From a virus, in IMG/VR virus record IMGVR_UViG_3300042197_001295, positions 17,108-81,107 of that record: DNA of 64,000 bases; one strand, written 5' to 3'. Positions 1 to 64,000 of this stretch are shown here, one piece after another. Each line of letters starts with the position of its first letter. Positions within the stretch are counted from its first letter, which is position 1. The translations under genes and the position numbers were made by a program. The notes under the pieces are model-generated. The model saw only the letters and a list, made by a program, of their open reading frames with translations. It had not been told where the DNA came from and did not search any database.

Positions 1-1615
1 AACCAATGCTTATATTTCCTATTGATTCTTTTATCGTATTTTCAGGTTTATCTAGTAAATTAAACTCTGCAAATATTTCTTTTGCTATTTCTTCGGTTAT
101 CTCTGATTTTATTGCATCGTCTTCTTTTTTCGGTTTGAAAAAATAATTAATTTTATCCAAAAAGCTTTTCTTAGTTGGTTTGTATAAAGACGAAGAAAAA
201 GAACCAGTTATAATAGGAATAGAACTTGGATTTATTCTAGTGTTATATATATATTTGAAATGACTACCGTCTTCAGAAACATCATGAAACATTCCTATTT
301 GATTTTCTGGACTTAAAATATTATTCATGAATTTTACAACATTTACTATTCTTTTAATGGCAAATCCAGTTATATCAGTATTATATTTTTGGTTTAATTT
401 TGTTGCGAATTCGATTTCTTTATCTAAAGTTTTTGCAGTAATCGTCGAAGGAGTTTCAGATGTAGGAACAATAGTATTATCGTTTTCTAAATAATATTTA
501 TAATGTTCTTTTAAATTTAAAAATTTTGATATTGGATATATAATATCAGAATCATCGATCAAATTCCACAGTGCTGACAATTGAATGAAAAAATCTTTAG
601 GTTTATCTGGCAATTTATAATTACCCAGTATATTAAGTCGTACTCCTAAATCACCACTATAAGCTTCTTCATAGAATTTTTCGTTACATGTACGTAAATG
701 TTTAATAATTGATTCTTTATATCTTTCCTTATATTCTCTAGTAAAAATATTATCAAGTTCTTCAAACATTTCTTGTTTATCTTTACCCTCATAGTTCACA
801 GGTCTTTTTTTACCAAAAGCATAAATAAAAAGCAAAATAAGACCCCACCAATAACGGTTTACTTCTTTTTTCAAAAAAGTCGAAGTTCTTTCTTCTAATT
901 GTTTTTTTAGTTTTTCTAATTCATTTTGCAATTCTGGTATTTCATCATCTAAATCTGATTTCTCCTTTTTTATTTTTTCTAATAGGTCTGTTAATTCCTT
1001 TAATTGTCTTGTCAATCCATCAGAAATTGTAATGTCATTAGTAGAATCGGGAATTTTTGTTTTTAATTGTTCAATTTCTAATCTTACTCTAGCTATTTCA
1101 GCTATAATTTCATCTTGTCTATTTAAACCAATATTTATATTATTTTCTATTACTTCAATTTCACGATTTGTTGTAACTATTTTATTTTTATCTATTCTGC
1201 TTTTATTATTTTTATCTACCCATGATCTGAAATGTTCTTTCATTTCGTCATACCTGTTTCTATTTTGCCATATAAACAAATAACATTTTTTCAATAAACC
1301 TTTCATGGTATCTTTATTTTGAATCAAACTCCATATTTTAGAATCTTCGCTTTTTATATGATTTATCATATCCTGTAATCCTTTATCGTCCGATAAAATC
1401 GTATCAAAAGAGTTATTAAACGAGTTTTCGTTTGTTAAACTATTAATATAATCTTTTAAAGTAGGTAAATTATATAATACGTTTAAAACTCTTTGAAAAT
1501 TATGATTGTGAGAATAATTATTTCTTGTTCTGAATGTTTCTATTATATTGTCTATGGAATCGATCTTAGGTTTTGATGCCGCTTCTGTTATATATTCATA
1601 CAAATAAGATTTCAT
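1..1615 (-). CDS. Large capsid-targeted internal protein (partial, runs off left edge)
   Basis: An uninterrupted minus-strand frame of 538 codons starts with ATG and continues past the left edge, so the C-terminus is missing. The N-terminus MKSYLYEYITEA resembles the T4 capsid-targeting peptide (MKTYQEFIAEA) and contains an I-T-E|A site of the kind cut by T4-type prohead proteases. Residues about 180-255 are heptad-rich, with many Leu, Glu and Lys, and are probably coiled coil. A short hydrophobic stretch (YWWGLILLFIYAFG) follows. The rest is hydrophilic and unrecognised. A GATAAATA box lies six bases before the start, suggesting late expression. I infer packaging in the capsid and delivery with the DNA; the biochemical role is unknown. 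Confidence 0.6.
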   Translation of the reverse strand, partial: MKSYLYEYITEAASKPKIDSIDNIIETFRTRNNYSHNHNFQRVLNVLYNLPTLKDYINSLTNENSFNNSFDTILSDDKGLQDMINHIKSEDSKIWSLIQNKDTMKGLLKKCYLFIWQNRNRYDEMKEHFRSWVDKNNKSRIDKNKIVTTNREIEVIENNINIGLNRQDEIIAEIARVRLEIEQLKTKIPDSTNDITISDGLTRQLKELTDLLEKIKKEKSDLDDEIPELQNELEKLKKQLEERTSTFLKKEVNRYWWGLILLFIYAFGKKRPVNYEGKDKQEMFEELDNIFTREYKERYKESIIKHLRTCNEKFYEEAYSGDLGVRLNILGNYKLPDKPKDFFIQLSALWNLIDDSDIIYPISKFLNLKEHYKYYLENDNTIVPTSETPSTITAKTLDKEIEFATKLNQKYNTDITGFAIKRIVNVVKFMNNILSPENQIGMFHDVSEDGSHFKYIYNTRINPSSIPIITGSFSSSLYKPTKKSFLDKINYFFKPKKEDDAIKSEITEEIAKEIFAEFNLLDKPENTIKESIGNISIG

Positions 1616-1621
1616 TTTTTA

Positions 1622-1629
1622 TATTTATC
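1622..1629 (-). promoter_or_regulatory. Late-promoter-like box GATAAATA
   Basis: GATAAATA on the minus strand, six bases before the ATG of the left-edge internal protein. It matches the T4 late consensus TATAAATA at seven of eight positions and is divergent from the box of the next plus-strand gene. Confidence 0.4.
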
Positions 1630-1697
1630 TATTTTAAAACATAAAAATCACAATTAACAAATCATAAACATAGTTTACTATAAAATATTTTGTAAAT

Positions 1698-1705
1698 TAT
1701 AAATA
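1698..1705 (+). promoter_or_regulatory. Late-promoter-like box TATAAATA
   Basis: An exact TATAAATA eight bases before the ATG of the 140-residue protein. No Shine-Dalgarno sequence lies between box and start. Confidence 0.5.
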
Positions 1706-1713
1706 ATATTATA

Positions 1714-2136
1714 ATGGTAAGTTGGGGTTCATTTAATTCTCAGGTTAGAACTAATGTTTTTGAGATAAACTTTATTAGACGTTTACCTCCTCCTCCGGGG
1801 TATGTCGGGACAAGAAGAATGTTATGTACCAGATCTAAAGAATTATTAGATTCGCCTTGGGGAAGAAAATTTTTAAACTATACCGTTCCTAGTGGAAAAT
1901 TGCCATATGATCCGTATCAAAAAAATCTTGTTATTGTTTTTGATTTTATGCGTCAGGACTGGAGAGCAGTTCCGTGCGAATCATGTAATATAGTAACAAC
2001 AATATCTATTAAAAATGACGAAGAATTGAATAAATTTTATTTTGATTGGTTTGCTTTTTTACGCAGAATGGGAAATGGTGCCCAGTTTAAAAATTGGATG
2101 AATAGCACATGGACTCAATCTACGTGGAACATTTAA
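1714..2136 (+). CDS. Hypothetical protein, probably a small virion or assembly protein
   Basis: This 140-residue protein is rich in aromatic residues, including about nine Trp, and has a PPPPGY run near residue 25. The segment VFDFMRQDWRAVP is reminiscent of small beta-barrel phage proteins, but I do not recognise a family. It has no capsid-targeting leader, signal peptide or membrane segment. It is the only plus-strand gene in the first 6 kb, and its stop abuts the stop of the convergent ADP-ribosyltransferase gene. An exact TATAAATA box just before the ATG suggests late expression. Confidence 0.6.
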   Translation: MVSWGSFNSQVRTNVFEINFIRRLPPPPGYVGTRRMLCTRSKELLDSPWGRKFLNYTVPSGKLPYDPYQKNLVIVFDFMRQDWRAVPCESCNIVTTISIKNDEELNKFYFDWFAFLRRMGNGAQFKNWMNSTWTQSTWNI

Positions 2137-2955
2137 TTATATTTCATTTTCTACACCAACAATTTCAACATCGTCTGGATTGAAAATAACTACATTTCTT
2201 GTTATTTTTGGGATGGGATTTGATTGAGTCGGTCTTGAGTTTGCATCTGGATAAATTATTCCTTTGATACCGTTTTTTAATAAAAATAAAGAAGCAGCTT
2301 TGGGTTTGTTATGGCAATACCCTTCTAACAATCCTCCGTTTTCTTTTGGTATGGAAAAAGATTCTTTTATACCTTTGTATATTTCAAATCCACTAGATTC
2401 TTCTAAAATATGTATGTTAGATGTAACATAATTCATTCCTCTTTCTATTTGATTTTTGTAACTAGACAATACTGTTTTAACAAATTTGGTTTGATCCTCA
2501 AAAAGATCAAACCATTTTAAAAATTCATCTTCATTTGCTTTGATTTCTACGATATATAATTTTCCTGCGGGAGGAGCGAACAACTCGTTTGGAAGAGATT
2601 CGACATATTTTATTCCATCTGTTAATCCTGCTTTTTTTAAATAATCTATAATACGATCTTTGCTCCAGTGTAATAAAATAAAATCCCATATTATCATTTT
2701 AGGATAATCTTGAGAAATATTAAAAAATTCATACCATTCTATACCAGCTACTTCTCTATATTTGTATTCTTCTTTATGTGCTTGTTGTATATAACTAGCG
2801 GCAACGGATTTATTTTCGGCAAAATAAAATCCCCAACCAAATGCTTGTGCGCCTTCACCTGAACCTATTTTGTCATAAACGAATTTTTTTTCATCAAATG
2901 GAACTGCCGAACCATGATATGCTCTTTCGTTTAACCATTGTTTAAATGTTTCCAT
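2137..2955 (-). CDS. ADP-ribosyltransferase-like protein (ART-PolyVal type) with capsid-targeting leader
   Basis: The protein has 272 residues. The start is set by a GGAGGA Shine-Dalgarno sequence eight bases upstream, rare in this window, which excludes a longer in-frame start. The leader METFKQWLNER contains an L-N-E site for the prohead protease. It is followed at once by YHGS, then IGSGEGAQAFGWGFYFAE, the typical N-terminal signature of the polyvalent-protein ADP-ribosyltransferase family (His of the H-Y-E motif, then the Gly/Tyr strand). The C-terminal NGIKGIIYPDA and NVVIFNPDDVEIV also fit. The gene overlaps the 3' end of the upstream ART-like gene, so translation is probably coupled. 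By analogy with T4 Alt it may be injected to modify host proteins. The target is unknown. Confidence 0.75.
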   Translation of the reverse strand: METFKQWLNERAYHGSAVPFDEKKFVYDKIGSGEGAQAFGWGFYFAENKSVAASYIQQAHKEEYKYREVAGIEWYEFFNISQDYPKMIIWDFILLHWSKDRIIDYLKKAGLTDGIKYVESLPNELFAPPAGKLYIVEIKANEDEFLKWFDLFEDQTKFVKTVLSSYKNQIERGMNYVTSNIHILEESSGFEIYKGIKESFSIPKENGGLLEGYCHNKPKAASLFLLKNGIKGIIYPDANSRPTQSNPIPKITRNVVIFNPDDVEIVGVENEI

Positions 2956-3824
2956 TTTTCTTCCTCCAGAGCTTTTTGAAAATCGTCTAAATGGTTGGGC
3001 CATACATATTTCAATATATTCTCAGTGTTCATATTTTTAAAAATATTTATCACTTGTTTTTTAGACAACTTAATTATTGGGTTGGCGAGTAGTCTGTCGA
3101 TAAAAATATCAAAATCAAATTTTTCTCTTGGTTTCAGAACTCTAAAATTATTTTTATTTAAAGATTTCGGTTTAAGATGGGAATATTGTTTTAAAAATTG
3201 CTTTGGTGTCAATCTAGTATATTTGGTATCTCTGTTCACATATTTATTTGGAGTGTCGTTAACCCATATTGCTTTTATAGAATTGTTGTTTAGTTCTCCT
3301 GTAAAGAGTGCTTGATATTCTGACGAAAAATATAGAGATTGTGCTAACTCTGGTCTATCGCTATTTTTAATAGAATCATATTTGCTTTTTGATGCAATAT
3401 TTCTAATTCTTAATCTTTCATGTTCTCTTTTTTGATCATCGCCAAAAAAGAATTGTGCTGGTTGACCTTGGATGGTATGATTGCCCTCCGGCCAAACAGG
3501 TGCCTCTAGATCAGAAACTCTGGAGCTAAATTCTATTATATAATTTCCAAATTCTTTTACCGTTCCCAAATCTATACTTACGAATAAACCTTTTGGGTTG
3601 TTATCAGCTTCATATGAATATATTCTTCTTGCTGTTTCCTTTCCGGTTAATCCAAAATCTAGGAATTCAAATAAATCACTTACTCTATTAAAACCGTGAT
3701 ATACTGTTATAACATCTGAATCTTTTAGCGGTTCTAATTTATCAGTAGAAATATATGAACCATTTCGTTGTCGTCCAACTTTTATTGTTTTTGATTCTAT
3801 TAGATAATTTTTAAAAGATATCAT
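2931..3824 (-). CDS. Second ADP-ribosyltransferase-like protein with capsid-targeting leader
   Basis: This is a 297-residue protein. MISFKNYLIES is a textbook leader with L-I-E|S. After it, ITVYHGFNRV could supply the catalytic His, NNPKGLFVSIDLGTVKEFG resembles the strand-helix after it, and the FTGELNNNSIKAIWV segment could supply the Glu strand. This order fits an ADP-ribosyltransferase fold, but the match is weaker than in the next gene downstream, and the middle aromatic position is Phe rather than Tyr. Its last 25 bases overlap the other ART gene, so the two form a unit. A TTAAATA sequence lies just before the ATG. The catalytic assignment is inferred. Confidence 0.55.
   Translation of the reverse strand: MISFKNYLIESKTIKVGRQRNGSYISTDKLEPLKDSDVITVYHGFNRVSDLFEFLDFGLTGKETARRIYSYEADNNPKGLFVSIDLGTVKEFGNYIIEFSSRVSDLEAPVWPEGNHTIQGQPAQFFFGDDQKREHERLRIRNIASKSKYDSIKNSDRPELAQSLYFSSEYQALFTGELNNNSIKAIWVNDTPNKYVNRDTKYTRLTPKQFLKQYSHLKPKSLNKNNFRVLKPREKFDFDIFIDRLLANPIIKLSKKQVINIFKNMNTENILKYVWPNHLDDFQKALEEEKWKHLNNG
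2962..2967 (-). promoter_or_regulatory. Shine-Dalgarno site GGAGGA
   Basis: GGAGGA on the minus strand at normal spacing from the ATG of the ART-PolyVal gene, inside the 3' end of the upstream ART gene. It is notable because almost no other gene in the window has a Shine-Dalgarno site, and it fixes the start codon. Confidence 0.7.
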
Positions 3825-3860
3825 TATAATTATTTAATATTATAAGAAGTTTAAATGTTT

Positions 3861-4139
3861 TCATTTTTTCTTACCGTATCCGCAATCTCTTGGACATTTC
3901 CCTCCACTGCACTTTCCATTACATTTCCATTTTCTTCTGGAAAGTTGATTAGGGCTGCATTTTCCTTTGTCTTTTATTCCGGCACTACGAGTACAATATC
4001 TAACGCCTTTACAAGTTCCGGGAGCGATTGTATAATCTTTGTGACCATGACTAACTGTTTTTCCTCCGCATTTTGTTTTCCACTTCTTTTTGGATTCGTT
4101 TAACATGGAATTTAAGTAATTGTTAAATTTTGTAAGCAT
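3861..4139 (-). CDS. Small Cys-rich basic capsid-targeted protein
   Basis: This 92-residue protein begins MLTKFNNYLNSMLNES, with L-N-E|S as a predicted protease site. Cleavage would leave about 76 residues containing nine Cys and an excess of Lys/Arg (for example CNGKCSGGKCPRDCGYGKKK at the C-terminus). The Cys spacing suggests zinc-binding or disulphide knots and the charge suggests DNA binding. The central APGTCKGVRYCTRSAGI and SRRKWKCNGKC resemble a short domain I have seen in other phage virion proteins, but I cannot name it. It sits between the ART pair and two paralogous leader proteins and is likely a late gene. Function unknown. Confidence 0.65.
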   Translation of the reverse strand: MLTKFNNYLNSMLNESKKKWKTKCGGKTVSHGHKDYTIAPGTCKGVRYCTRSAGIKDKGKCSPNQLSRRKWKCNGKCSGGKCPRDCGYGKKK

Positions 4140-4191
4140 AATTATATTTATTTATCGAGATTAAAAAATAATTTTAATAATTTTGAACTTT

Positions 4192-4758
4192 TTATTTTGT
4201 CGTGACTTTATTATAATCTGGATTACGTGCTTTTATTTCTTCTGTATTGTCTTCGTCTTCTATTACAAAACCTGCTCTAGTAATTGCGATTTTATTATTA
4301 TTGATTCTTAAATTAATATTATCTTTTTTATCGAGTGACACAGAAGGTCTAGAAACAACAAACTGAGGATTGTGATTCATTCTGAAATGTTTCAATATTT
4401 CTATTCTTGTATTTCTTATAATTTCTAATTCATCTTTTCTGTCTTCCCTATCTTCGCATCCATTTAAATTTGCATCCATAGCCCAGAAAGTGTGATTTAT
4501 TCTTGTGGATATTTCATATTTATCCAACTCCTTGTCGTCGGGATATAATTCAAATTCTATATGTACATGGTTCCTTCTGCGAGTTTTTCCCTTATATACA
4601 AATTTAGTATTTTCCTTTCTATTATTATCATTACCAAATATAACACATGAACCTGTTTTTTTAGTAACTTCTATATTAATTTTATTTGGTGTTTCAAATG
4701 TTGAAACATCAGATTCATTTAACATGGAATAAAAATATTTGTTAAATTTTTCAAACAT
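4192..4758 (-). CDS. Capsid-targeted internal protein, paralogue A
   Basis: This 188-residue protein starts MFEKFNKYFYSMLNES with an L-N-E|S site, nearly identical in pattern to its neighbours. The remainder is closely related to the next gene upstream: both contain RNTRIEILKHFR, NPQFV, AGFVIED and KARNP in the same order, so they are tandem duplicates. The conserved part looks like a compact alpha/beta domain; I do not recognise it. A CTAAATA sequence seven bases before the ATG fits the late-gene pattern. Injection with the DNA is inferred from the leader alone. Confidence 0.6.
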   Translation of the reverse strand: MFEKFNKYFYSMLNESDVSTFETPNKINIEVTKKTGSCVIFGNDNNRKENTKFVYKGKTRRRNHVHIEFELYPDDKELDKYEISTRINHTFWAMDANLNGCEDREDRKDELEIIRNTRIEILKHFRMNHNPQFVVSRPSVSLDKKDNINLRINNNKIAITRAGFVIEDEDNTEEIKARNPDYNKVTTK

Positions 4759-4826
4759 ATAGTTATTTAGATAAACCTATAAATAAAAATATAACACTGA
4801 GCTAACATAAAAAATCATCTTCTTTG

Positions 4827-5396
4827 CTATACTTGTGTTTTATAATTTGGATTGCGAGCTTTTATTAAATGCGCGTTTTCTAAGTCATCTAAGATACTTT
4901 CCGGTTTATCTTCTATTACAAAACCTGCTCCAGCAATTGCGGTTTTATTATTATTGACTCTTTTTAGAAAATCTCGTCTTTCTTCTTCACTCATTTGGAA
5001 AGCGGGTTTTGAAATAACAAACTGAGGATTATATTTCGTTCTGAAATGTTTTAATATTTCTATTCTTGTATTTCTTATAATTTTTAATTCTTCTTTTCTA
5101 TCTTCCTTATCTTCACAATTTTCTAATGCATTAGAACCAACAGATCTATAAGCACCATTTATCATTGTAAATATTTCATATGTATCTGGTTCTTTATGTG
5201 TATCTAGTAAAAATTTTACTATTATGTAATTACCTCTTTTAGTTTCTCCATCATAGAGGTAATACGTGCCATATAAATTTGTTTTTAATTCTATTTTTAT
5301 TTCAATTTCATCTAATATTGTATCATTTTCATCTAATATTGTAAATGTAGATTTATTAAAAAAAGACTTGAGATAATCGTTGAATTTTTTTAACAT
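4827..5396 (-). CDS. Capsid-targeted internal protein, paralogue B, with altered cleavage site
   Basis: This 189-residue protein is the tandem duplicate of the neighbouring gene, sharing RNTRIEILKHFR, NPQFV, AGFVIED and KARNP. The leader MLKKFNDYLKSFFNKS keeps the amphipathic pattern but has F-N-K instead of L-N-E. The Glu that prohead proteases require is missing, so this copy may be packaged uncleaved or may have lost packaging. A TTAAATA sequence precedes the ATG. Function unknown. Confidence 0.6.
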   Translation of the reverse strand: MLKKFNDYLKSFFNKSTFTILDENDTILDEIEIKIELKTNLYGTYYLYDGETKRGNYIIVKFLLDTHKEPDTYEIFTMINGAYRSVGSNALENCEDKEDRKEELKIIRNTRIEILKHFRTKYNPQFVISKPAFQMSEEERRDFLKRVNNNKTAIAGAGFVIEDKPESILDDLENAHLIKARNPNYKTQV

Positions 5397-5443
5397 ATCA
5401 TTATTTAAATTTTAATCTTTAGACGAAGATTTGCTTCAACTTA

Positions 5444-6064
5444 TTAATGAGGATGTTCAGGAAATACCCTCAACACTATTGGATTGGACTTCGGATTTAC
5501 TAATTTATCTTTAAGTTCTTCATCTTTACTTAACATATCGAAAAATTTTTTCCCTACAGGAGTTCTACTAGAAGTTTCTATTTTTTTTACTTTTGGATAT
5601 TTTTGTATTACGCTTTTAATCATATTTTTTCCTATATCGTTTTTCTGCCATTTATCACGAACACTAATCATATCAATATAAAACAAATCTTCCGTGATAT
5701 TTCCTTCTATCAATCCTAAAATGTTTTTTTGTCCCTTTCTATCGTTATTCCAAACATCGGTTATTGGATTTCTTGATCCTTTAGGGACAATTTTATACGG
5801 AATTTTTCCTTCTTTTAATTCTTTTGCGGATTCCTCTGTTTTCATAAAATAGATAAGGGAATATCCTTTTGCAAAAAAACCGCTGTCCTCATCAATTCTA
5901 AAAAGAACTATATTTTTTTGTAACATCTCTGGTGTGCAATCTTTGAGGGCTATTTTTTTCCCCGATTCGTCATCGAAATATGCTTTTTTATTTTTACGAT
6001 TAATATAAAAATCTGGCATTTCTAATAAAAATTGATTAATGTAATTGTTAAATTTTTCCATCAT
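5444..6064 (-). CDS. GNAT-like acetyltransferase with capsid-targeting-type leader
   Basis: From the MM start the protein has 206 residues and begins with the leader MMEKFNNYINQFLLEM (L-L-E|M, an atypical P1' residue). The C-terminal half reads FYIDMISVRDKWQKNDIGKN, then MIKSVIQKYPKVKKIETSSR and GKKFFDML. This matches the GNAT acetyl-CoA site (beta strand, R/K-x-x-G-x-G-like loop, helix), although the loop is degenerate. A longer in-frame start at 6142 follows a CTAAATA box and would add 26 residues before the leader. I prefer the internal start because the leader should be N-terminal, but this is unsettled. Substrate unknown; an injected host-modifying enzyme is plausible. Confidence 0.5.
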   Translation of the reverse strand: MMEKFNNYINQFLLEMPDFYINRKNKKAYFDDESGKKIALKDCTPEMLQKNIVLFRIDEDSGFFAKGYSLIYFMKTEESAKELKEGKIPYKIVPKGSRNPITDVWNNDRKGQKNILGLIEGNITEDLFYIDMISVRDKWQKNDIGKNMIKSVIQKYPKVKKIETSSRTPVGKKFFDMLSKDEELKDKLVNPKSNPIVLRVFPEHPH

Positions 6065-6198
6065 AAAAATCTCATTATTTTTATTAGAATTTTTTATTTT
6101 GTAATTATCGCCAAAAGGAGCGGTTCCTCTAAATGTTTTCATATTATTATTTAGTATTAAAAACACAAAACACTAAATACTAAATACTAAATAATACT

Positions 6199-6558
6199 AT
6201 GTACGATTACTTACGAGAAAGTTATTTGGAACAATTTAATCACGAAACTACTGTTAAAAGAGATTTAGATCTTCTTGTTAAAGAAGCACATCAATATTTT
6301 AACGGAAGTAAATATTATACAAAACAATATAATTTCCTTTTAAAGAAAATGTTAGAAGGAACCAAATTTAATATGTTTAATGCTAGAGATTTGGGATATC
6401 AGACTATGGATATGATAACTGAAGGAACCGCTTCTCGTATTAACGAAATCAACAAAAAGATATGGAATTATATCCACGAAAATATTGATAGTCCTTCTCG
6501 TAGACATGCATATTCGGAATGGTATAGAAATTTTAATGAAAGTTACACGATCTTATAA
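6199..6558 (+). CDS. Truncated capsid-targeted-type protein, 5' part of a broken gene
   Basis: The first open segment encodes 119 residues starting MYDYLRESYLEQFN, with L-R-E|S matching the prohead protease pattern. The rest is helical and charged. After the TAA stop the same frame continues with protein-like sequence, so this is probably the N-terminal part of a longer ancestral protein. Three tandem CTAAATA units directly precede the ATG, and the last may act as the late-promoter-like box. Function unknown. Confidence 0.5.
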   Translation: MYDYLRESYLEQFNHETTVKRDLDLLVKEAHQYFNGSKYYTKQYNFLLKKMLEGTKFNMFNARDLGYQTMDMITEGTASRINEINKKIWNYIHENIDSPSRRHAYSEWYRNFNESYTIL

Positions 6559-6846
6559 GCTACGCAGAAAGAATTTGGCCGGGGTTTTGACAAATTCAAA
6601 GCCAAACTAGAAGAAATTATAAACTAATTAGGAGATAAAGAACAAGCAATAACCAAACTTGAGGAACTTAATATGTTGAGTTATGACCTAGAAGATTTAG
6701 AATTTTTCGCTAAAACGCTTGGAGGTCATCGTGCAAGCGAACGGATATCAAACGCATATCAAATCCCACGAAATGAAGAAACGATAAAACAATATGCGGT
6801 GAACGAAATTTCAAATTACGTTTTTAAAAAAGTGGTTAGGGGATAA
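6199..6846 (+). pseudogene. Broken gene: one frame interrupted by two in-frame TAA codons
   Basis: The same reading frame runs from the ATG through TAA at 6556 and TAA at 6625 to a final TAA at 6844. The downstream segments read like real protein (GRGFDKFKAKLEEIIN, then LEFFAKTLGGHRASERISN and KQYAVNEISNYVFKK). Two nonsense changes in one long frame suggest recent decay of a roughly 215-residue gene. The last 36 bases overlap the convergent gene. TAA is the normal stop elsewhere, so genome-wide reassignment is unlikely. Confidence 0.55.
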
Positions 6847-7260
6847 GCCAATTTCTTTGTTAAATAACTCGATATTTGTTATTGTTGATTTCAGCATTAA
6901 GCACTTTCCGCCCATCCATACTTCTTTATTCTCAGTAATACGAGGAAAAGTTTTCGTATCATATAATTTAAATTTATTTCTTTGTGGGTCTAGGTAATTA
7001 TTTAATATATCTAACAGAGAGATTCCCGATAAAATTTCCTCTATGATTTTTAGGGCATCTTTGTCAAATATATAGGTATCTTTGTCAAATATATAGTGAC
7101 TATTTCTTACGATTTCTTCTAACCGTTTTTTCATTATTTCATTTTCCTTAATCTTTAACAATATTTCATTAGTTTTTTCGATATTTTTTAAAAAATTTAT
7201 TCTAAATTCGCTATTATCTTTTTCATAAAATGAAGAACTACGAGCATTGTATGGAGACAT
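6811..7260 (-). CDS. Hypothetical protein, possibly missing its leader by frameshift
   Basis: This 149-residue charged helical protein has no recognisable domain. Residues around 57-68 contain a small internal duplication (YIFDKD twice) from a near-perfect tandem 21-base repeat. Unlike its neighbours it lacks a capsid-targeting leader, but a leader-like MFDNFVDGLILRES lies just upstream in another frame, ending in the overlap with this ATG. The current start may therefore be a truncated remnant of a longer, frameshifted gene. Function unknown. Confidence 0.45.
   Translation of the reverse strand: MSPYNARSSSFYEKDNSEFRINFLKNIEKTNEILLKIKENEIMKKRLEEIVRNSHYIFDKDTYIFDKDALKIIEEILSGISLLDILNNYLDPQRNKFKLYDTKTFPRITENKEVWMGGKCLMLKSTITNIELFNKEIGLSPNHFFKNVI
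7055..7096. repeat. Short tandem duplication (about 21 bases, twice)
   Basis: Two copies of ATCTTTGTCAAATATATAG in direct tandem with only a base or two different. It stays in frame in the minus-strand gene and duplicates the peptide YIFDKD. It is a slippage-type duplication. Confidence 0.7.
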
Positions 7261-7262
7261 AT

Positions 7263-7340
7263 TAATTTATTCTTATCTTCTATCGATTCTCTTAATATGA
7301 GACCATCAACAAAATTATCAAACATCGGAAGACTATTCAT
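7263..7340 (-). pseudogene. Out-of-frame leader remnant of the 149-residue gene
   Basis: On the minus strand ATG at 7340 or 7325 opens MFDNFVDGLILRES, followed by IEDKNKLI. L-R-E|S is a good protease site and the peptide matches the leaders of nearby genes. The frame then overlaps the ATG of the 149-residue gene in another frame and closes inside it. A single-base indel would fuse leader and protein. Sequencing error, programmed frameshift or true decay cannot be separated here. Confidence 0.4.
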
Positions 7341-7342
7341 AA

Positions 7343-7468
7343 TTTATACTTATACGAAACAATCGAATATATAAAAAAACAGATTTGCCTCCTTCAAAAC
7401 TCTTAGACGAAAAACGCCCAAACGATGCGTTTTTAAAGATTGTGGATATGCTGTATGGAAAATTATAA
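7343..7468 (+). pseudogene. Gene remnant without a start codon
   Basis: A 41-codon open stretch on the plus strand ends with PPSKLLDEKRPNDAFLKIV and DMLYGKL, which reads like the C-terminus of a real protein. There is no upstream ATG in frame; a TTG exists. It lies in a roughly 200-base gap between genes in a decayed region and may be the tail of a deleted gene. Confidence 0.3.
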
Positions 7469-7469
7469 T

Positions 7470-8207
7470 CTAGACTAATTGATTTATAAATCTCAATACA
7501 GATTCAAACAAATATTGGGTTTTTTCATTAGAATCTTTTGGAAGTTTTTCCAAGGCTTTTTCTAAATCATTATATGCATTTATAACTTCTCTAGTCTCGT
7601 CGAATTCTAGGATTCTGCCTTTTGATTCTAAGATTCCTTTAACAAAGGCAGAATGACATGACGGACTCGCCACCACATCCATAGCGACTAACTGAAAATC
7701 ACTTACAATAGCTCCTCTAGAAGATTCGTCTATTTTTCCTAATGCTCTGGTGCTAACACCGAATCCCCCTCCCCCGTTTATAATACCTTTTAATATTTTG
7801 CCTTTTGGCGTTTCGGTTAAAACTCTTGATTCTCCTATATAAAGAGTAGATCCACTTTTTGAATTTTCTTCTTCTCTTAAATTTAAAATATATGCACATG
7901 CAGTTTTTAATGAAACTTCTGTAGTTGGTGGGTGTTCTAGTGCTTGATAAGAAGTTTTTGTATTTATGGAATTTTCAGTGTACAATTTAACTTGTTCGCG
8001 AGCTTCGTTAGTTTTATAAATTCTACCGTTTCTATTTGCTTTGGCATTTCCTAATTCTATAGATCTTTCGTCATATGATTCTGCGTATGGTCCTTTTATT
8101 TTTAAAATTCTCGGCTCAGACGAATTTGATTGTTCAGTGATGATTTCAAAATCATCTCTAGAAAATCTAGGTTTCAAATCAATAACTAAATTAAACTTTT
8201 TATCCAT
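7470..8207 (-). CDS. 21: Prohead core protease (T4 gp21-like)
   Basis: This 245-residue serine protease of the phage prohead family would mature the capsid by cutting scaffold, MCP and internal proteins after L/I-x-E. Visible family signatures are GNAKANRNGRIY near residue 52, QALEHPPTTEVSL with the catalytic His, the TPKGKILKGIINGGGGFGV block, GVSTRALG with the catalytic Ser, and VAMDVVASPS at the end of the catalytic core. The gene lies among the leader-bearing genes whose products it should cleave, rather than next to the capsid gene as in T4. A TATAAATA box nine bases before the ATG indicates late expression. Confidence 0.85.
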   Translation of the reverse strand: MDKKFNLVIDLKPRFSRDDFEIITEQSNSSEPRILKIKGPYAESYDERSIELGNAKANRNGRIYKTNEAREQVKLYTENSINTKTSYQALEHPPTTEVSLKTACAYILNLREEENSKSGSTLYIGESRVLTETPKGKILKGIINGGGGFGVSTRALGKIDESSRGAIVSDFQLVAMDVVASPSCHSAFVKGILESKGRILEFDETREVINAYNDLEKALEKLPKDSNEKTQYLFESVLRFINQLV

Positions 8208-8216
8208 TATAGATAT

Positions 8217-8224
8217 TATTTATA
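8217..8224 (-). promoter_or_regulatory. Late-promoter-like box TATAAATA for the protease gene
   Basis: An exact TATAAATA on the minus strand, nine bases before the protease ATG. Confidence 0.5.
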
Positions 8225-8244
8225 TTAGTTTATATTAATAATCT

Positions 8245-8252
8245 AATAAATA
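8245..8252 (+). promoter_or_regulatory. Late-promoter-like box AATAAATA
   Basis: AATAAATA five bases before the ATG of the 159-residue leader-type protein, divergent from the protease box. Confidence 0.4.
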
Positions 8253-8257
8253 CACAT

Positions 8258-8737
8258 ATGTTGAACAAATTTAATAATTATTGTGAAACTTTTCTTGGAA
8301 TTATTTGGAGAACAAACCGCGATGAAGACGAAAACGACTATCCAGAAGGTAGAGACGATAGAGAAGTCTTACCTAGTCAATGGTGGGGATTTTGGCTTTT
8401 GCCAGATGGAAAACTAAGACCAGTAGGAATGATGCAACACCAAGAAGCGGGACGCGACATTTATAAAAAGATAAATCCAGAGGGACTCCATAAAGATGCT
8501 TTAAATGAAAAAGCAGAAAAATTAACAATTGTAGATTTTTTAAAAATGGGTTGGGCACTTTTAAGAATAGTAATAGATGGAAGTAATAATTATAAAACGA
8601 TATTTTGTGATTATGATAGTAGTAAAGGATTAGACAGTTTGCAAAATAAAGCATTAACGGGTTTACGGAAAGAATATAAAATATCAAAAATTATAGAAAA
8701 AGGAATAGTTCCAGAAAATGTATACGGGATAAAGTAA
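8258..8737 (+). CDS. Leader-type hypothetical protein
   Basis: This 159-residue protein begins MLNKFNNYCETFL, clearly like the leaders MLTKFNNYLNSML and MMEKFNNYINQFL of the minus-strand cluster, but without an L/I-x-E site nearby. The domain WWGFWLLPDGKLRPVGMMQH has the look of a small phage domain with a conserved His after a G-W/L-P-D-G strand; I cannot name it. It is divergent from the protease gene with a late-type box. It may be a packaged protein whose leader is not removed. Confidence 0.5.
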   Translation: MLNKFNNYCETFLGIIWRTNRDEDENDYPEGRDDREVLPSQWWGFWLLPDGKLRPVGMMQHQEAGRDIYKKINPEGLHKDALNEKAEKLTIVDFLKMGWALLRIVIDGSNNYKTIFCDYDSSKGLDSLQNKALTGLRKEYKISKIIEKGIVPENVYGIK

Positions 8738-8756
8738 TAATATTTTTAATTATCGC

Positions 8757-8764
8757 AATAAATA
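8757..8764 (+). promoter_or_regulatory. Late-promoter-like box AATAAATA for the neck gene
   Basis: AATAAATA six bases before the ATG of the gp13-like gene; no Shine-Dalgarno sequence follows. Confidence 0.4.
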
Positions 8765-8770
8765 TTATTG

Positions 8771-10609
8771 ATGTCTTCCTGTTCAGAATGTTCAACAAGT
8801 GCCGTAATTCCTCAAAGATCAGAGGAATATATTCAAGTTCTTCCCAACAATTGGGGGGGATCTGCTTATCTAGATTCTAGATTTAATAGTTATTCTGAAG
8901 TAGCACTATATATAAAGTATATGCTAGGATATCCACAAAGCACTGTGGAAATGAGCAATTCTCAGATTGCAATGTGTATTGACGAAGCACTTGATATTTT
9001 TACTAAACACTCTTCGCATTATACTACCGAATATATTGCTCTTTGGCCGAACTGGTATAAAAAAAATTGCGGTTTTGATTTAACACAAATACCAGAATTT
9101 TGTGGAAACTCTCAACAATGTATTACATATACTACACAATCGTCAATAGTTACCAGCATTGAAATAGAGAAAAATAATTTAGGAACTGGATTTGCATATA
9201 TTTCTGCAAAAGGATTTAATCCTTTTGATTTTTGTTATGGAGACGAAACAGATACTAAAAATCCAAACAATCCAAACAATCCAAACTACGATCCAAGAAA
9301 TCCTGTTGATATTTCCAAAAACCCAAAAGGAAATGATATAATTCTTTCATTTGACAAAAACAATCCTTGGAATTTCGATATTTGTGATGCAAATAGCATC
9401 AACATAATTCCCCTTTCGTCTGAAAATGTTCCTGCAACTACAATAGCACAAACTTCTGCTTATTTAGTTTTAAAAAATGGCAAAGGATATTTGTATAAAG
9501 ATAAATCTTTTTTTGATCCTTGTCCGAATAATTGTATTCCTTTGTCTTCTTGGTGGAACTTTAATCTAAATACGGCAACACATATCGAATTTCCAGATTT
9601 GCCTAATTTTTGTTTAAATCAAACCTTATATCCTTTACAACATCATGAATATAGTTCAAAAGTTCCAATGTTTACTGTTTGTAATTCAGCAATGGATTCT
9701 GGAGGAGAACTTTTAACAAATGTTAGATTTGTTAGTAGTTGCCATGTTATACCGTCATTAACTGGAACACATTATTCCAATGAATTTTTAAATATAATTT
9801 CTTCAGAAAATGTAATTTCAGGATCTGATATTTTTAATGATATAAAAAATAATATTACAAATGATTGGAAAAATACCGGATTGGGTATTGATTTTGAATT
9901 AAATTATTGTATACCAGAAACACCGTGCAAAAGAAAATACGAAGTGTCTTTTGATAAAGTTACTGTGACAAAAAATTACGGGACGGTAAGCACTGAAGTA
10001 TCGGGAACCATATTTGATCACGATCTTCAAAATAGAAGAAAGGTGAGAAGTATATCAAAAGTAGAGCCAAACTCATATGGAGGATTTGGTGGTTTGAATG
10101 CATATATTGGTGGTATTTTTGGCGTGGAATATGTTATAATGAACCAAGTGTTTGGTTTTAATGCAATGGGCGGAAGAACCGGAGGAGGTAGTGTTGCATA
10201 TAATTTATTCGACCACAGTTTGATGATGAGTTTATTGGAAACAATGAAATATCAATTAACATATGTTCAATACGAATTTAATCCGAAAACACAATTTTTA
10301 AGAGTTTTTCCAGAACCGTTTTCTTCGTTTAATAGTAATAAAGGGTATGTTGCAAGAATGCATGTAACTCAACCAATAAAAAATTTAATAAATGAACCTT
10401 GGGTTCGTGCATATTCTCTTGCACTGTCTAAAATTATTTTAGGAAGAATACGTTCAAAATATTCAGGAGTGAATCTTCCTAATGGAATCACGATCCAAGG
10501 AACGGAATTAATAACTGAAGGAAACGCAGAAAGAGATGCATTATTTACACAATTAGTAAGTCAGACTGGAGCAGATAAACGTCCTCCATTAGCATTTATG
10601 AGTTTATGA
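8771..10609 (+). CDS. 13: Neck protein (T4 gp13-like), enlarged
   Basis: A head-tail neck protein of about 612 residues, roughly twice the T4 gp13 length. The N-terminal part (IKYMLGYPQSTVEMSNSQIA, then CIDEALDIFTKHSSHYTTEY) matches the start of gp13-type neck proteins. The C-terminal 170 residues (FDHSLMMSLLETMKYQLTYV, FLRVFPEP, then EPWVRAYSLALSKIILGRIR and LPNGITIQGTELITEG) match its conserved end. Between them lies a long insertion with an Asn-Pro repeat (NPNNPNNPNYDPRNP) and many Cys. I take the ATG preceded by TTG as start. It precedes the gp14-like gene, the T4 order. The insertion may form a surface decoration. Confidence 0.7.
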   Translation: MSSCSECSTSAVIPQRSEEYIQVLPNNWGGSAYLDSRFNSYSEVALYIKYMLGYPQSTVEMSNSQIAMCIDEALDIFTKHSSHYTTEYIALWPNWYKKNCGFDLTQIPEFCGNSQQCITYTTQSSIVTSIEIEKNNLGTGFAYISAKGFNPFDFCYGDETDTKNPNNPNNPNYDPRNPVDISKNPKGNDIILSFDKNNPWNFDICDANSINIIPLSSENVPATTIAQTSAYLVLKNGKGYLYKDKSFFDPCPNNCIPLSSWWNFNLNTATHIEFPDLPNFCLNQTLYPLQHHEYSSKVPMFTVCNSAMDSGGELLTNVRFVSSCHVIPSLTGTHYSNEFLNIISSENVISGSDIFNDIKNNITNDWKNTGLGIDFELNYCIPETPCKRKYEVSFDKVTVTKNYGTVSTEVSGTIFDHDLQNRRKVRSISKVEPNSYGGFGGLNAYIGGIFGVEYVIMNQVFGFNAMGGRTGGGSVAYNLFDHSLMMSLLETMKYQLTYVQYEFNPKTQFLRVFPEPFSSFNSNKGYVARMHVTQPIKNLINEPWVRAYSLALSKIILGRIRSKYSGVNLPNGITIQGTELITEGNAERDALFTQLVSQTGADKRPPLAFMSL

Positions 10610-10639
10610 ATAAAATATATTTTTGTTTTGTACAAAAAT

Positions 10640-10647
10640 AATAAATA
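10640..10647 (+). promoter_or_regulatory. Late-promoter-like box AATAAATA
   Basis: AATAAATA five bases before the GTG I chose for the gp14-like gene. It supports that GTG over an upstream in-frame TTG, which would lie before the box. Confidence 0.4.
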
Positions 10648-10652
10648 TATTT

Positions 10653-11441
10653 GTGAGATCGCCAAAAGATATAATTCCGTTTAATCCTCTTGCAGAAATA
10701 TTTAAGATAGAACAAATTAATAATCCGCCTATGGATATTAATGATTCTGCTAGTATTGGAAACGACAATGTTTCAAAAATTTACAATCCAAAATGTAAAG
10801 ATATACCGGGGCAGGTAGTCCAAACTTTGGATTTGATAAATGAAGATGTAGAAAATCAATATGGAAATAGAATTTGGTATTGGGGAAGAAAAAATATAAC
10901 TGAAGTAGACAATTATTATGGTGAACCTCAAAATGTAGAATTTGAAGGACCAAAAGAAATGATAATTATGATTAATCCTACAGGAGCAAATCCTGCATTT
11001 TTACAATTTGGTAGATTTACTGATATTGATATGACATTAACAATATCGTTTCACCAATGGAACCGGGTTTGGGGAAAAGATAGACCACCATTGGAAGGAG
11101 ATAGGTTTTTAGTTGCAGATGAAAATTGCACTCGACCAGAATTACAATCTCCTAGAGTATATGTTATTTTAACTAAAATAGATGTTTTAGAAAACGGTTT
11201 TCAGGGTCCGTATAATTCTGTGTATAGATGGACTTTGACTGCCAAGAGATCTACTAATTCGTATGAAACAAATGCTCCTGAAGAAAATTCAGATTTGGGT
11301 AATATTTTAAATGTCGATTCATATAAAAATGAAAAATTCGCATCAGATCAAAAAGATAGTTTAAAAAACCAAATAGATATTGATAATATCTTAAAGAAAA
11401 ACAATCCAGCTTCTAAAAGAAAACCATTTAAACGAAAATAA
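10653..11441 (+). CDS. Probable neck protein (T4 gp14-like)
   Basis: This 262-residue protein from the GTG start directly follows the gp13-like gene. The middle (RKNITEVDNYYGEPQNVEFE, then FLQFGRFTDIDMTLTISFH and EGDRFLVADE, then RVYVILTKIDVLENGF) resembles the beta-rich core of gp14-type neck proteins, which seal the connector and join head to tail. The C-terminal 50 residues are Asn/Lys-rich and probably disordered. An upstream TTG would add 10 residues but lies before the AATAAATA box. Assignment rests on gene order and a moderate motif match. Confidence 0.5.
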   Translation: MRSPKDIIPFNPLAEIFKIEQINNPPMDINDSASIGNDNVSKIYNPKCKDIPGQVVQTLDLINEDVENQYGNRIWYWGRKNITEVDNYYGEPQNVEFEGPKEMIIMINPTGANPAFLQFGRFTDIDMTLTISFHQWNRVWGKDRPPLEGDRFLVADENCTRPELQSPRVYVILTKIDVLENGFQGPYNSVYRWTLTAKRSTNSYETNAPEENSDLGNILNVDSYKNEKFASDQKDSLKNQIDIDNILKKNNPASKRKPFKRK

Positions 11442-11463
11442 TAAATATATTAAATAATGATAT

Positions 11464-12750
11464 ATGGAAGAAAAAAATAAAAATTATCTTGTAAATTTTT
11501 CAGCAGGCATATTAGCACTTTTTTTAATATTTTCTAAAATTTCAAAGAAAAAAATAAACGTATCAGAACAAAATTTGAGTACGAATATAGTTGACAAACC
11601 AAAAACTAATGTTATAGTAGAAGAAGGATCTAAAGTAGAACTAGTAGAAAAAGTTCCTATAGAAAAAAATAAACTTTTTATAGAAAAAAAATTCGATGGT
11701 TATACCAATCATTTTTTAGATTTCTATTATGTTAATAGCGATTGGGAACAAAAAGCAAAAACCATTTCCGATACTATTTTTCAAAATAAAGAAAAATACG
11801 TAAATGTTTCCAGTCAATTAGGAAAAGTTCCTTGGTATGTCATAGGAATAATCCATTATTTAGAGTCTGATTTTTCTTTTAATAAGCATTTACACAACGG
11901 TGATCCTCTTTCCGGCAGAACTGTCCGTGTACCAAGGGGAAGACCTCTAAACGACCCTACAGGAGAATCAAATAGGTATACTTGGGAAGAATCTGCTATT
12001 GATGCCATAAAGATAAAAATGTGGCACACATGGGTAGATTGGGAAGTTAAAGATATTCTATTTAGATCGGAGAATTATAACGGAAGGGGTTATGCAAAAA
12101 TGGGCAAATTGTCTCCTTATATATGGAGTGGATCTAATTACGGTGTTGGTTTAGGTAAATTTACAAGTGACGGAGTTTATGATAAAAATGCAGTTTCTAA
12201 ACAAGTTGGCGTTGCTCTCATATTGAGAAAAATTTACGAAAAATTAAATTTTGTGTTTGAAAATACACAAATACAAAAAGAACCAATAGAAGAAAAAACC
12301 ATTTTTTCTAAGAAAGAAGAAAAATTAAAATTGTATTTTGCAAAATACAATATAAAATATTTCCAACCAAAAGAATTTTTAACATTGGGAGGGGGAAACG
12401 AATACGGAAAATGTAAAGATAAAAATAAATTGCCCCCTGATGATCTTTTAGAAAATATAGCAAAAGTTGCTCAATATTGGGATATTGTCCGAGAAAAATA
12501 TGGGAAAAAAATCATTGTAAATTCTGTTTATAGAAGCCCAGAATACAATAGTTGTTTAGACGGAACTGCATCTAATTCCTTTCATATGAAAGGAATGGCA
12601 GCAGATTGTAGTCCAGCAGAAGGAAGTCTTTCAGAATTAACAAAAGTAATTTCTTATTTAAAAAATGAGGGGAAAATAGTAGGAGGATGGGGGGTTTATC
12701 CAACATTTATTCACTTGGATACTAGACCTTCCAACGTAAAGTTTAGATGA
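11464..12750 (+). CDS. Membrane-anchored bidomain peptidoglycan hydrolase (lysozyme-like plus peptidase M15)
   Basis: This 428-residue protein has an N-terminal hydrophobic segment at about residues 9-24 (NFSAGILALFLIF), then a linker. Residues about 90-260 read YVIGIIHYLESDFSFNKHLH, NGDPLSGRTVRVPRGRP and TWEESAIDAIK, a lysozyme-like family with a catalytic Glu in the LES segment. Residues about 345-428 are a peptidase M15 (D-Ala-D-Ala carboxypeptidase/endopeptidase) domain: VYRSPEYN, SFHMKGMAADCS and WGVYPTFIHLDTR supply the His and Asp zinc ligands. It would cut glycan and peptide bonds. The membrane segment suggests a signal-anchor endolysin or a virion enzyme. Its place among neck genes and the late-type boxes fit late expression. 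Confidence 0.75.
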   Translation: MEEKNKNYLVNFSAGILALFLIFSKISKKKINVSEQNLSTNIVDKPKTNVIVEEGSKVELVEKVPIEKNKLFIEKKFDGYTNHFLDFYYVNSDWEQKAKTISDTIFQNKEKYVNVSSQLGKVPWYVIGIIHYLESDFSFNKHLHNGDPLSGRTVRVPRGRPLNDPTGESNRYTWEESAIDAIKIKMWHTWVDWEVKDILFRSENYNGRGYAKMGKLSPYIWSGSNYGVGLGKFTSDGVYDKNAVSKQVGVALILRKIYEKLNFVFENTQIQKEPIEEKTIFSKKEEKLKLYFAKYNIKYFQPKEFLTLGGGNEYGKCKDKNKLPPDDLLENIAKVAQYWDIVREKYGKKIIVNSVYRSPEYNSCLDGTASNSFHMKGMAADCSPAEGSLSELTKVISYLKNEGKIVGGWGVYPTFIHLDTRPSNVKFR

Positions 12751-12755
12751 AAAAT

Positions 12756-13385
12756 CTAAACATAATATTTTTTAACATGGTTATGTAAAACAATTCCTTG
12801 TTTTCGCAATTCGGGAATAATTACATTTCTGATCCAATTTCTCCTACAATGAGTTGGATCAGAATTTGTTGGATCTTCGCACAAATAATCTTTAAGACCT
12901 TCCACATTTTCCATATATTCGTTTAATTTCTTTTTTTGGATTAGCAAAAAAGGATGATAAATCCCAATTGGGTCTTCACACCAATAGGGCTTGATCGGGA
13001 TATATTGCGGAACACCATTTAGACAATTTAAAATATAACTTTCTTCGCAATCGTTCGCATGATGTGCGGTTACATAGTTTCCTCCAATTTTAGTCAAATG
13101 AAAAAATCTAAATTTTCTAAGTTCTCCTTCGCTTTCGTCGGGGAATTGTTCTTTATCTCTTTTGATGATCTTACAAGGAACATTGATAAAATCTGCAAAT
13201 CTTTTTACAGATTCTTCCATTTTATCATTGATAGAAGAACATGCATGGTTAAAATGTAAAATATCAAATTCTTGTTTACATCGATATTTATATTTTAACC
13301 AATGAGCAGCACTGATACTATCTACTCCTCCACTAACAAGAAATGTAAATTTATTTTGTGGAAGCCATTTAGAGTTGATTTTCAT
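12756..13385 (-). CDS. TilS-like PP-loop enzyme (tRNA-Ile lysidine synthetase type)
   Basis: This 209-residue protein has the PP-loop FLVSGGVDSISAA near the N-terminus, then AHHANDCEESYILNCLNGV (compare H-H-x-D-D-Q-x-E-T in TilS), HPFLLIQKKKLNEYM, and EDPTNSDPTHCRRNWIRN followed by VIIPEL. This order of motifs is that of the TilS catalytic domain. TilS makes lysidine at the wobble base of the CAU-anticodon Ile tRNA so that it reads AUA, a codon used heavily in this AT-rich genome. The C-terminal substrate domains of bacterial TilS are absent, and the D-D-Q motif is altered to N-D-C, so specificity may differ. A TTGACA-type promoter suggests early expression. Confidence 0.7.
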   Translation of the reverse strand: MKINSKWLPQNKFTFLVSGGVDSISAAHWLKYKYRCKQEFDILHFNHACSSINDKMEESVKRFADFINVPCKIIKRDKEQFPDESEGELRKFRFFHLTKIGGNYVTAHHANDCEESYILNCLNGVPQYIPIKPYWCEDPIGIYHPFLLIQKKKLNEYMENVEGLKDYLCEDPTNSDPTHCRRNWIRNVIIPELRKQGIVLHNHVKKYYV

Positions 13386-13429
13386 ATGAGTCTCTCAACG
13401 TGGAGAAAATACGAGAATTTGGGATTAAG

Positions 13430-13459
13430 ATAATATTGCACGTAATTTAAAATTGTCAA
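13430..13459 (-). promoter_or_regulatory. Sigma70-type promoter for the TilS-like gene
   Basis: TTGACA, an 18-base spacer, then TATTAT on the minus strand, about 45 bases before the ATG. Good -35, fair -10. Confidence 0.55.
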
Positions 13460-13464
13460 GAAGT

Positions 13465-14637
13465 TTATTCGCACAAATTGTTAGATGTTAATGTGCATGT
13501 ATCCGTAACAGAAAATACAGTAAATCCATCAGAATAAGGATGTTGATAATTAAGCCAAGTAGAATATAAAGGATCAGAAGATAAAAATGGATTTTGTAAT
13601 TCTGTTCTTTTTACGGAATCTGTAACAACACAACATCCAGCTTCATTTGCTAATACAATATCGAAAATACTTCCACCAGACATTGGAGGAATATTAAAAG
13701 TAATACTATTAGAATTATACGACCATGACGTTATCGGTATACCAGAAATCATAACACATTCTGATGAAAGCGAAGTATAATCACAATAAACATCTAAATC
13801 TTCTCTTAAAAAAGAATTTGGATAATATAATTTATATTCTATTCCATTTGTAGGATGTCCACCGGAAAGATAAATTTCTTTTACTTTGTCCATGTTCATC
13901 CCCCAGAGTTTTTGGTATCCTATTTTGTTTTGTATAAACGCAGCATTTAGTGCTTTTGTAACGAAAGGTTTTCCTTTTAACAATTGTTTCCACTGCACCG
14001 TTCCGTTTGGTGCCATCAAAGTATTTGATATTTTTGTAATTATTCCAACTTCTTGGAATTCTAAATCAGTCAACCACAAATATCCCTTTACCGTAAAACT
14101 TGTCGATGCCTGTAATATTGTGTTTACACTGCCCTCTTGAACAACAGTTGGAATATTTTCCGTCCAAGATCCGCCCCATATTATTTCCAAACTCACTGAT
14201 TCGTTTGTTAACGGATCGTTTATAAATTGATAAGTTTGTGGGTTTAAATATTGAACTAATTTTTGCTGTATTTGATTTAAATCCCACATATATAAACACA
14301 AAATTGTAATTGTGAAATTCATGTTTATGGGTATAGGCTCGGATTGAGCATATTTATTATCTACTAATTTAGAATAATTGTCTTTATTTTTTATTCTAGC
14401 AGGATCTCGCGACCATCCAGATCTTACAATAGAAACAACAGGAAGTCTTATTGTTCCACTATCGTTTCTTATATCTAATAATAGATTACTAGGGGGACTT
14501 GATGTTAATGCAACTGGAACTTCTTCTACTATTCGTCTTTCGCCATCAAATCTATATATGTTTATTTCATCAATTGCTGAAGCAAATGCGGTTTGTATGT
14601 CTTCTAAAGAAAAAAAAGATTGATTTGGGGATATCAC
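13465..14637 (-). CDS. Probable tail sheath stabiliser/completion protein (T4 gp15-like)
   Basis: A 390-residue protein. The first half (GTIRLPVVSIVRSGWSRDPA, then PIPINMNFTITILCLYMWDL, QIQQKLVQYLNPQ, and the later STSFTVKGYLWL) follows the arrangement of gp15 and related sheath-terminator proteins: a conserved PVxIV strand, a central beta hairpin and a membrane-like F-T-I-T-I strand. The C-terminal 180 residues add a beta-rich, Cys-containing extension not typical of T4. I chose the GTG five bases after a GATAAATA sequence; a TTG one codon earlier is possible. It lies on the minus strand between neck and portal genes. Assignment is moderate. Confidence 0.5.
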   Translation of the reverse strand: MISPNQSFFSLEDIQTAFASAIDEINIYRFDGERRIVEEVPVALTSSPPSNLLLDIRNDSGTIRLPVVSIVRSGWSRDPARIKNKDNYSKLVDNKYAQSEPIPINMNFTITILCLYMWDLNQIQQKLVQYLNPQTYQFINDPLTNESVSLEIIWGGSWTENIPTVVQEGSVNTILQASTSFTVKGYLWLTDLEFQEVGIITKISNTLMAPNGTVQWKQLLKGKPFVTKALNAAFIQNKIGYQKLWGMNMDKVKEIYLSGGHPTNGIEYKLYYPNSFLREDLDVYCDYTSLSSECVMISGIPITSWSYNSNSITFNIPPMSGGSIFDIVLANEAGCCVVTDSVKRTELQNPFLSSDPLYSTWLNYQHPYSDGFTVFSVTDTCTLTSNNLCE

Positions 14638-14645
14638 CAAAATAT

Positions 14646-15344
14646 TTATCTTAACTGTTTTATTTCAAGAATATCTAGAATGTGCCATTTGCAAATTTTT
14701 CCACTATCTAAAGCAAATTCCCCAATTTGTGACATGTGGTGGTGACCACAATAAAATCTACTAGGCTTACATTTTTGTAAAATGTCATATCCAATATTAT
14801 TTTCTGTTTTTAGATCATCTGAAAGATATCTATCGTTTTTTGTAAAATTTTTTATGTTCCCATAAATATAACCTATATTTCTAGGATTAGTATGCATAAC
14901 TAAAACATCAACTTCTTCTATATTTTTTTTAGGACTAGGCAATCCTTCGTTTTCCCACCACGAAACTCCATTTATTCTATTTATTCGATCTAAAGATATT
15001 GCTCCTCCGACTAATAAAAATTTATAATCATTTAAAGTTAAATAAGTATAGTCAGGAATTAATTTCAAATTAGAAAATATAAAATTTCCATTCCAATAAG
15101 AAGGATCGTCATGATTGCCTCTAATAACAAACATATTAACTCTAAGATCTTTTAAAAATTGATTCAAATTTATAAGTTTTTTCAATTCTTTGTCGGGACT
15201 CCGAAAACCTATTCCAAAATCCCCAACCTGAATAAAATTTATATTTTCGTCGGGTTTTGAAAAATAATTTTCCAATTTTTCTTTTAAAAAATCAAATTCC
15301 CCGTGAATATCACCTATAAAATAACAATTAGTTAATTTTTTCAT
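14646..15344 (-). CDS. Calcineurin-like metallophosphoesterase
   Basis: This 232-residue protein shows the full metal-binding motif series: FIGDIHGEF (D-x-H), VGDFGIGF (G-D), VIRGNHDD (G-N-H-D), VLVMHTNP (His) and CGHHHMSQIG (G-H-x-H). The family hydrolyses phosphomonoesters or diesters, and some members act on nucleotides or proteins. It is shorter than gp47/SbcD and lacks that protein's extra domains, so I do not call it the gp46 partner. It is nine bases downstream of the 102-residue gene, probably in the same transcript. Substrate unknown. Confidence 0.75.
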   Translation of the reverse strand: MKKLTNCYFIGDIHGEFDFLKEKLENYFSKPDENINFIQVGDFGIGFRSPDKELKKLINLNQFLKDLRVNMFVIRGNHDDPSYWNGNFIFSNLKLIPDYTYLTLNDYKFLLVGGAISLDRINRINGVSWWENEGLPSPKKNIEEVDVLVMHTNPRNIGYIYGNIKNFTKNDRYLSDDLKTENNIGYDILQKCKPSRFYCGHHHMSQIGEFALDSGKICKWHILDILEIKQLR

Positions 15345-15353
15345 TGATTTATG

Positions 15354-15662
15354 TTAACATTTTTTTGCCCAATTTTCAACATAATTGATACAACTATTCA
15401 AATTTTCTAATACTAATTTTTCCTTAATAGGAAACGGATGTATCCTGATTCCCGGAACTTGACCAATCTCTACTATGTCTTTTACAAAATCTGTAAATTT
15501 ATTTTGTTTTATCCAACCATAATAAAAGTCTCGTTCTTCCCATATTAATTCTACAAGAACAATACAATCTAAACTTCTAGTAATTATTCCTAAAGATCTG
15601 AATGCATATGTTTCGGAAGGAGGAGCAATTAATGTTCTGTCGATGACCAAATTAGTAGCCAT
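15354..15662 (-). CDS. Hypothetical protein
   Basis: This 102-residue mixed alpha/beta protein has no signal peptide or known motif. It is divergent from the portal gene: an AATAAATA box lies five bases before its ATG, and the portal's TATAAATA box follows within three bases on the other strand. It is probably co-transcribed with the phosphoesterase. Function unknown. Confidence 0.55.
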   Translation of the reverse strand: MATNLVIDRTLIAPPSETYAFRSLGIITRSLDCIVLVELIWEERDFYYGWIKQNKFTDFVKDIVEIGQVPGIRIHPFPIKEKLVLENLNSCINYVENWAKKC

Positions 15663-15667
15663 AGATT

Positions 15668-15675
15668 TATTTATT
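15668..15675 (-). promoter_or_regulatory. Late-promoter-like box AATAAATA
   Basis: AATAAATA on the minus strand, five bases before the ATG of the 102-residue protein and back-to-back with the portal box. Confidence 0.4.
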
Positions 15676-15677
15676 CG

Positions 15678-15685
15678 TATAAATA
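15678..15685 (+). promoter_or_regulatory. Late-promoter-like box TATAAATA for the portal gene
   Basis: An exact TATAAATA 15 bases before the portal GTG. Confidence 0.5.
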
Positions 15686-15700
15686 GTATTAAATAAATCC

Positions 15701-17827
15701 GTGGCTATTCCAAGAAAAAATATAATAAAAAACATAGAAGATCGTAGGAAAAATTTAAACAGCATTTTGAATAACGAAAAAACAAAAATTTTTGGAAAAA
15801 TTCCAAAAGGTTTTGAGCAAATAATGCAGAGACAAGCTGCTGTAAACTTATATAATTTGCCTTCTAGAAATTATGCGTCTTCTATTAATTTCAATAATAA
15901 ATTAATAAATTCTTTATATCAAGGTTTATCAGATTATAAATTACAAAGATTGAGAGAATTGAGAAGAATTGCAGATTCGTCTGAAATGACCATTGCTCTT
16001 CGTGAAATAGCAGATGAATTTTTAAATGAAGATAGAGAATGTAAATATATTCAGATACGGGTCAGAAACCAACCAGATGAAGTTATTGATGTTTTGAGAA
16101 AAGAATTTTATTCTTTTATGGAAATTTTCAAACTAAAAGAAAAGGGTTGGAATTATTGTAAAGAATTTTTAACTGATGGAGAAAAGTTTTTTGAAAATTT
16201 AATTTCTATAGAATCTCCAGAATTGGGTATAGTTGGACTTTGTGAAATTCCTCCCGAAAGAATAGAACCTATTTATAGAAATAAACAAAACGACGAGATT
16301 GAAATTTTCAAAATAAATGTTGATCCGGGATTTGCTAGTGAAGATTTAATAACAAATCAGAAACTTGCAATGAATGATATGAGTGATGAAAATTATATCG
16401 ATTATGATCCTGAACAAGTTACGTATATTCATTCTGGAGAATGGTGTCCGCAAAGAATGACGAAAAAATCTCACATTTCAAATGCTCTTAGAGATTTTAG
16501 AATCCATTATTTGATGGAAGATACAAATTTAATATATATTACTGCACGGGCACCTCAAAGATTATTATTTAAAATCCCAACAGATAATATGCCAGATGAT
16601 ATGGCACAAGAGCATTTAAGAAGACAAGCAGCAGAATTTAACACCCAACAATCTGTAAATTCAAATGGTATAGCAGCATATCACAATCCACAATCACAGT
16701 TAGAAAATTATTATGTTGCAACAAATAATGGAGTTGGCGTGGACATCCAAACTATAGGAGGAGATACACAACTTGATGGAAGACTACAATTAATTAAATA
16801 TTTTGCTTCTAAGCTATATCAAGCACTACAAATCCCAACAAGCAGATTAAATCCAGAATCTCAATACAGTGATGGGAGTAGTGTTACTGTCGAAGAAGTA
16901 AAATTCGGAAAAATGATAGAAAGATTACAATCTCGTTTTGCGGTTGCGATAAAAAAGACATTTATAACTCATTTAAAACTAAAAGGAAAAGACGTGAAAG
17001 GATTAAAAGAATTTTTAAATTTAAAATATAATAAAAATGAAAACGACGAATATGGTAACAAACAAGTTAATTTAAAATCATACAAAGAAGAACTTCGACA
17101 AGTAGAAAGTTCTTTAGAAAAACACATGCACGTTTTAAATGAACAAATAAAAAAATATAACGAAGAATTGAGTTTAATTTCTGAAAATTATAATGCTTAC
17201 AATGAAGAAGAATATACACAAGAAGAAGTAGAGTATATAAGAAACGAAATTAAAAAAATAGAACAAAGGTTGATGGAATTAATTAGTAAAAATAAAAGCA
17301 TATGGGATCAATATGAATTAGAAGATAATGACATTGATATTATATTCAATGCTCCGAATGCATATAATGCACTAAAGAAACAACAACAACTATCAATAAA
17401 ATTAGATACTTTAGGAAAATTAATGGAAATACCATTTATGAGTTTGGCATATGCACTAAAATACGGAGAAAGGTTCGATGGCGGACCTTTAACAAATTCC
17501 GAAATAAATCAGTTATATGTTTATGCTATTGCAGAGCAAAAATTAAAAGCACAACTATCCAAAATAGAAAACGGGGAAGATATCGGTAGTGGCGGAGGAG
17601 GAGGACTATCTGGTCTTGGTGGAGGGGATATGTCCGATTTCGGCGGAGGAGGAGGAGCAGGTGGCGGCAGTGGAGATATACCAAAACCAGTGTTGCCTGA
17701 TGCAGGAGATATACAAGACCTTGGAGGGGGGTCAGAACCTGAAATGGGAGGAGGAGGAGGAGCAGGACCGTCTCCTTCTGAAACACCAGCACCAGAATCT
17801 TCAGAAGATTTGGGAAATAAAGAGTAA
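15701..17827 (+). CDS. 20: Portal vertex protein (T4 gp20-like)
   Basis: This 708-residue protein would form the dodecameric portal through which DNA enters and leaves the head. The central region matches T4-type portals: KLQRLRELRRIADSSEMTIA near residue 87, KGWNYCKEFLTDGEKFFENL, IHSGEW, DTNLIYITARAPQRLLFKIP, and KYFASKLYQALQIPTSRLN with a following SVTVEEVKFGKMI. A coiled coil follows at about 465-530. The last 85 residues are Gly-rich and acidic low-complexity sequence (GSGGGGGLSGLGGGD and similar), longer than the T4 tail. Translation starts at GTG. The gene precedes the terminase block. Confidence 0.85.
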   Translation: MAIPRKNIIKNIEDRRKNLNSILNNEKTKIFGKIPKGFEQIMQRQAAVNLYNLPSRNYASSINFNNKLINSLYQGLSDYKLQRLRELRRIADSSEMTIALREIADEFLNEDRECKYIQIRVRNQPDEVIDVLRKEFYSFMEIFKLKEKGWNYCKEFLTDGEKFFENLISIESPELGIVGLCEIPPERIEPIYRNKQNDEIEIFKINVDPGFASEDLITNQKLAMNDMSDENYIDYDPEQVTYIHSGEWCPQRMTKKSHISNALRDFRIHYLMEDTNLIYITARAPQRLLFKIPTDNMPDDMAQEHLRRQAAEFNTQQSVNSNGIAAYHNPQSQLENYYVATNNGVGVDIQTIGGDTQLDGRLQLIKYFASKLYQALQIPTSRLNPESQYSDGSSVTVEEVKFGKMIERLQSRFAVAIKKTFITHLKLKGKDVKGLKEFLNLKYNKNENDEYGNKQVNLKSYKEELRQVESSLEKHMHVLNEQIKKYNEELSLISENYNAYNEEEYTQEEVEYIRNEIKKIEQRLMELISKNKSIWDQYELEDNDIDIIFNAPNAYNALKKQQQLSIKLDTLGKLMEIPFMSLAYALKYGERFDGGPLTNSEINQLYVYAIAEQKLKAQLSKIENGEDIGSGGGGGLSGLGGGDMSDFGGGGGAGGGSGDIPKPVLPDAGDIQDLGGGSEPEMGGGGGAGPSPSETPAPESSEDLGNKE

Positions 17828-17847
17828 AAAAAGACTAAATAATTTAA

Positions 17848-18405
17848 ATGGAATCTAAATTTTATACTTTAATATTTGAATTTTACAACAAAAATAACAT
17901 AGGTGGAATTCTAAGAGGTGATCATGTTACTTTTTCAAAGGATTGGGAAAAAATAGCAAATGAAAAAAAATATCCAGAACACATGAAAAATGTTCTAACC
18001 AGATTAGCAAACACTAAAAATAGACTTATTGTAACAGATGTGAATCGAAACTCTTCTGGAGCTATAGGAAATCCAATTGCTGGAGTTTTACCTGAAGATA
18101 TTATTTTAAATGTTGCCGAAGAAATTTCTCCGGGTTTACCTATAGATTCTATTCCGGTTCCTTTGAATTTAATTCAAAGGGTTGAAAATGGAATAAATTT
18201 AGGGCAAATTCCTGATTGTTGGAAAACTCCTGTTGTTATTACACAATCCAGAACTTTTGATCCTAAAAAGGATTCTATTGATACTGAAGGAAATCCAGAT
18301 TATACAAAATATAAAAAATTGGCACATCAACACATTTTAGATAGACAAAAAGAAGGTCATAAACCAGAACAAAAAGGTATTGGCATGACTGGTCAAACTA
18401 GCTAA
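17848..18405 (+). CDS. Hypothetical protein downstream of the portal gene
   Basis: A 185-residue protein with NIGGILRGDHVTFSKDWEKI near the start, which looks like a small beta-barrel entry strand, and a charged, Gln/Gly-rich C-terminus ending GIGMTGQTS. A CTAAATA box six bases before the ATG and the position between portal and terminase genes suggest a head-assembly or virion protein. It contains no clear L/I-x-E|A/S site. Family not recognised. Confidence 0.5.
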   Translation: MESKFYTLIFEFYNKNNIGGILRGDHVTFSKDWEKIANEKKYPEHMKNVLTRLANTKNRLIVTDVNRNSSGAIGNPIAGVLPEDIILNVAEEISPGLPIDSIPVPLNLIQRVENGINLGQIPDCWKTPVVITQSRTFDPKKDSIDTEGNPDYTKYKKLAHQHILDRQKEGHKPEQKGIGMTGQTS

Positions 18406-18407
18406 TA

Positions 18408-19325
18408 TTATTCATTTAAAATTCCATAAATATCGATAATAGAACAGAAAAAGTTCAATTCTTTATCTCTTCTATTTTCATAATTGTTCAAAGTAAAATT
18501 TAAAGATCTTGCTATTTTTAAAGATTTGATTTGATCAATAGACTCGTCTTCTATGAATTTAGTAACTAAGAATTCTGATATTTTTTCATATTCGTCAAAC
18601 GAAGAAACAATATTAATCCATTTTTGACGAATTGTTGATAATTTTTCAATAGAAGTAGCCTTTTTCAAAAAACTATGAATAATAGTTGCTATTTCTTCGG
18701 TTTGATCATTTATTAAAAATCCACTCTCTACCCAATTATATGCCTTACGCATATCTGGGTAAATATATTTTAACAAATAATTTTTCTGATCTGAATCTAA
18801 AACGATATCTTCTTTTTTAAGATTTGATTCTATGATTTTTAAAAAGCTATCAACATCTGGTTCAATTTTTTTAGGAATAGTTCTAGATACAATTTCTTCG
18901 ATAATTTTATCGGGTCTATTTGTAGTGAAAATAAAATAACACTGTGTTTTAATACTTTCTTCTAAAATGTCTTTTAGTGCTTGTTGTGCATTTCTTGTAA
19001 GTCCGTCTGCTTCTGAAAGAACACATAATTTAAAACCACAACCAAGGGTAGATGATTGCACAAACCTCGTAATGTTATCTCTAATCAAGTCAATACCAGT
19101 TTCTTTGCTGGCATTAATAGAAAGAGTGCTAGGCAAAACTCCCCAATACTCTGACAAAAACATCGAAATTGATGTTTTCCCCGTTCCCGGTTTTCCGTAA
19201 AACATCAAATTTTGCTTTGTGTGATTTTTCATCAAAGATTTGACAAATTTCGATGTTTCTTCGGAAAATGCAAAGTCTTCAATTTTTTTCGGACGATATT
19301 TTTCGCACAGAGAAAGTGAATTCAT
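18408..19325 (-). CDS. 44: Clamp loader ATPase subunit (T4 gp44-like)
   Basis: A 305-residue AAA+ protein of the RFC/gp44 type that loads the sliding clamp on primed DNA. CEKYRPKKIEDF opens the family domain, FYGKPGTGKTSISMF is Walker A, CVLSEADGLTRNAQQALKDI is Walker B plus the following helix, FTTNRPDKI is sensor 1, and IVSRTI corresponds to the S-R-C motif with Thr in place of Cys. The C-terminal collar domain is present. It is isolated from the clamp gene by about 25 kb and lies between head genes. Its start codon overlaps the box of the divergent small terminase gene. Confidence 0.85.
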   Translation of the reverse strand: MNSLSLCEKYRPKKIEDFAFSEETSKFVKSLMKNHTKQNLMFYGKPGTGKTSISMFLSEYWGVLPSTLSINASKETGIDLIRDNITRFVQSSTLGCGFKLCVLSEADGLTRNAQQALKDILEESIKTQCYFIFTTNRPDKIIEEIVSRTIPKKIEPDVDSFLKIIESNLKKEDIVLDSDQKNYLLKYIYPDMRKAYNWVESGFLINDQTEEIATIIHSFLKKATSIEKLSTIRQKWINIVSSFDEYEKISEFLVTKFIEDESIDQIKSLKIARSLNFTLNNYENRRDKELNFFCSIIDIYGILNE

Positions 19326-19332
19326 ATAAATA
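19325..19332 (+). promoter_or_regulatory. Late-promoter-like box TATAAATA for the terminase genes
   Basis: An exact TATAAATA seven bases before the GTG of the small terminase gene. AAGGA lies between box and start but is too close to be a good Shine-Dalgarno site. Confidence 0.5.
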
Positions 19333-19339
19333 AGGATTA

Positions 19340-19951
19340 GTGGAAGATAAAATAAAAAATAAAACAGACACTTGGTTGGAAAGTGTTCTTCTCAAAGAGA
19401 ATGAACACCAGAATCATGAATTGTCAATGAAGAATTCTTTAGAAAAAAATAAAATACCGTTTGAAGGAGAAATTTCTAAACCAGTATCAACATCTGAATT
19501 ATTAGGAAAAGCATTGGAAAGGGCAGACCAATTTCACCAAATAATTCTACCTGCCGTCGAAGAAATGGCATATGCAGTCAGAGAAGATGCCGATGCAGAA
19601 AAAGGAAAAGCATTAGCAAATATGATAATGGCAGGACAAAAATGTCTCCAAACTTATGCAGATATTTATACAAAATTTGTTGAAGTTGAAGGTAGATTAG
19701 AATCGGAAAAATTAAAAGCAGAAGCAATAAAAAGCGTGAAAATAGGAGATACTATAAATATACAACAAAACAATGTTAGTGTAACTACTCCGGCAGAATT
19801 AATGAGAAAAATTACAGAAGCAATGTCTTCTGGAACTTTCGATGTTGATAAATTGAAAATGCTCAAAGAGCAAAAAAGAAAATTAGACAGAGTTACTAAT
19901 AATTCCGATAAAGATAATGATATTAACATAGAAATTCAAAAAGATGTCTAA
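19340..19951 (+). CDS. 16: Probable small terminase subunit (gp16-like)
   Basis: A 203-residue, mostly helical protein overlapping the large terminase gene by eight bases, the usual 16-17 arrangement. Central helices (ELLGKALERADQFHQIILPA, then ANMIMAGQKCLQTYADIYTK) suit the oligomerising coiled coil of T4-type small terminases, and the ends are charged and disordered. Such proteins recognise concatemeric DNA and stimulate the gp17 ATPase. Translation starts at GTG. Sequence similarity is weak, so the call rests mainly on position and predicted structure. Confidence 0.6.
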   Translation: MEDKIKNKTDTWLESVLLKENEHQNHELSMKNSLEKNKIPFEGEISKPVSTSELLGKALERADQFHQIILPAVEEMAYAVREDADAEKGKALANMIMAGQKCLQTYADIYTKFVEVEGRLESEKLKAEAIKSVKIGDTINIQQNNVSVTTPAELMRKITEAMSSGTFDVDKLKMLKEQKRKLDRVTNNSDKDNDINIEIQKDV

Positions 19952-22301
19952 TAAAAAACCAAAATCAAAAAAAGTTTCTGAAAAACAAGAAGAAAACGAA
20001 GAAGAATCTCATGAATTGATCATTCCTGAAAATGATATTTCTATACATGAAGTTTCTAAAATAAAATTTGATGGAGATGATGAATCAAAAGGTCTTCGTC
20101 ATGGAATGTCTGGTGTTCCAGCAGCAGGAAAAGCAAAATATAGATTAGACGAAAACGATATGTTGGAATTGATGTTAATCAAAACTGACATTTTTTATTG
20201 GTTAGAAAATTATTATTATATAACATTTATTCATCCATCTAAAAAAAGCAAAAAAATACAAAATGGCATAGAAGTAGAAATACCAATTAAAGTCACAGAA
20301 CCAATTGCATTGTATAATTTTCAACGTGAAATAATAAGAAAATTTATGAATAAACAGCACATGGTTACTGTTACTTCAAGACAGTTGGGGAAAGACTTGG
20401 CTTTAAATACACCAATCCCAACTCCTAATGGGTGGACTACGATGGGTGAATTAAAACAAGGAGATGTTATTTTTGACGAAAAAGGAAATCCAACAACTGT
20501 TCTTATAACACACCCTATTAAATACGATGCCGAAACATATAAAATAACATTTAGTACAGGCGAAACCATTATAGCCAATGCCGATCATAATTGGTGGACA
20601 CAAAGTAAAAAAGAAAAAAGAAAAAAAATATTAGGTTCTATGAAAACAACAAAACAAATCATAGATAGCAAAGACGAACATAGAATATATTTTCAACCGG
20701 ATAATGAAGAATTTATAAAACAATACAACTACAAAGTAAACAAAAGAAATAAATATATCTATATTACTAACATAGAACCAACAGATTCGGTTCCTATGCG
20801 TTGTATTACGGTGGATTCGCCAAATAGCCTTTATCTATGTGGTAAGACAATGATTCCTACGCATAACACTACAATACTTGTCGCATTAGCAATTTATCAA
20901 GCATGTTTTAATGAAAAAAATACAGTTTTAGTTTATTCTCACATGGAATCGTCTGCAAAGATGATAGTTGGGAGAATTAAAGAAGCATATAGATTAATGC
21001 CAAACCACTTAAAACCTGCGGTTAAAACTTGGGGCGCACTGGAAATTGAATTTGAAAATGGTAGCGTTATAAAAGCCGGACCAACTTCAATAAAATCAGG
21101 ACACGGGGAAACTATTGATTTGTTATTGCTTGACGAGTTTGATTATGTTCAGGCAGAAGTTCAAGAAGGGTTTATTTTGGGTATTATGCCCACAATTTCA
21201 ACTTCCAGAGGAAAAATATTTATCTGTAGTTCTGCAAATTCTACCAGAGGATATTTTTATAAATATTTCCAACAAGCACAAAAGGGTGATTCCGAATGGA
21301 ATTGGCACATGGCATATTGGTATGACGTTCCGGGTAGAGGTGAAGAATTTAAACAAAAAGCAATATCGGAATGTGCAGGAGATATGAGAATATTTAGAAA
21401 AGCATATGAATGTGATTTCGGAGCAACAGAAGATGTTGGTGTTGGACTAATGGCAGAACACGGTTTTAATGTTTTAAACAAAAAAAGAAAATCTGAAGCA
21501 CTAAAGGGATATGAATTTTTCGGAGAAGCATGTAAATTTTACGAACATCCGAATCAAGATAATATATATATTATGGGAGTTGATCCTGCTGAAGGAATAG
21601 GGGGCGATAATAGTGTTATTCAAGTTTTCGATTTTACGGATTTAAGCGACATAAAACAAGTAGCAGAATATGCTTATAACAAAATACATCCGTTGGAATT
21701 TTCTAATGTCATTTTAAAAATGGCAAAAATATTTGGAAGTCCTTGGATAGCAATCGAAAGAGACAAATCGGGAGCAATGATAATAGAAAATTTAATTAGA
21801 GAACACAAATACCCTAAACTTGTACATTGGGGTATGAAAAACGACAAGAAAAATTATTATCAAAGATATGGTATAAATTGTCAAGGTAATTCTAAAAAAG
21901 TAGCAATTACACACATGAGATATTATTTAGATACGGTTCATGCGGTAACAATTAATTCGCCAGATTGTTTAGACGAATTGATACATTTTAAAAGATTGCC
22001 AAACGGAACATGGCAAGGTGTGGAAAAAAATGATGATAGAATTACAAGTATGATATGGGCATTTAGCACATTACACGAAGAAGTCATAAACCAATGTTTT
22101 GAAGTTTTAGATAAAGATATAAACGGAAAACCATTGAAAGTTAGAGATAAAATAAAAATAAATTCTTGGCAAAAAATAGAATCTGGTAGTTTTTTTAGAC
22201 CAATACCATCAATTAAATCAAACAATAATATATTTTCTATACATTCGGAAGATAAAAGATTAAATTATGGGAATTTTTCTGGATGGAAATTGGAAAAATA
22301 G
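19944..22301 (+). CDS. 17: Large terminase (T4 gp17-like) interrupted by an intein
   Basis: The precursor has 785 residues; removing the 158-residue intein leaves 627, close to the 610 of T4 gp17. The ATPase domain shows SRQLGK then TT (Walker A, split by the intein) and DLLLLDEFDYV (Walker B). The nuclease domain shows GVDPAEGIGGDN, IAIERDKSG and DDRITSMIWAF, the acidic residues of the RNase H-like fold. It packages DNA by ATP-driven translocation and cuts headful ends. No packaging is expected unless the intein splices, because the Walker A Lys and Thr are separated. The N-terminus is charged and poorly conserved. Confidence 0.9.
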   Translation: MSNKKPKSKKVSEKQEENEEESHELIIPENDISIHEVSKIKFDGDDESKGLRHGMSGVPAAGKAKYRLDENDMLELMLIKTDIFYWLENYYYITFIHPSKKSKKIQNGIEVEIPIKVTEPIALYNFQREIIRKFMNKQHMVTVTSRQLGKDLALNTPIPTPNGWTTMGELKQGDVIFDEKGNPTTVLITHPIKYDAETYKITFSTGETIIANADHNWWTQSKKEKRKKILGSMKTTKQIIDSKDEHRIYFQPDNEEFIKQYNYKVNKRNKYIYITNIEPTDSVPMRCITVDSPNSLYLCGKTMIPTHNTTILVALAIYQACFNEKNTVLVYSHMESSAKMIVGRIKEAYRLMPNHLKPAVKTWGALEIEFENGSVIKAGPTSIKSGHGETIDLLLLDEFDYVQAEVQEGFILGIMPTISTSRGKIFICSSANSTRGYFYKYFQQAQKGDSEWNWHMAYWYDVPGRGEEFKQKAISECAGDMRIFRKAYECDFGATEDVGVGLMAEHGFNVLNKKRKSEALKGYEFFGEACKFYEHPNQDNIYIMGVDPAEGIGGDNSVIQVFDFTDLSDIKQVAEYAYNKIHPLEFSNVILKMAKIFGSPWIAIERDKSGAMIIENLIREHKYPKLVHWGMKNDKKNYYQRYGINCQGNSKKVAITHMRYYLDTVHAVTINSPDCLDELIHFKRLPNGTWQGVEKNDDRITSMIWAFSTLHEEVINQCFEVLDKDINGKPLKVRDKIKINSWQKIESGSFFRPIPSIKSNNNIFSIHSEDKRLNYGNFSGWKLEK
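20394..20867 (+). mobile_element. Class 3 mini-intein in the terminase Walker A motif
   Basis: A 158-residue in-frame insertion between the Walker A Lys and Thr. Block A is DLALNTPIPTPNGW with Asp where Cys or Ser is usual. Block B is NADHNWW, placing Trp at B:12. Block F is MRCITVDSP with Cys at F:4. Block G is IPTHN followed by Thr, with Thr at G:5. Trp, Cys and Thr at these positions define class 3 inteins, in which the block F Cys starts splicing, so the absent Cys1 is expected. No endonuclease domain is present. Confidence 0.85.
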
Positions 22302-22311
22302 TTTATAGTGA

Positions 22312-22319
22312 TATAAATA
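22312..22319 (+). promoter_or_regulatory. Late-promoter-like box TATAAATA for the core protein
   Basis: An exact TATAAATA ten bases before the ATG of the prohead core protein. Confidence 0.5.
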
Positions 22320-22329
22320 AAAATATAAT

Positions 22330-23046
22330 ATGTCAGATTTAACTCAAAAAGTTCAAAACACTATATTTGGAAATTTTTCTTCCAATAGTCAAAGATTAAA
22401 CGAATCCGCAAATTTTTCCGTTGGTAGTAGCGGAAAAGTTGCTAGAAAGAAAAATAGAAAAGTTATGAAAAGAAGAAAAAGCATGAGAGAAAACCGTGGA
22501 AATATGGATATGTTCGATAGAGAGTTGTTACAAATAATGGAAGCATCTGGTGTCGATACTGATGAAGATATGGATTTGGGCTTAGATCCAAATATGAACA
22601 GAGGTGGTGAAAGTCGTTTTTCTGATGATGACAGTGACATGGATTTTGAAGACGAAGGAGATGAAGATTTTGAAGACGAAGGAGATGGGGATTTTGAAGA
22701 AGATGATGATTTTGAAGACGAAGACAGTGATTTAGGAAGCGCACAAGATATATTGGAAAAAATATATTACATGTTAAAAGATCATATCGAAGGCGAAGAA
22801 ATGGAAGACGATGATGAAATGGTTAGAGAATCCATGGAACGTGTGTTAAAAAACACCGGAGGAGAATTAACCGGACACGATTATGCAGAAACCGATTATG
22901 TTATTATCAAAGGAGGAAAAGCATATAAAGTTGCATCTTGCTCATGTGATGGACATCCTGAAGAATTAAGAGGTAAAAAAGCTATAAATTTAGACGATTT
23001 GGGTAATGCAGAAACTGGTTACGTGAATGTTAAGCATTTATTTTGA
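22330..23046 (+). CDS. Prohead core/scaffold-type protein with two protease sites
   Basis: This 238-residue protein contains two predicted prohead-protease sites: R-L-N-E|S after residue 25 and Q-I-M-E|A after residue 71. The piece between them is very basic (KKNRKVMKRRKSMRENRG). Residues about 75-140 are a run of Asp/Glu blocks, and the C-terminal 80 residues (DYAETDYVIIKGGKAYKVAS) look folded. T4 core proteins gp67, gp68 and gp22 are likewise charged and cleaved into internal peptides. It follows the terminase gene, has its own TATAAATA box and ends before a strong terminator. Which T4 core gene it replaces is not clear. Confidence 0.6.
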   Translation: MSDLTQKVQNTIFGNFSSNSQRLNESANFSVGSSGKVARKKNRKVMKRRKSMRENRGNMDMFDRELLQIMEASGVDTDEDMDLGLDPNMNRGGESRFSDDDSDMDFEDEGDEDFEDEGDGDFEEDDDFEDEDSDLGSAQDILEKIYYMLKDHIEGEEMEDDDEMVRESMERVLKNTGGELTGHDYAETDYVIIKGGKAYKVASCSCDGHPEELRGKKAINLDDLGNAETGYVNVKHLF

Positions 23047-23077
23047 GTGAAATAAATGTTAAAATAAACGCCAAAAA

Positions 23078-23107
23078 AACAGGGTAGAGGTTTTTCTCTA
23101 CCCTGTT
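23078..23107. terminator. Bidirectional intrinsic terminator
   Basis: A perfect 12-base-pair stem, AACAGGGTAGAG with CTCTACCCTGTT, and a six-base loop. It is followed by TTATTTT on the plus strand and by seven T on the minus strand, and lies between the convergent core protein and small membrane protein genes. Confidence 0.85.
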
Positions 23108-23139
23108 TTATTTTGTAGTTTTGTAGTTTTGTTACTTTT

Positions 23140-23475
23140 TTACTTAGAGGCAAATCCCAATTTAATGTCTCCGTAATCTAGAATTGCTTTGTCTTTGCCT
23201 TCTAGAAAGCCTTCTTTAAAGGCATCAGAACTATTTTCGTCAAACATAGGATTTCTATTGTAGGGATTTTCCAATAGGGCATGATACCCTTCTTGATACC
23301 CCCTGATGTATTCAGGATCGAAAAAAACTTCTGGGGTTTCTTCTACTGAATTGTGCATTTCGATTTTTTTATTGTTTTCTAGTTCAGAATCAACAGTAAC
23401 TAGATTGGATTTTGCATAAACCAAAACACAAACAAACATTACTGTGGTCGTGAATACGATTAGGGACTTGTTCAT
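23140..23475 (-). CDS. Small membrane-anchored or secreted protein
   Basis: A 111-residue protein from the ATG that follows a TTGACA/TAATAT promoter; a longer frame would start inside the -35 region. MNKSLIVFTTTVMFVCVLVYA is a signal peptide or signal anchor. The mature part is acidic and contains YIRGYQEGYHALLENPY and DAFKEGFLEGKDKAI, a repeated G-Y/F-x-E-G helix of the kind found in small phage proteins of unknown role. Likely early. Confidence 0.55.
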   Translation of the reverse strand: MNKSLIVFTTTVMFVCVLVYAKSNLVTVDSELENNKKIEMHNSVEETPEVFFDPEYIRGYQEGYHALLENPYNRNPMFDENSSDAFKEGFLEGKDKAILDYGDIKLGFASK

Positions 23476-23483
23476 ATAAGAGG

Positions 23484-23511
23484 ATATTAGCACTTTTTTC
23501 GAGTTTGTCAA
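23484..23511 (-). promoter_or_regulatory. Sigma70-type promoter
   Basis: TTGACA, 16 bases, TAATAT on the minus strand; the ATG follows about nine bases after the -10. The -35 overlaps the upstream gene's end. Confidence 0.6.
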
Positions 23512-23518
23512 GGACAAA

Positions 23519-23782
23519 TTATTCAACATTTAAAAAACTTAAAAGATATTCCGGTGGTTCTTCTCCAGTTTCTAAAAAATATAATATTTCCCATTGGGTT
23601 TCTTCCATGAATTTTAAAAAAGGGAACATTTTATTTGAAACTCTTAATGCAAATGCATCATCTCCTTTTTCGTTTGGATCATGAATATTTGAAAATAAAT
23701 TTAAACCTATTAAAAATGAAAGTTGTCTTGATTTTTTCAAGAGATCTTGATCTGAGGTTTTCACCAAATCTTTATAGTGCAT
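23519..23782 (-). CDS. Hypothetical small protein
   Basis: An 87-residue, mainly helical, soluble protein with no recognised domain (for example KFMEETQWEILYFLETGEEP). It is preceded by a TTGACA/TATATT promoter with an embedded palindrome, so it is likely early and possibly repressed. It is the first gene in a short minus-strand series. Confidence 0.5.
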   Translation of the reverse strand: MHYKDLVKTSDQDLLKKSRQLSFLIGLNLFSNIHDPNEKGDDAFALRVSNKMFPFLKFMEETQWEILYFLETGEEPPEYLLSFLNVE

Positions 23783-23797
23783 ACTAATTACAACTGT

Positions 23798-23825
23798 AAT
23801 ATATCAAATTTTGATATTTTGTCAA
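23798..23825 (-). promoter_or_regulatory. Sigma70-type promoter overlapping a palindrome
   Basis: TTGACA, 16 bases, TATATT on the minus strand, about 15 bases before the ATG of the 87-residue protein. The spacer and -10 contain a perfect inverted repeat. Confidence 0.55.
23801..23817. promoter_or_regulatory. Candidate operator: 17-base palindrome
   Basis: ATATCAAA, one central base, TTTGATAT: a perfect 8+1+8 inverted repeat covering the spacer and -10 of a promoter, the usual place for a dimeric repressor site. No repressor gene is recognised nearby. Confidence 0.4.
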
Positions 23826-23831
23826 TACTGA

Positions 23832-24335
23832 TTATTGAAAATATAAATTTTCTGATGAAACTGGTATTTCAACTAAATTTTTTACAAATGGAATCTTTAT
23901 ATGAATTTTTTCAAATTTTACAGGAAAATACAATGTAGAACCATTTTCTAATTTTTTATCTTCAATTTCAAAATCCAAAATACATCCTTCCATTACACCT
24001 TCTTCTTTTAAGAGATCATTTAAAGAAGTTTTAAATGATTCCACATCGTTTGCACAAAATGTTTCTGATCTATATCTGTCTAGATATATTTTCCATATTG
24101 CATCTATTTTATTAGAGAATTCTTTAGTAGAAATTACTGTTGCGTTTTCTGCTGGGGTTTGATCTTTTTCATTATCTATTCCTTGAGATTTTATTTTACA
24201 CAAACAAGAATCGCAAATAAAACTTCTTTTTAAGATATTTGTGTTGCTTCTCCAGAAGTTTCTATGTCTATTCCATTCATCCTCATTTAATGAAATGTCG
24301 TGTTTACAGCTATTGCATTTTAATAATCTTTCCAT
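23832..24335 (-). CDS. Hypothetical zinc-ribbon protein
   Basis: This 167-residue protein starts MERLLKCNSCKHDI and has a second pair FICDSCLCKIK about 30 residues later, giving C-x-x-C...C-x-x-C, a likely zinc site. The remaining 110 residues are mixed and unrecognised. It lies two bases downstream of the next zinc-ribbon/membrane gene, so the two are probably co-translated and may act together. Confidence 0.5.
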   Translation of the reverse strand: MERLLKCNSCKHDISLNEDEWNRHRNFWRSNTNILKRSFICDSCLCKIKSQGIDNEKDQTPAENATVISTKEFSNKIDAIWKIYLDRYRSETFCANDVESFKTSLNDLLKEEGVMEGCILDFEIEDKKLENGSTLYFPVKFEKIHIKIPFVKNLVEIPVSSENLYFQ

Positions 24336-24336
24336 T

Positions 24337-24714
24337 TTAATCTAAATCGTTATCTATTTTAAACCCAGTAGATGATTCTAATGGAGTCGTAATTCCAAAA
24401 GATTTTACTTCAATAATAATAGAATTTGGTTCTCCGCATTTTGGATTTTTACAATTAAACATCATTTCTTCGTTTAATTCTATTACTTGATCGGAATTAC
24501 AAACTTGACATATTGCACTTAAATTTATATTTCTATATGGAATATTTTTATATTCTTCCATGAATTGTTCAGATGTATCTAGAATATTCTCAGTTTCGAT
24601 TTTTAAATTTTCAAAATCTTTTTTTAGAATATCCAATTTGAATAGAGAATATACAATATATGCGATAGACAATATAAAATATATTATAAATAATGTAACG
24701 AGTAATGTTGTCAT
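24337..24714 (-). CDS. Small membrane protein with zinc-ribbon domain
   Basis: A 125-residue protein with an N-terminal transmembrane helix (LLVTLFIIYFILSIAYIVY), a short coiled coil, then C-x-x-C (ICQVCNSD) and C-x-x-x-x-C (FNCKNPKCGE) forming a probable zinc ribbon. The soluble part should face the cytoplasm if the N-terminus is outside. Its start overlaps the end of the FEN nuclease gene by four bases (ATGA-type coupling). Function unknown. Confidence 0.5.
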   Translation of the reverse strand: MTTLLVTLFIIYFILSIAYIVYSLFKLDILKKDFENLKIETENILDTSEQFMEEYKNIPYRNINLSAICQVCNSDQVIELNEEMMFNCKNPKCGEPNSIIIEVKSFGITTPLESSTGFKIDNDLD

Positions 24715-25637
24715 ATTGCTGTGAGGGCATAGAGTATTTCCAATTCGTCTAAATCATTTTTTTTATCGAAAACTTCTTTCCATATAAACGATTTTGATGA
24801 AATATGATTATCTATCTTTAATGAATTACTTAGTCTTGTAAATTCTTTTTGGTCAAATTTATAAGAAATATTTTTCATTTGTTCCAAATAAGACCGCTCT
24901 TCGTCTGGACAATGTATTTTTGTTTTACTTAAATCTATCAATTCTACATTTTTCAAGATTTTTTCTTGATTTTCTATCGATTGTTTCGGGAACCATTCGT
25001 CCCAATTAAAAACGGCATTTTTAGATTTTACTGGACCGTAATCGTCTAGTCCATCGATATTATCGGAAATATCTCCTTTAACAGCTTTGAATTTAATAAA
25101 TTGATCAACATTTTCTAATTTCGTATTAATCATGAAATTTTCATGGTTTACGATTTTCTTTTTCTGGAACAAAAACACAGAAACGTCTTCATTAATAAGT
25201 TGAAGCAAATCTTCGTCTACTGTTAAAACTGTTTTTTTACCCTCTAAAGTTTTACATAAATAATAAATTACATCATCTGCTTCCATGAAGCATGGTTGAA
25301 TAACCGGAATTCCCAGAACTTTACAAAATTCAACAACATGATTTAGTATATCATATACCTGTGCTTTTCTAGCATCGTCTTTTCGATTGCCTTTGTATTC
25401 GGTCAACAAAGTTTTTCTATAATTTGTAGTTTTCCCAGAAGAATCTAATTGTTTGTCTAGAGTAAACCAAACTTTATCTGCATTCAAAGATTTGGAATAG
25501 TCTCTAATTCTTTTTAAGACTCTTATTAAGGAGGAATAGTTTTTTCCATCTTTTCCTAGAATTTCATTTTGGTAATTGGAAAAAACAGTGGAATATGCCA
25601 ATCCATTTCCATCTATAATTAGATTATTATTTTTCAT
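24711..25637 (-). CDS. rnh: 5'-3' exonuclease / RNase H of the FEN family (T4 rnh-like)
   Basis: A 308-residue flap-nuclease-family protein. Metal-binding motifs appear in order: LIIDGNGLAYS, VWFTLDKQ, EYKGNRKD, MEADDVIYYL, LTVDEDLLQLI and VKGDISDNIDGLDDYG, the last being the helix-hairpin-helix region. T4 RNase H removes RNA primers from Okazaki fragments, and this is the expected role. It leads a minus-strand unit with two zinc-ribbon genes and has a TTGACA/TATAAT promoter directly upstream, so it is probably early. Confidence 0.85.
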   Translation of the reverse strand: MKNNNLIIDGNGLAYSTVFSNYQNEILGKDGKNYSSLIRVLKRIRDYSKSLNADKVWFTLDKQLDSSGKTTNYRKTLLTEYKGNRKDDARKAQVYDILNHVVEFCKVLGIPVIQPCFMEADDVIYYLCKTLEGKKTVLTVDEDLLQLINEDVSVFLFQKKKIVNHENFMINTKLENVDQFIKFKAVKGDISDNIDGLDDYGPVKSKNAVFNWDEWFPKQSIENQEKILKNVELIDLSKTKIHCPDEERSYLEQMKNISYKFDQKEFTRLSNSLKIDNHISSKSFIWKEVFDKKNDLDELEILYALTAI

Positions 25638-25643
25638 AGATGT

Positions 25644-25671
25644 ATTATATTCAAAAATCTAATATTGTCAA
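25644..25671 (-). promoter_or_regulatory. Sigma70-type promoter for the FEN nuclease gene
   Basis: TTGACA, 16 bases, TATAAT on the minus strand, both hexamers perfect. The ATG follows about six bases after the -10, leaving almost no leader. Confidence 0.7.
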
Positions 25672-25698
25672 TAAAAAAAATTTAGTATAATTAAATAT

Positions 25699-26451
25699 AT
25701 GACAGAAAAAGACACCGGAGAGGCTCATCATAAAAAAAAGGACAATTGGAGATACGGGAGAAATTTATATTCCGATATTCGAAATTTAACATCTAGAACT
25801 AGTCAATTAGATATTGAAAAAAGTATTGACATTTTAATTGAGAAAACATTATTAGTTAAAAAACCCGGCCAAATAAAACAAATATATACAGCATGGGATA
25901 CTGTTTCTAATGATAATAGAATTAAGCCGTATTTAGAACAAAAATATCCAGAAATATTAAAAAGACCAGCATCAAGTGCTTCAACAGATACCGTAAATTC
26001 AAAAAATATTCCAGCAAAAATAAGAGGACAAGCTGGAGTTGTTAAAGAAGTTTCAACTAAACAAAAAAAACAATTTAATAATAAATGGTTTGAAGTTACT
26101 TTAAATAATTTATCTACTGCTGGTTCTATAATGGAATTAATGAATATGTCAGATGCAGACTGGGACGGTTCTTGTGCCCAACTAGGACTAGAAGTTGCAC
26201 ACGGTTTATTTGGAAAAAAAGATGTAAATGGTGTTGGTTTATGGGATTCGTTTAAAGAATTATTTAAAAAAGACGAAGAACAAGAAAATCAACAAAAACC
26301 TTTAACAAAACAATCGAGATCAGAAGAAGGAACAGAGGTAGTGTATGAAAATGTTAATAGTGAAGTTGTGATGATTGCTACCTCGAACGGGACACTCATG
26401 GGAAAAACAGTATCAGAAGCAGAAAAGAGTAGTAGTTCTGAATTAATCTGA
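25699..26451 (+). CDS. Hypothetical protein before the hub gene
   Basis: This 250-residue soluble protein has a basic His/Lys-rich N-terminus, a helical middle (IDILIEKTLLVKKPGQIKQI) and a low-complexity C-terminus rich in Ser and Glu. It lies 58 bases before the gp5-like hub gene and is probably transcribed with it, so a baseplate or tail assembly role is possible. No domain recognised. Confidence 0.5.
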   Translation: MTEKDTGEAHHKKKDNWRYGRNLYSDIRNLTSRTSQLDIEKSIDILIEKTLLVKKPGQIKQIYTAWDTVSNDNRIKPYLEQKYPEILKRPASSASTDTVNSKNIPAKIRGQAGVVKEVSTKQKKQFNNKWFEVTLNNLSTAGSIMELMNMSDADWDGSCAQLGLEVAHGLFGKKDVNGVGLWDSFKELFKKDEEQENQQKPLTKQSRSEEGTEVVYENVNSEVVMIATSNGTLMGKTVSEAEKSSSSELI

Positions 26452-26509
26452 AATTGAATGCTCCAAGTGATAATCCAACATTTGAACCATCTAATGAACA
26501 ATAAACAAT

Positions 26510-29500
26510 ATGAAATCTAATAAAAAATGGCCATGTATAGGAAGAGTTATACAAGCTAACTTAAACGGAACGGTAAATGTTGCAATTCCCGGTTGGAACA
26601 TGGGAAATGGTCCTGAAGAAACTGCTTTGTTTTATTCTGAATGGACAACAGATCCAAGAACCATGAAAGCTTGGCAAGATATAATTGCTACCGGAAATTC
26701 GCTTGCATTTGTTATGTCTCCTTTAAACGGAGGGGCAGGACCATCATATTATGGAACATCTGGTGGTGGTTATAGTGCCGATCCTAATAGTGATTATAGA
26801 GCACGGAACGGAGGAGACCCATTTTCTAATACAAATGGCGATCCCGGAATGCCAACAGATGCTAATGGTAATATATTAATAGAAGATTTTTATGCGGCAG
26901 CATTACAAAAAATTCAAAATTCTTCATTAAATGGGTTTTCGCCAGAAGATGGTGGAAATTACGGTATAAACGGAACTCCACAATCATGGGCATCTTTTAT
27001 GACAAGAATGGCATGGGCGGAATCTGGTACCACTATCGGAAATAAAGGATATGTTAGACCGTACATTGTTGGTGATGAGGGTAGATCTTATGGTGTTTTA
27101 CAATTTGGTATAGGCCAAGGAAACACTGGAATAACACCACAAAATTGGAGAAACGCCCCTAGCCAAATTGATGCTTTTATACGATTTACAGAATCATGGG
27201 TTAAAAATGATAGTAAGTATATAAATCCTCCTTTTCCAGTTAAAGCAAAACGATATAAAGGTTGGGGAGGACTTGGATCGACATTTGGGCCGATACGAAC
27301 AAATGTCGTAAATACAAAACCGTTACCTCCAAACTACAAACAAAGAGGAGAATATGCAGATGTAGTAGCACAAAGTACAGAAAATAATAGAAAGTCTAGA
27401 CTTACATATGACAATAATCAAACGGAAACAGAAAAATATTTTTCTGATTTGGCTAACAATAAGGCCTCTTGCAACGAAAGTAATTGTGGAGAAGCAATAG
27501 GAGAACAGTTTTTCATAAAACCGGGAGACGTTTATAGTCATAATAAAATATACGATGCTAAATTTGATACTTCTAGCGACACTAGAGCTTCGTCTTCATA
27601 TGATGAAACACGATTAAAAAAATTACTGGATGGTTCAGATCAATTTATAATTTTTAGAAGAACATTAGAAAATTCTAATGATCACGGAGTATTTAAAACC
27701 GGAAGAGTTATATCAAGCGGAACTTTTGACGGAAAACCTTGGGTAAAGATAAGAGCAGTTGGTGCCTATCAAGGAAATGGTAAACTTTATACTTCGCGAG
27801 ACAGAGTATTAACAACAGCAAGAGGATATGGGGGTCAAAGTGTTCCGGGTGTAGGCAATGTATATACTCTTGAAAGAGTTCATAATTTCTCAGATATAAA
27901 ACCAAATAGATTAAACTATCCGAATACTTATAGCGCAAAAGCAGAACCGTCAATAGAAAGTGCCAATTCAACTTCTAATTCTTCCGGTCCAACCCCAATG
28001 TCACCAAACTTTGCGGCGCATGTTGAACATTTCCCGGCAGCAAATGGATCATTTTCCCTTCCTTCGTTGGGGTCATATGTTATTTTAAATTTATTAGACG
28101 GTATGACAATTCCTATAGTCATGGGATATTTCATGGGAGCAGCAGAATCTACAAATGTTCTTGGAAGTTTTCCAGTAAATGAAACAGATGGAACTCCAGC
28201 AGGTGTTGCTGTGGAATCAAATCAATTAGCAAATGATAATTTATTTGCTTCGCCCGCATTCAATACAAATGTTCTTGGAAGTTTTCTAGTAAATGAAACA
28301 GATGGAACTTCAGCAGGTGTTGCTTCGGAATCAAATCAATTAGCAAATAATACTTTATTTGCTCCGCCCGAATTCTATACAAATGAAGCGCTGTATACGA
28401 GTGCAACGAGTTCTTTTTCTGATTATCTTGTAATAGATTATAATCAACGGAACGTAGGTACTACCAACGGAAACCATATATTATATAATACGCTAAAAGG
28501 TTTTTTTTCTTTCAGTGGCATAACAGGAGAAGAAAAAATGATTTTGAAAGGTGCGCTCCAAAATATTCTAAGATTAGATAACGATGGATGGCAGCAATAT
28601 GCTCAAAATTATTTTTCTAGAGTTCCCGGTCTTGCAAATAGCACATTCGGAACAATATATGAAAATATAAAAAACTCAAAAAATACTAGTAACGAAGGAT
28701 TTTCTACAAACGAATCTTCTAACAGAATAGCACATATTGCACAACAAACAATGTTAGATATTTATGCACAGGCACATCAAATTGCTTCTCAATTTGATAT
28801 TAATCGTTTAAATGGGCAACATCCAGATTGTCCAGTATGTAAAAAAGGAACATATCAAAGTGAATCTTTTACTTCTGTGGGAGGAATTTCTTCGTTCCCG
28901 CCTCAAGCAAGTTCTTCTGGAGAAGTGAATAGTGGTCTTATTAACAGCGTAATAAAATTTGGATACAAAATCTTTAAACCAGATACCGCAGGATGTTATA
29001 CTTGTAGAGGTACTGGACGTTCTCCTGCATCCGAAGGCGGAAGATACCCTAATATGGTATCTCAAAAACAAAAAGATATGGAAAAAATTTATGAAGACAA
29101 TAAAGAAATTTTAAAACAAATGAGAGATACAATTAATAACAGTGGGGGACATGGAAATTATGCACATGCTGGAAATATATATATTGGATCAGGACTTGCT
29201 TCTTTTGATTTTGATTTCCCCTCGTTTAGAGTTGACGAAGTAGGTAAATTATCTGTTGTGGGTTTAACTTCAGGAATAAATGGATTAAATCCGAATGCTA
29301 TTGCTGTTCCTTTAGTAGAACCTGTTGAGGTTCCTGATCCGGGCTTCGGAAATGTAAGTATAGTTGGTAATAGAAGCATTTCTATTAATTCTGGATCTGG
29401 CGGATTCAATTTATCTACAACTGGAAACGTAAATCAAATCGGAGCAATTTACAAAGCAGATTATGTGTCTGCTTCTTTTACTGGAAAAAAGGGAATTATG

Positions 29501-30232
29501 GTAGATGGGGGGTCTGGCGGAACTATTATTAGAGGTGATAATATAAAATTAAGCCCTTCTGATAATGGTAAAATTGGTGGTAAACATGTTATGATAGATG
29601 GACATGCGTCTGTAAATGACAATTTACTTGTTGCTGGAGGGGCAGCAATCAACGGAAATTTATCAGTTCAGTCAATGACCATGCCCGGAAAAGTAGCAAT
29701 GACAGAATATGAATATGATCCAACTAATCCAAAAGAAGCAAATCCAACCAGAGGTGTAATAAATGGAATGGTTCAATCCCCATTAGCTACTGGTTTTATA
29801 AAAATATATAATACGCCAGAAGCTGCTGTTGCTGGCAAACCAACGGGGGCACCATTAGTAATTATGGAAGGAGCAGAATATTATTTTCGCATAGAAGAAG
29901 CAAGAATGAAAATAGAACCAGTTGGAGGAGAAACTGAAGGAGATTATCCCGTTATTATGCAACCACACGCACATCCAATGATTGTTCCTAATATCGATAT
30001 TGTTAAAGGACCAAGAAAAGTTCCGGTTCTTTTGGCAGATGGAAGTTATAAAGAAACAGAATTAAGCCCAACTCAAGCAGTTTATGCTGCTGGCATGGTC
30101 GATTCTAATAACGGAAGACTTGTTGCATATTCAACTCCCAGTTCACTATTGCCATATTCACTACATCAAAAAACATCAGGAGACGAAAAATTTGATACTA
30201 CTGGTGGACCATCTTTTAGCGTTGCAGTATAA
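26510..30232 (+). CDS. Large baseplate hub/spike protein (T4 gp5-like) with lysozyme-like domain
   Basis: This 1240-residue protein starts with an OB-fold-like strand set (IGRVIQANLNGTVNVAIPGW). Residues about 160-215 (MAWAESGTTIGNKG, then EGRSYGVLQFGIGQGNTG) resemble a lytic-transglycosylase/lysozyme site with catalytic Glu. Around 515-545, GSFSLPSLGSYVILNLLDGM resembles the gp5/VgrG OB fold. Two Cys clusters (HPDCPVCKKG, GCYTCRGTGR) near 770-830 look like a DnaJ-type zinc site. Gly/Ser/Ile-rich repeats from about 940 to 1060 suggest a beta-helical spike. A 38-residue tandem duplication lies near residue 550-625. It should puncture the cell envelope at infection. Confidence 0.65.
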   Translation: MKSNKKWPCIGRVIQANLNGTVNVAIPGWNMGNGPEETALFYSEWTTDPRTMKAWQDIIATGNSLAFVMSPLNGGAGPSYYGTSGGGYSADPNSDYRARNGGDPFSNTNGDPGMPTDANGNILIEDFYAAALQKIQNSSLNGFSPEDGGNYGINGTPQSWASFMTRMAWAESGTTIGNKGYVRPYIVGDEGRSYGVLQFGIGQGNTGITPQNWRNAPSQIDAFIRFTESWVKNDSKYINPPFPVKAKRYKGWGGLGSTFGPIRTNVVNTKPLPPNYKQRGEYADVVAQSTENNRKSRLTYDNNQTETEKYFSDLANNKASCNESNCGEAIGEQFFIKPGDVYSHNKIYDAKFDTSSDTRASSSYDETRLKKLLDGSDQFIIFRRTLENSNDHGVFKTGRVISSGTFDGKPWVKIRAVGAYQGNGKLYTSRDRVLTTARGYGGQSVPGVGNVYTLERVHNFSDIKPNRLNYPNTYSAKAEPSIESANSTSNSSGPTPMSPNFAAHVEHFPAANGSFSLPSLGSYVILNLLDGMTIPIVMGYFMGAAESTNVLGSFPVNETDGTPAGVAVESNQLANDNLFASPAFNTNVLGSFLVNETDGTSAGVASESNQLANNTLFAPPEFYTNEALYTSATSSFSDYLVIDYNQRNVGTTNGNHILYNTLKGFFSFSGITGEEKMILKGALQNILRLDNDGWQQYAQNYFSRVPGLANSTFGTIYENIKNSKNTSNEGFSTNESSNRIAHIAQQTMLDIYAQAHQIASQFDINRLNGQHPDCPVCKKGTYQSESFTSVGGISSFPPQASSSGEVNSGLINSVIKFGYKIFKPDTAGCYTCRGTGRSPASEGGRYPNMVSQKQKDMEKIYEDNKEILKQMRDTINNSGGHGNYAHAGNIYIGSGLASFDFDFPSFRVDEVGKLSVVGLTSGINGLNPNAIAVPLVEPVEVPDPGFGNVSIVGNRSISINSGSGGFNLSTTGNVNQIGAIYKADYVSASFTGKKGIMVDGGSGGTIIRGDNIKLSPSDNGKIGGKHVMIDGHASVNDNLLVAGGAAINGNLSVQSMTMPGKVAMTEYEYDPTNPKEANPTRGVINGMVQSPLATGFIKIYNTPEAAVAGKPTGAPLVIMEGAEYYFRIEEARMKIEPVGGETEGDYPVIMQPHAHPMIVPNIDIVKGPRKVPVLLADGSYKETELSPTQAVYAAGMVDSNNGRLVAYSTPSSLLPYSLHQKTSGDEKFDTTGGPSFSVAV
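28151..28378 (+). repeat. 114-base tandem duplication inside the hub gene
   Basis: Two adjacent 114-base units encode 38-residue repeats (NVLGSF, VNETDGT, AGVA, ESNQLAN, LFA in both). They differ at roughly a tenth of positions. The frame is kept, so the protein gains one extra unit. Confidence 0.85.
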
Positions 30233-30235
30233 ATA
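30228..30235 (+). promoter_or_regulatory. Late-promoter-like box TATAAATA overlapping the hub stop codon
   Basis: An exact TATAAATA that includes the TAA stop of the hub gene, 11 bases before the next ATG. Confidence 0.45.
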
Positions 30236-30246
30236 AAATTATCAAT

Positions 30247-31200
30247 ATGGGATGTGTTCCAACAATAAATATAAATTTAAACTTACCTTTTCTTTCTATT
30301 CCAAAAGCTATATTATCTATTCTTGGAAAAATTTATGGGTTTGTTAATGGAATTATAAATTTTGCACAAAATTTTATAAAAAGTATAGTAGGAATTTTAA
30401 AAAGCATTGTTGATAAATTTAAAGAAGCATTAAAAAATATTAAAAATTTAATTCCTAATTTGATTAAATCTTTGAAAAGTATTTTTAATCTTAAAAATAT
30501 AAAAGTTAAACTTAATATTTTTTTAGGATCTTGTGATGTATTGGGAGCATTAAACTCAAAAGTTAAAGATTTTTTAAATAAATATGCAATAACATCTTTT
30601 AGAGATTTTGTTTCTAAATTGGGTTTATCCGATTTTTCCAAAATAGTAAACAGTATTCTTAACGTAGATGTTATATTACAAAATAAGTTAAATGAATTAT
30701 TAAGAAATCTAGAATCTTTTGCTCGTATACCCGGAATTCCGGGTATAGCAAGTGTTACGTTTGAATGTGTTGGACTACAACCAACATTAGGTTCTGGATA
30801 TTATCAAGACTGGTTATCTATTGCCGGAATGGAAATGCCGCAATTAAAATTACCAGAATGTAGAGATGATTCTGTTCCTTGTAGTTTTCCTGATAAATTA
30901 AAAGATGATTTAGCAAATAAAAAAAGACAAGATCTAGTAGACGATATTAATAAAAAAGTAGATTTAGGAATTTTGCCGGATTCGCCTTTTTTAAAAACTG
31001 TTAAAAATTATTTTTACAGTAGATATAATCTACAAAGAAAGAAATATAGAACAGACGAAAATGGATTTATTATAGAAGGTGTAGACGATATTAATATATC
31101 TAATGTTTCAAATGTTCAACTATCAGCAAAACCAATCGTCAGTGCTTCTACAAGTTCTATGTATGTTTCTGGTGATTTGACGTTTGATGGAAAATGTTAA
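30247..31200 (+). CDS. Probable baseplate-associated structural protein
   Basis: A 317-residue protein whose first 110 residues form repeated amphipathic helices rich in Ile, Lys and Leu (IKSIVGILKSIVDKFKEALK and following). The middle contains RIPGIPGIASVTFECVGLQP and a Cys-containing segment, and the end has a short beta-rich tail (SASTSSMYVSGDLTF) like that of hub and spike proteins. It follows the hub gene with its own TATAAATA box. The helices could be membrane-active or oligomerising. Family not recognised. A 22-base perfect palindrome encodes the IPGIPG segment. Confidence 0.5.
   Translation: MGCVPTININLNLPFLSIPKAILSILGKIYGFVNGIINFAQNFIKSIVGILKSIVDKFKEALKNIKNLIPNLIKSLKSIFNLKNIKVKLNIFLGSCDVLGALNSKVKDFLNKYAITSFRDFVSKLGLSDFSKIVNSILNVDVILQNKLNELLRNLESFARIPGIPGIASVTFECVGLQPTLGSGYYQDWLSIAGMEMPQLKLPECRDDSVPCSFPDKLKDDLANKKRQDLVDDINKKVDLGILPDSPFLKTVKNYFYSRYNLQRKKYRTDENGFIIEGVDDINISNVSNVQLSAKPIVSASTSSMYVSGDLTFDGKC
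30726..30747. repeat. Perfect 22-base palindrome in a coding region
   Basis: TATACCCGGAA followed by its exact reverse complement TTCCGGGTATA, with no loop. It encodes the IPGIPG segment of the structural protein downstream of the hub gene. Confidence 0.8.
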
Positions 31201-31442
31201 TTCCAAAAGTAATTTGTTGCAATAATTCCTTCTACGATTTTTAGAAAATCGAATGGATTGCCAATAATTCCAGAATAATCTGCTCTGATTTTTTCTAAAT
31301 CATCAGAAATATCTGCCAAAATTTCTGGACGACATTGAATATTATAATCCGTATCTAAATCTTCGCTTAAAGCCTTGAGTTCTTTTTCGTTTAAAGAAAG
31401 ACAAAATGCACTGTAGTTTTCATTATTATTTTCCATATCCAT
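31197..31442 (-). CDS. Hypothetical small acidic protein
   Basis: An 81-residue acidic protein (for example KELKALSEDLDTDYNIQCRP) with no known domain. Its stop overlaps the stop of the convergent structural gene by four bases. A TTGACA/TACCAT promoter precedes it, so it is likely an early gene inserted in the tail region. Confidence 0.5.
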   Translation of the reverse strand: MDMENNNENYSAFCLSLNEKELKALSEDLDTDYNIQCRPEILADISDDLEKIRADYSGIIGNPFDFLKIVEGIIATNYFWN

Positions 31443-31450
31443 ATAATCAT

Positions 31451-31479
31451 ATGGTAATATAATGTTGTTGGAATGTCAA
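31451..31479 (-). promoter_or_regulatory. Sigma70-type promoter
   Basis: TTGACA, 17 bases, TACCAT on the minus strand, eight bases before the ATG of the 81-residue protein. It partly overlaps the 3' end of the lipoprotein gene. Confidence 0.5.
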
Positions 31480-31691
31480 TGTTTTTTTGTTGTTTCTTTA
31501 TATTTTTTTATTCGATCTATATAAATTTTTCTTTGTTCTGATAATTTTACATATTCATCAGAAACTAGATAATTTATTCCAATTCTTGCAATAAATGGAT
31601 CTTTTGTTATTTCTTGCCAAGTTGGTTCTGGGGGAAGATTTGTTACACAACCGCTCAAAAATAAACACAATAAAATAATACTATTTTTCAT
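31476..31691 (-). CDS. Small lipoprotein, probable outer-membrane spanin
   Basis: A 71-residue protein with a lipoprotein signal (MKNSIILLCLFLSGC, lipobox L-S-G-C), followed by a Pro-containing linker (NLPPEPTW) and a short helical tail. Its start overlaps the end of the preceding short membrane protein by 11 bases, the overlapping arrangement typical of Rz/Rz1 spanin pairs, which fuse inner and outer membranes at the end of lysis. If correct, the host is Gram-negative. Length and context are the main support. Confidence 0.45.
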   Translation of the reverse strand: MKNSIILLCLFLSGCVTNLPPEPTWQEITKDPFIARIGINYLVSDEYVKLSEQRKIYIDRIKKYKETTKKH

Positions 31692-31884
31692 TATTATATA
31701 ATTTATTTAATTCATCTAGATTTCCGTCATCTATAAACTTGTCAATTTCTTTTTTCTTTTTCTTTATTGCTTCTATTTCTTTAAAATCGGATATTCCTTT
31801 TTTAATACTTTCCGTGAGATTTAAAACTAATCTAATCAATGTTATTAACATTGATATAAATTTAATTAAATTTATAATATTCAT
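31681..31884 (-). CDS. Small membrane protein, probable inner-membrane spanin
   Basis: A 67-residue protein from the ATG that follows a TATAAATA box by five bases; a longer frame would begin before the box. It has an N-terminal hydrophobic helix (IINLIKFISMLITLIRLVL) and a charged helical periplasm-type domain (FKEIEAIKKKKKEIDKFIDD). It overlaps the lipoprotein gene. It fits an i-spanin but is short for one; a holin or unrelated membrane protein is possible. Confidence 0.4.
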   Translation of the reverse strand: MNIINLIKFISMLITLIRLVLNLTESIKKGISDFKEIEAIKKKKKEIDKFIDDGNLDELNKLYNNEK

Positions 31885-31889
31885 AATAT

Positions 31890-31897
31890 TATTTATA
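31890..31897 (-). promoter_or_regulatory. Late-promoter-like box TATAAATA
   Basis: An exact TATAAATA on the minus strand, five bases before the ATG of the small membrane protein; divergent from the metzincin box. Confidence 0.5.
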
Positions 31898-31907
31898 TTA
31901 AAAACTC

Positions 31908-31915
31908 TATAAATA
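31908..31915 (+). promoter_or_regulatory. Late-promoter-like box TATAAATA
   Basis: An exact TATAAATA six bases before the ATG of the metzincin-like gene. Confidence 0.5.
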
Positions 31916-31921
31916 TAATTA

Positions 31922-32821
31922 ATGAACAAAAAAGATAAAAATAAAAAATGTTTATCTCCAACTAGTTTTAGTGATTTTACAGGAGATTCTGTTGTTTCAA
32001 AAAATAAAATTTGGGATAAAAACAAAATTTTAAAAGTTGGTTTTTTAAACGGAACAGATTTACAAAAACAAAAAGTTCAAAAAACAATTGAAGAAAAATT
32101 AATTCCATTTATTTCTTTAAAGTTTGAATGGAACACGAATGTACACCAATCTGAAATACGAATAGGTTTTGATAAAAACGAAGGGGCATGGTCATATGTC
32201 GGTATTGAAAATTTAAATATAGAATCTCCTAGAAAAACCATGAATTTAGAATGGCAAGACGAATCTGTTATACTTCATGAATTTATGCACTCTATTGGAT
32301 TTGAACATGAAATGGGCAATCCTTTAGGAAAACCAATACAATGGAACAAAGAAAAAGTTTACGAAGATATGGCAAAACCTCCTAACAATTGGGATAGAGA
32401 AAGAGTAGATTCAAATATATTTATTAGATTAGATCCTGATAATATTTCAGGAACGGATTTTGATAAAGATAGTATTATGTTATATCCAGTTCCTGCTGAA
32501 TGGACATTGGATGGTTTTTATTCAATGCATAACAAAGAATTATCCGAATTGGATAAGAAAAAACTACAAGAAACATATCCAAAAGAAAACCAATCTTTAC
32601 CGGTGTATAATTTATTTACAGGACAAAATGTTATTGTTGCTTCTGATGATCAAACTTCTATGAAAAATATTTTAAGAAGCGTATTTCCTAATAAAATTTA
32701 TGTTCAAAGATTGTGGACAAGTAATCTCATTAGTTTAGCAAATACGCTAGGTGGATCTTTTGATCAACAAACTCCAAAACATGTTTTATATTCTTTCATA
32801 TATGACAAATTAGAAATTTAA
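31922..32821 (+). CDS. Metzincin-type zinc metalloprotease
   Basis: This 299-residue protein has HEFMHSIGFEHE near residue 118, matching the metzincin zinc signature H-E-x-x-H-x-x-G-x-x-H, and a Met-turn in DSIMLYP about 60 residues later. The segment before it (LKVGFLNGTDLQKQKVQKTI, then SEIRIGFDKNEGAWSYVG) matches the N-terminal subdomain of astacin/matrixin-like enzymes. There is no signal peptide. It lies between hub and sheath genes with a late-type box, suggesting a virion component that could degrade a protein surface layer or process tail proteins. The C-terminal 80 residues are unrecognised. Confidence 0.75.
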   Translation: MNKKDKNKKCLSPTSFSDFTGDSVVSKNKIWDKNKILKVGFLNGTDLQKQKVQKTIEEKLIPFISLKFEWNTNVHQSEIRIGFDKNEGAWSYVGIENLNIESPRKTMNLEWQDESVILHEFMHSIGFEHEMGNPLGKPIQWNKEKVYEDMAKPPNNWDRERVDSNIFIRLDPDNISGTDFDKDSIMLYPVPAEWTLDGFYSMHNKELSELDKKKLQETYPKENQSLPVYNLFTGQNVIVASDDQTSMKNILRSVFPNKIYVQRLWTSNLISLANTLGGSFDQQTPKHVLYSFIYDKLEI

Positions 32822-32845
32822 TTTTTTGTCTTTGAAAACATAAGT

Positions 32846-32853
32846 AATAAATA
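32846..32853 (+). promoter_or_regulatory. AATAAATA box one base before the sheath start codon
   Basis: AATAAATA ends one base before the sheath ATG. If it were a promoter, transcription would begin inside the gene, so here it is more likely a translation-related A/U-rich element or a coincidence. The sheath may be transcribed from the metzincin box. Confidence 0.25.
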
Positions 32854-32854
32854 T

Positions 32855-35800
32855 ATGGCTAGTTTGAAATCGCCGGGGATTTGTGTAAAAATAAGTGAGG
32901 AAGTTCTTAATATTCGTAATGAACAAGGAACTAAAATTTTAATTAATGGATTTACTCCAAAAGGAGATGCATATAGTCCAAAATATATTAATTCATTAAA
33001 TGAATTTGAATTGGAATTTGGTCTTCCGTCAGAACCAGTAGAAAGATATTCTTATTTAGCAGTAAGAGAATCTTTAGAAGCAGGTGCTGATGTTTTGTTT
33101 ACTAGATTACCATACGGAAGCGGAGCAGGTGTTTTAAACCAAGAAGAATATACTGCATTGGTGTTTCCCGTGATTGGTTTAAGTGCAGGAGAAATTGATG
33201 TTTGTAATTGGTTTTCTAATCTTACTCAAGAAGAATATTTGGAAAAATTTCCTTGGATTTATGATGCAAATGAATTTTTATTAAAGGATTACAAGTTAGG
33301 ATCTTCTAATTTGTTGTGTGATTTAAATGCAACTTCAGAACCTTCCGGTGTTCTTGTTATGCACAATTATCCTGTTCCTTCAACTGGTGCATTAAAACAA
33401 ATTAAATTTAGAGGAGAACCAATAAGTGGAAGCGGCGACGATTCTGTAGCAGAACCTCTTAAATTCTTTACCATGCGTCAAGTTTCTGCAAATAGCTGGA
33501 AAGTTATTAGCGTTATTGACCAAACACTCATTCCTTCACTTTCCAGTGATGAAACTTTAAATAGAGATGTTGATGGTAATTATGTGTTTAACATACCCGG
33601 AAGTGGTTTACAAATGGAAAAAGGTGATATTGTGGCACACTATGCACAATATAGTGTTTTAAAATATTATCCTTCTACTCAAAGTATTAAAGGTAAATCT
33701 ACAATAGTTCCCGGATCTGGTCTTTCTGCTACTTTAGCAGAAAACTTCGTTCTTACTTCTCAAGAACTTCAAACCGTAGGAGAAGAATATCTTCTTAATT
33801 TTACGTTTGTTCCCGAAGTTTCTGGATTAGATTGTTTTACTCTTGTTAATTCTGGATTAAAAATTCCAGAACAATTTAGATATCAAACTTCAGTTCTTCC
33901 CGGCGATGCACGATTGGAAGATGCTGATTATTATTTGCTTGGTCAACCCAAACAAATAACCTTGAACGAAGAACAATACAAAAACCTCAACGAAGGTAAG
34001 TTTAGTTGGGAATGTGGCGCACTTGCTAATAGTATTCCAGATTTAGATTTGGATAATGGAAGTGTCCGTGGTGGTATTATTGTTGTTGATGAACTTCGTG
34101 AAAAGGTTTGCGATGATCACACTGGATGGTATATTGGTGTTACAGACAATACTAATTTTAATCCTACTACTGACTTTAAATCATTTACTGGTATATATGG
34201 AAGATTCCAAACAACTTGTAATGGTGTTAGCGGAAGCTGGACCGAAGTTCCTGAAGAAAGATGGAACTTCAAGACTTGGAACCTTTATGGGGAATTGGCA
34301 AGCTTGTCAGAAGCAGTTGAAAGATATGCACCTTCCCAGTTTGGAACCGAAGTATACAACGATCATTTAAATGTTACATTGTGGAAATTGACTCCAGATT
34401 CTTCTGGGAACATGATAAAATTAAACGCAGAATTGTGGGAAACTCATTCTGGTAGTTTAAATTCAAATAGAAAGGAAACAAACACTTCTGGTGAAAGTTT
34501 TGTTAATTTGTTCTTGCCGGAAGTTGTAAGAAGAAATAATTCTAGATTGAAAATTTTCGTTAATAAATTCTTGTCTGAAAGAAATTGTTGGAACAATGAT
34601 CAAACTGGTCTTCCCAAAAAGAGAGTTAGAATGGTCAATGGTTCTACTTTTGTTTCTCAAGAAGGATTAGATCCACAAGAACAAATGCAAGGTTATGCAG
34701 ACAATCTTTTTGGATTAGCAAGTTGTGGTATAACTTGTGAACAAAGATTCTTAAACGAATGTCATACAAAAGACATAGGAAATCTTCCTATAAAATTACA
34801 AATAGCACTGAGAGGTGTGGAAAACCCGGAAATATATGATATTGATCTTTCTGTTGATGCTGGATTGTCTACTGTTTGGGCAACCAGAAACAGTGTGGAA
34901 GCATCTAACTGCGATGTTTGTAGAGACGATTCTTACATTTTCGATGACAATGTTTATGTAAATCTTGGATTCTTAAATGATTATGAAGGACTGAATGTTC
35001 TTACTCCAGCAAAAGCCGGATGGGATACTATATACAGAATTTTCAGAACTTTTGCAGAAGATCAAAGAGTTATTAACTGCGGTGTTCCAATTTTCCACAT
35101 TCAAGATCCTTTAAGACAAATATTCGTAAATGGAAAATTCCGTACATTTGATAACAAAAAGGTCATTGTTTCTACCTCAGAAACGATGGGTAAAACTTTT
35201 GCTAGAACTATATGGGCACCATTGAAAAATTTATTAGAAGGTGTTAGTAGTCCATATGTTGGTGTTTGGGCAAACTGGTTACAAGCCTATAATGCTTTTG
35301 ATGACACTGTGTTTTGGGCACCTAGTTCTCCTTTTGTTGCTGCAATGTTAGCACGAAATGACGAAAATGGACCACAAAGAGTTGGAACTGCTCCTTTTGG
35401 ATTATCTAATGGCGAAATTAGAAATGTTATTGGAGGTCAGGCTGGATTAGCAATAAATCCTTATCAAAAAGAAAGAGATAAACTTGCTGAAATATCCGCT
35501 AACCCGATTATATACATAAGAAACGAAGGAGCTATTTATTCCTTTAACCATAAAACTACTTTGAGATCTGAATATGCATTAAGATCTAGAGTTCCTGTTA
35601 GTAGAGTTTTCATCGAACTTGCAAAACAAGGACAAGAAATCGCATATGGATTCTTGAATCAACCCAATACTATAATTACTAGAACTAATCTTAGAAGTGC
35701 TATTGAAACCCGATTGAAAATTTATAAAGACAATGGGGTTTTAGAAAAATACAGAATTGTCATGACATCTGGCGACGATGGTCAAGTCGGAGGACTCAAA

Positions 35801-35908
35801 AAGAGATTGAATGTGTTTATCTACTTGACATTCTCTGGATGGGTCGAAGAAATTGTTCTTAACTTTATAGGAACAGACGAAGGAGTTACGGTTGAAACTT
35901 TAGAATAA
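32855..35908 (+). CDS. 18: Contractile tail sheath protein (T4 gp18-like)
   Basis: A 1017-residue sheath subunit, well above the 659 of T4 gp18, so an outer domain is enlarged. The N-terminus (MASLKSPGICVKISEEVLNI, then INSLNEFELEFG and YLAVRESLEAGADVLFTRLP) and the C-terminus (SDDGQ-like GDDGQVGGLKKRLNVFIYLT, then FSGWVEEIVLNFIGT) are typical of sheath proteins, and the last part forms the inner inter-subunit mesh. The extra middle region contains many Cys. Codon use is slightly richer in G+C than neighbours, as expected for an abundant protein. It ends before a strong terminator. Confidence 0.9.
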   Translation: MASLKSPGICVKISEEVLNIRNEQGTKILINGFTPKGDAYSPKYINSLNEFELEFGLPSEPVERYSYLAVRESLEAGADVLFTRLPYGSGAGVLNQEEYTALVFPVIGLSAGEIDVCNWFSNLTQEEYLEKFPWIYDANEFLLKDYKLGSSNLLCDLNATSEPSGVLVMHNYPVPSTGALKQIKFRGEPISGSGDDSVAEPLKFFTMRQVSANSWKVISVIDQTLIPSLSSDETLNRDVDGNYVFNIPGSGLQMEKGDIVAHYAQYSVLKYYPSTQSIKGKSTIVPGSGLSATLAENFVLTSQELQTVGEEYLLNFTFVPEVSGLDCFTLVNSGLKIPEQFRYQTSVLPGDARLEDADYYLLGQPKQITLNEEQYKNLNEGKFSWECGALANSIPDLDLDNGSVRGGIIVVDELREKVCDDHTGWYIGVTDNTNFNPTTDFKSFTGIYGRFQTTCNGVSGSWTEVPEERWNFKTWNLYGELASLSEAVERYAPSQFGTEVYNDHLNVTLWKLTPDSSGNMIKLNAELWETHSGSLNSNRKETNTSGESFVNLFLPEVVRRNNSRLKIFVNKFLSERNCWNNDQTGLPKKRVRMVNGSTFVSQEGLDPQEQMQGYADNLFGLASCGITCEQRFLNECHTKDIGNLPIKLQIALRGVENPEIYDIDLSVDAGLSTVWATRNSVEASNCDVCRDDSYIFDDNVYVNLGFLNDYEGLNVLTPAKAGWDTIYRIFRTFAEDQRVINCGVPIFHIQDPLRQIFVNGKFRTFDNKKVIVSTSETMGKTFARTIWAPLKNLLEGVSSPYVGVWANWLQAYNAFDDTVFWAPSSPFVAAMLARNDENGPQRVGTAPFGLSNGEIRNVIGGQAGLAINPYQKERDKLAEISANPIIYIRNEGAIYSFNHKTTLRSEYALRSRVPVSRVFIELAKQGQEIAYGFLNQPNTIITRTNLRSAIETRLKIYKDNGVLEKYRIVMTSGDDGQVGGLKKRLNVFIYLTFSGWVEEIVLNFIGTDEGVTVETLE

Positions 35909-35952
35909 AAAATAGGTAAAGACAAATCATAAAACCAAAAAACCGTTATCAA

Positions 35953-35977
35953 CCCGCACATAAAGTGCGGGTTTTTT
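35953..35977 (+). terminator. Intrinsic terminator after the sheath gene
   Basis: CCCGCAC, five-base loop, GTGCGGG, then six T. A compact GC-rich stem in AT-rich sequence. Confidence 0.9.
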
Positions 35978-36017
35978 GTAGAGAAAAACTAAAAATATGA
36001 AAAAGTTAACACACAAC

Positions 36018-36260
36018 TTAATTAAATTTTAGCTTGAATCTATCCTCTTTAGGCAGATTGAACATACAATCGTTTTTATCTGCCCTGATTTCTGGGTTAC
36101 TTTCATTTTTCTTTCTCAAAAGCGGTAAAATTTCCTCTGTTAGATTTTTAGTAATCGTTTGCAATTGGTAAACAGAATCCATCAAAACTTTTTGACGATG
36201 TTCAAATTTTTGGATTTTTTCGCTGAGTAGTTCCAATTCTTGAAGTAGTTCTTCGTTCAT
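36018..36260 (-). CDS. Small coiled-coil hypothetical protein
   Basis: An 80-residue protein from the ATG after a TTGACA/TATGAT promoter; the longer frame begins within the -10. Residues 1-50 form a clear heptad coiled coil (MNEELLQELELLSEKIQKFE and following). Function unknown. It is an early-type minus-strand gene inserted between sheath and capsid genes. Confidence 0.55.
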   Translation of the reverse strand: MNEELLQELELLSEKIQKFEHRQKVLMDSVYQLQTITKNLTEEILPLLRKKNESNPEIRADKNDCMFNLPKEDRFKLKFN

Positions 36261-36269
36261 CTTGATGTG

Positions 36270-36297
36270 ATCATACCACAAAAAAACACATTGTCAA
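36270..36297 (-). promoter_or_regulatory. Sigma70-type promoter
   Basis: TTGACA, 16 bases, TATGAT on the minus strand, about nine bases before the ATG of the coiled-coil protein. Confidence 0.65.
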
Positions 36298-36327
36298 CGA
36301 TTTTTTTTAAAAAAATATTTAATGACG

Positions 36328-36335
36328 TATAAATA
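36328..36335 (+). promoter_or_regulatory. Late promoter TATAAATA for the major capsid gene
   Basis: An exact TATAAATA about 90 bases before the MCP ATG. Unlike other virion genes the capsid transcript would have a real leader, perhaps for stability or control. Confidence 0.55.
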
Positions 36336-36425
36336 AATTTGTATAGTCGCAAACCAATTTGTGAAAATACGAAATTACGGAAAACATTTTTGTGGTCCGT
36401 GAAACCAAAAACCCAAAATAAAAAT

Positions 36426-37952
36426 ATGTTATTAGACGAAAGTTATCAAGGTTCGGTATCCAAGGCAAAAATGCTCACTGCCAAATGGCGGGAAGTTCTT
36501 GACCACGAAGATGCCGGAAGTCGCAGAATTGAAGATCCATATCTTCGTTATTGTACAGCTCAAATTCTCGAAAACCAAGCAGATTGGTTTAAGAAAAAGG
36601 GAATGTTGAGATTTAATGGTGGTCGTGGAGTTCAAAGATTGAACGAAGCAGGACTTGGAAACAATGATATTTATACCTCTTATGGTAATCCCGGATACAA
36701 TGTCGGTGCAAATGGCGGAGATGTTCCTGCCAATAACGACTTTTATGCTCCGGGCGATGCTCGTATCCCGACTACGTTGATCCCGATGTTAAGACGTACG
36801 TTCCCTTCGTTGATCACGCACGAAATTGCTGGTGTTCAACCTATGGACGGACCCTTAGCACTCATTTGGGCATTACGTTATCGTTATGATGGCGAAAACC
36901 TTGCTTGCTTCTCTCCTGATGGTGGTTGCAGCATGAATGCTCCTGCTGTTAGCAGTGCCCCTTGGAGAGCGCACAGTTATCAAGAAGCGGGTAATCCTGC
37001 TTACTTGAATACTGCTCACACTGGTGTTATTAACAATAGCCTTAGTGGTATTGGTGTTGTTGGTCAATCTACCTCTGGTAGTAATTTCGACAGTCTTCCG
37101 TTTGAAATGGGTGTTGCAGAACAATTGTTAAATTGGGAAAGCAAAACTAATTTCCCGCAAATGAAGTTTACCCTTGAAAAGACTGCTGTTGAAGCAGGTA
37201 CTAGAAGGCTTGCTACCAAGTGGCCTCTTGAAGCTGAACAAGACTTGGGTGCAATGAATCGTTTGGATATTCGTCAGGAAATGACCAATATCATGGCATA
37301 CGAATTACAAGCGGAAATTGACCGTGAAATTGTCATTCGTATGAGAAACATTGCTTTGCAAGCTGGTCAAGGTATCGCAAATGGGTATTCCTTGTGGAGT
37401 CCTTGTAGTGCTGATGGTCGTCACTTTGCAGAACGTGGTGTTGATTTGTATGCTCGTATCGTGCAAATCGCAAACATCATGACTGTCAAGACCAGACGTG
37501 GTCCTGCTAACTTCTTGATTGTTACCCCTACGGTTGCAACCATTCTCCAAACTTTGGATAATTATACTTTGTATAATATCAATCACACTCTTCCTCAAAC
37601 CCAATCTTTTGGTATTACCAAGATTGGTACCTTGGGTGGTGAGTTTACTGTTTACAGAGATGTTCACACCGAAGCTCAGTGGGTTCAAGGTCAAAGACCT
37701 AATCGTATTGATTATATCCTTCTTGGATACAAGGGACGTGAGTTCTGGGATACTGGATTGGTTTATGCTCCGTATATTCCAATTACTATCCAAGAAACCA
37801 TTGGACCAAACGATGGTGCTGCTAGAATTCTCATGATGACTCGCTATGCGGTAGCGGAATCGATTTGGGGGTCCAGTAACTTCTATCATGTTCTGATTTT
37901 GAAGGGTCTTGGTCAAGCATGTGGAGTTAACGGTCCTGTGTATATGGGCTAA
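36426..37952 (+). CDS. 23: Major capsid protein (T4 gp23-like)
   Basis: A 508-residue precursor. The region after residue 75 (NPGYNVGANGG, then IPTTLIPMLRRTFPSLITHE and IAGVQPMDGP) matches the gp23 start of the mature protein and its HK97-type fold. R-L-N-E|A after residue 74 aligns with the known T4 cleavage site and gives a 434-residue mature subunit. The N-terminal 74 residues are helical and charged like the gp23 delta domain. The true ATG lies 87 bases inside a longer frame that starts at a TTG. G+C content is higher than in the surrounding genes, typical of a highly expressed gene. Confidence 0.9.
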   Translation: MLLDESYQGSVSKAKMLTAKWREVLDHEDAGSRRIEDPYLRYCTAQILENQADWFKKKGMLRFNGGRGVQRLNEAGLGNNDIYTSYGNPGYNVGANGGDVPANNDFYAPGDARIPTTLIPMLRRTFPSLITHEIAGVQPMDGPLALIWALRYRYDGENLACFSPDGGCSMNAPAVSSAPWRAHSYQEAGNPAYLNTAHTGVINNSLSGIGVVGQSTSGSNFDSLPFEMGVAEQLLNWESKTNFPQMKFTLEKTAVEAGTRRLATKWPLEAEQDLGAMNRLDIRQEMTNIMAYELQAEIDREIVIRMRNIALQAGQGIANGYSLWSPCSADGRHFAERGVDLYARIVQIANIMTVKTRRGPANFLIVTPTVATILQTLDNYTLYNINHTLPQTQSFGITKIGTLGGEFTVYRDVHTEAQWVQGQRPNRIDYILLGYKGREFWDTGLVYAPYIPITIQETIGPNDGAARILMMTRYAVAESIWGSSNFYHVLILKGLGQACGVNGPVYMG

Positions 37953-37987
37953 TAACTCCCTGTAAATCAAAGAGTTACAACTAATTA

Positions 37988-38023
37988 ACAAACCGTAAGA
38001 CAAAATCTTACGGTTTGTTTTTG
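37988..38023 (+). terminator. Intrinsic terminator after the capsid gene
   Basis: A perfect 13-base-pair stem (ACAAACCGTAAGA with TCTTACGGTTTGT), a five-base loop and five T. Confidence 0.9.
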
Positions 38024-38079
38024 TAATTTAATGGTATGCCGTCTCTGCGAGCATTTGGATTTAGATGGTTCTATGTCAA

Positions 38080-38108
38080 TTGACACAACAACTCTGATAC
38101 AGTATAAT
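38080..38108 (+). promoter_or_regulatory. Consensus sigma70 promoter on the plus strand
   Basis: TTGACA, 17 bases, TATAAT: perfect hexamers and spacing. It drives a short, apparently decayed gene in the gap after the capsid terminator, and is the only clear plus-strand promoter of this type seen. Confidence 0.75.
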
Positions 38109-38122
38109 GCCGTATTACTATT

Positions 38123-38321
38123 ATGAAAAAAGAAGAAATAGAAACTTGGAAAAAACACTTTCAAAAATTCAATAAAGCGACGTTTATGAAGCATAAATAA
38201 CAAAAGTTAAAGGATCACATATATGATTCAAAATTAACAGAATATCAAAATATGAAAAAATAATGGATATAAGCGCATTTATGATTGTGGAAAGAAAAAA
38301 TACATATTTGAAGTAAAATAA
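38123..38321 (+). pseudogene. Decayed small early gene (in-frame stop plus frameshift)
   Basis: ATG 15 bases after a consensus promoter opens a 25-residue peptide (MKKEEIETWKKHFQKFNKAT and five more). After the TAA the same frame continues protein-like (QKLKDHIYDSKLTEYQNMKK), then shifts by one base at an A-run to GYKRIYDCGKKKYIFEVK and a stop. An ancestral protein of about 65 residues is likely. The 25-residue peptide could still be made. The rest of this 415-base gap holds only the promoter and two terminators. Confidence 0.45.
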
Positions 38322-38323
38322 AG

Positions 38324-38355
38324 AAAAGGGGGAGACGTTTTAGTCTCCCCCTTTT
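38324..38355. terminator. Bidirectional intrinsic terminator
   Basis: AAAAGGGGGAGAC and GTCTCCCCCTTTT form a perfect 13-base-pair stem with a six-base loop. T-rich sequence follows on both strands, between the decayed plus-strand gene and the convergent Hsp20 gene. Confidence 0.85.
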
Positions 38356-38367
38356 CTCATCCCTATA

Positions 38368-38805
38368 TTAACTTAATTTATAAGTCTTTATATTTTCTCT
38401 TTCTCTTTTTGATCTGGGAACCAACACTTCTAATACTCCATCAGTATATTTAAATGATATATTGTCAATATCATAATCTTGACCAACAGAAAACGATCTA
38501 TTATATGTATATTCTTTTTTCCCGTCTTTTGATACAATTTGTCTTTTGCCGGAAATATATACTTCTCTAGAAACAGAATTAGACTTTAGTTCCATTTCAT
38601 CTTTAGGAACACCCGGAAGGTCAATTTGAACAGTTAAACCATCTTCATTAGAAGAAAATCTAACTTGATCTCCAGTTTTATATATTTGTTCCAAGTTATG
38701 AAATACTGGAACCCGATTAAATTCACTGAATAATCGATCCATTTCGATTAACAATGCATTTTGTGGTAATTGTGGTGATTGACGATTTAGTTTATATTTG
38801 TCCAT
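38368..38805 (-). CDS. Small heat-shock protein (Hsp20 family)
   Basis: A 145-residue alpha-crystallin-type chaperone. The core has LTVQIDLPGVPKDEMELKSN, REVYISGKRQ, YNRSFSVGQDYDIDNISFKY and TDGVLEVLVPR, the canonical strand order ending in the G-V-L motif. A short C-terminal tail lacks an obvious I-x-I. Hsp20 genes are common in marine T4-like phages and may aid capsid or tail protein folding. The leader has a combined TTGACA-TATAAATA promoter and a perfect hairpin. Confidence 0.9.
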   Translation of the reverse strand: MDKYKLNRQSPQLPQNALLIEMDRLFSEFNRVPVFHNLEQIYKTGDQVRFSSNEDGLTVQIDLPGVPKDEMELKSNSVSREVYISGKRQIVSKDGKKEYTYNRSFSVGQDYDIDNISFKYTDGVLEVLVPRSKRERENIKTYKLS

Positions 38806-38831
38806 GGTTTTTTGTAATTAGTTAGTTAAAA

Positions 38832-38858
38832 TGTAGTTTGTTTTAGTTACAAACTACA
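38832..38858 (-). promoter_or_regulatory. Perfect hairpin in the Hsp20 leader
   Basis: On the minus strand TGTAGTTTGT, seven bases, ACAAACTACA: a 10-base-pair stem between the promoter and the Hsp20 ATG. It has no T-tract, so it is not a terminator. A regulatory RNA structure is possible. Confidence 0.4.
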
Positions 38859-38862
38859 AAAA

Positions 38863-38893
38863 TATTTATACTACAAACAATCTATCTTGTCAA
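38863..38893 (-). promoter_or_regulatory. Combined promoter: TTGACA plus TATAAATA
   Basis: On the minus strand TTGACA, 17 bases, then TATAAATA. It could be read by sigma70 (-35 and -10) early and by a late sigma factor that needs only the extended -10 box. Confidence 0.55.
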
Positions 38894-38904
38894 GACATGT
38901 TTTT

Positions 38905-39657
38905 TTAGTTAAATATGATTTCTACACCGAGTAAATGGGCATCGTGACCGTAAGTATCGCCGGATGCAGTAGCATTTCGGTAGATTTGGAATAATATCGG
39001 TGTGTTTGCTGCTGGTGTTCCTGCAATAGTAACTGCATTTGTTGCTGATGTAATGTGCATATCGTTCAGGGCAAGGAGAGTATCAGTTACCGTTTGTGCG
39101 TTACCAAATGAGGTATCCAGTGCATCGTGATTTGCGAATGCACGACCTTGAATACTCCAGACGACATCATCATTACCGTCCCCAACTCCACTTGCCGTCC
39201 AATAAAATCGGGAAGTTATGGTAGAATTATTGTAGTTGTTTGGAAGGATGACAACAGCTTGGGCAAATTCGTTTGTAGTTGCATCGAAAAGAAGCTCATC
39301 CCAATTTGTGTGGTTAATAGGAAGTTCACGAGAATTCACTCTACATCCATTGGTTTTACGAGGAACCCATGTGTTTGCATTAATCCAAATGTTTGTTGCA
39401 CCGAAATGACTACTTAATGAATTGAAATTTATTAGTAAATTATCTACTTCTACTTCAAGGGCACTTAAACTACCAGAATCGGAAAATTCATCAACTATAT
39501 CAACAACATCTTCTACTCTATAACTTCTTGGTCCTCCGTCAGAACTTTCTCCTGATATTATTTCAGAAGCTGTAACGAGAGGAGGAACTTCATATCTTCC
39601 CGGTGATCTCATTCCAGCTAATGGATCATAATAAGGATCATTTGACTCGTTACTCAT
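38905..39657 (-). CDS. Virion/fibre-type protein with widespread C-terminal head domain
   Basis: A 250-residue protein from the ATG six bases after a TATAAATA box. The first 75 residues are AT-rich in coding and Gly/Ser/Asp-rich (SPGRYEVPPLVTASEIISGE). From about residue 92 the sequence (IWINANTWVPRKTNG, then NWDELLFDATTNEFAQAVVI and FYWTASGVGDGNDDVVW) matches a beta-sandwich domain found in many unrelated phage virion proteins, with visibly higher G+C. The C-terminal GHDAHLLGVEIIFN is typical of its end. This looks like a module swapped in by recombination, probably a surface or receptor-binding domain. Confidence 0.65.
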   Translation of the reverse strand: MSNESNDPYYDPLAGMRSPGRYEVPPLVTASEIISGESSDGGPRSYRVEDVVDIVDEFSDSGSLSALEVEVDNLLINFNSLSSHFGATNIWINANTWVPRKTNGCRVNSRELPINHTNWDELLFDATTNEFAQAVVILPNNYNNSTITSRFYWTASGVGDGNDDVVWSIQGRAFANHDALDTSFGNAQTVTDTLLALNDMHITSATNAVTIAGTPAANTPILFQIYRNATASGDTYGHDAHLLGVEIIFN

Positions 39658-39663
39658 ATACAA

Positions 39664-39671
39664 TATTTATA
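39664..39671 (-). promoter_or_regulatory. Late-promoter-like box TATAAATA
   Basis: An exact TATAAATA on the minus strand, six bases before the ATG of the fibre-type protein. Confidence 0.5.
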
Positions 39672-39714
39672 CATATATTTTATATTTTAAAACCAATTAT
39701 CGATAAATAACAAA

Positions 39715-39722
39715 GATAAATA
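39715..39722 (+). promoter_or_regulatory. Late-promoter-like box GATAAATA
   Basis: GATAAATA seven bases before the ATG of the tail-collar protein. Confidence 0.4.
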
Positions 39723-39729
39723 AATTTAA

Positions 39730-40746
39730 ATGACTTCGTCTAAAAAAATACCTTATATTAAAAAAATAGAAGCTAATGTATGTCCACAAGAAACAATAGA
39801 CATTATAAACAGAAACTTGTCTTCTATTGTAAATGCATTTAAAGCAGAAGCCAGTCCTGTTTATACATTGGGAGATATAAAAGCAAGTTTATCTAAAACA
39901 GACGAAAATGGATGGTTTGTTTGTGACGGCAGACTATTCGATTTAGAATTATTTCCGCAATTAAGAACATTGGTAACTCAAGGCGTTTTGACTCAAGTTG
40001 GACCAAGTACAGTTTTATTGCCGGATTTGAGAGGAAGATTTTTAAGAGGATATGATTCTTCTAATGAAAGAGATCCAGATTTTGCTACTAGATATAATAT
40101 TTTAGGAAATACTTCTGGGAATTCTTTTCCGGGAACTTATCAAGATCATGCACAAGAAATAGAAAAAGAAGCATATGATTATTACTATTCTTATTCTGAT
40201 ACTATAAAATATAGAGAATATACTTTTAATAAAGTAGTTAGAGACGCTAGTAAATTGTCAGGATCGGAATTTGTAGACTACAATGAAGTTAAAAAAGCCT
40301 ATTTAGATGATGATACAAATTTACAATCTAGATTAATAACAGAAAAAAAAGATTATAAACAAAAAGTAGAAGCAGTTAAACTTCCTAGTTTAAATCAAGT
40401 TATAAACAGGGACAATCACGAATTAAAAGTTCCGATAGCAAACAACGAACAAGGTGTTGTAAGAGGAATTGCATCACAAAATTCTGGAATTAATTCTGGT
40501 GTAGAATCCCGTCCAAAAAATATGACGGTCGTTTATAAATTATATATAGGAGAACCAAACTGCTGTAGTCCTGAAGAATTGCCAGAATGGAACGTGGAAG
40601 ATGCAAATGTTTGGTTTCCTGCTAATTTCAGCGAACCGTTGGATTGTAGCAGTCTGTCTGCATTGTCTGCAATATACACTGATTTAGCATGTGATCCATT
40701 TGATTTAGATAATAATTTAGATACTGGAAACTTACAACAAATATAA
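39730..40746 (+). CDS. Tail fibre protein with phage tail-collar domain
   Basis: A 338-residue protein. Residues about 55-115 form a tail-collar domain: TLGDIKASLSKTDENGWFVC, DGRLFDLELFPQLRTLV, VLLPDLRGRFLRGYD and DPDFATR. The region around 215-275 ends with the usual GVESRPKNMTVVYKLYI strand that closes such domains, with a helical insert between. The last 60 residues are Cys- and Asp-rich. It is followed 20 bases later by the RCC1-type fibre gene, and the two are likely one fibre or baseplate unit. Confidence 0.75.
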   Translation: MTSSKKIPYIKKIEANVCPQETIDIINRNLSSIVNAFKAEASPVYTLGDIKASLSKTDENGWFVCDGRLFDLELFPQLRTLVTQGVLTQVGPSTVLLPDLRGRFLRGYDSSNERDPDFATRYNILGNTSGNSFPGTYQDHAQEIEKEAYDYYYSYSDTIKYREYTFNKVVRDASKLSGSEFVDYNEVKKAYLDDDTNLQSRLITEKKDYKQKVEAVKLPSLNQVINRDNHELKVPIANNEQGVVRGIASQNSGINSGVESRPKNMTVVYKLYIGEPNCCSPEELPEWNVEDANVWFPANFSEPLDCSSLSALSAIYTDLACDPFDLDNNLDTGNLQQI

Positions 40747-40766
40747 GATATAAGTATTAATATAAA

Positions 40767-42761
40767 ATGGCAGTAGATTCAAGAAAAACCTTATTAATAA
40801 CTGATTTAGATCCAACGGTTTTTGGGAAAATAACAATAGGCAATAAATGTTATGTTAGTATTCCAACAATGAGTGGATCTGGTTTTAACTCATTATTTAG
40901 ATACAGTATAAGAGATTTAGGAGATGTTAGTAATGACGCAATTCCGGTAGAAAATAATATTCTTGCATTTAAAAACGGAAAATGGGTTTCGTCTGTTATT
41001 GATTCCACTTTTAAACAAAACTTGGATATAAAATTAAATGATATAACCGATGTTAATTTAAACCAAAATTTAGCACAAGATAGTGTTTTATCATGGGACG
41101 GTATTTCTAATAAATGGATACCAAAAGCGATTACGTCTAATCAAGATAATAATAATAATGTATATGTTCCAGAAAGAATAAAGTTTGTAGGAACAGCAAA
41201 AGGACAAACAGAAGGTGTTTTTGTTGTTTCTACAACAAATGAAATATATCAATCCGGGGTATCCAATAGTGTTTATAATTATTTTACAGCAGCAGCTCCC
41301 GGAGGAACTACGGATAGATTGGTATTATCCCCATTTTCAGAAGAAGACGGACCAGTAGACGGATCAGGATGGAAAAAAGTGTTATTTAACAATAGAAATT
41401 GTTATGCATTAACTGTTAACGGACAACTTTGGGCAAAAGGATTTAATGATTGTGGACAATTAGGAGTTGGGACTAAAGTCCCTGTTACAGCTAATAGTAA
41501 AACAGATGTGTTCAGACTAGTAAGTCCTCCAAGTTTCATTGCGGGTTCCGTTACGATTAAAACTGTTTTTGAAGATATAGATATATCTTGGTCAAATCCT
41601 ACTGCTCTAAGATCTCAAGAGGTTGTGGTAGCCGCAATATGTAGAAAAGATACACAATCACAAGTACCCGGAGCAGATAGATATCTTTTTGTATGGGGTA
41701 ATACATTTATAACTGAAGCTAATGGTATTGAGAATACACCTAAACGAATATCTAATTTCGATGCGTTAAAACCAATTAAAGTATCATTGGGAATGAGTGG
41801 TGCTACACATTATACTGTTTTATGCGAAGATGGAAAAGTTTTTACGGCAGTAAATAGACTTTTCGGAGATCGGGCATCAGATAGAACTTTCAATAATACT
41901 TTAGTTACCACGTATGCTGGAAATCCTTTAGGAAGATCTCATACACTTTCAGCATTTCCCGTAAGTAGTTTTAATGAAGTTTCGTATGATGTGACGCCAG
42001 TTCCTATTATAAAAGATATTTATAATGGATGTGGTGCATATTTTCAAACTACTACCACCAGTTCGTATGCGCCCTATACTATGTTAATAGATAATAACGA
42101 TAAATTATACTATGCTGGAAGAAATAATACAGGACAAGCAGGAATAGGAACAAAAACTACAATCGCAACATCAACTTCTGCTAGTGGACAAGGCGCATTT
42201 GTTGCATGTATTAACTCTACCACAAACGGTCAATTAAGAGTTAAAAGTTTCGGAATAAATGACGGAGCATTTCATTTTGCACACATAGAAAAAGACACTG
42301 AAAAATTAGTAACTCTTGGTTCAAATATAGGAAATCAATTAGGAACATTAGGAGCAGCAAATATGGTTACTAGTGCATATTCTATAGTAAATATGCCGCT
42401 TAGTGGAGAAACTATTAAAAAAGTAATAACCGGGTCATATGCTACTTCGACCGGGGATAATACTTTATCCGGTATGACCATGGTATTGACAAATAATGGT
42501 CTTGTTTATACATTCGGTCATTGCCCAAATGGGCAAAGCGGAAACGGAAGACTTAATCCTGCTCTTCCAGCTATTGTTCCTATGCCAGAACCTATTTTTG
42601 ATATTACTATGGTTGGAGCAGATCAAGAATCTGCTATATTTGTATTAGGAAATAGCGGACGAGGATATGTTTGGGGTGCAAACAATAAAGGACAAACTGG
42701 AGCATTGCCCCCCAGTATCGGTTCCATCCCATATCCTATAAATGTTCCAATTCCTCAATAA
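40767..42761 (+). CDS. Tail fibre protein with RCC1-like beta-propeller
   Basis: A 664-residue protein. The N-terminal 120 residues have the phage fibre pattern (RDLGDVSNDAIPVENNILAF, DVNLNQNLAQDSVLSWDG). From about residue 125 on, RCC1-type repeats appear: LWAKGFNDCGQLGVGTK, YLFVWGNTF, LYYAGRNNTGQAGIGTK, TLGSNIGNQLG, VYTFGHCPNGQSGNG and GYVWGANNKGQTGALPP, consistent with a seven-bladed propeller. RCC1-type propellers bind proteins in eukaryotes; here it is probably the receptor-binding tip. It ends convergent with the replication block, overlapping by seven bases. Confidence 0.75.
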   Translation: MAVDSRKTLLITDLDPTVFGKITIGNKCYVSIPTMSGSGFNSLFRYSIRDLGDVSNDAIPVENNILAFKNGKWVSSVIDSTFKQNLDIKLNDITDVNLNQNLAQDSVLSWDGISNKWIPKAITSNQDNNNNVYVPERIKFVGTAKGQTEGVFVVSTTNEIYQSGVSNSVYNYFTAAAPGGTTDRLVLSPFSEEDGPVDGSGWKKVLFNNRNCYALTVNGQLWAKGFNDCGQLGVGTKVPVTANSKTDVFRLVSPPSFIAGSVTIKTVFEDIDISWSNPTALRSQEVVVAAICRKDTQSQVPGADRYLFVWGNTFITEANGIENTPKRISNFDALKPIKVSLGMSGATHYTVLCEDGKVFTAVNRLFGDRASDRTFNNTLVTTYAGNPLGRSHTLSAFPVSSFNEVSYDVTPVPIIKDIYNGCGAYFQTTTTSSYAPYTMLIDNNDKLYYAGRNNTGQAGIGTKTTIATSTSASGQGAFVACINSTTNGQLRVKSFGINDGAFHFAHIEKDTEKLVTLGSNIGNQLGTLGAANMVTSAYSIVNMPLSGETIKKVITGSYATSTGDNTLSGMTMVLTNNGLVYTFGHCPNGQSGNGRLNPALPAIVPMPEPIFDITMVGADQESAIFVLGNSGRGYVWGANNKGQTGALPPSIGSIPYPINVPIPQ

Positions 42762-43099
42762 TCTTCGTTTTGAGAAGATTCCATATTAATTAAATTATCA
42801 ATCAATATACTAAGTCCAGCCTTTGTAGTAAAAGATTTTACTTTTTTTACTATATGGCCTTCGCCTTTTGTATCAATACCAAGAACTATAAATGCATCAA
42901 AAAATTCAGAAACCATTCCATCTAATACAGATGCATCATTTTCTGTAAAATTTACTTGATTATATTCTATATCATTAACATTATCGTTTATTAGTTTTTT
43001 CTCATAACTAAAATCTTCAACAATTTTTTGTTTTGTAGAATCGTCTATTTTATTTCTTTTAATTTTGTATTTTTTTATAGTTTTATATTTTTTTTGCAT
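42755..43099 (-). CDS. Hypothetical protein at the end of the replication block
   Basis: A 114-residue protein with a very basic N-terminus (KKYKTIKKYKIKRNKIDD) and an alpha/beta C-terminal part containing FDAFIVLGIDTKGEGHIVKK. It is the only gene of this block with an exact TATAAATA box eight bases before the ATG, so it may be late. Function unknown. Confidence 0.5.
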   Translation of the reverse strand: MQKKYKTIKKYKIKRNKIDDSTKQKIVEDFSYEKKLINDNVNDIEYNQVNFTENDASVLDGMVSEFFDAFIVLGIDTKGEGHIVKKVKSFTTKAGLSILIDNLINMESSQNEDY

Positions 43100-43107
43100 T
43101 ATATTAA

Positions 43108-43115
43108 TATTTATA
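43108..43115 (-). promoter_or_regulatory. Late-promoter-like box TATAAATA
   Basis: An exact TATAAATA on the minus strand, eight bases before the ATG of the 114-residue protein, overlapping the end of the upstream early-type gene region. Confidence 0.45.
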
Positions 43116-43120
43116 GATTA

Positions 43121-43786
43121 TTATTGTTCTTCGTGAATTTCTTCTTCAGTATTTAAAGAAGTTACCGGATTTTTACCGATACAACCAAAACTGTAAAGAT
43201 CAGTCATTATTACTTCCATAGATTCTGTATATAGCTTTGGTAAGAACATTGGAACCATTTGACCTCCGTCATAGTATCTAATGTTTCCGTCTTTATATCT
43301 AATGATATATAAAGACGAACCATGTGGATCTACAGAAAAAATCCACTTTCTAGAATCGTTTTCGTCGAAAGTAATATTCTTTGAATTTTCCTTTAAAAAG
43401 TTTATATAATATCCAGAATTGAATAATCTATTAATTATATAGTTTTTTGTTTTTAGATTAGTGGGAATAACCGTATTTTTACTATATGTAATATTATTAA
43501 CTATTTGTTCTATTGTATCATAGATATATTCGTGATCTATTTGTGTTTGAATTTTATTATCGTAAATAAGATCAAACGAAAACGAACCTAAATTTTCTCT
43601 ATTTATATGAGCAACAGCAATTATTTTATGATCTGGATGTAATATAACAGAATAAAGTCTACTGTCCCATTTTCCAAAATTAAAATCTAATTTTTCGCAA
43701 TATTCATATGCTTGCCTCATTCTAGAAACAAATTCATCAACAGTTGGTGGCTTTATTGTTATATTTTTTACTCTTTGTTTTCCCAT
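43121..43786 (-). CDS. Hypothetical protein downstream of the sliding clamp gene
   Basis: A 221-residue protein with VDEFVSRMRQAYEYCEKLDF at the start, a central aromatic beta-rich part (DSRLYSVILHPDHKIIAVAH) and an acidic tail (TEEEIHEEQ). No known domain. It follows the clamp gene by 13 bases and is probably co-transcribed; T4 has the small regulator gp62/RegA in this area, but no similarity is evident. Confidence 0.5.
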   Translation of the reverse strand: MGKQRVKNITIKPPTVDEFVSRMRQAYEYCEKLDFNFGKWDSRLYSVILHPDHKIIAVAHINRENLGSFSFDLIYDNKIQTQIDHEYIYDTIEQIVNNITYSKNTVIPTNLKTKNYIINRLFNSGYYINFLKENSKNITFDENDSRKWIFSVDPHGSSLYIIRYKDGNIRYYDGGQMVPMFLPKLYTESMEVIMTDLYSFGCIGKNPVTSLNTEEEIHEEQ

Positions 43787-43799
43787 AGTTTTTTAAAGT

Positions 43800-44579
43800 T
43801 TAAGAATTTTTAATTCTAGAAAGAACATATATTATTGTGGAATCGTTTTCAACACAAAAGAACAATATAACATTTCTTTCCAAGTTTATTTTTACTAGCG
43901 TATCAATAGAAGGAAGATAATCTATGAAATTTGCATTTAATGTATACTGAAAAGGCTTTTCTGATTTTGAAGGAGTCTTAAAAGACATTTCATCTATAGA
44001 TAAATCTTTGCTTTTATCTGCTACAGACCGAAAAACGCATTCGTTTTCATCGTTTGTTATTTTCAAAAAAGAATGATTAGAAAAAGATATGCATCTTTTA
44101 ATTGAAGATATTTCTTCTTTGAGAATAGAAAAAGAAACATTGTAAGAATAATTTAAAATTTGATCTTTCTTAAACGGGATTCTTTTAATTTTATCATTGA
44201 GCAAATATTCGTTCATTAATTGAATTTTGAATAAGTGCTTGTCTCCGTTATATTCCATAACTCCGTTGGAAATATTAAATTCCAACGGGGAACTTTTATC
44301 TTCTTCTTTATTCTTCTTTTTTGATTTGTTATTAGAAACGGAATCTGCTCCAAACATCAATTTGGAAATATCATTTATTCCAAAATCAAATTTTTCATTT
44401 TCTGCAACGTCTGATTCGCATGAAATAATAGAACAAATAATATTGCTCTTGTCCCCATTATGATCTGTTATAGAATATAAACAGTCTTTTTCTACAGAGA
44501 AAATACAACTTGTATCAAAAGGAACCAGAGATTTTAAGAATGTTTTGGTAAATGACTCAGGATTAATCTTTAATTTCAT
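43800..44579 (-). CDS. 45: Probable DNA polymerase sliding clamp (T4 gp45-like)
   Basis: A 259-residue protein. Repeated beta/alpha units typical of clamps can be followed: MKLKINPESFTKTFLKSLV at the start, DFGINDISKLMFGADSV, SYNVSFSILKEEISSIKRCI and FQYTLNANFIDYLPSIDTLV, with VILFFCVENDSTIIYVLSRI at the end. T4 gp45 is 228 residues; the extra length is a charged Lys/Glu loop near residue 88. Such trimers tether the polymerase and in T4 also activate late transcription. The ATG follows a TTG and overlaps the upstream ATPase gene. Confidence 0.65.
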   Translation of the reverse strand: MKLKINPESFTKTFLKSLVPFDTSCIFSVEKDCLYSITDHNGDKSNIICSIISCESDVAENEKFDFGINDISKLMFGADSVSNNKSKKKNKEEDKSSPLEFNISNGVMEYNGDKHLFKIQLMNEYLLNDKIKRIPFKKDQILNYSYNVSFSILKEEISSIKRCISFSNHSFLKITNDENECVFRSVADKSKDLSIDEMSFKTPSKSEKPFQYTLNANFIDYLPSIDTLVKINLERNVILFFCVENDSTIIYVLSRIKNS

Positions 44580-45366
44580 CAATGTTTTTTGCTAAGGTTT
44601 TTACGGATTCGCGAACACTCTTCAAATAACCATCTTCTAATTCAATTATATTGACATCTTTTCTTCCTACAACTGCCAGAGAATGAGTTGCGATTATCAT
44701 TTGAATGTTGTTGTTTTTTTGAAACTTCGCTAAAACATCCCACATTTGTAACTGTTTTGCAAGCGACAAACCCTTTTCGGGTTCATCTAATAAAAGTGTA
44801 ATTCTTTTATTTTTAGGAAGTTGTTTACCGAGACTATCCATCCATTCTTTTTGGATCATTTGTTCTTTAGTTGCATTTTTCCAAAATTCTTTAGGATATC
44901 CTTCGTTTACAGTGTTTAGAATTTTATTTATTCTAGAAACGATATATTGTCCAGATGAATAATTTTCCAGTGCATTTTCAAATTTTTCATCTTCTGTTGT
45001 TATATCATCATCAAATTTTAAATCAAGTTGATGAACTCTATTTTCAGAATGGTTATGAAAACATGGAGTCCCGTCCCATTTTACAAGAGCATCGATATCT
45101 TGAGTTTTAGTAAGCCTTCTTAAAACAAAAGGAAAATGAGCAACTTTTGTCACGCCCAAAATATTTGGGTCAACTGGTTTTGACCAACCACTATTTGGAA
45201 TACATGTATATGCTTTTAACGTATCTAAAATTGTAGATTTACCGCTACCAATTTGGGCATATAAAACATTAATTCCAGACGTAAATGTAAAAGTCTTCTG
45301 GAAAAAAGAACTACTAATTTTGGTTTCTATTGGATATCCAGAAACTATTTTTATATCGTATATCAT
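44563..45366 (-). CDS. ABC-type ATPase of unknown role
   Basis: A 267-residue ABC/AAA_21-like ATPase: LYAQIGSGKSTILDTLK (Walker A), NYSSGQYIVSRI (signature-like), ITLLLDEPEKGLSLAKQL (Walker B plus D-loop) and MIIATHSLAVV (H-loop). There is no membrane domain or long coiled coil, so it is not a transporter or gp46. Its ends overlap both neighbours, so the clamp, the ATPase and the next gene are translationally coupled. Similar stand-alone ATPases occur in phages and defence systems; the function here is unknown. Confidence 0.65.
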   Translation of the reverse strand: MIYDIKIVSGYPIETKISSSFFQKTFTFTSGINVLYAQIGSGKSTILDTLKAYTCIPNSGWSKPVDPNILGVTKVAHFPFVLRRLTKTQDIDALVKWDGTPCFHNHSENRVHQLDLKFDDDITTEDEKFENALENYSSGQYIVSRINKILNTVNEGYPKEFWKNATKEQMIQKEWMDSLGKQLPKNKRITLLLDEPEKGLSLAKQLQMWDVLAKFQKNNNIQMIIATHSLAVVGRKDVNIIELEDGYLKSVRESVKTLAKNIDEIKD

Positions 45367-45983
45367 ATATTTTCGATAAAATCATCAGAATTTAACAAGT
45401 CTTCTTCGTTTAATTTAGTATAATTAAATGTTATTTTAGATGGATCGGGTGTTTCCCAATTAAATTCATTTACTTTTGGATTAGATTTGTCCTGTTCCAT
45501 GAAATCCACTATTTTTTTCAATTCTTCTAAATCTGTAATTTCATAAAGATTTATTCTATAATCATTATAGTCATGAAAAACTATATTATTATCAATAATA
45601 GAATGATTTATATTAGAAGACAGCAATTCTTGTTTAAACAGATCGCAATTTTCTTTTATTGTCTTAAATGAATTTTCGATCATTTTAGATAAATGATTAA
45701 AAATGTCTTCTACATTATCTGTAGACAAGATTATTTGCGATTCGTTCGATTTATCTATTAAATCTATATTTTTAGAATTATCGTCAAGTTTTAAATATAA
45801 AGATTCAGTAAGAGATATTTCCTCGTTTTTAACATAAAAAGGGTCAATTTCAGGAAGATTTGAATTTAAACCTTTATATAACCAAAATAATTCGCCCAAA
45901 TCTGTATATCTAAATTTTGTTGCCCAGAAATGAAAAAATTGTATACTATACGTTTGAGTTTTTATATATTCATCATTCGTCAT
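45363..45983 (-). CDS. Hypothetical acidic protein
   Basis: A 206-residue acidic protein with aromatic N-terminus (SIQFFHFWATKFRYTDLGEL) and no recognised domain. It overlaps the downstream ATPase by four bases and the upstream gene by 11, so it belongs to the same unit and may be a partner of the ATPase. Confidence 0.5.
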   Translation of the reverse strand: MTNDEYIKTQTYSIQFFHFWATKFRYTDLGELFWLYKGLNSNLPEIDPFYVKNEEISLTESLYLKLDDNSKNIDLIDKSNESQIILSTDNVEDIFNHLSKMIENSFKTIKENCDLFKQELLSSNINHSIIDNNIVFHDYNDYRINLYEITDLEELKKIVDFMEQDKSNPKVNEFNWETPDPSKITFNYTKLNEEDLLNSDDFIENI

Positions 45984-46548
45984 TTTTCTTTTTTCTTTCT
46001 ATAGGGTATTTGGACGAAAGTCTTTTATCTATTCTATTGCAAATAGTTTTTAATTCTTTGTTTTCTTGTTTTAATGCTATTATTTCGTTCAACATTAAAA
46101 CAATAACCTCATTTACAGACATATTGTTACCATCTTCTGGAACATTAACTGTATTTTTCTTTTTTTGAGGTTGTCTAAAATCTCCTAATTCAACTTCTTT
46201 CTCTAAAGATTTTGTAAGATTGGTTGAAAACTTTTCTCTAAGTTCATTAGGAATATTAATGAACTTTAATTCTTCTACAGGAAGTTCAATAACATTCGGA
46301 TTGTGGTTTTGTGGAGGAGTAGGAGGAGTGTTATAATTAACGTGCGGAACATTAAATTGGGGTTGATACCCCCCCGGATACCCACCTTGTTGTGGGTATC
46401 CGGGTCGCATTTGCATAGAGTTATAAAGTGAGGAACTATGTGACGAATGTTTAGCAGGAGAATCACCGTCCAAATATGAATTTTCGTGTGAACGAAGTTC
46501 AACTGCTGTTTGAAACTTTAATTGTCTTGCTAAAATATCGTCTTCCAT
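45973..46548 (-). CDS. Hypothetical protein with Gly/Pro/Tyr linker, downstream of gp32
   Basis: A 191-residue protein from the ATG 16 bases after the gp32 stop; the longer frame would overlap gp32. It has a helical N-terminus (EDDILARQLKFQTAVEL), a low-complexity linker (RPGYPQQGGYPGGYQPQFN), and a C-terminal coiled coil (IIALKQENKELKTICNRIDK). The linker is encoded by a 13-base-pair perfect hairpin. The position next to gp32 suggests a replication or late-transcription accessory protein; T4 genes 59 and 33 lie there, but no similarity is visible. Confidence 0.5.
   Translation of the reverse strand: MEDDILARQLKFQTAVELRSHENSYLDGDSPAKHSSHSSSLYNSMQMRPGYPQQGGYPGGYQPQFNVPHVNYNTPPTPPQNHNPNVIELPVEELKFINIPNELREKFSTNLTKSLEKEVELGDFRQPQKKKNTVNVPEDGNNMSVNEVIVLMLNEIIALKQENKELKTICNRIDKRLSSKYPIERKKKNDE
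46373..46404. repeat. Perfect 13-base-pair inverted repeat inside a coding region
   Basis: CCCGGATACCCAC, loop CTTGTT, GTGGGTATCCGGG. It is GC-rich in an AT-rich genome, with no following T-tract. It lies in the gene downstream of gp32. Confidence 0.8.
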
Positions 46549-46564
46549 CTTTTTTTTATCTATT

Positions 46565-47554
46565 TCACACAGAGGTTTTTCTACTTCTGGAAAGCTTTTC
46601 GAGAAGTTCGAGATCATCGTCTTCGTCTTCTTCGACCATGCTTCTAATATTCTTTTTAGTAGGTTCATTCAAATTTTCATGATTACCCATGGGGATAAAA
46701 TCGTCATCACCGTCATTAACAATTTTATTATTATTGAAATTAAAAATCTTTTTATTGCTAGAAAGACTATTAACAATGTCGGTCAAATGAAGATTAATCG
46801 TATTGTTAATCTCTTCCTCAGATTTAACTTGAGGAACATATTTAGTGAGATCGTAAACCTTATGGTATGGTTCTTTCCAATCTTCCAAACCTTTAATTCG
46901 TTTTTGCATACTTTCAAAACCACATCCAGAAGGATCATAGCTAATATAATCTCCCTTGCTGGTAATCTTAATCTTATAAGAAATGCCCTTTTCGCTCAAA
47001 TCAAAAAGAACATTGCCCAATTTATCGGTATTGGAATCGCCCTTGTAGTTTTTCATGAACTGAGCATAAATAAGAGAAGTAATTTCTCTAGTTTGCCAGT
47101 TTCTATTAGCAGGAAGTCTCAAAACTCTATTTTGATTATACTCTTCCTTGAATTTTTCAACTTTCTCATTTTTATGAGAAATGGTAAACCAATTGAAAAC
47201 AACCTTCGGAATCACTTTAATAAAGTTTCTGGCTTCTTTAAAGTGTTCATCTTTAGTTTCCACATACTTATTCCAAAGCTTTTGTCTAAGATCAATAATA
47301 GGATCTGAAAGCTTTTTGCTCTTTCTCAAAAGACCACAATCGATAAAACTACCGTTAGATTGAGATTGAATTCCGCATTGCGTATATTCAATCCAAGGAT
47401 TGGATCGGTCATTCACATTAGGAAGAAATCTTCCAATGATAATATCTCCTGTTTGGAATTTGATAATTTCTGGATTGGTATTTTCTTTTTGCTCGGTATC
47501 GAGAGTAACTCCAGTCAATTCTTCGCCACCAAGCAATTCTTCAATTGTATTCAT
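46565..47554 (-). CDS. 32: Single-stranded DNA-binding protein (T4 gp32-like)
   Basis: A 329-residue protein in three parts as in gp32: a short N-terminal region, an OB-fold core (KFQTGDIIIGRFLPNVNDRS at its start; GRFLP matches the V-I-R-F-L-P strand of gp32) and an acidic C-terminal tail (NDGDDDFIP, EEDEDDDLELLEKL) that in T4 recruits other replication proteins. The zinc-binding Cys/His set of T4 gp32 is not evident. The leader carries a promoter, a 5' hairpin and UUAAACU-type repeats suggestive of autoregulation. Downstream genes are closely packed. Confidence 0.75.
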   Translation of the reverse strand: MNTIEELLGGEELTGVTLDTEQKENTNPEIIKFQTGDIIIGRFLPNVNDRSNPWIEYTQCGIQSQSNGSFIDCGLLRKSKKLSDPIIDLRQKLWNKYVETKDEHFKEARNFIKVIPKVVFNWFTISHKNEKVEKFKEEYNQNRVLRLPANRNWQTREITSLIYAQFMKNYKGDSNTDKLGNVLFDLSEKGISYKIKITSKGDYISYDPSGCGFESMQKRIKGLEDWKEPYHKVYDLTKYVPQVKSEEEINNTINLHLTDIVNSLSSNKKIFNFNNNKIVNDGDDDFIPMGNHENLNEPTKKNIRSMVEEDEDDDLELLEKLSRSRKTSV

Positions 47555-47566
47555 ATGTTTTATTAA

Positions 47567-47598
47567 TTTAAGTTTAGTTTAAGTTTAGTTTAAGTTTA
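47567..47598 (-). promoter_or_regulatory. Putative gp32 autoregulatory operator: unstructured A/U/C repeats
   Basis: On the mRNA strand AAACTTAAACT units recur almost three times with an 11-base period, free of G, ending 12 bases before the gp32 ATG. T4 gene 32 mRNA has a comparable unstructured A/U-rich stretch bound cooperatively by gp32. Confidence 0.55.
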
Positions 47599-47616
47599 TT
47601 TGTTTTTGTGTTTTGT

Positions 47617-47643
47617 TTTAGTATTCTTGTTTTGAATACTAAA
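47617..47643 (-). promoter_or_regulatory. 5'-end hairpin of the gp32 leader
   Basis: TTTAGTATTC and GAATACTAAA form a perfect 10-base-pair stem with a seven-base loop, right at the expected transcription start. In T4 a pseudoknot at this position nucleates gp32 binding to its own message. Confidence 0.5.
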
Positions 47644-47645
47644 GA

Positions 47646-47674
47646 TAGTTACATCATTTTCCATTCAGTGTCAA
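47646..47674 (-). promoter_or_regulatory. Sigma70-type promoter for gp32
   Basis: TTGACA, 17 bases, TAACTA on the minus strand, placing the start at the leader hairpin. It overlaps the 3' end of the upstream gene. Confidence 0.5.
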
Positions 47675-47958
47675 CCTTTAACGACCTCTATTCTATGAAA
47701 TCCTCCAAAAATGTGATTAGAAACAGCAAGAACGACTTCTCCGTCATTTAATATTTTGAAAGTTCCGGTTTCTAAATTTGGATTCCATTCGTGTTGATCT
47801 CCTATAATGTAATCTTTTTCGTATGTTTCTCCTCCATCTGAGGTATCTTCGTATCCATCAAATACAACTCCAGATTTTAAAAACAATCTATACGAATATT
47901 TTCTTGGTTTATTTTTTAAAGGCTTTTTAGAATTTAAAGAATCGTCACTAATTTCCAT
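47671..47958 (-). CDS. Hypothetical small protein
   Basis: A 95-residue protein from the ATG eight bases after a consensus promoter; an upstream start would fall within the promoter. It is mostly beta (SYRLFLKSGVVFDGYEDTSD, then ETGTFKILNDGEVVLAVSNH) and unrecognised. It lies just upstream of gp32. Confidence 0.5.
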   Translation of the reverse strand: MEISDDSLNSKKPLKNKPRKYSYRLFLKSGVVFDGYEDTSDGGETYEKDYIIGDQHEWNPNLETGTFKILNDGEVVLAVSNHIFGGFHRIEVVKG

Positions 47959-47965
47959 AGAATAT

Positions 47966-47994
47966 ATTGTAACACGATGTAATATCAATGTCAA
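47966..47994 (-). promoter_or_regulatory. Consensus sigma70 promoter
   Basis: TTGACA, 17 bases, TACAAT on the minus strand, seven bases before the ATG of the 95-residue protein. Confidence 0.7.
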
Positions 47995-48494
47995 CAATGT
48001 TGTTTGAGCCACTGAGCAAGTTCGTCTTTGGATAAAGATATATAAGGAATTATTTGATCATCATTCATGTCAATCAAGCTAATAGATCCATTAGGATGAT
48101 GTTTGATATATCCAATAGGCAATATCAAATTATATATCCATTCCAACATAATTGAAGAATGAGTAGACATAACAAAAGGAAATTGTTTATATTCTATATA
48201 ATTCCTCTTACAATAATCTTTTACCAATAAATCATATTTTGCATAATCTTTATTAGTTTTCCACCAATTTATTTTATTTTCTGTAAAATTTTCTATTGCT
48301 TCTGATGTCAAAAACCAATTTAAAGGTTTACTGGTTTTTGTTTTAAAAAACAAATTATTAAAAAATCTAGGTTTTAAATATAAAAAAGAAAATAAAACAT
48401 CTAAATCATGCGGATCGTATTTCGGATTTTCTTCTCCTTGTTCTTTTTTTGGGTTGTTCGTCATCCACATTTCTAATATTTCCTGTTTTTTCAT
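47991..48494 (-). CDS. Hypothetical protein
   Basis: A 167-residue protein rich in aromatic residues (DVLFSFLYLKPRFFNNLFFK, INWWKTNKDYAKYDLLVKDY). It overlaps the upstream 109-residue gene by 89 bases in another frame; a later ATG would shorten the overlap to 59 bases. Between helicase and gp32 genes one might expect a helicase loader, but no gp59 similarity is evident. Function unknown. Confidence 0.5.
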   Translation of the reverse strand: MKKQEILEMWMTNNPKKEQGEENPKYDPHDLDVLFSFLYLKPRFFNNLFFKTKTSKPLNWFLTSEAIENFTENKINWWKTNKDYAKYDLLVKDYCKRNYIEYKQFPFVMSTHSSIMLEWIYNLILPIGYIKHHPNGSISLIDMNDDQIIPYISLSKDELAQWLKQHC

Positions 48495-48735
48495 TGTTGT
48501 ATTTTTTAGATTTAGATGCGGTTGGATATTGATATGAATAAAATTCTATAAATGAATATTTTGTAATCTCTAAATATTTTTCTAAAAGAAGCATAATATT
48601 TTTGTTTTTTATAACTTCTAATATAAAAGTAGTAGAACTATATATTTTATTATTTAATAAAGATATTAAAGTAGTTACTTTTTTAAAACCAGATAAAATT
48701 TCATTATAATCTATTTCATCATATTCATTTTGCAT
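48406..48735 (-). CDS. Hypothetical small helical protein with basic tail
   Basis: A 109-residue, mainly helical protein (MQNEYDEIDYNEILSGFKKV at the start) ending in a basic tail (KKRTRRRKSEIRSA) that may contact nucleic acid. It follows the helicase gene by nine bases. The size is close to T4 gp33 but I see no convincing similarity. Confidence 0.5.
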   Translation of the reverse strand: MQNEYDEIDYNEILSGFKKVTTLISLLNNKIYSSTTFILEVIKNKNIMLLLEKYLEITKYSFIEFYSYQYPTASKSKKYNNEKTGNIRNVDDEQPKKRTRRRKSEIRSA

Positions 48736-48744
48736 TAATAATAA

Positions 48745-51165
48745 TTAACCCTGTATAGTATCGAAATCAAAATTAAAATTTGACGAAGAAACAGAATTAA
48801 TCATATTTTCCATTTCGGAATTAAAGTCTGTCATTTTCATATTTCTATAATCTATAGATAGTTTACCTCCTTGACCTTTAACACTGAAACGAGATTTCAC
48901 AACTCTATAATTAATCCAAGAACCCTCTTTTGCATTTTGATCTTGCCAAAAGTTTATTTGTGCATCTGCCGTTTGCGGAATTCCTTGAGATTCCAAAGTA
49001 GCAGACATATCAGGATCTTCTTGTTTTAAAGAATTTTTAATATCTAATTGTGTCGGAGACAATATAGGACATTCCCAAATATACGAAAGACTTCTGACGT
49101 TAGCAGCAAGATCTTTTTGATCTTTATACATGTTATAACCTTTGCTTTGATTTCCTGAATTTGGAATCATTAAAGAATGCATATCCAAAATAATAATATC
49201 TGGAACAAATCCGTCTACTCTTTTAAGCTGCTTTAAAAAAGATGAATATTGTCTAGGTGTAATTTCATTAGCAGGAAATTGTTTTATATTCAATCTTCCT
49301 TTTTCCAAAGAAGATTTTAATGTTTCAATTTCTTTTCTCAATTCGTCGCTCTTATAATGTAAATTAGACAGTTCGATTCCGGTTATAATAGAAGAAACTC
49401 GTTTTGCCCAATTTTTTTCACTTAATTCAAATGTAGCAACTTGCACTTTTTTGTTTTGTTTTAAACAATTAGTTGCAAGGTTTGCCATTGTTAAAGAATT
49501 GTGCGTAACAATATAGTTTGTTGTTAAATACAAATTATCTTTTGCATTTACTGTTATGCACATCGATTCTTCGTCTGCGGTTTTTTTAATAGAAATTACA
49601 AAATTATCTCCAAATTTTTCAATTACATAATCATTCTTTAATTCTTCGTATATTTTTTTAGAAACTAATATTTCTAAATATGTTTTAGATGCAGAATACA
49701 ACTTACAAGAACATCCTAATGACCATATGATTTTTTGTATTTGTTTAAACAACCAATCATGATTCCATTTTAAATCAAATAAATTTTTATTAATACAAAA
49801 AATTAAGTTTTTTGTATTTTCTTTTAAAAAGAGATCATCTTTGGTATCTAAAATGCCCTTCAAAAGATTAATTTTATCGACTGCTGTATAGTCAATGCAT
49901 TCAACAGGAACATATTTGCTGTAAATTTTGTTATTTTCGACAAATATTTTCTTAAATTTGTCTAGATAAAAATCGTTTTTATCTTCGCTATCGGACAAAA
50001 CATAATGATCCTCTTTATATTCTTTTAAATTATAAACAGTTTTATTTTCAGGAGGAAGTATTGTATTTAAATAATATTTGTCTTGAAAAATTCCGTTTAT
50101 TTGAGAAACGATGTTTTTATCTTTTAAGTGAAAAACTATTTTATCGTCGAGAATAGCTCCAGATGTTAAAAAACACCCAAGAACATAAGGAGGTATTTCT
50201 GGTTTAGAATATGTAAAAATAGGAGAAGAACAAGGTATTTTTATTAAATCTTTGCTAGAATTAAACTTATGAAGAATATTCAAAGTAGTAAGGGTTTCGT
50301 AAATTTCCAAATCTTTATTCCAAACATTCCACAAATGATCTTTACATGCTTTTACTTTTCTTCCGTCCCAAAACGTAATTTCATACGTTTCAACAATTCC
50401 TTGAGGATGAACATGTGTAATTGTGACAGGCGAACCATCCGAACCAAAAACACAATCTCCCGGTTGCAAACTTCCAAAAGCAACAATTCCTTTATATGGA
50501 GTTGGGGTTTGTGTATATAATGGTTGTGCTTTACCTATATTGACGGTTCCGCCAAATACATAGAAAGATACGTCACTAGAACAAAACCCCCCTCCAAGTG
50601 CCTTGTCTAAGCTTGGAAATCCAGAGCTAATAAAATTATCAACTCTTTTTAATTCATCAATGTGTTTTTCTATATTTTCCAGATAAAAAAAGCCTGTATC
50701 TTCTTTTAAGGAAATGCCGAATACTCGGTCCATTTCTTTTTGTATTTGATGTGTATCATAAACCCCATTGGATGTTTTTAATTCAATTTGTTTATCTAAA
50801 ATCTTTTGAATACTTCTTTGTTTTATGTAAACTTCTAGATTTTTTAATAATTCGTCGAAATTAAAAATTTCTCCTTTTGGAATCTTTTTTAATTCTGCTA
50901 AGGTTTTAGCTAAAAACGCATCTTCGTCTTCATTGTTTAATTTTAAAACAATTTCAGAAGCAGTTGGAAAATTATCATAACTTTCATAATAACTTTTAAT
51001 TATAGAAAAAATAGGACGGAAAAAAGAATTAGTCCGCCCTATCATTTCTGGAGTAAGATAATTAATCGCAACATTAGAAAATCTTTCCTTTTTTCTCAAA
51101 AGGAAATGATACATCATTACTGTTTCAAATTTATCTAAGTTAAGTGTATTATTCGTCGTTGTCAT
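48745..51165 (-). CDS. 41: Replicative DNA helicase (DnaB/T4 gp41-like) interrupted by an intein
   Basis: The precursor from ATG has 806 residues; without the intein 462 remain, close to the 475 of T4 gp41. Extein motifs: SGFPSLDKALGGGF before the Walker A, FGGTVNIGK then S (Walker A, split by the intein), ATFELSEKNWAKRV, DIIILDMHSLMIP (Walker B), and SPTQLDIKNS near the DnaB H3 region. It unwinds DNA ahead of the polymerase on the lagging strand. A TTG six codons earlier is possible. The gene overlaps uvsX by 17 bases. Confidence 0.9.
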   Translation of the reverse strand: MTTTNNTLNLDKFETVMMYHFLLRKKERFSNVAINYLTPEMIGRTNSFFRPIFSIIKSYYESYDNFPTASEIVLKLNNEDEDAFLAKTLAELKKIPKGEIFNFDELLKNLEVYIKQRSIQKILDKQIELKTSNGVYDTHQIQKEMDRVFGISLKEDTGFFYLENIEKHIDELKRVDNFISSGFPSLDKALGGGFCSSDVSFYVFGGTVNIGKAQPLYTQTPTPYKGIVAFGSLQPGDCVFGSDGSPVTITHVHPQGIVETYEITFWDGRKVKACKDHLWNVWNKDLEIYETLTTLNILHKFNSSKDLIKIPCSSPIFTYSKPEIPPYVLGCFLTSGAILDDKIVFHLKDKNIVSQINGIFQDKYYLNTILPPENKTVYNLKEYKEDHYVLSDSEDKNDFYLDKFKKIFVENNKIYSKYVPVECIDYTAVDKINLLKGILDTKDDLFLKENTKNLIFCINKNLFDLKWNHDWLFKQIQKIIWSLGCSCKLYSASKTYLEILVSKKIYEELKNDYVIEKFGDNFVISIKKTADEESMCITVNAKDNLYLTTNYIVTHNSLTMANLATNCLKQNKKVQVATFELSEKNWAKRVSSIITGIELSNLHYKSDELRKEIETLKSSLEKGRLNIKQFPANEITPRQYSSFLKQLKRVDGFVPDIIILDMHSLMIPNSGNQSKGYNMYKDQKDLAANVRSLSYIWECPILSPTQLDIKNSLKQEDPDMSATLESQGIPQTADAQINFWQDQNAKEGSWINYRVVKSRFSVKGQGGKLSIDYRNMKMTDFNSEMENMINSVSSSNFNFDFDTIQG
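49498..50529 (-). mobile_element. Class 3 intein with degenerate LAGLIDADG domain in the helicase Walker A motif
   Basis: A 344-residue insertion between Walker A Lys and Ser. Block A is AQPLYTQTPTPYKG with Ala at position 1. Block B has KDHLWNV (Trp at B:12), block F has MCITVNAKDNLYL (Cys at F:4), block G has IVTHN followed by Ser (Thr at G:5): the Trp/Cys/Thr triad of class 3. Between B and F lie two weak LAGLIDADG helices, YVLGCFLTSGAI and LLKGILDTKDD. The first has Ser where the catalytic acid is expected, so homing is probably lost. Confidence 0.85.
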
Positions 51166-52243
51166 CTGGTAATTCGAAATCAACTTTAGTAGAGTCTACA
51201 TCATAGATTCCATTTTGTCCATTGCCACCAATGGAATAATTCGAATAACACCAAGATCGAAATTCTTCATTTTCTAATAAAGAAAGCAAAACATTTTTTG
51301 GAATATTAGAAGAAGTGTAATACTTATCATTATAACCAACCCAAGTTTTTCTTCCATCCAGACCCAATTCCTTACATTTATTTTTTTCTATTTTTTTGAG
51401 GAAATTTGAATGGGTTCCCAGTTCCAGTAATCCAGAACAAGTATCAATACCTTCTTTTTCATGAATATTAATTGATACTTGTAAGTTTTGTTTTACGAAA
51501 CGCGATTTGATTGCAGTTATACAAAATGTTTGTCCAACAACACTATCTCCATCTTTTAATTTTTTACTAGAAGTAAAAAGTATAGTATCGGATGCCAAAT
51601 ATAATTTCTTACCTCCTGCGATCACTTTTTTACTAAACATTTCTTGAGTATCATAATAGTGATTAATTAATAGACAAGGAATGCCCCGTGCCTTTAGTCT
51701 AGGGGTCATAACTCTGGCAAAAGAATTTAATTTTTTTGCTCTGGTCATATCGGTTTTGTCTTCTCCTGCCAAAAGATCATCTGCTTCTTTTTTACTAGAA
51801 GCCATACCAATAGAATCGACAATGATTAAAACTTTATCGTCTAAAGTAGCAGGATAAATGTCATTCATCATCCCATGAGTCAAATCTTCGATACCTTCAA
51901 AAGATTTATATGCAACATCTTCATCTTTTAATCCAAAATTCTTAAAATATTCTGGTGTTGCTCCATGTTCATTTGAATAAAACAATATAACAGGATTTTC
52001 CTTTTCGTGTTTTTTTACAAATGAACTTGCAATTTCTAAACAATATGAAGTTTTAAAAGTAGAACTGTCTCCGACAAATTGAATAATTCCCGGTCTGATT
52101 CCCCCGTTTTTAGGATCACCTCCTAAAATAAGATTCAAAGCAGGAATTCTTGTAGGAACTGGTTCTACGTGAAGAATTTCACATTCGGATACTTTAGAGA
52201 AGCCCGGTTTTTTAAATATTGTATCTTTAAAAATTGTTGTCAT
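51149..52243 (-). CDS. uvsX: RecA-like recombinase (T4 UvsX-like)
   Basis: A 364-residue strand-exchange protein. RIPALNLILGGDP precedes IIQFVGDSSTFKTSYCLEIA, the UvsX-type Walker A (G-x-x-x-x-F-K-T/S). VLIIVDSIGMASSKKEADD is Walker B, and CLLINHYYDTQEMFSKKVIAGG fits the region ending in the DNA-binding loop. The C-terminus is acidic (DFELPDDNDE), as in UvsX/RecA. It would pair single strands with homologous duplex for recombination-dependent replication. It overlaps the helicase gene by 17 bases, as in the T4 uvsX-40-41 neighbourhood. Confidence 0.9.
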   Translation of the reverse strand: MTTIFKDTIFKKPGFSKVSECEILHVEPVPTRIPALNLILGGDPKNGGIRPGIIQFVGDSSTFKTSYCLEIASSFVKKHEKENPVILFYSNEHGATPEYFKNFGLKDEDVAYKSFEGIEDLTHGMMNDIYPATLDDKVLIIVDSIGMASSKKEADDLLAGEDKTDMTRAKKLNSFARVMTPRLKARGIPCLLINHYYDTQEMFSKKVIAGGKKLYLASDTILFTSSKKLKDGDSVVGQTFCITAIKSRFVKQNLQVSINIHEKEGIDTCSGLLELGTHSNFLKKIEKNKCKELGLDGRKTWVGYNDKYYTSSNIPKNVLLSLLENEEFRSWCYSNYSIGGNGQNGIYDVDSTKVDFELPDDNDE

Positions 52244-52246
52244 AAT

Positions 52247-52642
52247 TTATTCAAATAATCTAGGAATAGTAATTTCTTCAGATTGTGTGTTGGAAACTAA
52301 ATTAGAAGGAGGAACTTCTATCAATCCACAACGAAGCAAATACACTTGTTTAAAAGTGTGATTTTCTGAAGTAACTTCCTTGTCTAAATCAAATGGTAAA
52401 TCGGAATGTAATAAATTTGATTTATTAAATGAAAACGGTTCATTTTCCTTTTTCATAAATTCTGTAAAAACAACAGGAAAAGGTTCATAAAACAATGATT
52501 GATTGTTTGGACCAGTTCTCAAAATAATTTTATGTAAATGTGTCAAAGAAACATTGTTTTTTGTTTCGGAATCTAAAATCCCAATAAAAACGGTTCCTTC
52601 GTTTGTTACTACCACTCTAACGTCATGTTCGGTCTTATCCAT
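52247..52642 (-). CDS. Hypothetical protein between polymerase and uvsX
   Basis: A 131-residue, beta-rich protein (VRVVVTNEGTVFIGILDSET near the start) reminiscent of Sm-like or small barrel folds, with an acidic Ser/Thr-rich end. It stands three bases upstream of uvsX and has its own TTGATA/TATAAT promoter, so it leads the uvsX-helicase transcript. Function unknown. Confidence 0.55.
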   Translation of the reverse strand: MDKTEHDVRVVVTNEGTVFIGILDSETKNNVSLTHLHKIILRTGPNNQSLFYEPFPVVFTEFMKKENEPFSFNKSNLLHSDLPFDLDKEVTSENHTFKQVYLLRCGLIEVPPSNLVSNTQSEEITIPRLFE

Positions 52643-52649
52643 ATATCTT

Positions 52650-52678
52650 ATTATACACTACTTTAAAATCGATATCAA
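52650..52678 (-). promoter_or_regulatory. Sigma70-type promoter for the uvsX-helicase unit
   Basis: TTGATA, 17 bases, TATAAT on the minus strand, seven bases before the ATG of the 131-residue gene. Its -35 overlaps the last bases of the polymerase gene. Confidence 0.65.
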
Positions 52679-55137
52679 GCACATGAAGCAAATTCTTTAA
52701 ACAAATCTACTTCACCGTATGTTTGAAAATTAGGAAATCTCCAATTCAAAACTTCAAATGAAGTCTTTAATCCTGAATAGATTGTTCTTTCCCACATTCC
52801 GTAATAGTCAGGAATCAATCCAAAGTCATAAGGAAATTCGGTTTTATATGCTATTCTTTCTATTCCATAAGAATTTTGCATAACACTCATAACTTTAATA
52901 TCATCGCCATCAGTAATAATTGGATATTTTTTAATATTGTATAATTCTATCAATTCATTATACTTCAAAGAAGCCTTTATATGAAAGGGAACTCCTTTTT
53001 TCACATTTTTATACTTCTTTATATTTTTACAAGATATTCTTGTTGCCAGATTATCTATTGGCGTTTCTGAAAATTTTTCCCAATGTTCAGAAAGAACATC
53101 ACAAACTTCAGATTCGCTAAAACCATTCAATATACAATTTTCAAAAACATCTCTTAGTATTCCTTTTGCTTCTTTAGAAATCGTCGATTTTCTTACAGAA
53201 ACTCCTCTGTATTTGTATTCTAGTTTATTCTTTCCTTCAGAACAACGAACACGCATAACATAGTTTTTCTTTTTTAAGAAAAGAGAATAATCACTGGCAA
53301 CTTCCCATCCAAATTTACAACGAGGATCAATGGAATTATATTCATTTTTACAAAATATTTCTACTTTTTTGTTTAAAATTTTGGTCAAAGAATTTAAAAC
53401 TTTAATTCCGTCATTAGTAAGACCATCAGAATCAAAATAATCTAATGTGAGAACTTTAACCATTAAAGAATCAGTATCTGAAGCAACCACGCACGATTCA
53501 TCATTAAAAATATCTTCCATTACAGTTGCAGACTTTTTGATCAAATTTTGACCAGTGGAAGTTACGCTTTCTGCACATTCTACATCATACATACAGAAAT
53601 ATTTGCATCCACATGCTCCATATACAGAATTAATCAAAATCTTAATTGCATATTGTTCGCTATCCAAAATCTTTTTCTTATCTGGATCTTCGGTAGTTTC
53701 TATCAATTTTTTGATACGAACACGTTCAGAATATGTTTTGTCCAAATATTCTGGAATGATTCCTTTAAAAGATTGATCGAAAATTATTCCACAAGAAGAA
53801 AGAGAATATTTATTGGATTTTAAATAAGCATCAAAACCATCTAAAGGCATTATTTTTTCTTTATCGAGTATAGAAAATTTAACTTGTCCATCTGTTTTTT
53901 TAATAACTTTTCCAATTTTAGTTTCGGGGGAAATATTCAAAGTTATCATTGTATTTGGATACAATGAATTAACGTCAAAAACGACAATTCCGGTATGAAT
54001 GCCCGGAATTGGTTCTTTAACAAACCCCCCTTCAAAATCTACAGAAGAGTCGTCGTATATATTAGAAGGAATAATTCTTTTCTTTTCCCATGCGGATTTG
54101 GCAAGACATCCTTCGATGATTCTAACTTTACCCAAAGCAGAATTCAATGTGGTAAATCCCTGCGTAACCGTATTTCTTGCAATTTGCAAAAACGATTTTT
54201 TTTCATCTAGATCTACCATCAATCTAACGTCTTGAATATTGTATTCTACAAATTTTCTCCAATCGTTATTGGAAAGAGAATAAAGCGAACCTTCATATTT
54301 TATTTTGCCTTCCAAACCAGAATAAGTGGAAACATATTCCAATGAATAACTTTCTAATTTAGAAGGATGCATGTATTCAAACAACAATTTATAATCAACA
54401 TGGGATATTCCCGGAATATCCCATTTATCGTATTGCGTTTGACGTTTTCTATTTAACTTTTTAGTAGAATAGATTTTTCTAATGGGAGACAGAGATTCTG
54501 GAGGGATTTTCAATCTTTTCAATCGATTGACAATATATGGAATATCGAATTCTTCTCCGTTCCATGTTACCAAAATATCAGGAAGGGAAGAAATTCTATA
54601 TGCAAAATTTTCTAATAGTTCTTTTTCAGTTTTAAAGTAATAATATATATTTCTGTCATCAATCGGATCACATTTTTTTATTCCCCAAGTATAGGTGATA
54701 TTGTCAATTGAATCATGACAAGAAATCACATTTATCGGAAATTTGGAATCTTCTGGTTGAGGAAATCCATCATTTTCTGGATCTACATCGACTTCAATGT
54801 CCAAATACCATATTCTCATTTTAAATGAGGAATCCAACCCTTTGTCTTTATATTTTAAGAAAAGATATTGTTGGTCACAAGGTAAATTAAAATAAACTTT
54901 GCCGTAATTGTCTTTGGCAAAAGTATTACGTTCATATGAATTAGAAAACCTTTTTAAGACTAAAGGTTCATCATAGATGGATCTTGCGTCTTCTACATTG
55001 TCGTGTATAGATTTTTGAGTGTATAAAAACGGCTTGTAATTAATTATCGAATGATTTCTGGTGCCACTGTCGTCATAAATCCATTCATGAATATTTGATG
55101 TTTTTGAATCAAAATAAACATTAGACAATTTTATCAT
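52675..55137 (-). CDS. 43: Family B DNA polymerase (T4 gp43-like)
   Basis: An 820-residue replicative polymerase. Proofreading exonuclease motifs: IWYLDIEVDVD (Exo I), VTWNGEEFDIPYIV (Exo II) and VEYNIQDVRLMVDL (Exo III, with the Tyr and Asp of the Y-x-x-x-D motif). Polymerase motifs: VVFDVNSLYPNTM (motif A), KILINSVYGACG (motif B) and VASDTDSLMV (motif C, with D-T-D). It is about 80 residues shorter than T4 gp43. There is no intein or split. The start overlaps the small upstream gene by four bases. Confidence 0.95.
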   Translation of the reverse strand: MIKLSNVYFDSKTSNIHEWIYDDSGTRNHSIINYKPFLYTQKSIHDNVEDARSIYDEPLVLKRFSNSYERNTFAKDNYGKVYFNLPCDQQYLFLKYKDKGLDSSFKMRIWYLDIEVDVDPENDGFPQPEDSKFPINVISCHDSIDNITYTWGIKKCDPIDDRNIYYYFKTEKELLENFAYRISSLPDILVTWNGEEFDIPYIVNRLKRLKIPPESLSPIRKIYSTKKLNRKRQTQYDKWDIPGISHVDYKLLFEYMHPSKLESYSLEYVSTYSGLEGKIKYEGSLYSLSNNDWRKFVEYNIQDVRLMVDLDEKKSFLQIARNTVTQGFTTLNSALGKVRIIEGCLAKSAWEKKRIIPSNIYDDSSVDFEGGFVKEPIPGIHTGIVVFDVNSLYPNTMITLNISPETKIGKVIKKTDGQVKFSILDKEKIMPLDGFDAYLKSNKYSLSSCGIIFDQSFKGIIPEYLDKTYSERVRIKKLIETTEDPDKKKILDSEQYAIKILINSVYGACGCKYFCMYDVECAESVTSTGQNLIKKSATVMEDIFNDESCVVASDTDSLMVKVLTLDYFDSDGLTNDGIKVLNSLTKILNKKVEIFCKNEYNSIDPRCKFGWEVASDYSLFLKKKNYVMRVRCSEGKNKLEYKYRGVSVRKSTISKEAKGILRDVFENCILNGFSESEVCDVLSEHWEKFSETPIDNLATRISCKNIKKYKNVKKGVPFHIKASLKYNELIELYNIKKYPIITDGDDIKVMSVMQNSYGIERIAYKTEFPYDFGLIPDYYGMWERTIYSGLKTSFEVLNWRFPNFQTYGEVDLFKEFASCA

Positions 55138-55430
55138 TTTTTATTCGTGTTAGATATGCTAGATTTTAACAGAAGTCCTTCTTGGTAATTTCTTATTTCG
55201 ATAAAGGACTCGTTGAGAAGTTCTGTTAACTTATTTGTAATCTTAGAATCTATACCATCGATCTTTATCTCCTTCAACACACATTCTCCAGAAATCTTAA
55301 AAAAAACTTCGTCTCTTTCCTTTTCTATGTAAAAATTTCTTAAAGCTTTGCCTAATTTTTCAAATTCTTCTTCCCACGAAGAACTAGAATCGTATAATTC
55401 TTCAATAACATTTTTTTCGTCCGATGCCAT
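55134..55430 (-). CDS. Hypothetical small protein, possibly YbaB/EbfC-like
   Basis: A 98-residue protein overlapping the polymerase start (ATGA-type). The order helix (SWEEEFEKLGKALRNFYIEK), strands (EVFFKISGECVLKEIKIDG), then helix (ITNKLTELLNESFIEIRNY) is that of YbaB/EbfC nucleoid-associated proteins, which form small DNA-binding dimers. The match is structural rather than sequence-based, so confidence in the family is low. It is co-transcribed with polymerase from its own promoter. Confidence 0.5.
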   Translation of the reverse strand: MASDEKNVIEELYDSSSSWEEEFEKLGKALRNFYIEKERDEVFFKISGECVLKEIKIDGIDSKITNKLTELLNESFIEIRNYQEGLLLKSSISNTNKK

Positions 55431-55438
55431 ACTTTTGT

Positions 55439-55467
55439 ATCTTATAGATTTTTTAGTTCTTTGTCAA
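55439..55467 (-). promoter_or_regulatory. Sigma70-type promoter before the polymerase unit
   Basis: TTGACA, 17 bases, TAAGAT on the minus strand (an alternative TATAAG at 15 bases). It lies in the gap after the glycosyltransferase gene. Confidence 0.5.
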
Positions 55468-56720
55468 TCTGGAAATTGTTCTTTGTTCAAATTATAAATT
55501 AATTTTGATTCTTTTCTGGATTTGTCGCCATATGGAGTCAGAAACAATTTTAAATAATCGTCCATGTGATCTTGTATAAATAATCCCTCTGCTCTTTGTC
55601 TGGATTGTTTAGAAATTTCACTATAATTTCCATTTAATACTTCGTCTATTTTAGAAATCATTTCCTCTCCACTTTGAAATTTATATCTAGCATCAGCATA
55701 CGGAGGACATTCTTGAGCAACACATGGCAACCCCTGAACCCAAGAATCCAAAAGTTTTTGCCAACTTTTAGAATGTGAAAAATAATTTGCTATTAAAGGA
55801 GCAATAGTGCATTGCACATTTAAACTTTTAAGTTTTTCAGGAAAATCCATAATGTTTACCCATTCGTGAAATTCAATTTGTCCAGAATCTACATATTTTT
55901 TAAGATATACTGGACAACCACCAAATAAAACCCATTGATATTTATCTAATGTCTCTATTATGGATTTTCCTACGTGTATAAAATCATCATACAAGTCTTC
56001 TTGTTTCTCGACCTTTCCTGTAATTTTAAAATGAGTTGGGCTACCGTTCCAACAAACTCTTGGTTTCTTTTTATTTTTTTCAAAATTTCTTAAAACATTT
56101 TCTTCATTATAATGATTTCCTGCCCATCTTTTTGAAATCAAGTTTGGAAATGTTGTAATTTTATTATAACCTAATGTATTTCTGTATGTCTCCTTCATAA
56201 AAGAAGAACAAACTATAAATTCATCGCATAAGTTTATAATTTCTTTGACTCTAGAATCGTGGTTCGGATCTTTGAAATTTTCTTTTGCAGCATTGTAATC
56301 CGGTATACCATGGTGATATTTTCCGTCGAGTCCTTTAACACTTAACAAAAAGAGATCATCGACTTCAAATATTAATTTAAATGCTGTTCCTTTTTCTGCT
56401 AAAATTGATTGTTGTAAGTTTTTAAGGTTTTTGAAATATTCCAATTGGTGTTGTTCGCCCTGCCTTTGTATAATAACAGCATTAGAATTAGTAAAAGTTT
56501 CTTTTGAAAAAATCATCATATGGCTTGTGTTTACAATGCCCTTTCCGTGATAGCTAAGGTGCATTAGTGGTTCCATTAGCCTGATATAAGAACACCCGCT
56601 AGAATCCGCCAAAAAGGACGTTATAACGGGAATTTGATTGATGATTGGGGAACGGGGAGAATTTTGATTTTCTAAATTTACATTAGTATTTTTAAATTCT
56701 CTCTTAAACTGTAATGCCAT
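55464..56720 (-). CDS. Glycosyltransferase, GT-B fold (family 4-like)
   Basis: A 418-residue protein. The C-terminal half has the GT-B donor site layout: RVCWNGSPTHF at its start, QWVLFGGCP, IEFHEWVNIMDFPEKLKSLN, CTIAPLIANYFSHSKSWQKL and WVQGLPCVAQECPPY, with the E-x7-E-like end replaced. The N-terminal half has LIFEVDDLFLL and FIVCSSFMKETY. It might glycosylate phage DNA, a virion protein or host structures; no DNA-base-modifying partner is seen here, so the target is open. Confidence 0.7.
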   Translation of the reverse strand: MALQFKREFKNTNVNLENQNSPRSPIINQIPVITSFLADSSGCSYIRLMEPLMHLSYHGKGIVNTSHMMIFSKETFTNSNAVIIQRQGEQHQLEYFKNLKNLQQSILAEKGTAFKLIFEVDDLFLLSVKGLDGKYHHGIPDYNAAKENFKDPNHDSRVKEIINLCDEFIVCSSFMKETYRNTLGYNKITTFPNLISKRWAGNHYNEENVLRNFEKNKKKPRVCWNGSPTHFKITGKVEKQEDLYDDFIHVGKSIIETLDKYQWVLFGGCPVYLKKYVDSGQIEFHEWVNIMDFPEKLKSLNVQCTIAPLIANYFSHSKSWQKLLDSWVQGLPCVAQECPPYADARYKFQSGEEMISKIDEVLNGNYSEISKQSRQRAEGLFIQDHMDDYLKLFLTPYGDKSRKESKLIYNLNKEQFPD

Positions 56721-56760
56721 ATAAATAGATATATTTTTATCTATTCGACATCAAATAACA

Positions 56761-58449
56761 TTATGCATTCACCAAAACGGTTTCTCTATCTATTTTTTCT
56801 AAATGTATAATCTTATCAAAAGAAAACGAAACTGATTCTCTGTGAGTTATAAAAAATACACAATGATTATTTTCGATTGCTCTTTCTCTTAATAACTCTA
56901 ATATAGAAACTATACCAACTTCATCTATAGATGAATCTAAAAGTTCATCACAAACAAATAAATTACAATCAAATCCAGTCACTATTTTTTTAATGTCTTG
57001 CAGTGCTAAAAGAATTGATACGTCTATTCTTTTTGCTTCGCCTCCAGATAAACTCCCATACGATATTTCTTTTTCTTTTTGAAAAATAACAACATCGAAA
57101 TTGTTTTCTACTTTTATTGAATAAGGAAAATTAAAAACATTTGCATAATTAGCTAGAATATAATTAAACTTATCTAATATTTTGGGAATTATTATAGACT
57201 TTATACCTTTATCTCCTAAAAGCTGAATAGCATTTAATTGAATATCCATTTGAAATAATTTTTCGTCTAAAAGAGTAGATAAATTTTTTATTTCTTCGTC
57301 ATATTTTGAAATTTCTAAAATCAAACTATTATTGTCTAATTTTTGGTTTAATTTTATATTAATTTCTTTTATTTTCTCATATAATGGATCTAGTCCATTT
57401 TTCATTTGTTCAACTATATTGTTATTTTCTAATATAGATTTTTTTAAATCGTTTTCTATATAAATGATTTGTATATGTCGATCTTCCCTTTTAGATATTT
57501 TGTTTATTAAGTTTTTTATTTTTTCTTCATATTCTACTTTGTGCGTCATATCTGCACTGTTCCAACTTTGTTTACAGGTTGGACATATGTTTGGAGTTTT
57601 ATAAACATTAGAAGATTTAAGAAGTTCTAATTCTTTTTTTAAACCTATTAACTGATTAGAAATTTTTTGTTTTACTTCTTCTAATTGTTTTAGATTACTG
57701 GTATTTTCTTTTATTATATCTAAACTTTTTTCTAAAATAGATGTATCGTATTTTGATATTTTTAATTCGATATTTTTTTTATCTTTGTTTAATTGTTCTA
57801 TCAATATAGAAAATTTTTCTTCTTCGTTTTTCAATACATCTTCTAATCTTTTTTTACCGTTCTTTTTTTCTTGTAAAGATGAATAATCAATATCTATTTC
57901 TTTTTGTAATTTGTTTTTATCTAATCTTGCTGCTTCCAGCATGTCTCTTAAAACAGTTAAATCAAAAATAGATTCTAAAAATTTTTGTCTATTTATTGGC
58001 GTTTCTGATAAAAAACTATTTGTTTTTGTGTCGAGAAATATAGAATTTCTTGCAAATTTTTCATTACAATGAATTATTTGGCATATTTCTTTATTAGTTT
58101 CGTCTACAGATTTAGTTATATCTTGACCATTTTTAATAAAAGTAATTGACGTGGGTATTCTTCTAGTCAGTTCATATTCGTCTTCCCCTATAGAAAAATA
58201 TAGTTTTACACAAGTAGATCCGCCTTTTCTATTTCTAATTTCTGATTGTTTTATTCTTCGGAATGCCTCTCCGAATAAAACCCAAAAAATACTATCTAAA
58301 ATTAAAGCAGATTTACCTACTCCATTTCTGGAATTTTTATCTTTATTAAATCCTTGAACAAGTGTTAATCCAGAATTGTAATTTAATTCTATCTGACTTG
58401 TAATTGACAAGAAATTTGAAACTATGATTTTTTTGAACTTTACAAACAC
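56761..58449 (-). CDS. 46: Recombination endonuclease subunit (T4 gp46, SbcC/Rad50-like)
   Basis: A 562-residue SMC-like ATPase: FNKDKNSRNGVGKSALILDS (Walker A), a long coiled coil, a zinc hook ICPTCKQSW in the middle, then SYGSLSGGEAKRIDVSILLA (signature) and LFVCDELLDSSID (Walker B). With gp47 it forms a nuclease complex that processes DNA ends and feeds recombination-dependent replication. Translation starts at GTG. A gp47 gene is not recognised in this window, so the partner lies elsewhere. Confidence 0.9.
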   Translation of the reverse strand: MFVKFKKIIVSNFLSITSQIELNYNSGLTLVQGFNKDKNSRNGVGKSALILDSIFWVLFGEAFRRIKQSEIRNRKGGSTCVKLYFSIGEDEYELTRRIPTSITFIKNGQDITKSVDETNKEICQIIHCNEKFARNSIFLDTKTNSFLSETPINRQKFLESIFDLTVLRDMLEAARLDKNKLQKEIDIDYSSLQEKKNGKKRLEDVLKNEEEKFSILIEQLNKDKKNIELKISKYDTSILEKSLDIIKENTSNLKQLEEVKQKISNQLIGLKKELELLKSSNVYKTPNICPTCKQSWNSADMTHKVEYEEKIKNLINKISKREDRHIQIIYIENDLKKSILENNNIVEQMKNGLDPLYEKIKEINIKLNQKLDNNSLILEISKYDEEIKNLSTLLDEKLFQMDIQLNAIQLLGDKGIKSIIIPKILDKFNYILANYANVFNFPYSIKVENNFDVVIFQKEKEISYGSLSGGEAKRIDVSILLALQDIKKIVTGFDCNLFVCDELLDSSIDEVGIVSILELLRERAIENNHCVFFITHRESVSFSFDKIIHLEKIDRETVLVNA

Positions 58450-58479
58450 TATAAAATCTATATTAAATTAGTTACATTT

Positions 58480-59115
58480 TCAAGAAACAAGATCGTTTAT
58501 TTTGTTTCTATATTTTTTTATAAAATTTTCGTCTATTATTGTATTTTCTTCAACGAAATTTTCTGCTATTCTTTCGTATTGTAAATGAAAAAAATCTTCA
58601 GGTGAAGAAAAAAATTCTATGTAAGATTGATTTTCGTTTAACCACCATTTTTGGTCATCGATACTAAAACATTCCTTTATTAATTTACAAAGATCCTTTG
58701 TATTGTTATACAAATCATTCGCATAAGATTCATAGATTATGTTGTGTTTAGATTTGTTAAAATATAAATCTTTATGGTCTTTGTATTGATAACTCGTAAC
58801 ACAAACATTGTAATCGTTTATTTCTTTATTTTGTTTTTTTAACAAATTGTAGATTATCGGGGTTGGATCTTCTCGATAACAATAAAATATATTTTTTCTA
58901 TTAATATAGACATTGGTCAGATCATTTGTATACATTCCCCAAAAATTTTCTTTAGAACTTTCTTGAAAATAACTTTTGGGATATGCTGTAGTTTGTAAAA
59001 ATATTTCAATACAACAAGAAACTAAATCTAGTCCAGAAAAAGGAAAACCAATCAAGACCGGATAATCTTGATTGGTCATAAAAGACGTATAAAAGCTTTT
59101 ATTGTAGTCTTCCAT
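58480..59115 (-). CDS. Hypothetical protein, possibly sulfotransferase-like
   Basis: A 211-residue protein. LIGFPFSGLDLVSCCIEIFL could be a degenerate PAPS-binding P-loop, KNIFYCYRE a following strand, and IIYESYANDLYNNTKDLCKL then IKECFSID resembles the Y-E-D-L helix late in sulfotransferases. The key Lys of the P-loop is missing, so activity is doubtful. It overlaps the dUTPase gene by one base. Alternative: a degenerate kinase-like P-loop protein. Confidence 0.45.
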   Translation of the reverse strand: MEDYNKSFYTSFMTNQDYPVLIGFPFSGLDLVSCCIEIFLQTTAYPKSYFQESSKENFWGMYTNDLTNVYINRKNIFYCYREDPTPIIYNLLKKQNKEINDYNVCVTSYQYKDHKDLYFNKSKHNIIYESYANDLYNNTKDLCKLIKECFSIDDQKWWLNENQSYIEFFSSPEDFFHLQYERIAENFVEENTIIDENFIKKYRNKINDLVS

Positions 59116-59600
59116 TACGAACCACTGCTTCCTAAACCACCTCTTGATTTTTTCTGAGGAATTTCGCTTTCAACCAATACAATTTCTGGAATAGGCATAA
59201 TTATAATTTGTGCTATCCTATCTCCCTTTTTGTATATTTTATCATAAATAGCACTATCTTCTTCTCCATTAATATGATTAGATAATAATACATATGAAGG
59301 ACTCATATATAATCTATAATTAAGAATAATTTCGTCAGTATAGCCATGATCAATAACGGCAACAGAGTTGACTAAACTCAAACATTTATTTTTAATAGAC
59401 GATCTTGGGAAAACATATCCTACATAATTTTTTGGAATATTTATTCCTATCCCGGTTTCGTAACTTATAATACACGTATTATTCGTTTCTCTTTTTATAT
59501 CACCTTCTTCCAAAGCATATATATCAAATGCGGCATCATATTGATTGGCTTTTGTTGGAATTTTTGCATCCACATGATGTTTGTATAATTCAATATTCAT
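59115..59600 (-). CDS. dut: Deoxyuridine triphosphatase (dUTPase)
   Basis: A 161-residue trimeric-type dUTPase with all five motifs in order: AAFDIYALEEG (1), FPRSSIKNK (2), NSVAVIDHGYTDEI (3), GDRIAQIIIMP (4) and SRGGLGSSGS (5). The usual final Phe/Thr is replaced by Gly-Ser. It hydrolyses dUTP to dUMP and PPi, keeping uracil out of phage DNA and feeding dTMP synthesis. A short insertion (residues 105-125) lies between motifs 3 and 4. It overlaps the HAD gene by 11 bases. Confidence 0.9.
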   Translation of the reverse strand: MNIELYKHHVDAKIPTKANQYDAAFDIYALEEGDIKRETNNTCIISYETGIGINIPKNYVGYVFPRSSIKNKCLSLVNSVAVIDHGYTDEIILNYRLYMSPSYVLLSNHINGEEDSAIYDKIYKKGDRIAQIIIMPIPEIVLVESEIPQKKSRGGLGSSGS

Positions 59601-60033
59601 TATATTTTAGTATTTCTAGTGCTTTTTGTAAATCTTTTTCTTCTATTCCGAAATTGTAATTTATTTTTATATGGAAAGGTATTTGATAATCATTAAATAC
59701 CACACTTGATAAATCGTCAAATATACAAAATTTATCTGCCAATATGTTTATATTGTTTGATGATAACCATTCTTGTATTTCGTCTCCTTTTCGTTTGGAG
59801 AAATGTTTTGTTTTATCTATAAAATTCCCAAATAGATTATTATTATTTGTAAAGTGTTTTAATTCGTCGAAAGTTTCATATAAATGTGTTTCGAACACTA
59901 TTTCACATTTTGGTATTTTTGCAACAAAGTCATTCCAAATATTGACAATTTTTTTAGGTATTGTAATAGAATTTATATTCTCAGTAATAGGTAATAAAGT
60001 TCCGTCAATATCTAAAAAAATTATTTGTCTCAT
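59590..60033 (-). CDS. HAD-superfamily phosphatase-like protein
   Basis: A 147-residue protein beginning MRQIIFLDIDGTLLPITENI, the HAD motif I (D-x-D-G-T). FETHLYETFDELKHF could contain the motif II Thr, and DKFCIFDDLSS supplies the motif III/IV acidic pair (D-D). It is a compact HAD without a large cap, likely a phosphatase for a small substrate such as a nucleotide. It overlaps both neighbours; its ATG overlaps the TAA of the 51-residue gene. Confidence 0.75.
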   Translation of the reverse strand: MRQIIFLDIDGTLLPITENINSITIPKKIVNIWNDFVAKIPKCEIVFETHLYETFDELKHFTNNNNLFGNFIDKTKHFSKRKGDEIQEWLSSNNINILADKFCIFDDLSSVVFNDYQIPFHIKINYNFGIEEKDLQKALEILKYNEY

Positions 60034-60188
60034 TAGTCTATATCTGTATAAAAAGATTGAATCAAATATTCGACAATATAATCTAATTGATCTTCATCGA
60101 ATTCAACATCACATTCGGATAATAGATTTTCTATTTTTTCTACTATCGTTTCTTTGTCGTCTTCATATTGTAAATGCTTTTTCGACAT
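60033..60188 (-). CDS. Small acidic hypothetical protein
   Basis: A 51-residue ORF: MSKKHLQYEDDKETIVEKIE, then DEDQLDYIVEYLI near the end. It is acidic and helical. Its TAA overlaps the ATG of the HAD gene (TAATG), the tight coupling seen across this block, which supports it as real. Function unknown. Confidence 0.5.
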   Translation of the reverse strand: MSKKHLQYEDDKETIVEKIENLLSECDVEFDEDQLDYIVEYLIQSFYTDID

Positions 60189-60217
60189 AATAATATCTAC
60201 TAATTAGTATTTTATGT

Positions 60218-60448
60218 TTAGTTTTTTAAAGAAATTATCCTGCCGTTGTCAGGAGACGATTTGTCAAACTCAACAATAACTTTATCACCAACAACCACGC
60301 CCATATATTTCTTTCGAACTTCTTTATTTGGATAACATGTTAAATCAACGAAATTTTCGGCGTTTTCTTCTAAACGAACTAAAAACTTTCCACCTTTTAA
60401 GATTTCTTTTATCAAACCTTCTTTTTTTAAAAGATTTTCTTTTCCCAT
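60218..60448 (-). CDS. infA: Translation initiation factor IF-1 homologue
   Basis: A 76-residue S1/OB-fold protein aligning along its length with bacterial IF-1: KKEGLIKEILKGGKFLVRLE (strands 1-2), FVDLTCYPNKEVRKKYMGVV (compare H-I-S-G-K-M-R-K-N-Y-I in E. coli), and GDKVIVEFDKSSPDNGRII (compare G-D-K-V-T-V-E-L...G-R-I). IF-1 occupies the ribosomal A site during initiation and modulates IF-2 and IF-3. A phage copy could alter start-site choice on its Shine-Dalgarno-poor messages. A TATAAATA box is two bases before the ATG. Confidence 0.8.
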   Translation of the reverse strand: MGKENLLKKEGLIKEILKGGKFLVRLEENAENFVDLTCYPNKEVRKKYMGVVVGDKVIVEFDKSSPDNGRIISLKN

Positions 60449-60449
60449 A

Positions 60450-61298
60450 TTATTTATAATATATTTTTTCTAACATATTTCCGTTAGTAGAATGCATTTT
60501 TTCTAGAAAATTTAAAACTTCTTCAATGCCCATTGGTTTTGCCTGAGTTGGATTAAATCCGTGTTTTTTTTCAAACAATAAAAGAGCATCTTTAAAATTC
60601 TGTAAGAATTTTTCTTTGTCTTTTCTGATTATTGAACACGAATGATTTTCGTCTTGCTCTCCAATATATTGATCAGAATTTGCAATATCCGCCCACCATC
60701 CAAATCCAGTCGAAAACCCATTTTTGAAAATTCTATATGAATGTTCAACATGTTCCATAGCATTGACGAAATTTTCATCAATATATCCAACAATAGGTAT
60801 AATTGCGCTGTTATAATAACTAAACGATCCAAGGATATTTGGATGAAAAGTAATTTCATATTTTTCATCCATACATTCGTAATCAACGGAATTGATTATA
60901 ATCGAAGAACCATCAGAATTTACGTTTGCATTTCCGTGCTTGTGGAAATTAAAATGATAAATTCCACTTGTATATGCATGTTTGATATATCTTTCAAAGA
61001 TAGAATTATCTTTGAGTAACATATCATCCTCGATTAAGAAGATATGTTTTTTATTTTTATTTCTGAGAAATCTTAATAATTCATTTTTTGCATGTCCGAC
61101 AGAAAGCGTTTCTTTATTAATTTCTTTAGAAACTAAAGAAAATTTATCTTTATTATATTCTATAGGTTCTGTGCCGGAATTGAAAATTAAAATTTCTGAC
61201 AAATAATCAGTATCTATAGAATTTAATAAATTATTAAAAAATTCTGGTCTGTTACATGTAATTAAACCAACACCTATATCTTCTTTAAAAATACTCAT
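60450..61298 (-). CDS. Glycosyltransferase, GT-A fold (family 2-like)
   Basis: A 282-residue protein: DIGVGLITCNRPEFFNNLLN (N-terminal nucleotide-binding strand), ILIFNSGTEP, VGHAKNELLRFL and KHIFLIEDDMLLKDNSIFER with the D-x-D metal site (E-D-D). NAMEHVEHSYRIF supplies the later acidic E-D/H motif. It adds a sugar to an unknown acceptor. It lies two bases upstream of the IF-1 gene, with a good TTGACA/TACTAT promoter. Confidence 0.75.
   Translation of the reverse strand: MSIFKEDIGVGLITCNRPEFFNNLLNSIDTDYLSEILIFNSGTEPIEYNKDKFSLVSKEINKETLSVGHAKNELLRFLRNKNKKHIFLIEDDMLLKDNSIFERYIKHAYTSGIYHFNFHKHGNANVNSDGSSIIINSVDYECMDEKYEITFHPNILGSFSYYNSAIIPIVGYIDENFVNAMEHVEHSYRIFKNGFSTGFGWWADIANSDQYIGEQDENHSCSIIRKDKEKFLQNFKDALLLFEKKHGFNPTQAKPMGIEEVLNFLEKMHSTNGNMLEKIYYK
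60451..60458 (-). promoter_or_regulatory. TATAAATA box next to the IF-1 start
   Basis: An exact TATAAATA on the minus strand two bases before the ATG. It overlaps the end of the upstream glycosyltransferase gene; at this distance a promoter role is uncertain. Confidence 0.3.
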
Positions 61299-61307
61299 AT
61301 GAGATAT

Positions 61308-61336
61308 ATAGTATCATATTGATTTTTTGGTGTCAA
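61308..61336 (-). promoter_or_regulatory. Sigma70-type promoter for the GT2/IF-1 unit
   Basis: TTGACA, 17 bases, TACTAT on the minus strand, nine bases before the ATG of the glycosyltransferase. Probably also transcribes IF-1, dUTPase and HAD genes. Confidence 0.65.
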
Positions 61337-62625
61337 TATCCCCAAGAATTAATTTTATTAATTTTTTTCTTAAATTTTGTTTCAACAACAAAATCACGTA
61401 AATTAAAAATTTTAGATTTTTCTGGAATGTAATAATTACATGGACGTGTTTCAGTTAAAAACCAAAAATATTTTTCTGGATGTTTTGGTTGCAATGCTGT
61501 TCCTTGCCCATCTGTTATAATAAAAACAGAATCTGGATGCTGTTTCATTTGATTAACTTCGTTCGCAATAATATCGAATCTTGTCCCACCTCCAACTGGA
61601 ATAGAACAATCTTCGTTTTTATAGATTTGTGTTATATTAGTTAATGTATCATCAAAAACATACACTTTAATATTAAAATATTCTTCTGGAATCATTCTAG
61701 ATGCAGATACAAACATATCAACATATTTTTCACAACTTCCACTAACATCTAAAAATAAACAAATGTTGTTTTTATTTTTTAAAAGTGCATCGTTTTTATT
61801 TTTACCGGGAAATATAAAAGACGAATTACGCATTATGGACGAATATCTTCTATTTTGATAACCCCATTGTGGTTGATTTTTAACTCTTTTGATACTGTAT
61901 CTACACCATTTATCGATAACAGAATACCAAGGTTTTTTCTGAGAAAGATTATTTAACCAATTAATCGTTTTGTTGTTTTGATTGCCGCAAAACGATTGAG
62001 ATTTAATTTCAGATTCTATCTCTTGAGGATCATAAGATTCATATGATTCAAAATATTTTTGAATAAAATCTTGAAAGGTTTCTAATTTTTCTAACCCACT
62101 AATATTTTCCATAGGAAAATACATAATATCACTATTATTATTTTCTTCTGAATTTTTTCTTAGAAGATCGAAATAGTATTCGACGCTTTTATTGTAATGA
62201 TTTTCTATAGGTCCATATTTTTCGGTATCGTGAAACACAGTATCCACCCATGCAATTTTATCTGCTAAATCAGGAGATAAACTGTTTCTTTTTATGTTTA
62301 AAAAATCATTAATGAAATGATTAATATAAACATCTGTTGAGATATTAAATATCTCATATTCGCTTTTATCAAGATCTTTTATTCTCCATAAATGTCCGAA
62401 AAATAAATGACACATTTCATGGCAAATAACAAATACTTTATCTAAATCTGTTTTTGTAGTTTCTTTCCAAAAAGAAGGATTTACATAAAATGTAATTTTA
62501 TTTTCATGTAAACTTACACAAGCAGTTTCTATAGAATTGTTTTCTATAACATTTCCATAACCAACCATTAATTTAAATAATTCATGTTGATCGTAGAAAT
62601 GGTGACGATATTCTTTTATATTCAT
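61333..62625 (-). CDS. VWA-domain protein with metallopeptidase-like domain (DUF2201/CobT-type)
   Basis: A 430-residue protein in two parts. The N-terminal half holds VFVICHEMCHLFFGHLWRIK, an H-E-x-x-H zinc motif with a further His after it. The C-terminal half is a von Willebrand A domain: CLFLDVSGSCEKYVDMFVSA (D-x-S-G-S, MIDAS), PVGGGTRFD (MIDAS Thr) and DSVFIITDGQG (MIDAS Asp). This pairing is known from proteins encoded beside MoxR-type ATPases and resembles the CobT subunit of cobalt chelatase. Its ATG overlaps the stop of the AAA+ gene by one base, so the two probably form one complex. Confidence 0.75.
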   Translation of the reverse strand: MNIKEYRHHFYDQHELFKLMVGYGNVIENNSIETACVSLHENKITFYVNPSFWKETTKTDLDKVFVICHEMCHLFFGHLWRIKDLDKSEYEIFNISTDVYINHFINDFLNIKRNSLSPDLADKIAWVDTVFHDTEKYGPIENHYNKSVEYYFDLLRKNSEENNNSDIMYFPMENISGLEKLETFQDFIQKYFESYESYDPQEIESEIKSQSFCGNQNNKTINWLNNLSQKKPWYSVIDKWCRYSIKRVKNQPQWGYQNRRYSSIMRNSSFIFPGKNKNDALLKNKNNICLFLDVSGSCEKYVDMFVSASRMIPEEYFNIKVYVFDDTLTNITQIYKNEDCSIPVGGGTRFDIIANEVNQMKQHPDSVFIITDGQGTALQPKHPEKYFWFLTETRPCNYYIPEKSKIFNLRDFVVETKFKKKINKINSWGY

Positions 62626-64000
62626 TACTTTACGTAAGCAAAAAACACATCATTGGACTTGGGAAGAATTGTATACAGTGTTTGCAATGAATATTTCTTA
62701 CTGAGATAATCATCTTGTGACCAAACCGTTAAAAGCCTATTCAAAACAGTATCAAATTCTCCATTTTTTGTCAGCGAATCATCCATCAAAGAAAAAACTA
62801 GTAACAAATCATTAAAATTTTTCTTAATAGTATTTTTCGTACATTTTCCATATGACTTTAAAATAATCTTTGTCGCATTTGAAAGTTTTGCAATAGGACA
62901 TTTAATCTCAATTTTTAATGTTTCACTCGTTATATCTTTATAACTAGATCCGACATTGATTAAGTCACACAATCTTCTATTTACAGATTTAAATCTGTAA
63001 ATAGAAGCACTTAAATTCATTCGATCTTCAGACGTAACACTACTAGTAGTAAACAGATTAGTAGGGTCGAATTTTTCTTCAGTTGGGCCGTTTTGAATAA
63101 ATAATGAATTTTCAAGAGAATTAATATCAAATATAGTATTTTTTTGGACTTCCAAAGAAGATTGATTTTTAAGATGATGTAATTTTATCGAAACTACATC
63201 ATTTTCGCACATTTTATTCGTTCTTTCTAGAGAACGAACGACACTAGGAGAAGTATTATATGTAGAACAAATTTCTTTATAGATTTTGCAGAAATTTTTA
63301 TCGTCTAAAGCATATTTAAATTCTACATAACTTTGGTATTCGTCATTTTCCAAAAACATCTTGGAAACAATGTCTCTGGGAGCAAGAGGAGTGTATTTTT
63401 TAAGAGATTCCTCTGTAAAAGTTTTTTTAATATAATTGAGTTTTCCGGTATCGATTAACTTTTTATAGTTTTCTTCGCATGGATTCAACAACAAATCATC
63501 ATATATTAATTTTACAGGATCTGATTGTAGATACGTAACCAGTTGCTTAATATTAGAATCGGAAGGTAAAATTATATTTAATGGGATGCCTTGTTTATAA
63601 GATCTGTATGCTTCTTCCAATCTTCTAGAAGAGATATGTTTTCTGGAATTTTCATGCTGTTCAGCCCACCATTTCACCAAGATGTTTCCATCATTTTTGT
63701 ATTTTTCATTAAAGAACCTTTCGCTAGGTCTAGAAGGAATTCTAATAATACACTGGAATCTATCAATTTGAGCAGGGTCAATTTCTTCTACGTTATAATT
63801 GAACATTTCGTCAGAAGGAGGATTTATGGATGCCCATACAATTTTCAGATTTGGAAATTTTCTTCCATTAATGCTTTTAAATTGTAAAAGTTCCATCATG
63901 GCATTCAATGTGGCTTTATCAGCAGCACGATTATATTCGTCCAGAAAGATTGCTTCCAGATTTTCATTGATTCTGGCAGGTCTTACAAATTTGAGATGTC
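62625..64000 (-). CDS. MoxR-family AAA+ ATPase (partial, runs off right edge)
   Basis: The frame is open to the window's right edge, so the N-terminus and Walker A are not seen; 458 codons are visible. LEAIFLDEYNRAADKATLNA is the Walker B and following helix, LKIVWASINPP is sensor 1, and EIDPAQIDRFQCIIRIPSRP contains the arginine-finger region. The C-terminal 250 residues are an unrecognised helical extension. MoxR/CobS-type ATPases work with VWA partners to insert metals or remodel proteins. It is coupled to the VWA/metallopeptidase gene. Confidence 0.75.
   Translation of the reverse strand, partial: HLKFVRPARINENLEAIFLDEYNRAADKATLNAMMELLQFKSINGRKFPNLKIVWASINPPSDEMFNYNVEEIDPAQIDRFQCIIRIPSRPSERFFNEKYKNDGNILVKWWAEQHENSRKHISSRRLEEAYRSYKQGIPLNIILPSDSNIKQLVTYLQSDPVKLIYDDLLLNPCEENYKKLIDTGKLNYIKKTFTEESLKKYTPLAPRDIVSKMFLENDEYQSYVEFKYALDDKNFCKIYKEICSTYNTSPSVVRSLERTNKMCENDVVSIKLHHLKNQSSLEVQKNTIFDINSLENSLFIQNGPTEEKFDPTNLFTTSSVTSEDRMNLSASIYRFKSVNRRLCDLINVGSSYKDITSETLKIEIKCPIAKLSNATKIILKSYGKCTKNTIKKNFNDLLLVFSLMDDSLTKNGEFDTVLNRLLTVWSQDDYLSKKYSLQTLYTILPKSNDVFFAYVK

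Follow-up and report, generated by a model that had tools for sequence, protein, structure and literature searches.

Leader-bearing genes around the prohead protease

The window analysed here, a 64-kb stretch of DNA, is contained in the 144.6-kb record of a T4-like phage (G001) whose hosts are probably flavobacteria. At its left end (1–8737), a sequence-only reading had described at least eight open frames that share a short N-terminal leader while their bodies differ completely. All of these frames exist and six fit the leader well, but one (MYDYLRES) is doubtful; the statement on the bodies is nearly right, except for one pair of paralogues. The leftmost gene (1..1615, minus strand) comprises the first 538 codons of an 899-aa product, the remainder lying left of the window; its leader reads MKSYLYEYITE/A (slashes mark the end of the leader), its body holds a coiled coil, and a TAAATA ends 6 nt 5′ of its ATG. 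An ADP-ribosyltransferase (ART)-like protein, probably of the polyvalent (H-Y-D) type (2137..2955, minus strand; 272 aa) carries METFKQWLNE/R; its gene lacks an upstream TAAATA and overlaps the preceding gene, with a GGAGG site present. The 297-aa product of 2931..3824 (minus strand; MISFKNYLIE/S) had no domain match in profile searches, an ART-like YHG motif being discernible by eye only, and its AlphaFold model was poor (pLDDT 39.8); L209 encodes a homologue under another leader.

Further along the minus strand lie genes for a small, basic, Cys-rich protein of 92 aa (3861..4139; MLTKFNNYLNSMLNE/S) and a 188-aa protein (4192..4758; MFEKFNKYFYSMLNE/S), followed by a paralogue of the latter (4827..5396; 49% identity across 144 aa) that has kept the targeting half of the leader and lost its Glu (FFNK/S). 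A GNAT-like acetyltransferase (5444..6061, minus strand; MEKFNNYINQFLLE/M) matches Acetyltransf_10 with an E-value of 1e-3, under the cut-off, as is the case for most enzyme calls in the window; its start codon is uncertain, a longer frame with a TAAATA beginning ~80 nt upstream. The doubtful MYDYLRES frame (6199..6558, plus strand; 119 aa) matches none of the leader patterns. In a broken gene (6811..7340, minus strand), the leader MNSLPMFDNFVDGLILRE/S and the remainder, which is related to part of phrog_12810, lie in different frames, and a 159-aa protein (8258..8737, plus strand) retains the targeting half (MLNKFNNYCETFLG), its cut site gone.

The prohead core protease gene does lie among these frames, as had been proposed (7470..8207, minus strand; Peptidase_S77, E-value 1.7e-14; PHROG head maturation protease, E-value 1.6e-32). 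Likewise, the R-L-N-E/A reported for the major capsid protein is present at 36636–36650, within a gp23-family gene (36426..37952, plus strand; PF07068, E-value 3.9e-77).

Enrichment of the leader and its late promoters

The leader is found at the left end, as first noted, but is not restricted to the window, and the observation is larger than it had seemed: ~20 of the ~147 genes in the record begin with it, in several clusters, including genes upstream of the window and clusters as far as 100 kb off. Its short form is M-x-x-F-x-x-[FYW]-[LI]-x-E; a second, longer form, M-x(1-3)-K-F-N-x-Y-x(3)-[FM]-L-x-E, is spaced differently, and several leaders have no Glu. When all proteins of the genome (unedited gene calls) were searched with the looser expression M.{1,4}[FY]..[YFW].{0,8}[LIF].E, 12 of 147 genes matched, whereas shuffling the N-termini left 0.95 (at most 5 among 1000 shuffles). 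Outside the window, in DNA not covered by the sequence-only reading, the same expression found 10 genes against 0.64, one of them a tail-fibre gene with PTR repeats whose MSDNFEEWLNE is probably a chance match.

The leader was absent from the replication block, where early genes might have carried it equally often. Judging from the promoter motif only, 21 of 25 leader genes have a late promoter, in many cases 5–8 nt ahead of the start codon, compared to 1 of 25 replication-block genes; a further 51 genes have a late promoter and no leader. Recent duplication or shuffling of the leader at the DNA level was considered but is not supported, agreement between synonymous codons staying within what codon usage would give (p = 0.12 and 0.64). 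Amino acids and their distance to Glu 10 are constrained, whereas the codons are not.

This spacing is that of the capsid-targeting sequence of T4 IPIII, with aromatics at positions 4 and 7, an aliphatic residue at 8 and Glu at 10. Mutations in IPIII have shown that positions 4 and 7 direct capsid targeting, and positions 8 and 10 processing (PMC9026906). In a control on the whole T4 genome, the spacing matched only ipII, ipIII and gp61.1. The tagged genes resemble those for T4 IPI–III in leader length and spacing, in the S77 prohead protease, in late expression (here predicted from promoters) and in having unrelated bodies. They differ in number (~20, compared to a few in T4), in a cargo rich in recognisable enzymes, and in the longer leader form and the leaders without Glu. 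The predicted cutting is also akin to that of the ejection proteins of SPN3US and phiKZ-like phages, head proteins cleaved by the prohead protease after x-x-E; in those, however, the propeptide is long and the site reads A-x-E or S-x-E (PMC5694885), in contrast to a short leader and [LI]-x-E here.

Leaders and cargoes in other phages

In IMG/VR, the leader together with a late promoter was found on at least 120 stretches, compared to 15 for a respaced control, and a second phage has ~15 tagged genes. That the set is modular, with swappable cargo, as the sequence-only reading had surmised, is borne out by comparison: among the matches listed, one leader type stands on at least 35 unrelated protein clusters, and three cargo families have homologues elsewhere under a different leader, with [LI]-x-E retained at the junction. 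The S77 protease also occurs in two culturable relatives, Chryseobacterium phage MA9V-1 and Flavobacterium phage immuto, and in MA9V-2, G003, G004, G005 and G008; two of the four tested tagged-leader contigs of at least 100 kb (G002 and G006) gave no protease match, and these may be fragments or may differ. Within the open-access literature, to which our search was confined, no previous study surveying tagged sets of this kind across a whole genome came to light.

Enzymes among the tagged proteins

The cargo set includes an ART, probably polyvalent-type, Nudix and GNAT domains, an Ntn hydrolase and one probable kinase. A sequence search of solved structures gave no usable match. The ART-like protein (2137–2955) scores under the cut-off against DUF3990 (2.6e-4) and ART-PolyVal (PF18760; 2.3e-3) and aligns clearly to phage ART domains, with phage relatives down to 1e-14, and it is akin to domains within head-module proteins and very long phage proteins. 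Like T4 Alt, a packaged and injected ADP-ribosyltransferase, it belongs to a T4-like phage and bears a predicted head-targeting leader, but it aligns with H-Y-D type domains, whereas Alt has an R-S-E active site and falls in the Alt/VIP2 clade.

What is probably the same kind of ART domain, and a similar domain repertoire, are found in polyvalent proteins (Iyer et al. 2017, PMC5512222), for which delivery with the DNA has been predicted (PMC5512222). Several of the cargoes are enzyme types for which packaging and injection are presumed in other phages, and this supports such a role here. Polyvalent proteins join several domains in one chain, whereas here the proteins are small, separate and single-domain, each with its own tag. 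The set resembles a polyvalent protein taken apart, with ART, kinase, GNAT and Nudix domains, which may be fused into one injected chain in other phages, present as separate tagged proteins.

A tagged Ntn hydrolase with the leader site before its predicted nucleophile

One tagged gene elsewhere in the record (G001 111771–113426) encodes a C45-like Ntn hydrolase, matching NF040521 (1e-10; 41.5 bits, curated cut-off of 85 not reached) and PF03417 (1.5e-4; 22 bits, cut-off of 23.2 not reached). Its AlphaFold model was poor (pLDDT 42.7); in a fold search with this low-confidence model, 15 of the first 16 PDB matches were named Ntn cysteine hydrolases, which agrees with the sequence evidence and counts for little alone. 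A pattern scan found no bacterial relatives. In C45 proenzymes the nucleophile Cys stands at the mature N-terminus, with [RK]N-x-D after it. Across five homologues, C28 and KNRD are invariant and [LI]-x-E immediately precedes the predicted catalytic Cys, with L or I at P3 and E at P1 in all five, while the remaining leader varies. The profile match starts at residue 26; profile positions 1–87 find no counterpart, their place being taken by a 27-residue leader that contains two LxE sites.

The protein is like the C45 autoproteolytic acyltransferases and hydrolases (the fold of AAT, penicillin V acylase and bile salt hydrolase) in its profile and fold matches, but unlike C45 proenzymes it has, instead of a long propeptide, a predicted head-targeting leader whose [LI]xE immediately adjoins the Cys. 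Because of this position in all five homologues, cleavage during head maturation would both release and activate the enzyme. We tentatively suggest that the prohead protease takes over from autoproteolysis here, freeing the effector and creating its N-terminal nucleophile in one cut. It is about equally probable that the Glu before the Cys reflects normal C45 autoproteolysis and matches the prohead-protease site by coincidence, given that the matching NCBIfam model defines C45 enzymes as autoproteolytic; against this stand the conserved P3 and P1 within an otherwise variable leader, and the short leader with its two LxE sites where the first part of the profile should be.

A proposed delivery route and its alternatives

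The leader's T4 spacing, its enrichment, the late promoters, the S77 gene and the cut site kept under different leaders lead us to regard T4-type capsid targeting, release by the prohead protease and injection as the likely role of the leader; packaging, cleavage, injection and cellular targets of the tagged proteins are what we infer from them. Under this proposal, the tagged proteins would be made from late promoters late in infection, the aromatic half of the leader would bind the prohead core, and the S77 protease would cleave after [LI]-x-E. The freed cargo would remain in the head alongside the DNA and enter the next host by injection; there its enzymes could act ahead of phage gene expression.

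The proteins could instead be packaged and cut, yet serve as head-core or structural components in assembly rather than as injected effectors. A scaffold-like gene (G001 27752–28645) has the leader MNLFENYQLTE/S, and the commonest tagged family among the IMG/VR matches listed has a homologue in PA5oct that was detected by mass spectrometry (MS) and is annotated 'structural'. This detection also fits capsid targeting. Against capsid targeting, a loose [LI]xE did not predict detection in the same PA5oct virion MS data, the rule being too common to discriminate; the frames without Glu, the two contigs that gave no protease match and the enzyme calls under the cut-off count against it as well. We consider a structural role unlikely, since ART, Nudix, GNAT and Ntn hydrolase are kinds of enzyme that heads do not need and the bodies are unrelated and vary between phages. 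Less probable still is that the peptide serves the translation or expression of late genes whose mRNA leaders are very short: the promoter does lie close to many start codons, but most genes with a late promoter have no leader, the constraint falls on residues and their spacing to Glu 10 rather than on codons, and the cut site is retained across phages. Chance likeness among AT-rich N-termini, to which the commonness of a loose [LI]xE might point, has next to no probability, being already refuted by the shuffles, by internal positions, and by respaced and reversed patterns. Capsid targeting thus stays our preferred reading, and the tagged proteins suggest an unusually large effector set delivered at the start of infection.

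Implications

Phage proteins at work in the first minutes of infection have unrelated sequences, which makes them difficult to detect. Should the leader prove to be a genuine head-targeting tag, its 10-residue pattern combined with a late promoter would pick out candidate injected effectors straight from genomic and metagenomic sequence, with a yield of ~20 in one phage, ~15 in another and at least 35 unrelated clusters among the IMG/VR matches listed. T4 internal proteins and polyvalent proteins, until now separate ideas, would then be two delivery routes for similar enzymes. Proteolytic activation within the virion could be tested cleanly on the Ntn hydrolase: if the proposed activation is true, the enzyme would be inactive in the cell that produces it and active on arrival in the next.

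Leader peptides in a T4-like phage

The window spans bases 17108-81107 of an 81,107-bp virus record, and G001 (IMGVR_UViG_3300042198_000079, 144,634 bp) was used for regions outside it because the two were identical across the 20.7 kb compared, as well as in the MCP and the overlap stretches that were read. Judging from its gp23-family MCP (~31% identical to T4-like gp23) and S77 prohead protease, the phage is T4-like. It probably infects a flavobacterium or some other member of the Bacteroidota, since relatives of the cargo were found in Flavobacterium and Chryseobacterium phages.

The sequence-only reading had placed a set of internal proteins, sharing a short N-terminal leader on unrelated bodies, at 1-8737, and all the frames it listed are present. 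On simple gene calls (147 genes in G001), a regular expression of its type matched 12 genes against 0.95 expected when residues 2-26 were shuffled, and 10 against 0.64 among genes outside the window only. The stricter T4 IPIII spacing, M..[FYW]..[FYW][LIVFM].E, retrieved 4 unedited calls versus 0.04, a slightly relaxed form 8 versus 0.26 and a longer leader form (K-F-N-x-Y) 3 versus 0.0006. After hand correction of start codons ~20 genes qualify, plus several with degenerate leaders; as this correction is leader-driven, statistics were drawn only from the unedited calls. More weight rests on the T4 and IMG/VR controls, since this genome itself was used to tune the patterns.

The bodies are indeed unrelated in general, with the exception of two pairs (4192-4758 with 4827-5396, and G001 1965-4076 with 125605-128166). 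A tagged 71-aa frame at G001 125169-125574 (MLSFKCYFIES...) is probably a truncated gene: by eye it resembles the beginning of a GNAT domain, and a short frame that overlaps it comes next. The tagged gene at 6811-7340 (minus strand), whose leader and remainder lie in different frames and which is missing part of its phrog_12810 homology, looks broken.

Likeness to the T4 capsid targeting sequence

Mutational work on T4 IPIII showed that targeting depends mainly on residues 4 and 7 and processing on residues 8 and 10, and that Asp at position 10 stops processing while targeting is still possible (PMC9026906). The leaders of this phage have the same residue spacing as that capsid targeting sequence. 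As a positive control, a DNA form of the pattern was scanned over whole genomes: in T4 it matched only ipII, ipIII and gp61.1, the reversed pattern had zero matches in T4, and a respaced pattern gave 0-3 unclustered matches per genome. Sensitivity is limited, since T4 ipI and Alt were missed. The 54-aa gp61.1 (NC_000866 18966-19130), whose function is unassigned, begins with MKTFKEFIKE, a perfect leader, and could be an internal protein that has gone unrecognised.

Across IMG/VR, at least 120 stretches combined a late promoter with a leader downstream of it, compared to 15 when the pattern was respaced with its content unchanged; an open frame of at least 60 aa, or running off the contig, was present at 115 of the 121 leader sites listed versus 4 of 15 respaced ones. 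Among the matches listed, 108 tagged proteins of at least 60 aa formed 35 clusters once the leader was removed, the largest being a ~200-aa family (66/108; e.g. 7287-7949 of the compared sequence L088) with no Pfam or PHROG match. Domains of cluster representatives among these matches included SAM lyase, HAD phosphatase, zeta-toxin-like kinase, tRNA nucleotidyltransferase, methyltransferase and rubrerythrin-like.

Predicted late expression of tagged genes

T4 late promoters (TATAAATA) have TAAATA as their core. This hexamer lies within 35 nt upstream of 21 of 25 leader genes (degenerate leaders included) versus 51 of 122 other genes (Fisher p = 1.3e-4), and of 1 of 25 genes in the replication block. 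Nor is the leader as common in early genes, the outcome that the sequence-only reading had named as speaking against it: the regular expression matched no replication-block gene. In most G001 late genes TAAATA ends 5-8 nt ahead of the start codon (in the window, for example, upstream of the prohead protease gene at 7470-8207); late mRNAs are therefore predicted to be nearly leaderless. Promoter-to-start spacers of the IMG/VR leader genes were bimodal among the matches listed, a Shine-Dalgarno occurring in 0/57 spacers of ≤9 nt and 22/50 of ≥13 nt. Synonymous codons shared between leaders showed no excess, and recent copying of the tag is thus not supported.

Presumed cut site at the cargo junction

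If the protease needs to cut there, [LI]-x-E is expected at the junction even where leaders differ, and three cargo families allowed this comparison across phages. The junction of a Cys-rich basic protein reads FLLE/KKDRC here (slash, presumed cut) and ILSE/KKADRC in Flavobacterium phage immuto; that of the 2931-3824 family reads YLIE/S here and VINE/V in L209, where the homologue comes after a neck-protein-like gene. For a tagged Ntn hydrolase (G001 111771-113426, outside the window; NF040521 1e-10, PF03417 1.5e-4, both below curated cut-offs) it is ILNE/C here, FLNE/C and FINE/C in Chryseobacterium phages MA9V-1 and MA9V-2, LLNE/C in L020 and NLVE/C in L019. E27 and C28 are invariant in the five homologues, of which two are near relatives, and all five have L or I at P3. 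The family profile has ~87 positions ahead of the match; in the phage protein C28 is preceded by 27 residues containing two LxE sites, the second immediately before C28. These features suggest that head maturation may expose the putative nucleophile, for which autoproteolysis, instead of cleavage during head maturation, is a real rival; structure models of this protein and of 2931-3824 were poor. Glu is lost from the leader in two window genes and one gene (MISFKQFINGD) of G004, a second phage with tagged genes; going by T4, such a loss need not prevent targeting.

The S77 domains of MA9V-1 (OR050627 126501-130544) and MA9V-2 lie within open frames of >1200 aa, T4 gp21 being far shorter. Phage immuto (NC_055915; L014 12294-28931) has two further repeated N-terminal forms, MKKSQL..II..E and MENFDLKKFLVENKLT, on different bodies close to the genes for terminase, portal and protease; these may be additional leader dialects.

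Cargo enzymes and predicted packaging

The protein at 2137-2955 is ART-like; its Pfam matches are weak, and it aligns clearly to ART domains located within the head-module protein of a Sulfitobacter phage, phiGT1, a 1490-aa-class Tunturi_5 protein and a very long vir555 protein. In these three the domain sits within a longer chain, whereas here it begins a few residues past the leader. Its H-Y-D type motifs, read by eye, agree with the polyvalent clade and not with T4 Alt (PMC5512222). Other tagged cargo is GNAT-like (5444-6061) or, outside the window, Nudix (5.9e-8), kinase-like (phrog_15752, 4e-6) and a protein with HELGH (motif by eye only). G004 has ~15 tagged genes within 42-64 kb, with GNAT (1.3e-7), ART-PolyVal (2.9e-6) and AAA_33/zeta (1.9e-9) domains and seven related proteins that show R-G / S-T / E patterns. 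A single profile, phrog_12810 (788 positions), spans two kinds of these G004 tagged proteins (positions 11-260 and 250-458), in line with the idea of shared domains that travel in fused or in tagged form.

In the MS annotation of phage PA5oct, a loose [LI]xE rule was of no help as virion evidence for the leader (11/93 detected proteins versus roughly 30 of ~350 others, the latter counted by hand). EST35_0202, the PA5oct homologue of the commonest tagged family, was MS-detected, which helps the case for packaging; its own leader has no LxE site.

From sequence, this is a T4-type capsid-targeting system whose cargo set is unusually large and rich in enzymes. Packaging and cleavage of the tagged proteins are strongly predicted, and we infer that they would be injected and act as effectors.

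Follow-up and report, generated by a model that had tools for sequence, protein, structure and literature searches.

A predicted class 3 mini-intein with aspartate as residue 1 in the Walker A motif of a phage terminase, and covariation of residue 1 with block B:7

Class 3 inteins are defined by Trp at block B:12, Cys at F:4 and Thr at G:5 (the "WCT triad"), and need no nucleophile at residue 1. The paper that gives this definition adds that the residue after the intein (+1) is Ser or Thr in all but one case, and that mutation of Cys F:4 in three class 3 mini-inteins ended all activity (PMC5222942). Of 1701 class 3 inteins counted, 82.5% carry LAGLIDADG motifs (PMC7891396), so the endonuclease-free state is that of a minority. 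Two mini-inteins of known structure, Msm DnaBi1 (6bs8) and Mch DnaB1 (6rix and 6riy), lie in DnaB, begin with Ala1, carry Asp62 at block B:7 and are followed by Ser+1. In Msm DnaBi1, Asp62 lies near Ala1 and may position the scissile amide, and mutation of a B-block Asp raised C-terminal cleavage (PMC6195587, in part). The same position, B:7 (N3:7), is called unconserved in class 3 inteins in PMC7891396. Among mycobacteriophages the large terminase subunit, TerL, is the main intein host, and TerL1-a, which separates the Lys of Walker A from its Thr, is a classic site (PMC5050341, in part).

We analysed a window (the whole 64,000-nucleotide stretch, bases 17108-81107 of the 81,107-base IMG/VR record IMGVR_UViG_3300042197_001295) in which a T4 gp17-like terminase gene is interrupted at that site. 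The features are as follows, with positions counted from the start of the window and slashes marking intein junctions.

19944..22301, plus strand: terminase large subunit gene (T4 gp17-like), 785-residue precursor; matches PHROG terminase families, T4 gp17 in the PDB (3ezk and 3cpe, on the C-extein) and Pfam Terminase_6C above its cut-off.
19944..20393, plus strand: N-extein, last residues ...TSRQLGK, the first half of Walker A; from the empty-site alignment.
20394..20867, plus strand: predicted class 3 mini-intein, 158 residues without an endonuclease domain, precursor residues 151-308; from phmmer, alignment and predicted fold.
20394..20396, plus strand: Asp1; read from the sequence.
20577..20579, plus strand: Asn62, block B:7, which is Asp (DxxH) in most class 3 inteins; from alignment, with PMC6195587 (in part) for Asp62 of Msm DnaBi1.
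20586..20588, plus strand: His65, block B:10; invariant in 29 aligned sequences.
20592..20594, plus strand: Trp67, block B:12, the W of the WCT triad (H-N-W); invariant in the 29, aligned with Trp67 of 6bs8.
20802..20804, plus strand: Cys137, block F:4 (M-R-C-I), the predicted first nucleophile; invariant in the 29, aligned with the catalytic Cys of 6bs8 and 6rix.
20859..20867, plus strand: Thr156-His157-Asn158, block G:5-7 (Thr156 at 20859-20861, Asn158 at 20865-20867); from alignment.
20868..22298, plus strand: C-extein, first residues TTILVA, with Thr+1 (20868-20870) as the Walker A Thr; from the PDB match and the empty-site alignment.

The intein shares its size class, predicted HINT fold, WCT triad and THN end with Msm DnaBi1 and Mch DnaB1, and its insertion after the GK of a P-loop with Msm DnaB-1 (flanks from PMC5222942, in part), but has Asp1, Asn62 and Thr+1 and lies in TerL. 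The mycobacteriophage inteins TerL1-a and TerL1-b also have the large terminase as host, and TerL1-a shares the Lys/Thr position (PMC5050341, in part), but their hosts are of the Terminase_1 family, unlike the one in the window. Minerva gp9 also begins with Asp1, but is inserted one residue further on, after GKG. The TerL inteins of the Clavibacter phages CMP1 and CN1A are alike in Asp1, the WCT triad, a GK/T or GK/S site and a B:7 residue other than Asp; they differ in length (355 and 299 residues against 158), carry Ser at B:7 and form a separate lineage. Two mini-inteins on IMG/VR contigs, L100 and L103, are alike in Asp1, an RQ[VI]GK/D...N/T site, a length of 137 and 141 residues and the lack of an endonuclease, but have Gly at B:7 and fall in a separate tree lineage. 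This class of intein, its occurrence in TerL and the Lys/Thr site are thus already published, and the intein itself is ordinary apart from an uncommon first residue.

Several lines of evidence support the earlier note's proposal that a class 3 mini-intein splits the Walker A motif of this terminase; the reading frame, the coordinates and the residues it named (Asp1, the Trp of H-x-W, the Cys of M-R-C-I, the Thr, the H-N and Thr+1) are confirmed. Alignment to known class 3 inteins, the check it had suggested, returned Msm DnaBi1 (6bs8; E = 4.5e-24) and then Mch DnaB1 (6rix; 3.6e-23) as the top phmmer matches in the PDB, and the W, C, T, H and N residues line up in both. His65, Trp67, Cys137, Thr156 and Asn158 are invariant in an alignment of the intein with 28 relatives (n = 29). 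An AlphaFold2 model built on that alignment (pLDDT 95.1, pTM 0.87) has the HINT fold of class 3 inteins, and a Foldseek search with it placed chains of class 3 DnaB inteins at ranks 1-7, followed by entries for the gp41-1 intein. The match to Pfam Intein_splicing was weak (17.1 bits; cut-off 35.8). With a non-nucleophilic residue 1 (Asp1), Trp at B:12, Cys at F:4, Thr at G:5 and Thr+1, the segment has the residues of class 3, and its 158 residues form a splicing domain with no homing endonuclease domain. An alternative is that splicing is class 2-like, with Thr+1 attacking the N-junction directly and Cys137 dispensable; a non-nucleophilic residue 1 is also a mark of class 2 as defined in PMC5222942. 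Class 2 inteins, however, lack the WCT triad, which is complete here and invariant in the 29 sequences, and together with the inactivity of the three Cys F:4 mutants this makes a class 2-like route scarcely credible.

The insertion site was examined by removing the intein in silico. The resulting SRQLGK/TTILVA can be aligned ungapped across the junction with two intein-free terminases, those of Synechococcus phage ACG-2014e and Acinetobacter phage nACB2 (27-29% identity over 441-458 columns), which read RQTGK/ST and RQAGK/TT where the spliced product would read SRQLGK/TT. The insertion parts the Lys of Walker A from its Thr exactly, the position of TerL1-a sites. A mis-set boundary is ruled out, since the empty-site alignment fits an intein bounded by K/D and N/T. 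The N-extein alone had no match in the PDB, and an NCBIfam search gave nothing useful. Taken together, the class 3 residues, the homology and the fold make splicing by way of Cys137, Thr+1 and Asn158 the natural reading. We put at roughly 87% the probability that this is a class 3 mini-intein whose excision is needed before the terminase has an intact P-loop. Because the intein breaks the P-loop, it is fair to suppose, as had been claimed, that the precursor would be unable to bind ATP before splicing.

The terL gene is present once in the 81-kb record, with an open frame through the intein, and in a search of all 81,107 bases the terminase C-extein did not occur a second time. An identical intein is present on a 144-kb IMG/VR contig; the compared stretches (6,474 and 12,511 bases) are 100% identical to the window, so the two contigs may well come from the same virus. 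These observations bear on the possibility that the intein is decayed or cleaves without splicing, the terminase being dead or the contigs derived from defective phage. Neither Asp1 nor Asn62 is as common as Ala1 and Asp62, as decay might produce, and decayed class 3 inteins exist, for example the frame-broken copy in L358. Here, however, there is no stop or frameshift, every catalytic residue is kept, the record has a single terL copy, the second contig holds an identical copy, and Asp1 inteins of the same layout are found in terL of isolated phages; we consider decay very unlikely.

Asp at position 1 had been called unusual even for class 3 inteins, and its rarity is borne out. Residue 1 in an unselected sample of 79 inteins (80 of at least 120 stretches, less L098, a chance match) was Ala in 62, Gly in 6, Gln in 6, Glu in 3, Arg in 1, Ser in 1 and Asp in none; frequencies are taken from this sample only, the other scans having been selected by residue 1. 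Asp1 is nonetheless recurrent, and that it is unique to this intein is ruled out. Besides the window's own virus, the Asp1 scan found contigs L099, L100 (with L102 identical in the stretch read) and L103, a wider Asp/Glu scan added L255, L256, L259 and L262, and Asp is the first residue of the TerL inteins of three phages known as isolates, CMP1, CN1A and Minerva. A tree built with residue 1 left out requires three changes for six Asp1 rows, each of them forced by supported branches, and by this tree Asp1, though rare, arose at least three times separately. A quicker tree requires six changes for ten Asp1 rows, two of them forced.

A search with the window's intein had matches in 372 of 50,697 phage records. 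Some of the loci collected showed other departures from the common pattern. Ten class 3-type TerL inteins, a related group, end in T-S-N instead of T-H-N (L002, L003, L005, L006, L014, L016, L022, L024, L025 and L031); the penultimate Ser is found in 9 of the 193 inteins counted below. At four TerL loci (L003, L005, L016 and L031) a second, class 1-looking intein that starts with Cys lies deeper in the terminase, and in three of these (L003, L005 and L031) the frame ends soon after its start, so that it is possibly split or broken. An intein at L045:1190-2293 (plus strand) combines Cys1 with the full WCT triad. In the bacterial genome G031 (L358 and L365) a terminase-like gene holds a class 3 intein with Gln1 that is a decayed copy, interrupted by a TGA and by a shift of frame.

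The identity of residue 1 covaries with that of B:7. Among 193 class 3-type inteins, B:7 is Asp in 110 of 123 with Ala, Gly, Ser or Arg at residue 1 and in none of 70 with Asp, Glu, Gln, Lys, Pro or Cys, a grouping into small and larger residues that was chosen after the first table was seen. By residue, the first set comprises Ala1 (98/111), Gly1 (9/9), Ser1 (2/2) and Arg1 (1/1), and the second Asp1 (0/10), Glu1 (0/5), Gln1 (0/49), Lys1 (0/3), Pro1 (0/2) and Cys1 (0/1). The count derives from 352 scanned loci, reduced to 240 distinct N-parts, to 213 on removal of near-copies, and to 193 when 20 without a readable C-part were dropped; in three of the 193 the C-end is odd (GKQ, TGN and AGQ), probably through a mis-read by the pattern. 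The scan patterns leave B:7 free: those of the unselected scan and of the scans selected by residue 1 end before it, and one peptide search used pieces of the window's intein, one of which covers its own B:7. The exceptions are the 13 of 111 Ala1 inteins without Asp at B:7, and Arg1, which is paired with Asp at B:7 in L011 but with Cys in L369.

Other measures pointed to the same pair of columns. Mutual information with residue 1 was highest for B:7 among the 107 other columns (0.459 of a maximum of 0.577 nats), followed by position 46 (0.375). Position 46 is basic in 107 of the 110 rows that combine Ala, Gly, Ser or Arg at residue 1 with Asp at B:7, and where residue 1 is larger, Arg occurs at this position in none of 44 rows. 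The trend was the same in 14 readable inteins added later from isolates, plasmids and bacterial genomes, with Asp at B:7 in 7 of 8 against 0 of 6 (Fisher p = 0.005); this count omits later-added loci that the pattern did not match (L358-L365, L367, L370-L372 and L374), and the reading of Pro as the first residue of L373 is less certain than that for the other later-added loci. A Leu1 intein at one of these loci shows the same change at B:7 as Lys1, Pro1 and Gln1.

Kinship alone is reduced as an explanation of this link by masking both columns in the tree and by a correlated-evolution test, in which a model with residue 1 and B:7 dependent was better (LR 47.8, p about 1e-9, n = 167); restricted to Asp versus Ala the result was similar in direction (LR 23.0, p about 1e-4, n = 121). 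Before the masked tree and this test, 26 Gln1/Gly rows were removed to thin that group. Sign tests on independent pairs had too few supported pairs and were not significant, with a median p of 0.5 in an earlier test, where residue 1 was split into Ala versus all others and B:7 was kept in the tree, and of 0.25 and 0.5 on the masked tree. All the trees, built from about 100 columns, are poorly resolved, with many open forks.

We tentatively interpret the covariation as two class 3 N-junction layouts that cannot be mixed, although we would put the full proposal at somewhat below even odds. In one, a small residue 1 (Ala, Gly or Ser) would go with Asp at B:7 and usually a basic residue at 46; in the other, a larger residue 1 (Asp, Glu, Gln or Lys) would be combined with Gly, Ser, Cys or Asn at B:7, Arg46 being absent. 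The bond-orienting carboxylate of Asp1 inteins would have shifted from B:7 to residue 1 on several independent occasions. Inteins that begin with Gln, Lys, Pro or Leu behave similarly, which favours room at B:7 over a moved carboxylate. That Ala1 to Gly abolished splicing of AceL NrdHF, as PMC7891396 states, indicates that residue 1 is not freely variable. A further possibility is that Asp1 is itself catalytic, for instance as a general base or a transient acyl acceptor at the scissile bond. At least three separate gains of Asp1, each without Asp at B:7, might reflect a need for a carboxylate close to the bond, but Gln1, Lys1, Pro1 and Leu1 show the same B:7 change and cannot act in this way, and we think a catalytic Asp1 quite improbable.

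Asp1 probably belongs, then, to an alternative layout of the N-junction and does not signal new chemistry. From the homology with Msm DnaBi1 and Mch DnaB1, we infer that Cys137 would attack the Lys(-1)-Asp1 peptide bond with the aid of His65 and Thr156, that the N-extein would be transferred from Cys137 to Thr+1, that cyclisation of Asn158 would release the intein, and that an ester-to-peptide bond shift would restore SRQLGKTT. Asp1 would be non-nucleophilic throughout. The larger residue 1 would be paired with loss of the B:7 Asp that otherwise lies beside Ala1, so that in this intein a predicted contact between Asp1 and Asn62 would take the place of that between Ala1 and Asp62.

The same genome carries another class 3-type intein.

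49498..50529, minus strand: second class 3-type intein, 344 residues, with Ala1, H65-L-W67, C324, T342-H-N344 and Ser+1; from a protein search.

It is inserted in the Walker A motif (GK/A...THN/S) of a DnaB-like helicase ORF (48745-51183, minus strand). By eye, the region between its blocks B and F resembles a worn LAGLIDADG domain. A scan of the record with Pfam PF14890 for other inteins matched only the TerL intein, below the cut-off. Elsewhere in the window, an ORF at 61333-62625 (minus strand) matches a PHROG of HNH endonucleases and may be a free-standing homing endonuclease, and a 1240-residue ORF flanked by structural genes at 26510-30232 (plus strand) had no match in PHROG or PADLOC.

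With class 3-type inteins in both P-loops, the terminase and the DnaB-like helicase of one phage would both seem to depend on class 3 splicing. This raises the possibility, concerning purpose and not chemistry, that the terminase intein is kept as a switch that delays packaging until conditions are right: the intein breaks the P-loop, a second one does so in the helicase, and splicing of DnaBi1 responds to H2O2 (PMC6195587, in part). The sequence data here give no sign of conditional splicing, however, and a selfish element would also favour the P-loop because the site is conserved. A switch is an unlikely reason for its retention.

What appears to be new is the residue 1-B:7 covariation rule, of which a literature search, with a founding class 3 paper outside its reach, found no published account. 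It is the part of this analysis on which a specialist might act. The role of the B:7 Asp has so far been argued from structure and mutagenesis (PMC6195587, in part), and with the rule a double-mutant test of that role becomes simple. The rule would also guide the choice of residue 1 in class 3 inteins that are used as tools.

Follow-up and report, generated by a model that had tools for sequence, protein, structure and literature searches.

That phages carry homologues of bacterial translation initiation factor IF-1 (infA) is already known. In the parts of the respective reports available, Lak megaphages are described with a "prokaryotic initiation factor-1" (PMC6784885) and huge phages with IF1 and IF3 (PMC7162821), and in Jug phages a "translation initiation factor 1A" counts among the core genes (PMC12363816), which renders out of date the statement, made in a sequence-only reading of the DNA studied here, that viral IF-1 genes are rarely reported. 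Canonical IF-1 occurs across many contigs of the phage collection: an IF-1 query matched 36 records, some of them apparently host DNA (an Acinetobacter contig with housekeeping genes looks like it), and in IMG/VR at least 238 of 600 candidate IF-1 stretches were confirmed. Bacteroides phage DAC16 and its kin encode a canonical IF-1 with an N-terminal extension of ∼30 residues, which is annotated as a hypothetical protein (L004:627-929), and two phages with T4-type capsids (G026 and G028; 320 and 349 kb) carry both a canonical IF-1 and a bS21 gene. A functional test of a phage-borne IF-1 was not found in the accessible portions of the literature on such genes. What is unusual about the homologue described here, designated P0001, is the loss of most of the residues with which IF-1 grips the ribosome.

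The window (the whole stretch of DNA analyzed, 64,000 nt) comes from a virus record of 81,107 bases and was identical to a 144,634-base IMG/VR contig, G001, across the 13,780 bases compared. Because the major capsid gene of G001 is of the T4 type (PF07068, E 7e-77), the phage is T4-like; such a capsid gene was present in 10 of 33 contigs tested, this one among them. Close relatives are missing from the collections searched: neither a near-DNA search with positions 48000-64000 of the window nor a protein search with P0001 yielded a match in the phage collection, P0001 had no match in the genome contig collection, and for P0001, a nearby VWA-like gene, and the DNA polymerase, relatives in the viral contig collection came only from the identical contig G001. 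Across all three collections, this contig was also the only source of a homologue of the diverged form of P0001. An Rfam scan of the window gave no match, bS21 and S1 were looked for in G001 and neither was found, and tRNA genes were absent from the window and from the fetched pieces of the rest of G001. To our knowledge, the absence of tRNA genes is unusual in a large T4-like phage.

The gene for P0001 is an intact 76-codon open frame. Its coordinates had been given exactly in the sequence-only reading, from which its location on the minus strand was absent. It is embedded in the following row of genes:

59115-59600, minus strand: dUTPase gene (PF00692, 59.1 bits; phrog_135)
59590-60033, minus strand: HAD-type phosphatase-like gene (PF18143, 39.1 bits, exceeding the cut-off of 27.5)
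60033-60188, minus strand: acidic open frame of 51 aa, directly downstream of P0001
60218-60448, minus strand: P0001, IF-1-like single OB-fold protein of 76 aa (ATG at 60448, stop at 60218-60220)
60450-61298, minus strand: glycosyltransferase-like gene (phrog_2456, E 5.7e-20), upstream of P0001 with a 1-base gap
61333-62625, minus strand: VWA-like/metallopeptidase-like gene (sub-threshold Pfam matches; phrog_1314)
62625-63908, minus strand: gene without family match and of ATPase-like look, adjoining the VWA-like gene

The last two genes presumably resemble MoxR/VWA pairs. Farther downstream of P0001 lie genes for a gp46/SbcC-like protein and a family-B-like DNA polymerase. As P0001 shares its strand with the replication and nucleotide-metabolism genes, it is probably made together with them. 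Its G+C content at the three codon positions (0.43/0.23/0.25) is high at the first and low at the later ones, as in eight other genes measured, and its pI (9.07) lies inside the range of the compared IF-1s.

The full-length alignment of P0001 with IF-1 proposed from the sequence was borne out, as TIGR00008 (infA) matched with 34.7 bits (E 1.3e-8) over model positions 1-66 of 69; the R-K-x-Y (as RKKY), G-D-K-V, and G-R-I blocks are present as well. PF01176 (IF-1) scored 28 bits, and the phage IF-1 family phrog_30201 matched significantly (E 2.4e-7, 31.5 bits); the latter also recognized the five canonical phage IF-1s scanned (60.9-105.6 bits). The best PDB matches were IF-1s, with ribosome-bound IF-1 first at 5.4e-6 and the best non-IF-1 chain at 0.05. 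On our own profile of 166 other IF-1s (86 viral and 80 cellular, including L060, L076, L084, and L093, which in our judgment resemble proteobacterial IF-1, look like host DNA, and were retained here and in the Shine-Dalgarno counts below), P0001 reached 44.9 bits. Among the phage's 1,953 open frames, the runner-up scored 8.4 bits, and 5,000 shuffled versions of P0001 reached at most 12.7 bits. The score relative to the shuffles and the six-frame controls rules out that P0001 is a chance open frame. Other families with the OB fold matched far more weakly, namely the S1 domain with 16.7 bits (below the PF00575 cut-off of 22) and the OB domain of RsgA with 11.8 bits, and assignment of P0001 to either was rejected in view of the IF-1 scores of 34.7 and 28 bits. 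Thus, the profile search suggested earlier as a check, with a better S1/OB match as the refuting outcome, left IF-1 as the best-matching OB family over the full length. Judged by these comparisons, P0001 is a protein of the phage's own that descends from IF-1 and has diverged strongly.

P0001 resembles bacterial IF-1 (TIGR00008, PF01176) in its size, its full-length single OB fold, and the G-D-K-V and G-R-I motifs; it differs by a score below the cut-offs, seven replaced residues, and a four-residue insertion between strands 2 and 3. The curated cut-offs were missed both for TIGR00008 (34.7 versus 61.15 bits) and for PF01176 (28 versus 30.2 bits). When TIGR00008 was searched over phage contigs, all 11 others scored 94.8-103 bits (i.e., above 61.15) and this phage 33.2 bits; of 148 Bacteroidota genomes searched, 143 had a match, the best one in each scoring 109.4-125.3 bits. 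The phage-borne infA homologues of huge phages, Lak phages, Bacteroides phages, and Sinorhizobium phage Phosso fall into the same PHROG as P0001 (phrog_30201), but the five representatives scanned, unlike P0001, all pass the TIGR00008 cut-off (82.7-115.6 bits).

Of the residues by which IF-1 contacts the 30S subunit, K39 has been assigned to the 530 loop and R41 and R46 to A1492/A1493, whereas H35, Y60, R64, and R66 are placed on the S12 side of the interface (available part of PMC10913371). In E. coli, R69 (mature numbering) is essential for 30S binding according to mutagenesis (available part of PMC4611024); by our mapping, it is the invariant C-terminal R70 when the first Met is counted. 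P0001 has E at IF-1 position 39, R at 41, G at 46, Y at 35, S at 60, N at 64, R at 66, and L at 70, and it keeps two (R41 and R66) of the seven residues of the interface set K39, R41, R46, Y60, K/R64, R66, and R69/70. Overall (E. coli numbering), G38, K39, R46, Y60, D61, K64, and R70 are replaced, and G11, R41, D51, V53, G65, and R66 are kept; basic residues are present in the helix region (K42, K46, and K47 of P0001). The C-terminus is aligned less surely, the profile alignment ending at I67, and the place of the C-terminal arginine might be taken by lysine 75. Conservation was gauged on 82 comparison IF-1s, 52 of them viral (found by patterns outside this part) and 30 the best-scoring HMM-found ones from the 143 Bacteroidota genomes with a match, as it would be circular at the pattern positions on the 166-sequence set, which was mostly found by PYDL-containing patterns. 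K/R39, Y60, D61, R66, and R70 were present in 82 of 82, and K/R46 and K/R64 in 80 of 82 each. With the curated cut-offs missed and most of the described 30S-contact residues gone, neither of which appeared in the sequence-only reading, the functional name "translation initiation factor IF-1" given there does not hold. By the available tests on its sequence, P0001 is a homologue of IF-1 that stands outside IF-1 proper.

Three IF-1s of IMG/VR phages (L029, L267, and L268) have a GGK(F/Y)LV strand 1-2 loop in common with the first half of P0001 (GGKFLV.L), but they retain the PYDL and C-terminal arginine signatures that P0001 is devoid of. A tree of 46 of the 86 viral and 43 of the 80 cellular IF-1s (near-copies dropped) did not place P0001: it came to stand beside L029 with 67% SH-aLRT support and a long-branch warning, its branch measuring 2.87 changes per site and the next longest 1.28. 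Owing to this support value and the warning, kinship with L029 is a lead only, that is, P0001 may derive from an L029-like phage IF-1.

Modeled together with 33 relatives from the phage collection, P0001 was predicted to adopt an OB fold with a pLDDT of 84.9, a value biased toward IF-1 by the IF-1 relatives in the input (without them, pLDDT was only 49.9). This model comprises strands at residues 6-16, 22-27, 33-40, 56-62, and 68-75 and a helix at 42-50, that is, as expected of IF-1, an OB fold of five strands in which a short helix follows strand 3 and precedes strand 4, and its top PDB structure matches were all IF-1, 30S-bound forms included.

Taken with its sequence features, P0001 could be an IF-1-derived, RNA- or 30S-binding modulator of initiation rather than an equivalent of IF-1, which is the reading we tentatively prefer, at somewhat less than an even chance. 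IF-1 homology, the OB fold, the retained R41, D51, V53, G65, and R66, the basic helix, the likeness of the first half to L029, L267, and L268, the phage-like codon pattern, and the pI of 9.07 speak for it; the equivalents of K39, R46, Y60, K64, and R70 being E, G, S, N, and L speak against it, R69 being essential in E. coli. Most likely, P0001 would still bind structured RNA, using the strand 1-2 half that it has kept together with its short basic helix, and would probably do so at the 30S decoding site or close to it. Since it has lost or altered the greater part of the contacts that IF-1 makes with the 530 loop, A1492/A1493, and S12, it would not perform the standard IF-1 job; during infection, it may instead act on initiation as a modulator, for instance through weak binding or competition with host IF-1. 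A more specific proposal is that P0001 is a remodeled IF-1 turned new initiation modulator: the half entering helix 44 would be kept, and of the contacts with the decoding bases, the 530 loop, and S12 the majority would be dropped. Where ribosomes initiate independently of Shine-Dalgarno sites, it would thereby either alter the choice of start sites or block host IF-1. This proposal as a whole we consider quite unlikely.

The main rival, possible yet rather unlikely, is that P0001 has left the ribosome and serves the phage by chaperoning RNA or by preventing transcription termination. In E. coli, IF1 acts as an RNA chaperone and as an antiterminator and can complement cold-shock proteins (available part of PMC3017892), and IF1 helps MS2 replicase to read through, apparently as an RNA chaperone (available part of PMC8956599); in P0001, moreover, the ribosome face is mostly lost, and the fold and basic charge are kept. 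However, R41 and R66 are kept too, some basic residues may be shared between the two activities, and the reading draws on analogy.

Another reading makes P0001 a working IF-1 that acts in place of, or alongside, the host factor; as suggested in the sequence-only reading, it may then favor the phage's own messages, almost all genes in the window having been said to lack a Shine-Dalgarno site. The latter observation was correct: GGAG, AGGA, or GAGG occurred at -20 to -4 of 5 of 125 ATG starts of the phage, equal to the background at the control distance (-40 to -24; also 5 of 125). Instead, A was enriched at -11 to -6, with a peak of 65% at -10. Among IF-1-bearing loci of the phage collection (80 with at least five genes; 6 of 86 had fewer and were dropped, near-copies were kept), 246 of 794 starts had Shine-Dalgarno motifs versus 52 at the control distance. 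Use varied between loci, 30 of the 80 having such sites in at least 40% of their starts and 21 in at most 15%. Because 30 of 80 IF-1 loci use these sites to that extent, IF-1 carriage is not tied to their absence; the comparison rejects it as an adaptation to missing Shine-Dalgarno sites, and a preference of the phage IF-1 for messages without them is not supported. As Bacteroidia ribosomes do not recognize Shine-Dalgarno sites (available part of PMC9976891), their absence would more simply reflect the host, if this is Bacteroidia-like. Although homology to IF-1 and the phage's starts without such sites agree with a working IF-1, the independence of IF-1 carriage from them, the missed curated cut-offs, and the lost contact residues make it improbable.

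An IF-1 mimic with dominant-negative effect, filling part of the IF-1 site and thereby stopping host initiation early in infection, would fit an interface that is part kept and part lost as well as the location among replication and nucleotide-metabolism genes; yet the phage's messages depend on the same ribosomes, and this purely conjectural role is distinctly improbable. That P0001 is a decaying IF-1 gene without function, as its very long branch (2.87 versus 1.28 changes per site for the next) might suggest, is very improbable given the intact frame with phage-like codon-position pattern, the tight gene row, and the preservation of G11, D51, V53, G65, and R66.

P0001 is a natural outlier in which the IF-1 fold persists while the majority of the residues to which IF-1 function is ascribed are gone. 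It would be useful for asking which IF-1 contacts matter, and whether phage homologues of IF-1 alter, and not merely supply, initiation.

Beside P0001, the window contained further features of the phage:

2137-3003, minus strand: YHGS...GWGFYF protein (sub-threshold DUF3990 match)
2931-3824, minus strand: MxxFxxYL-type gene
3861-4139, minus strand: MxxFxxYL-type gene
4192-4758, minus strand: MxxFxxYL-type gene
4827-5396, minus strand: MxxFxxYL-type gene (more elsewhere on G001)
19944-22301, plus strand: large terminase-like gene with an apparent in-frame insert (intein-like ends, by reading of the translation)
48745-51183, minus strand: DnaB/gp41-like helicase gene with an apparent in-frame insert (intein-like ends; helicase C-terminal domain matched)

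From their translations, the terminase-like and helicase genes seem to hold intein-like in-frame inserts. N-terminal peptides of the MxxFxxYL type (e.g., MLTKFNNYLNSMLNES and MISFKNYLIES) were present in 15 of 144 predicted proteins of G001, compared with 16 of 3,910 internal 10-residue windows; a stricter version of the pattern yielded 6 of 131. We take these peptides to resemble the capsid-targeting peptides of T4 internal proteins and, by analogy, they could identify a sizable group of proteins that are packed inside the phage head. The YHGS...GWGFYF protein, we presume, is possibly an ADP-ribosyltransferase-like internal protein.
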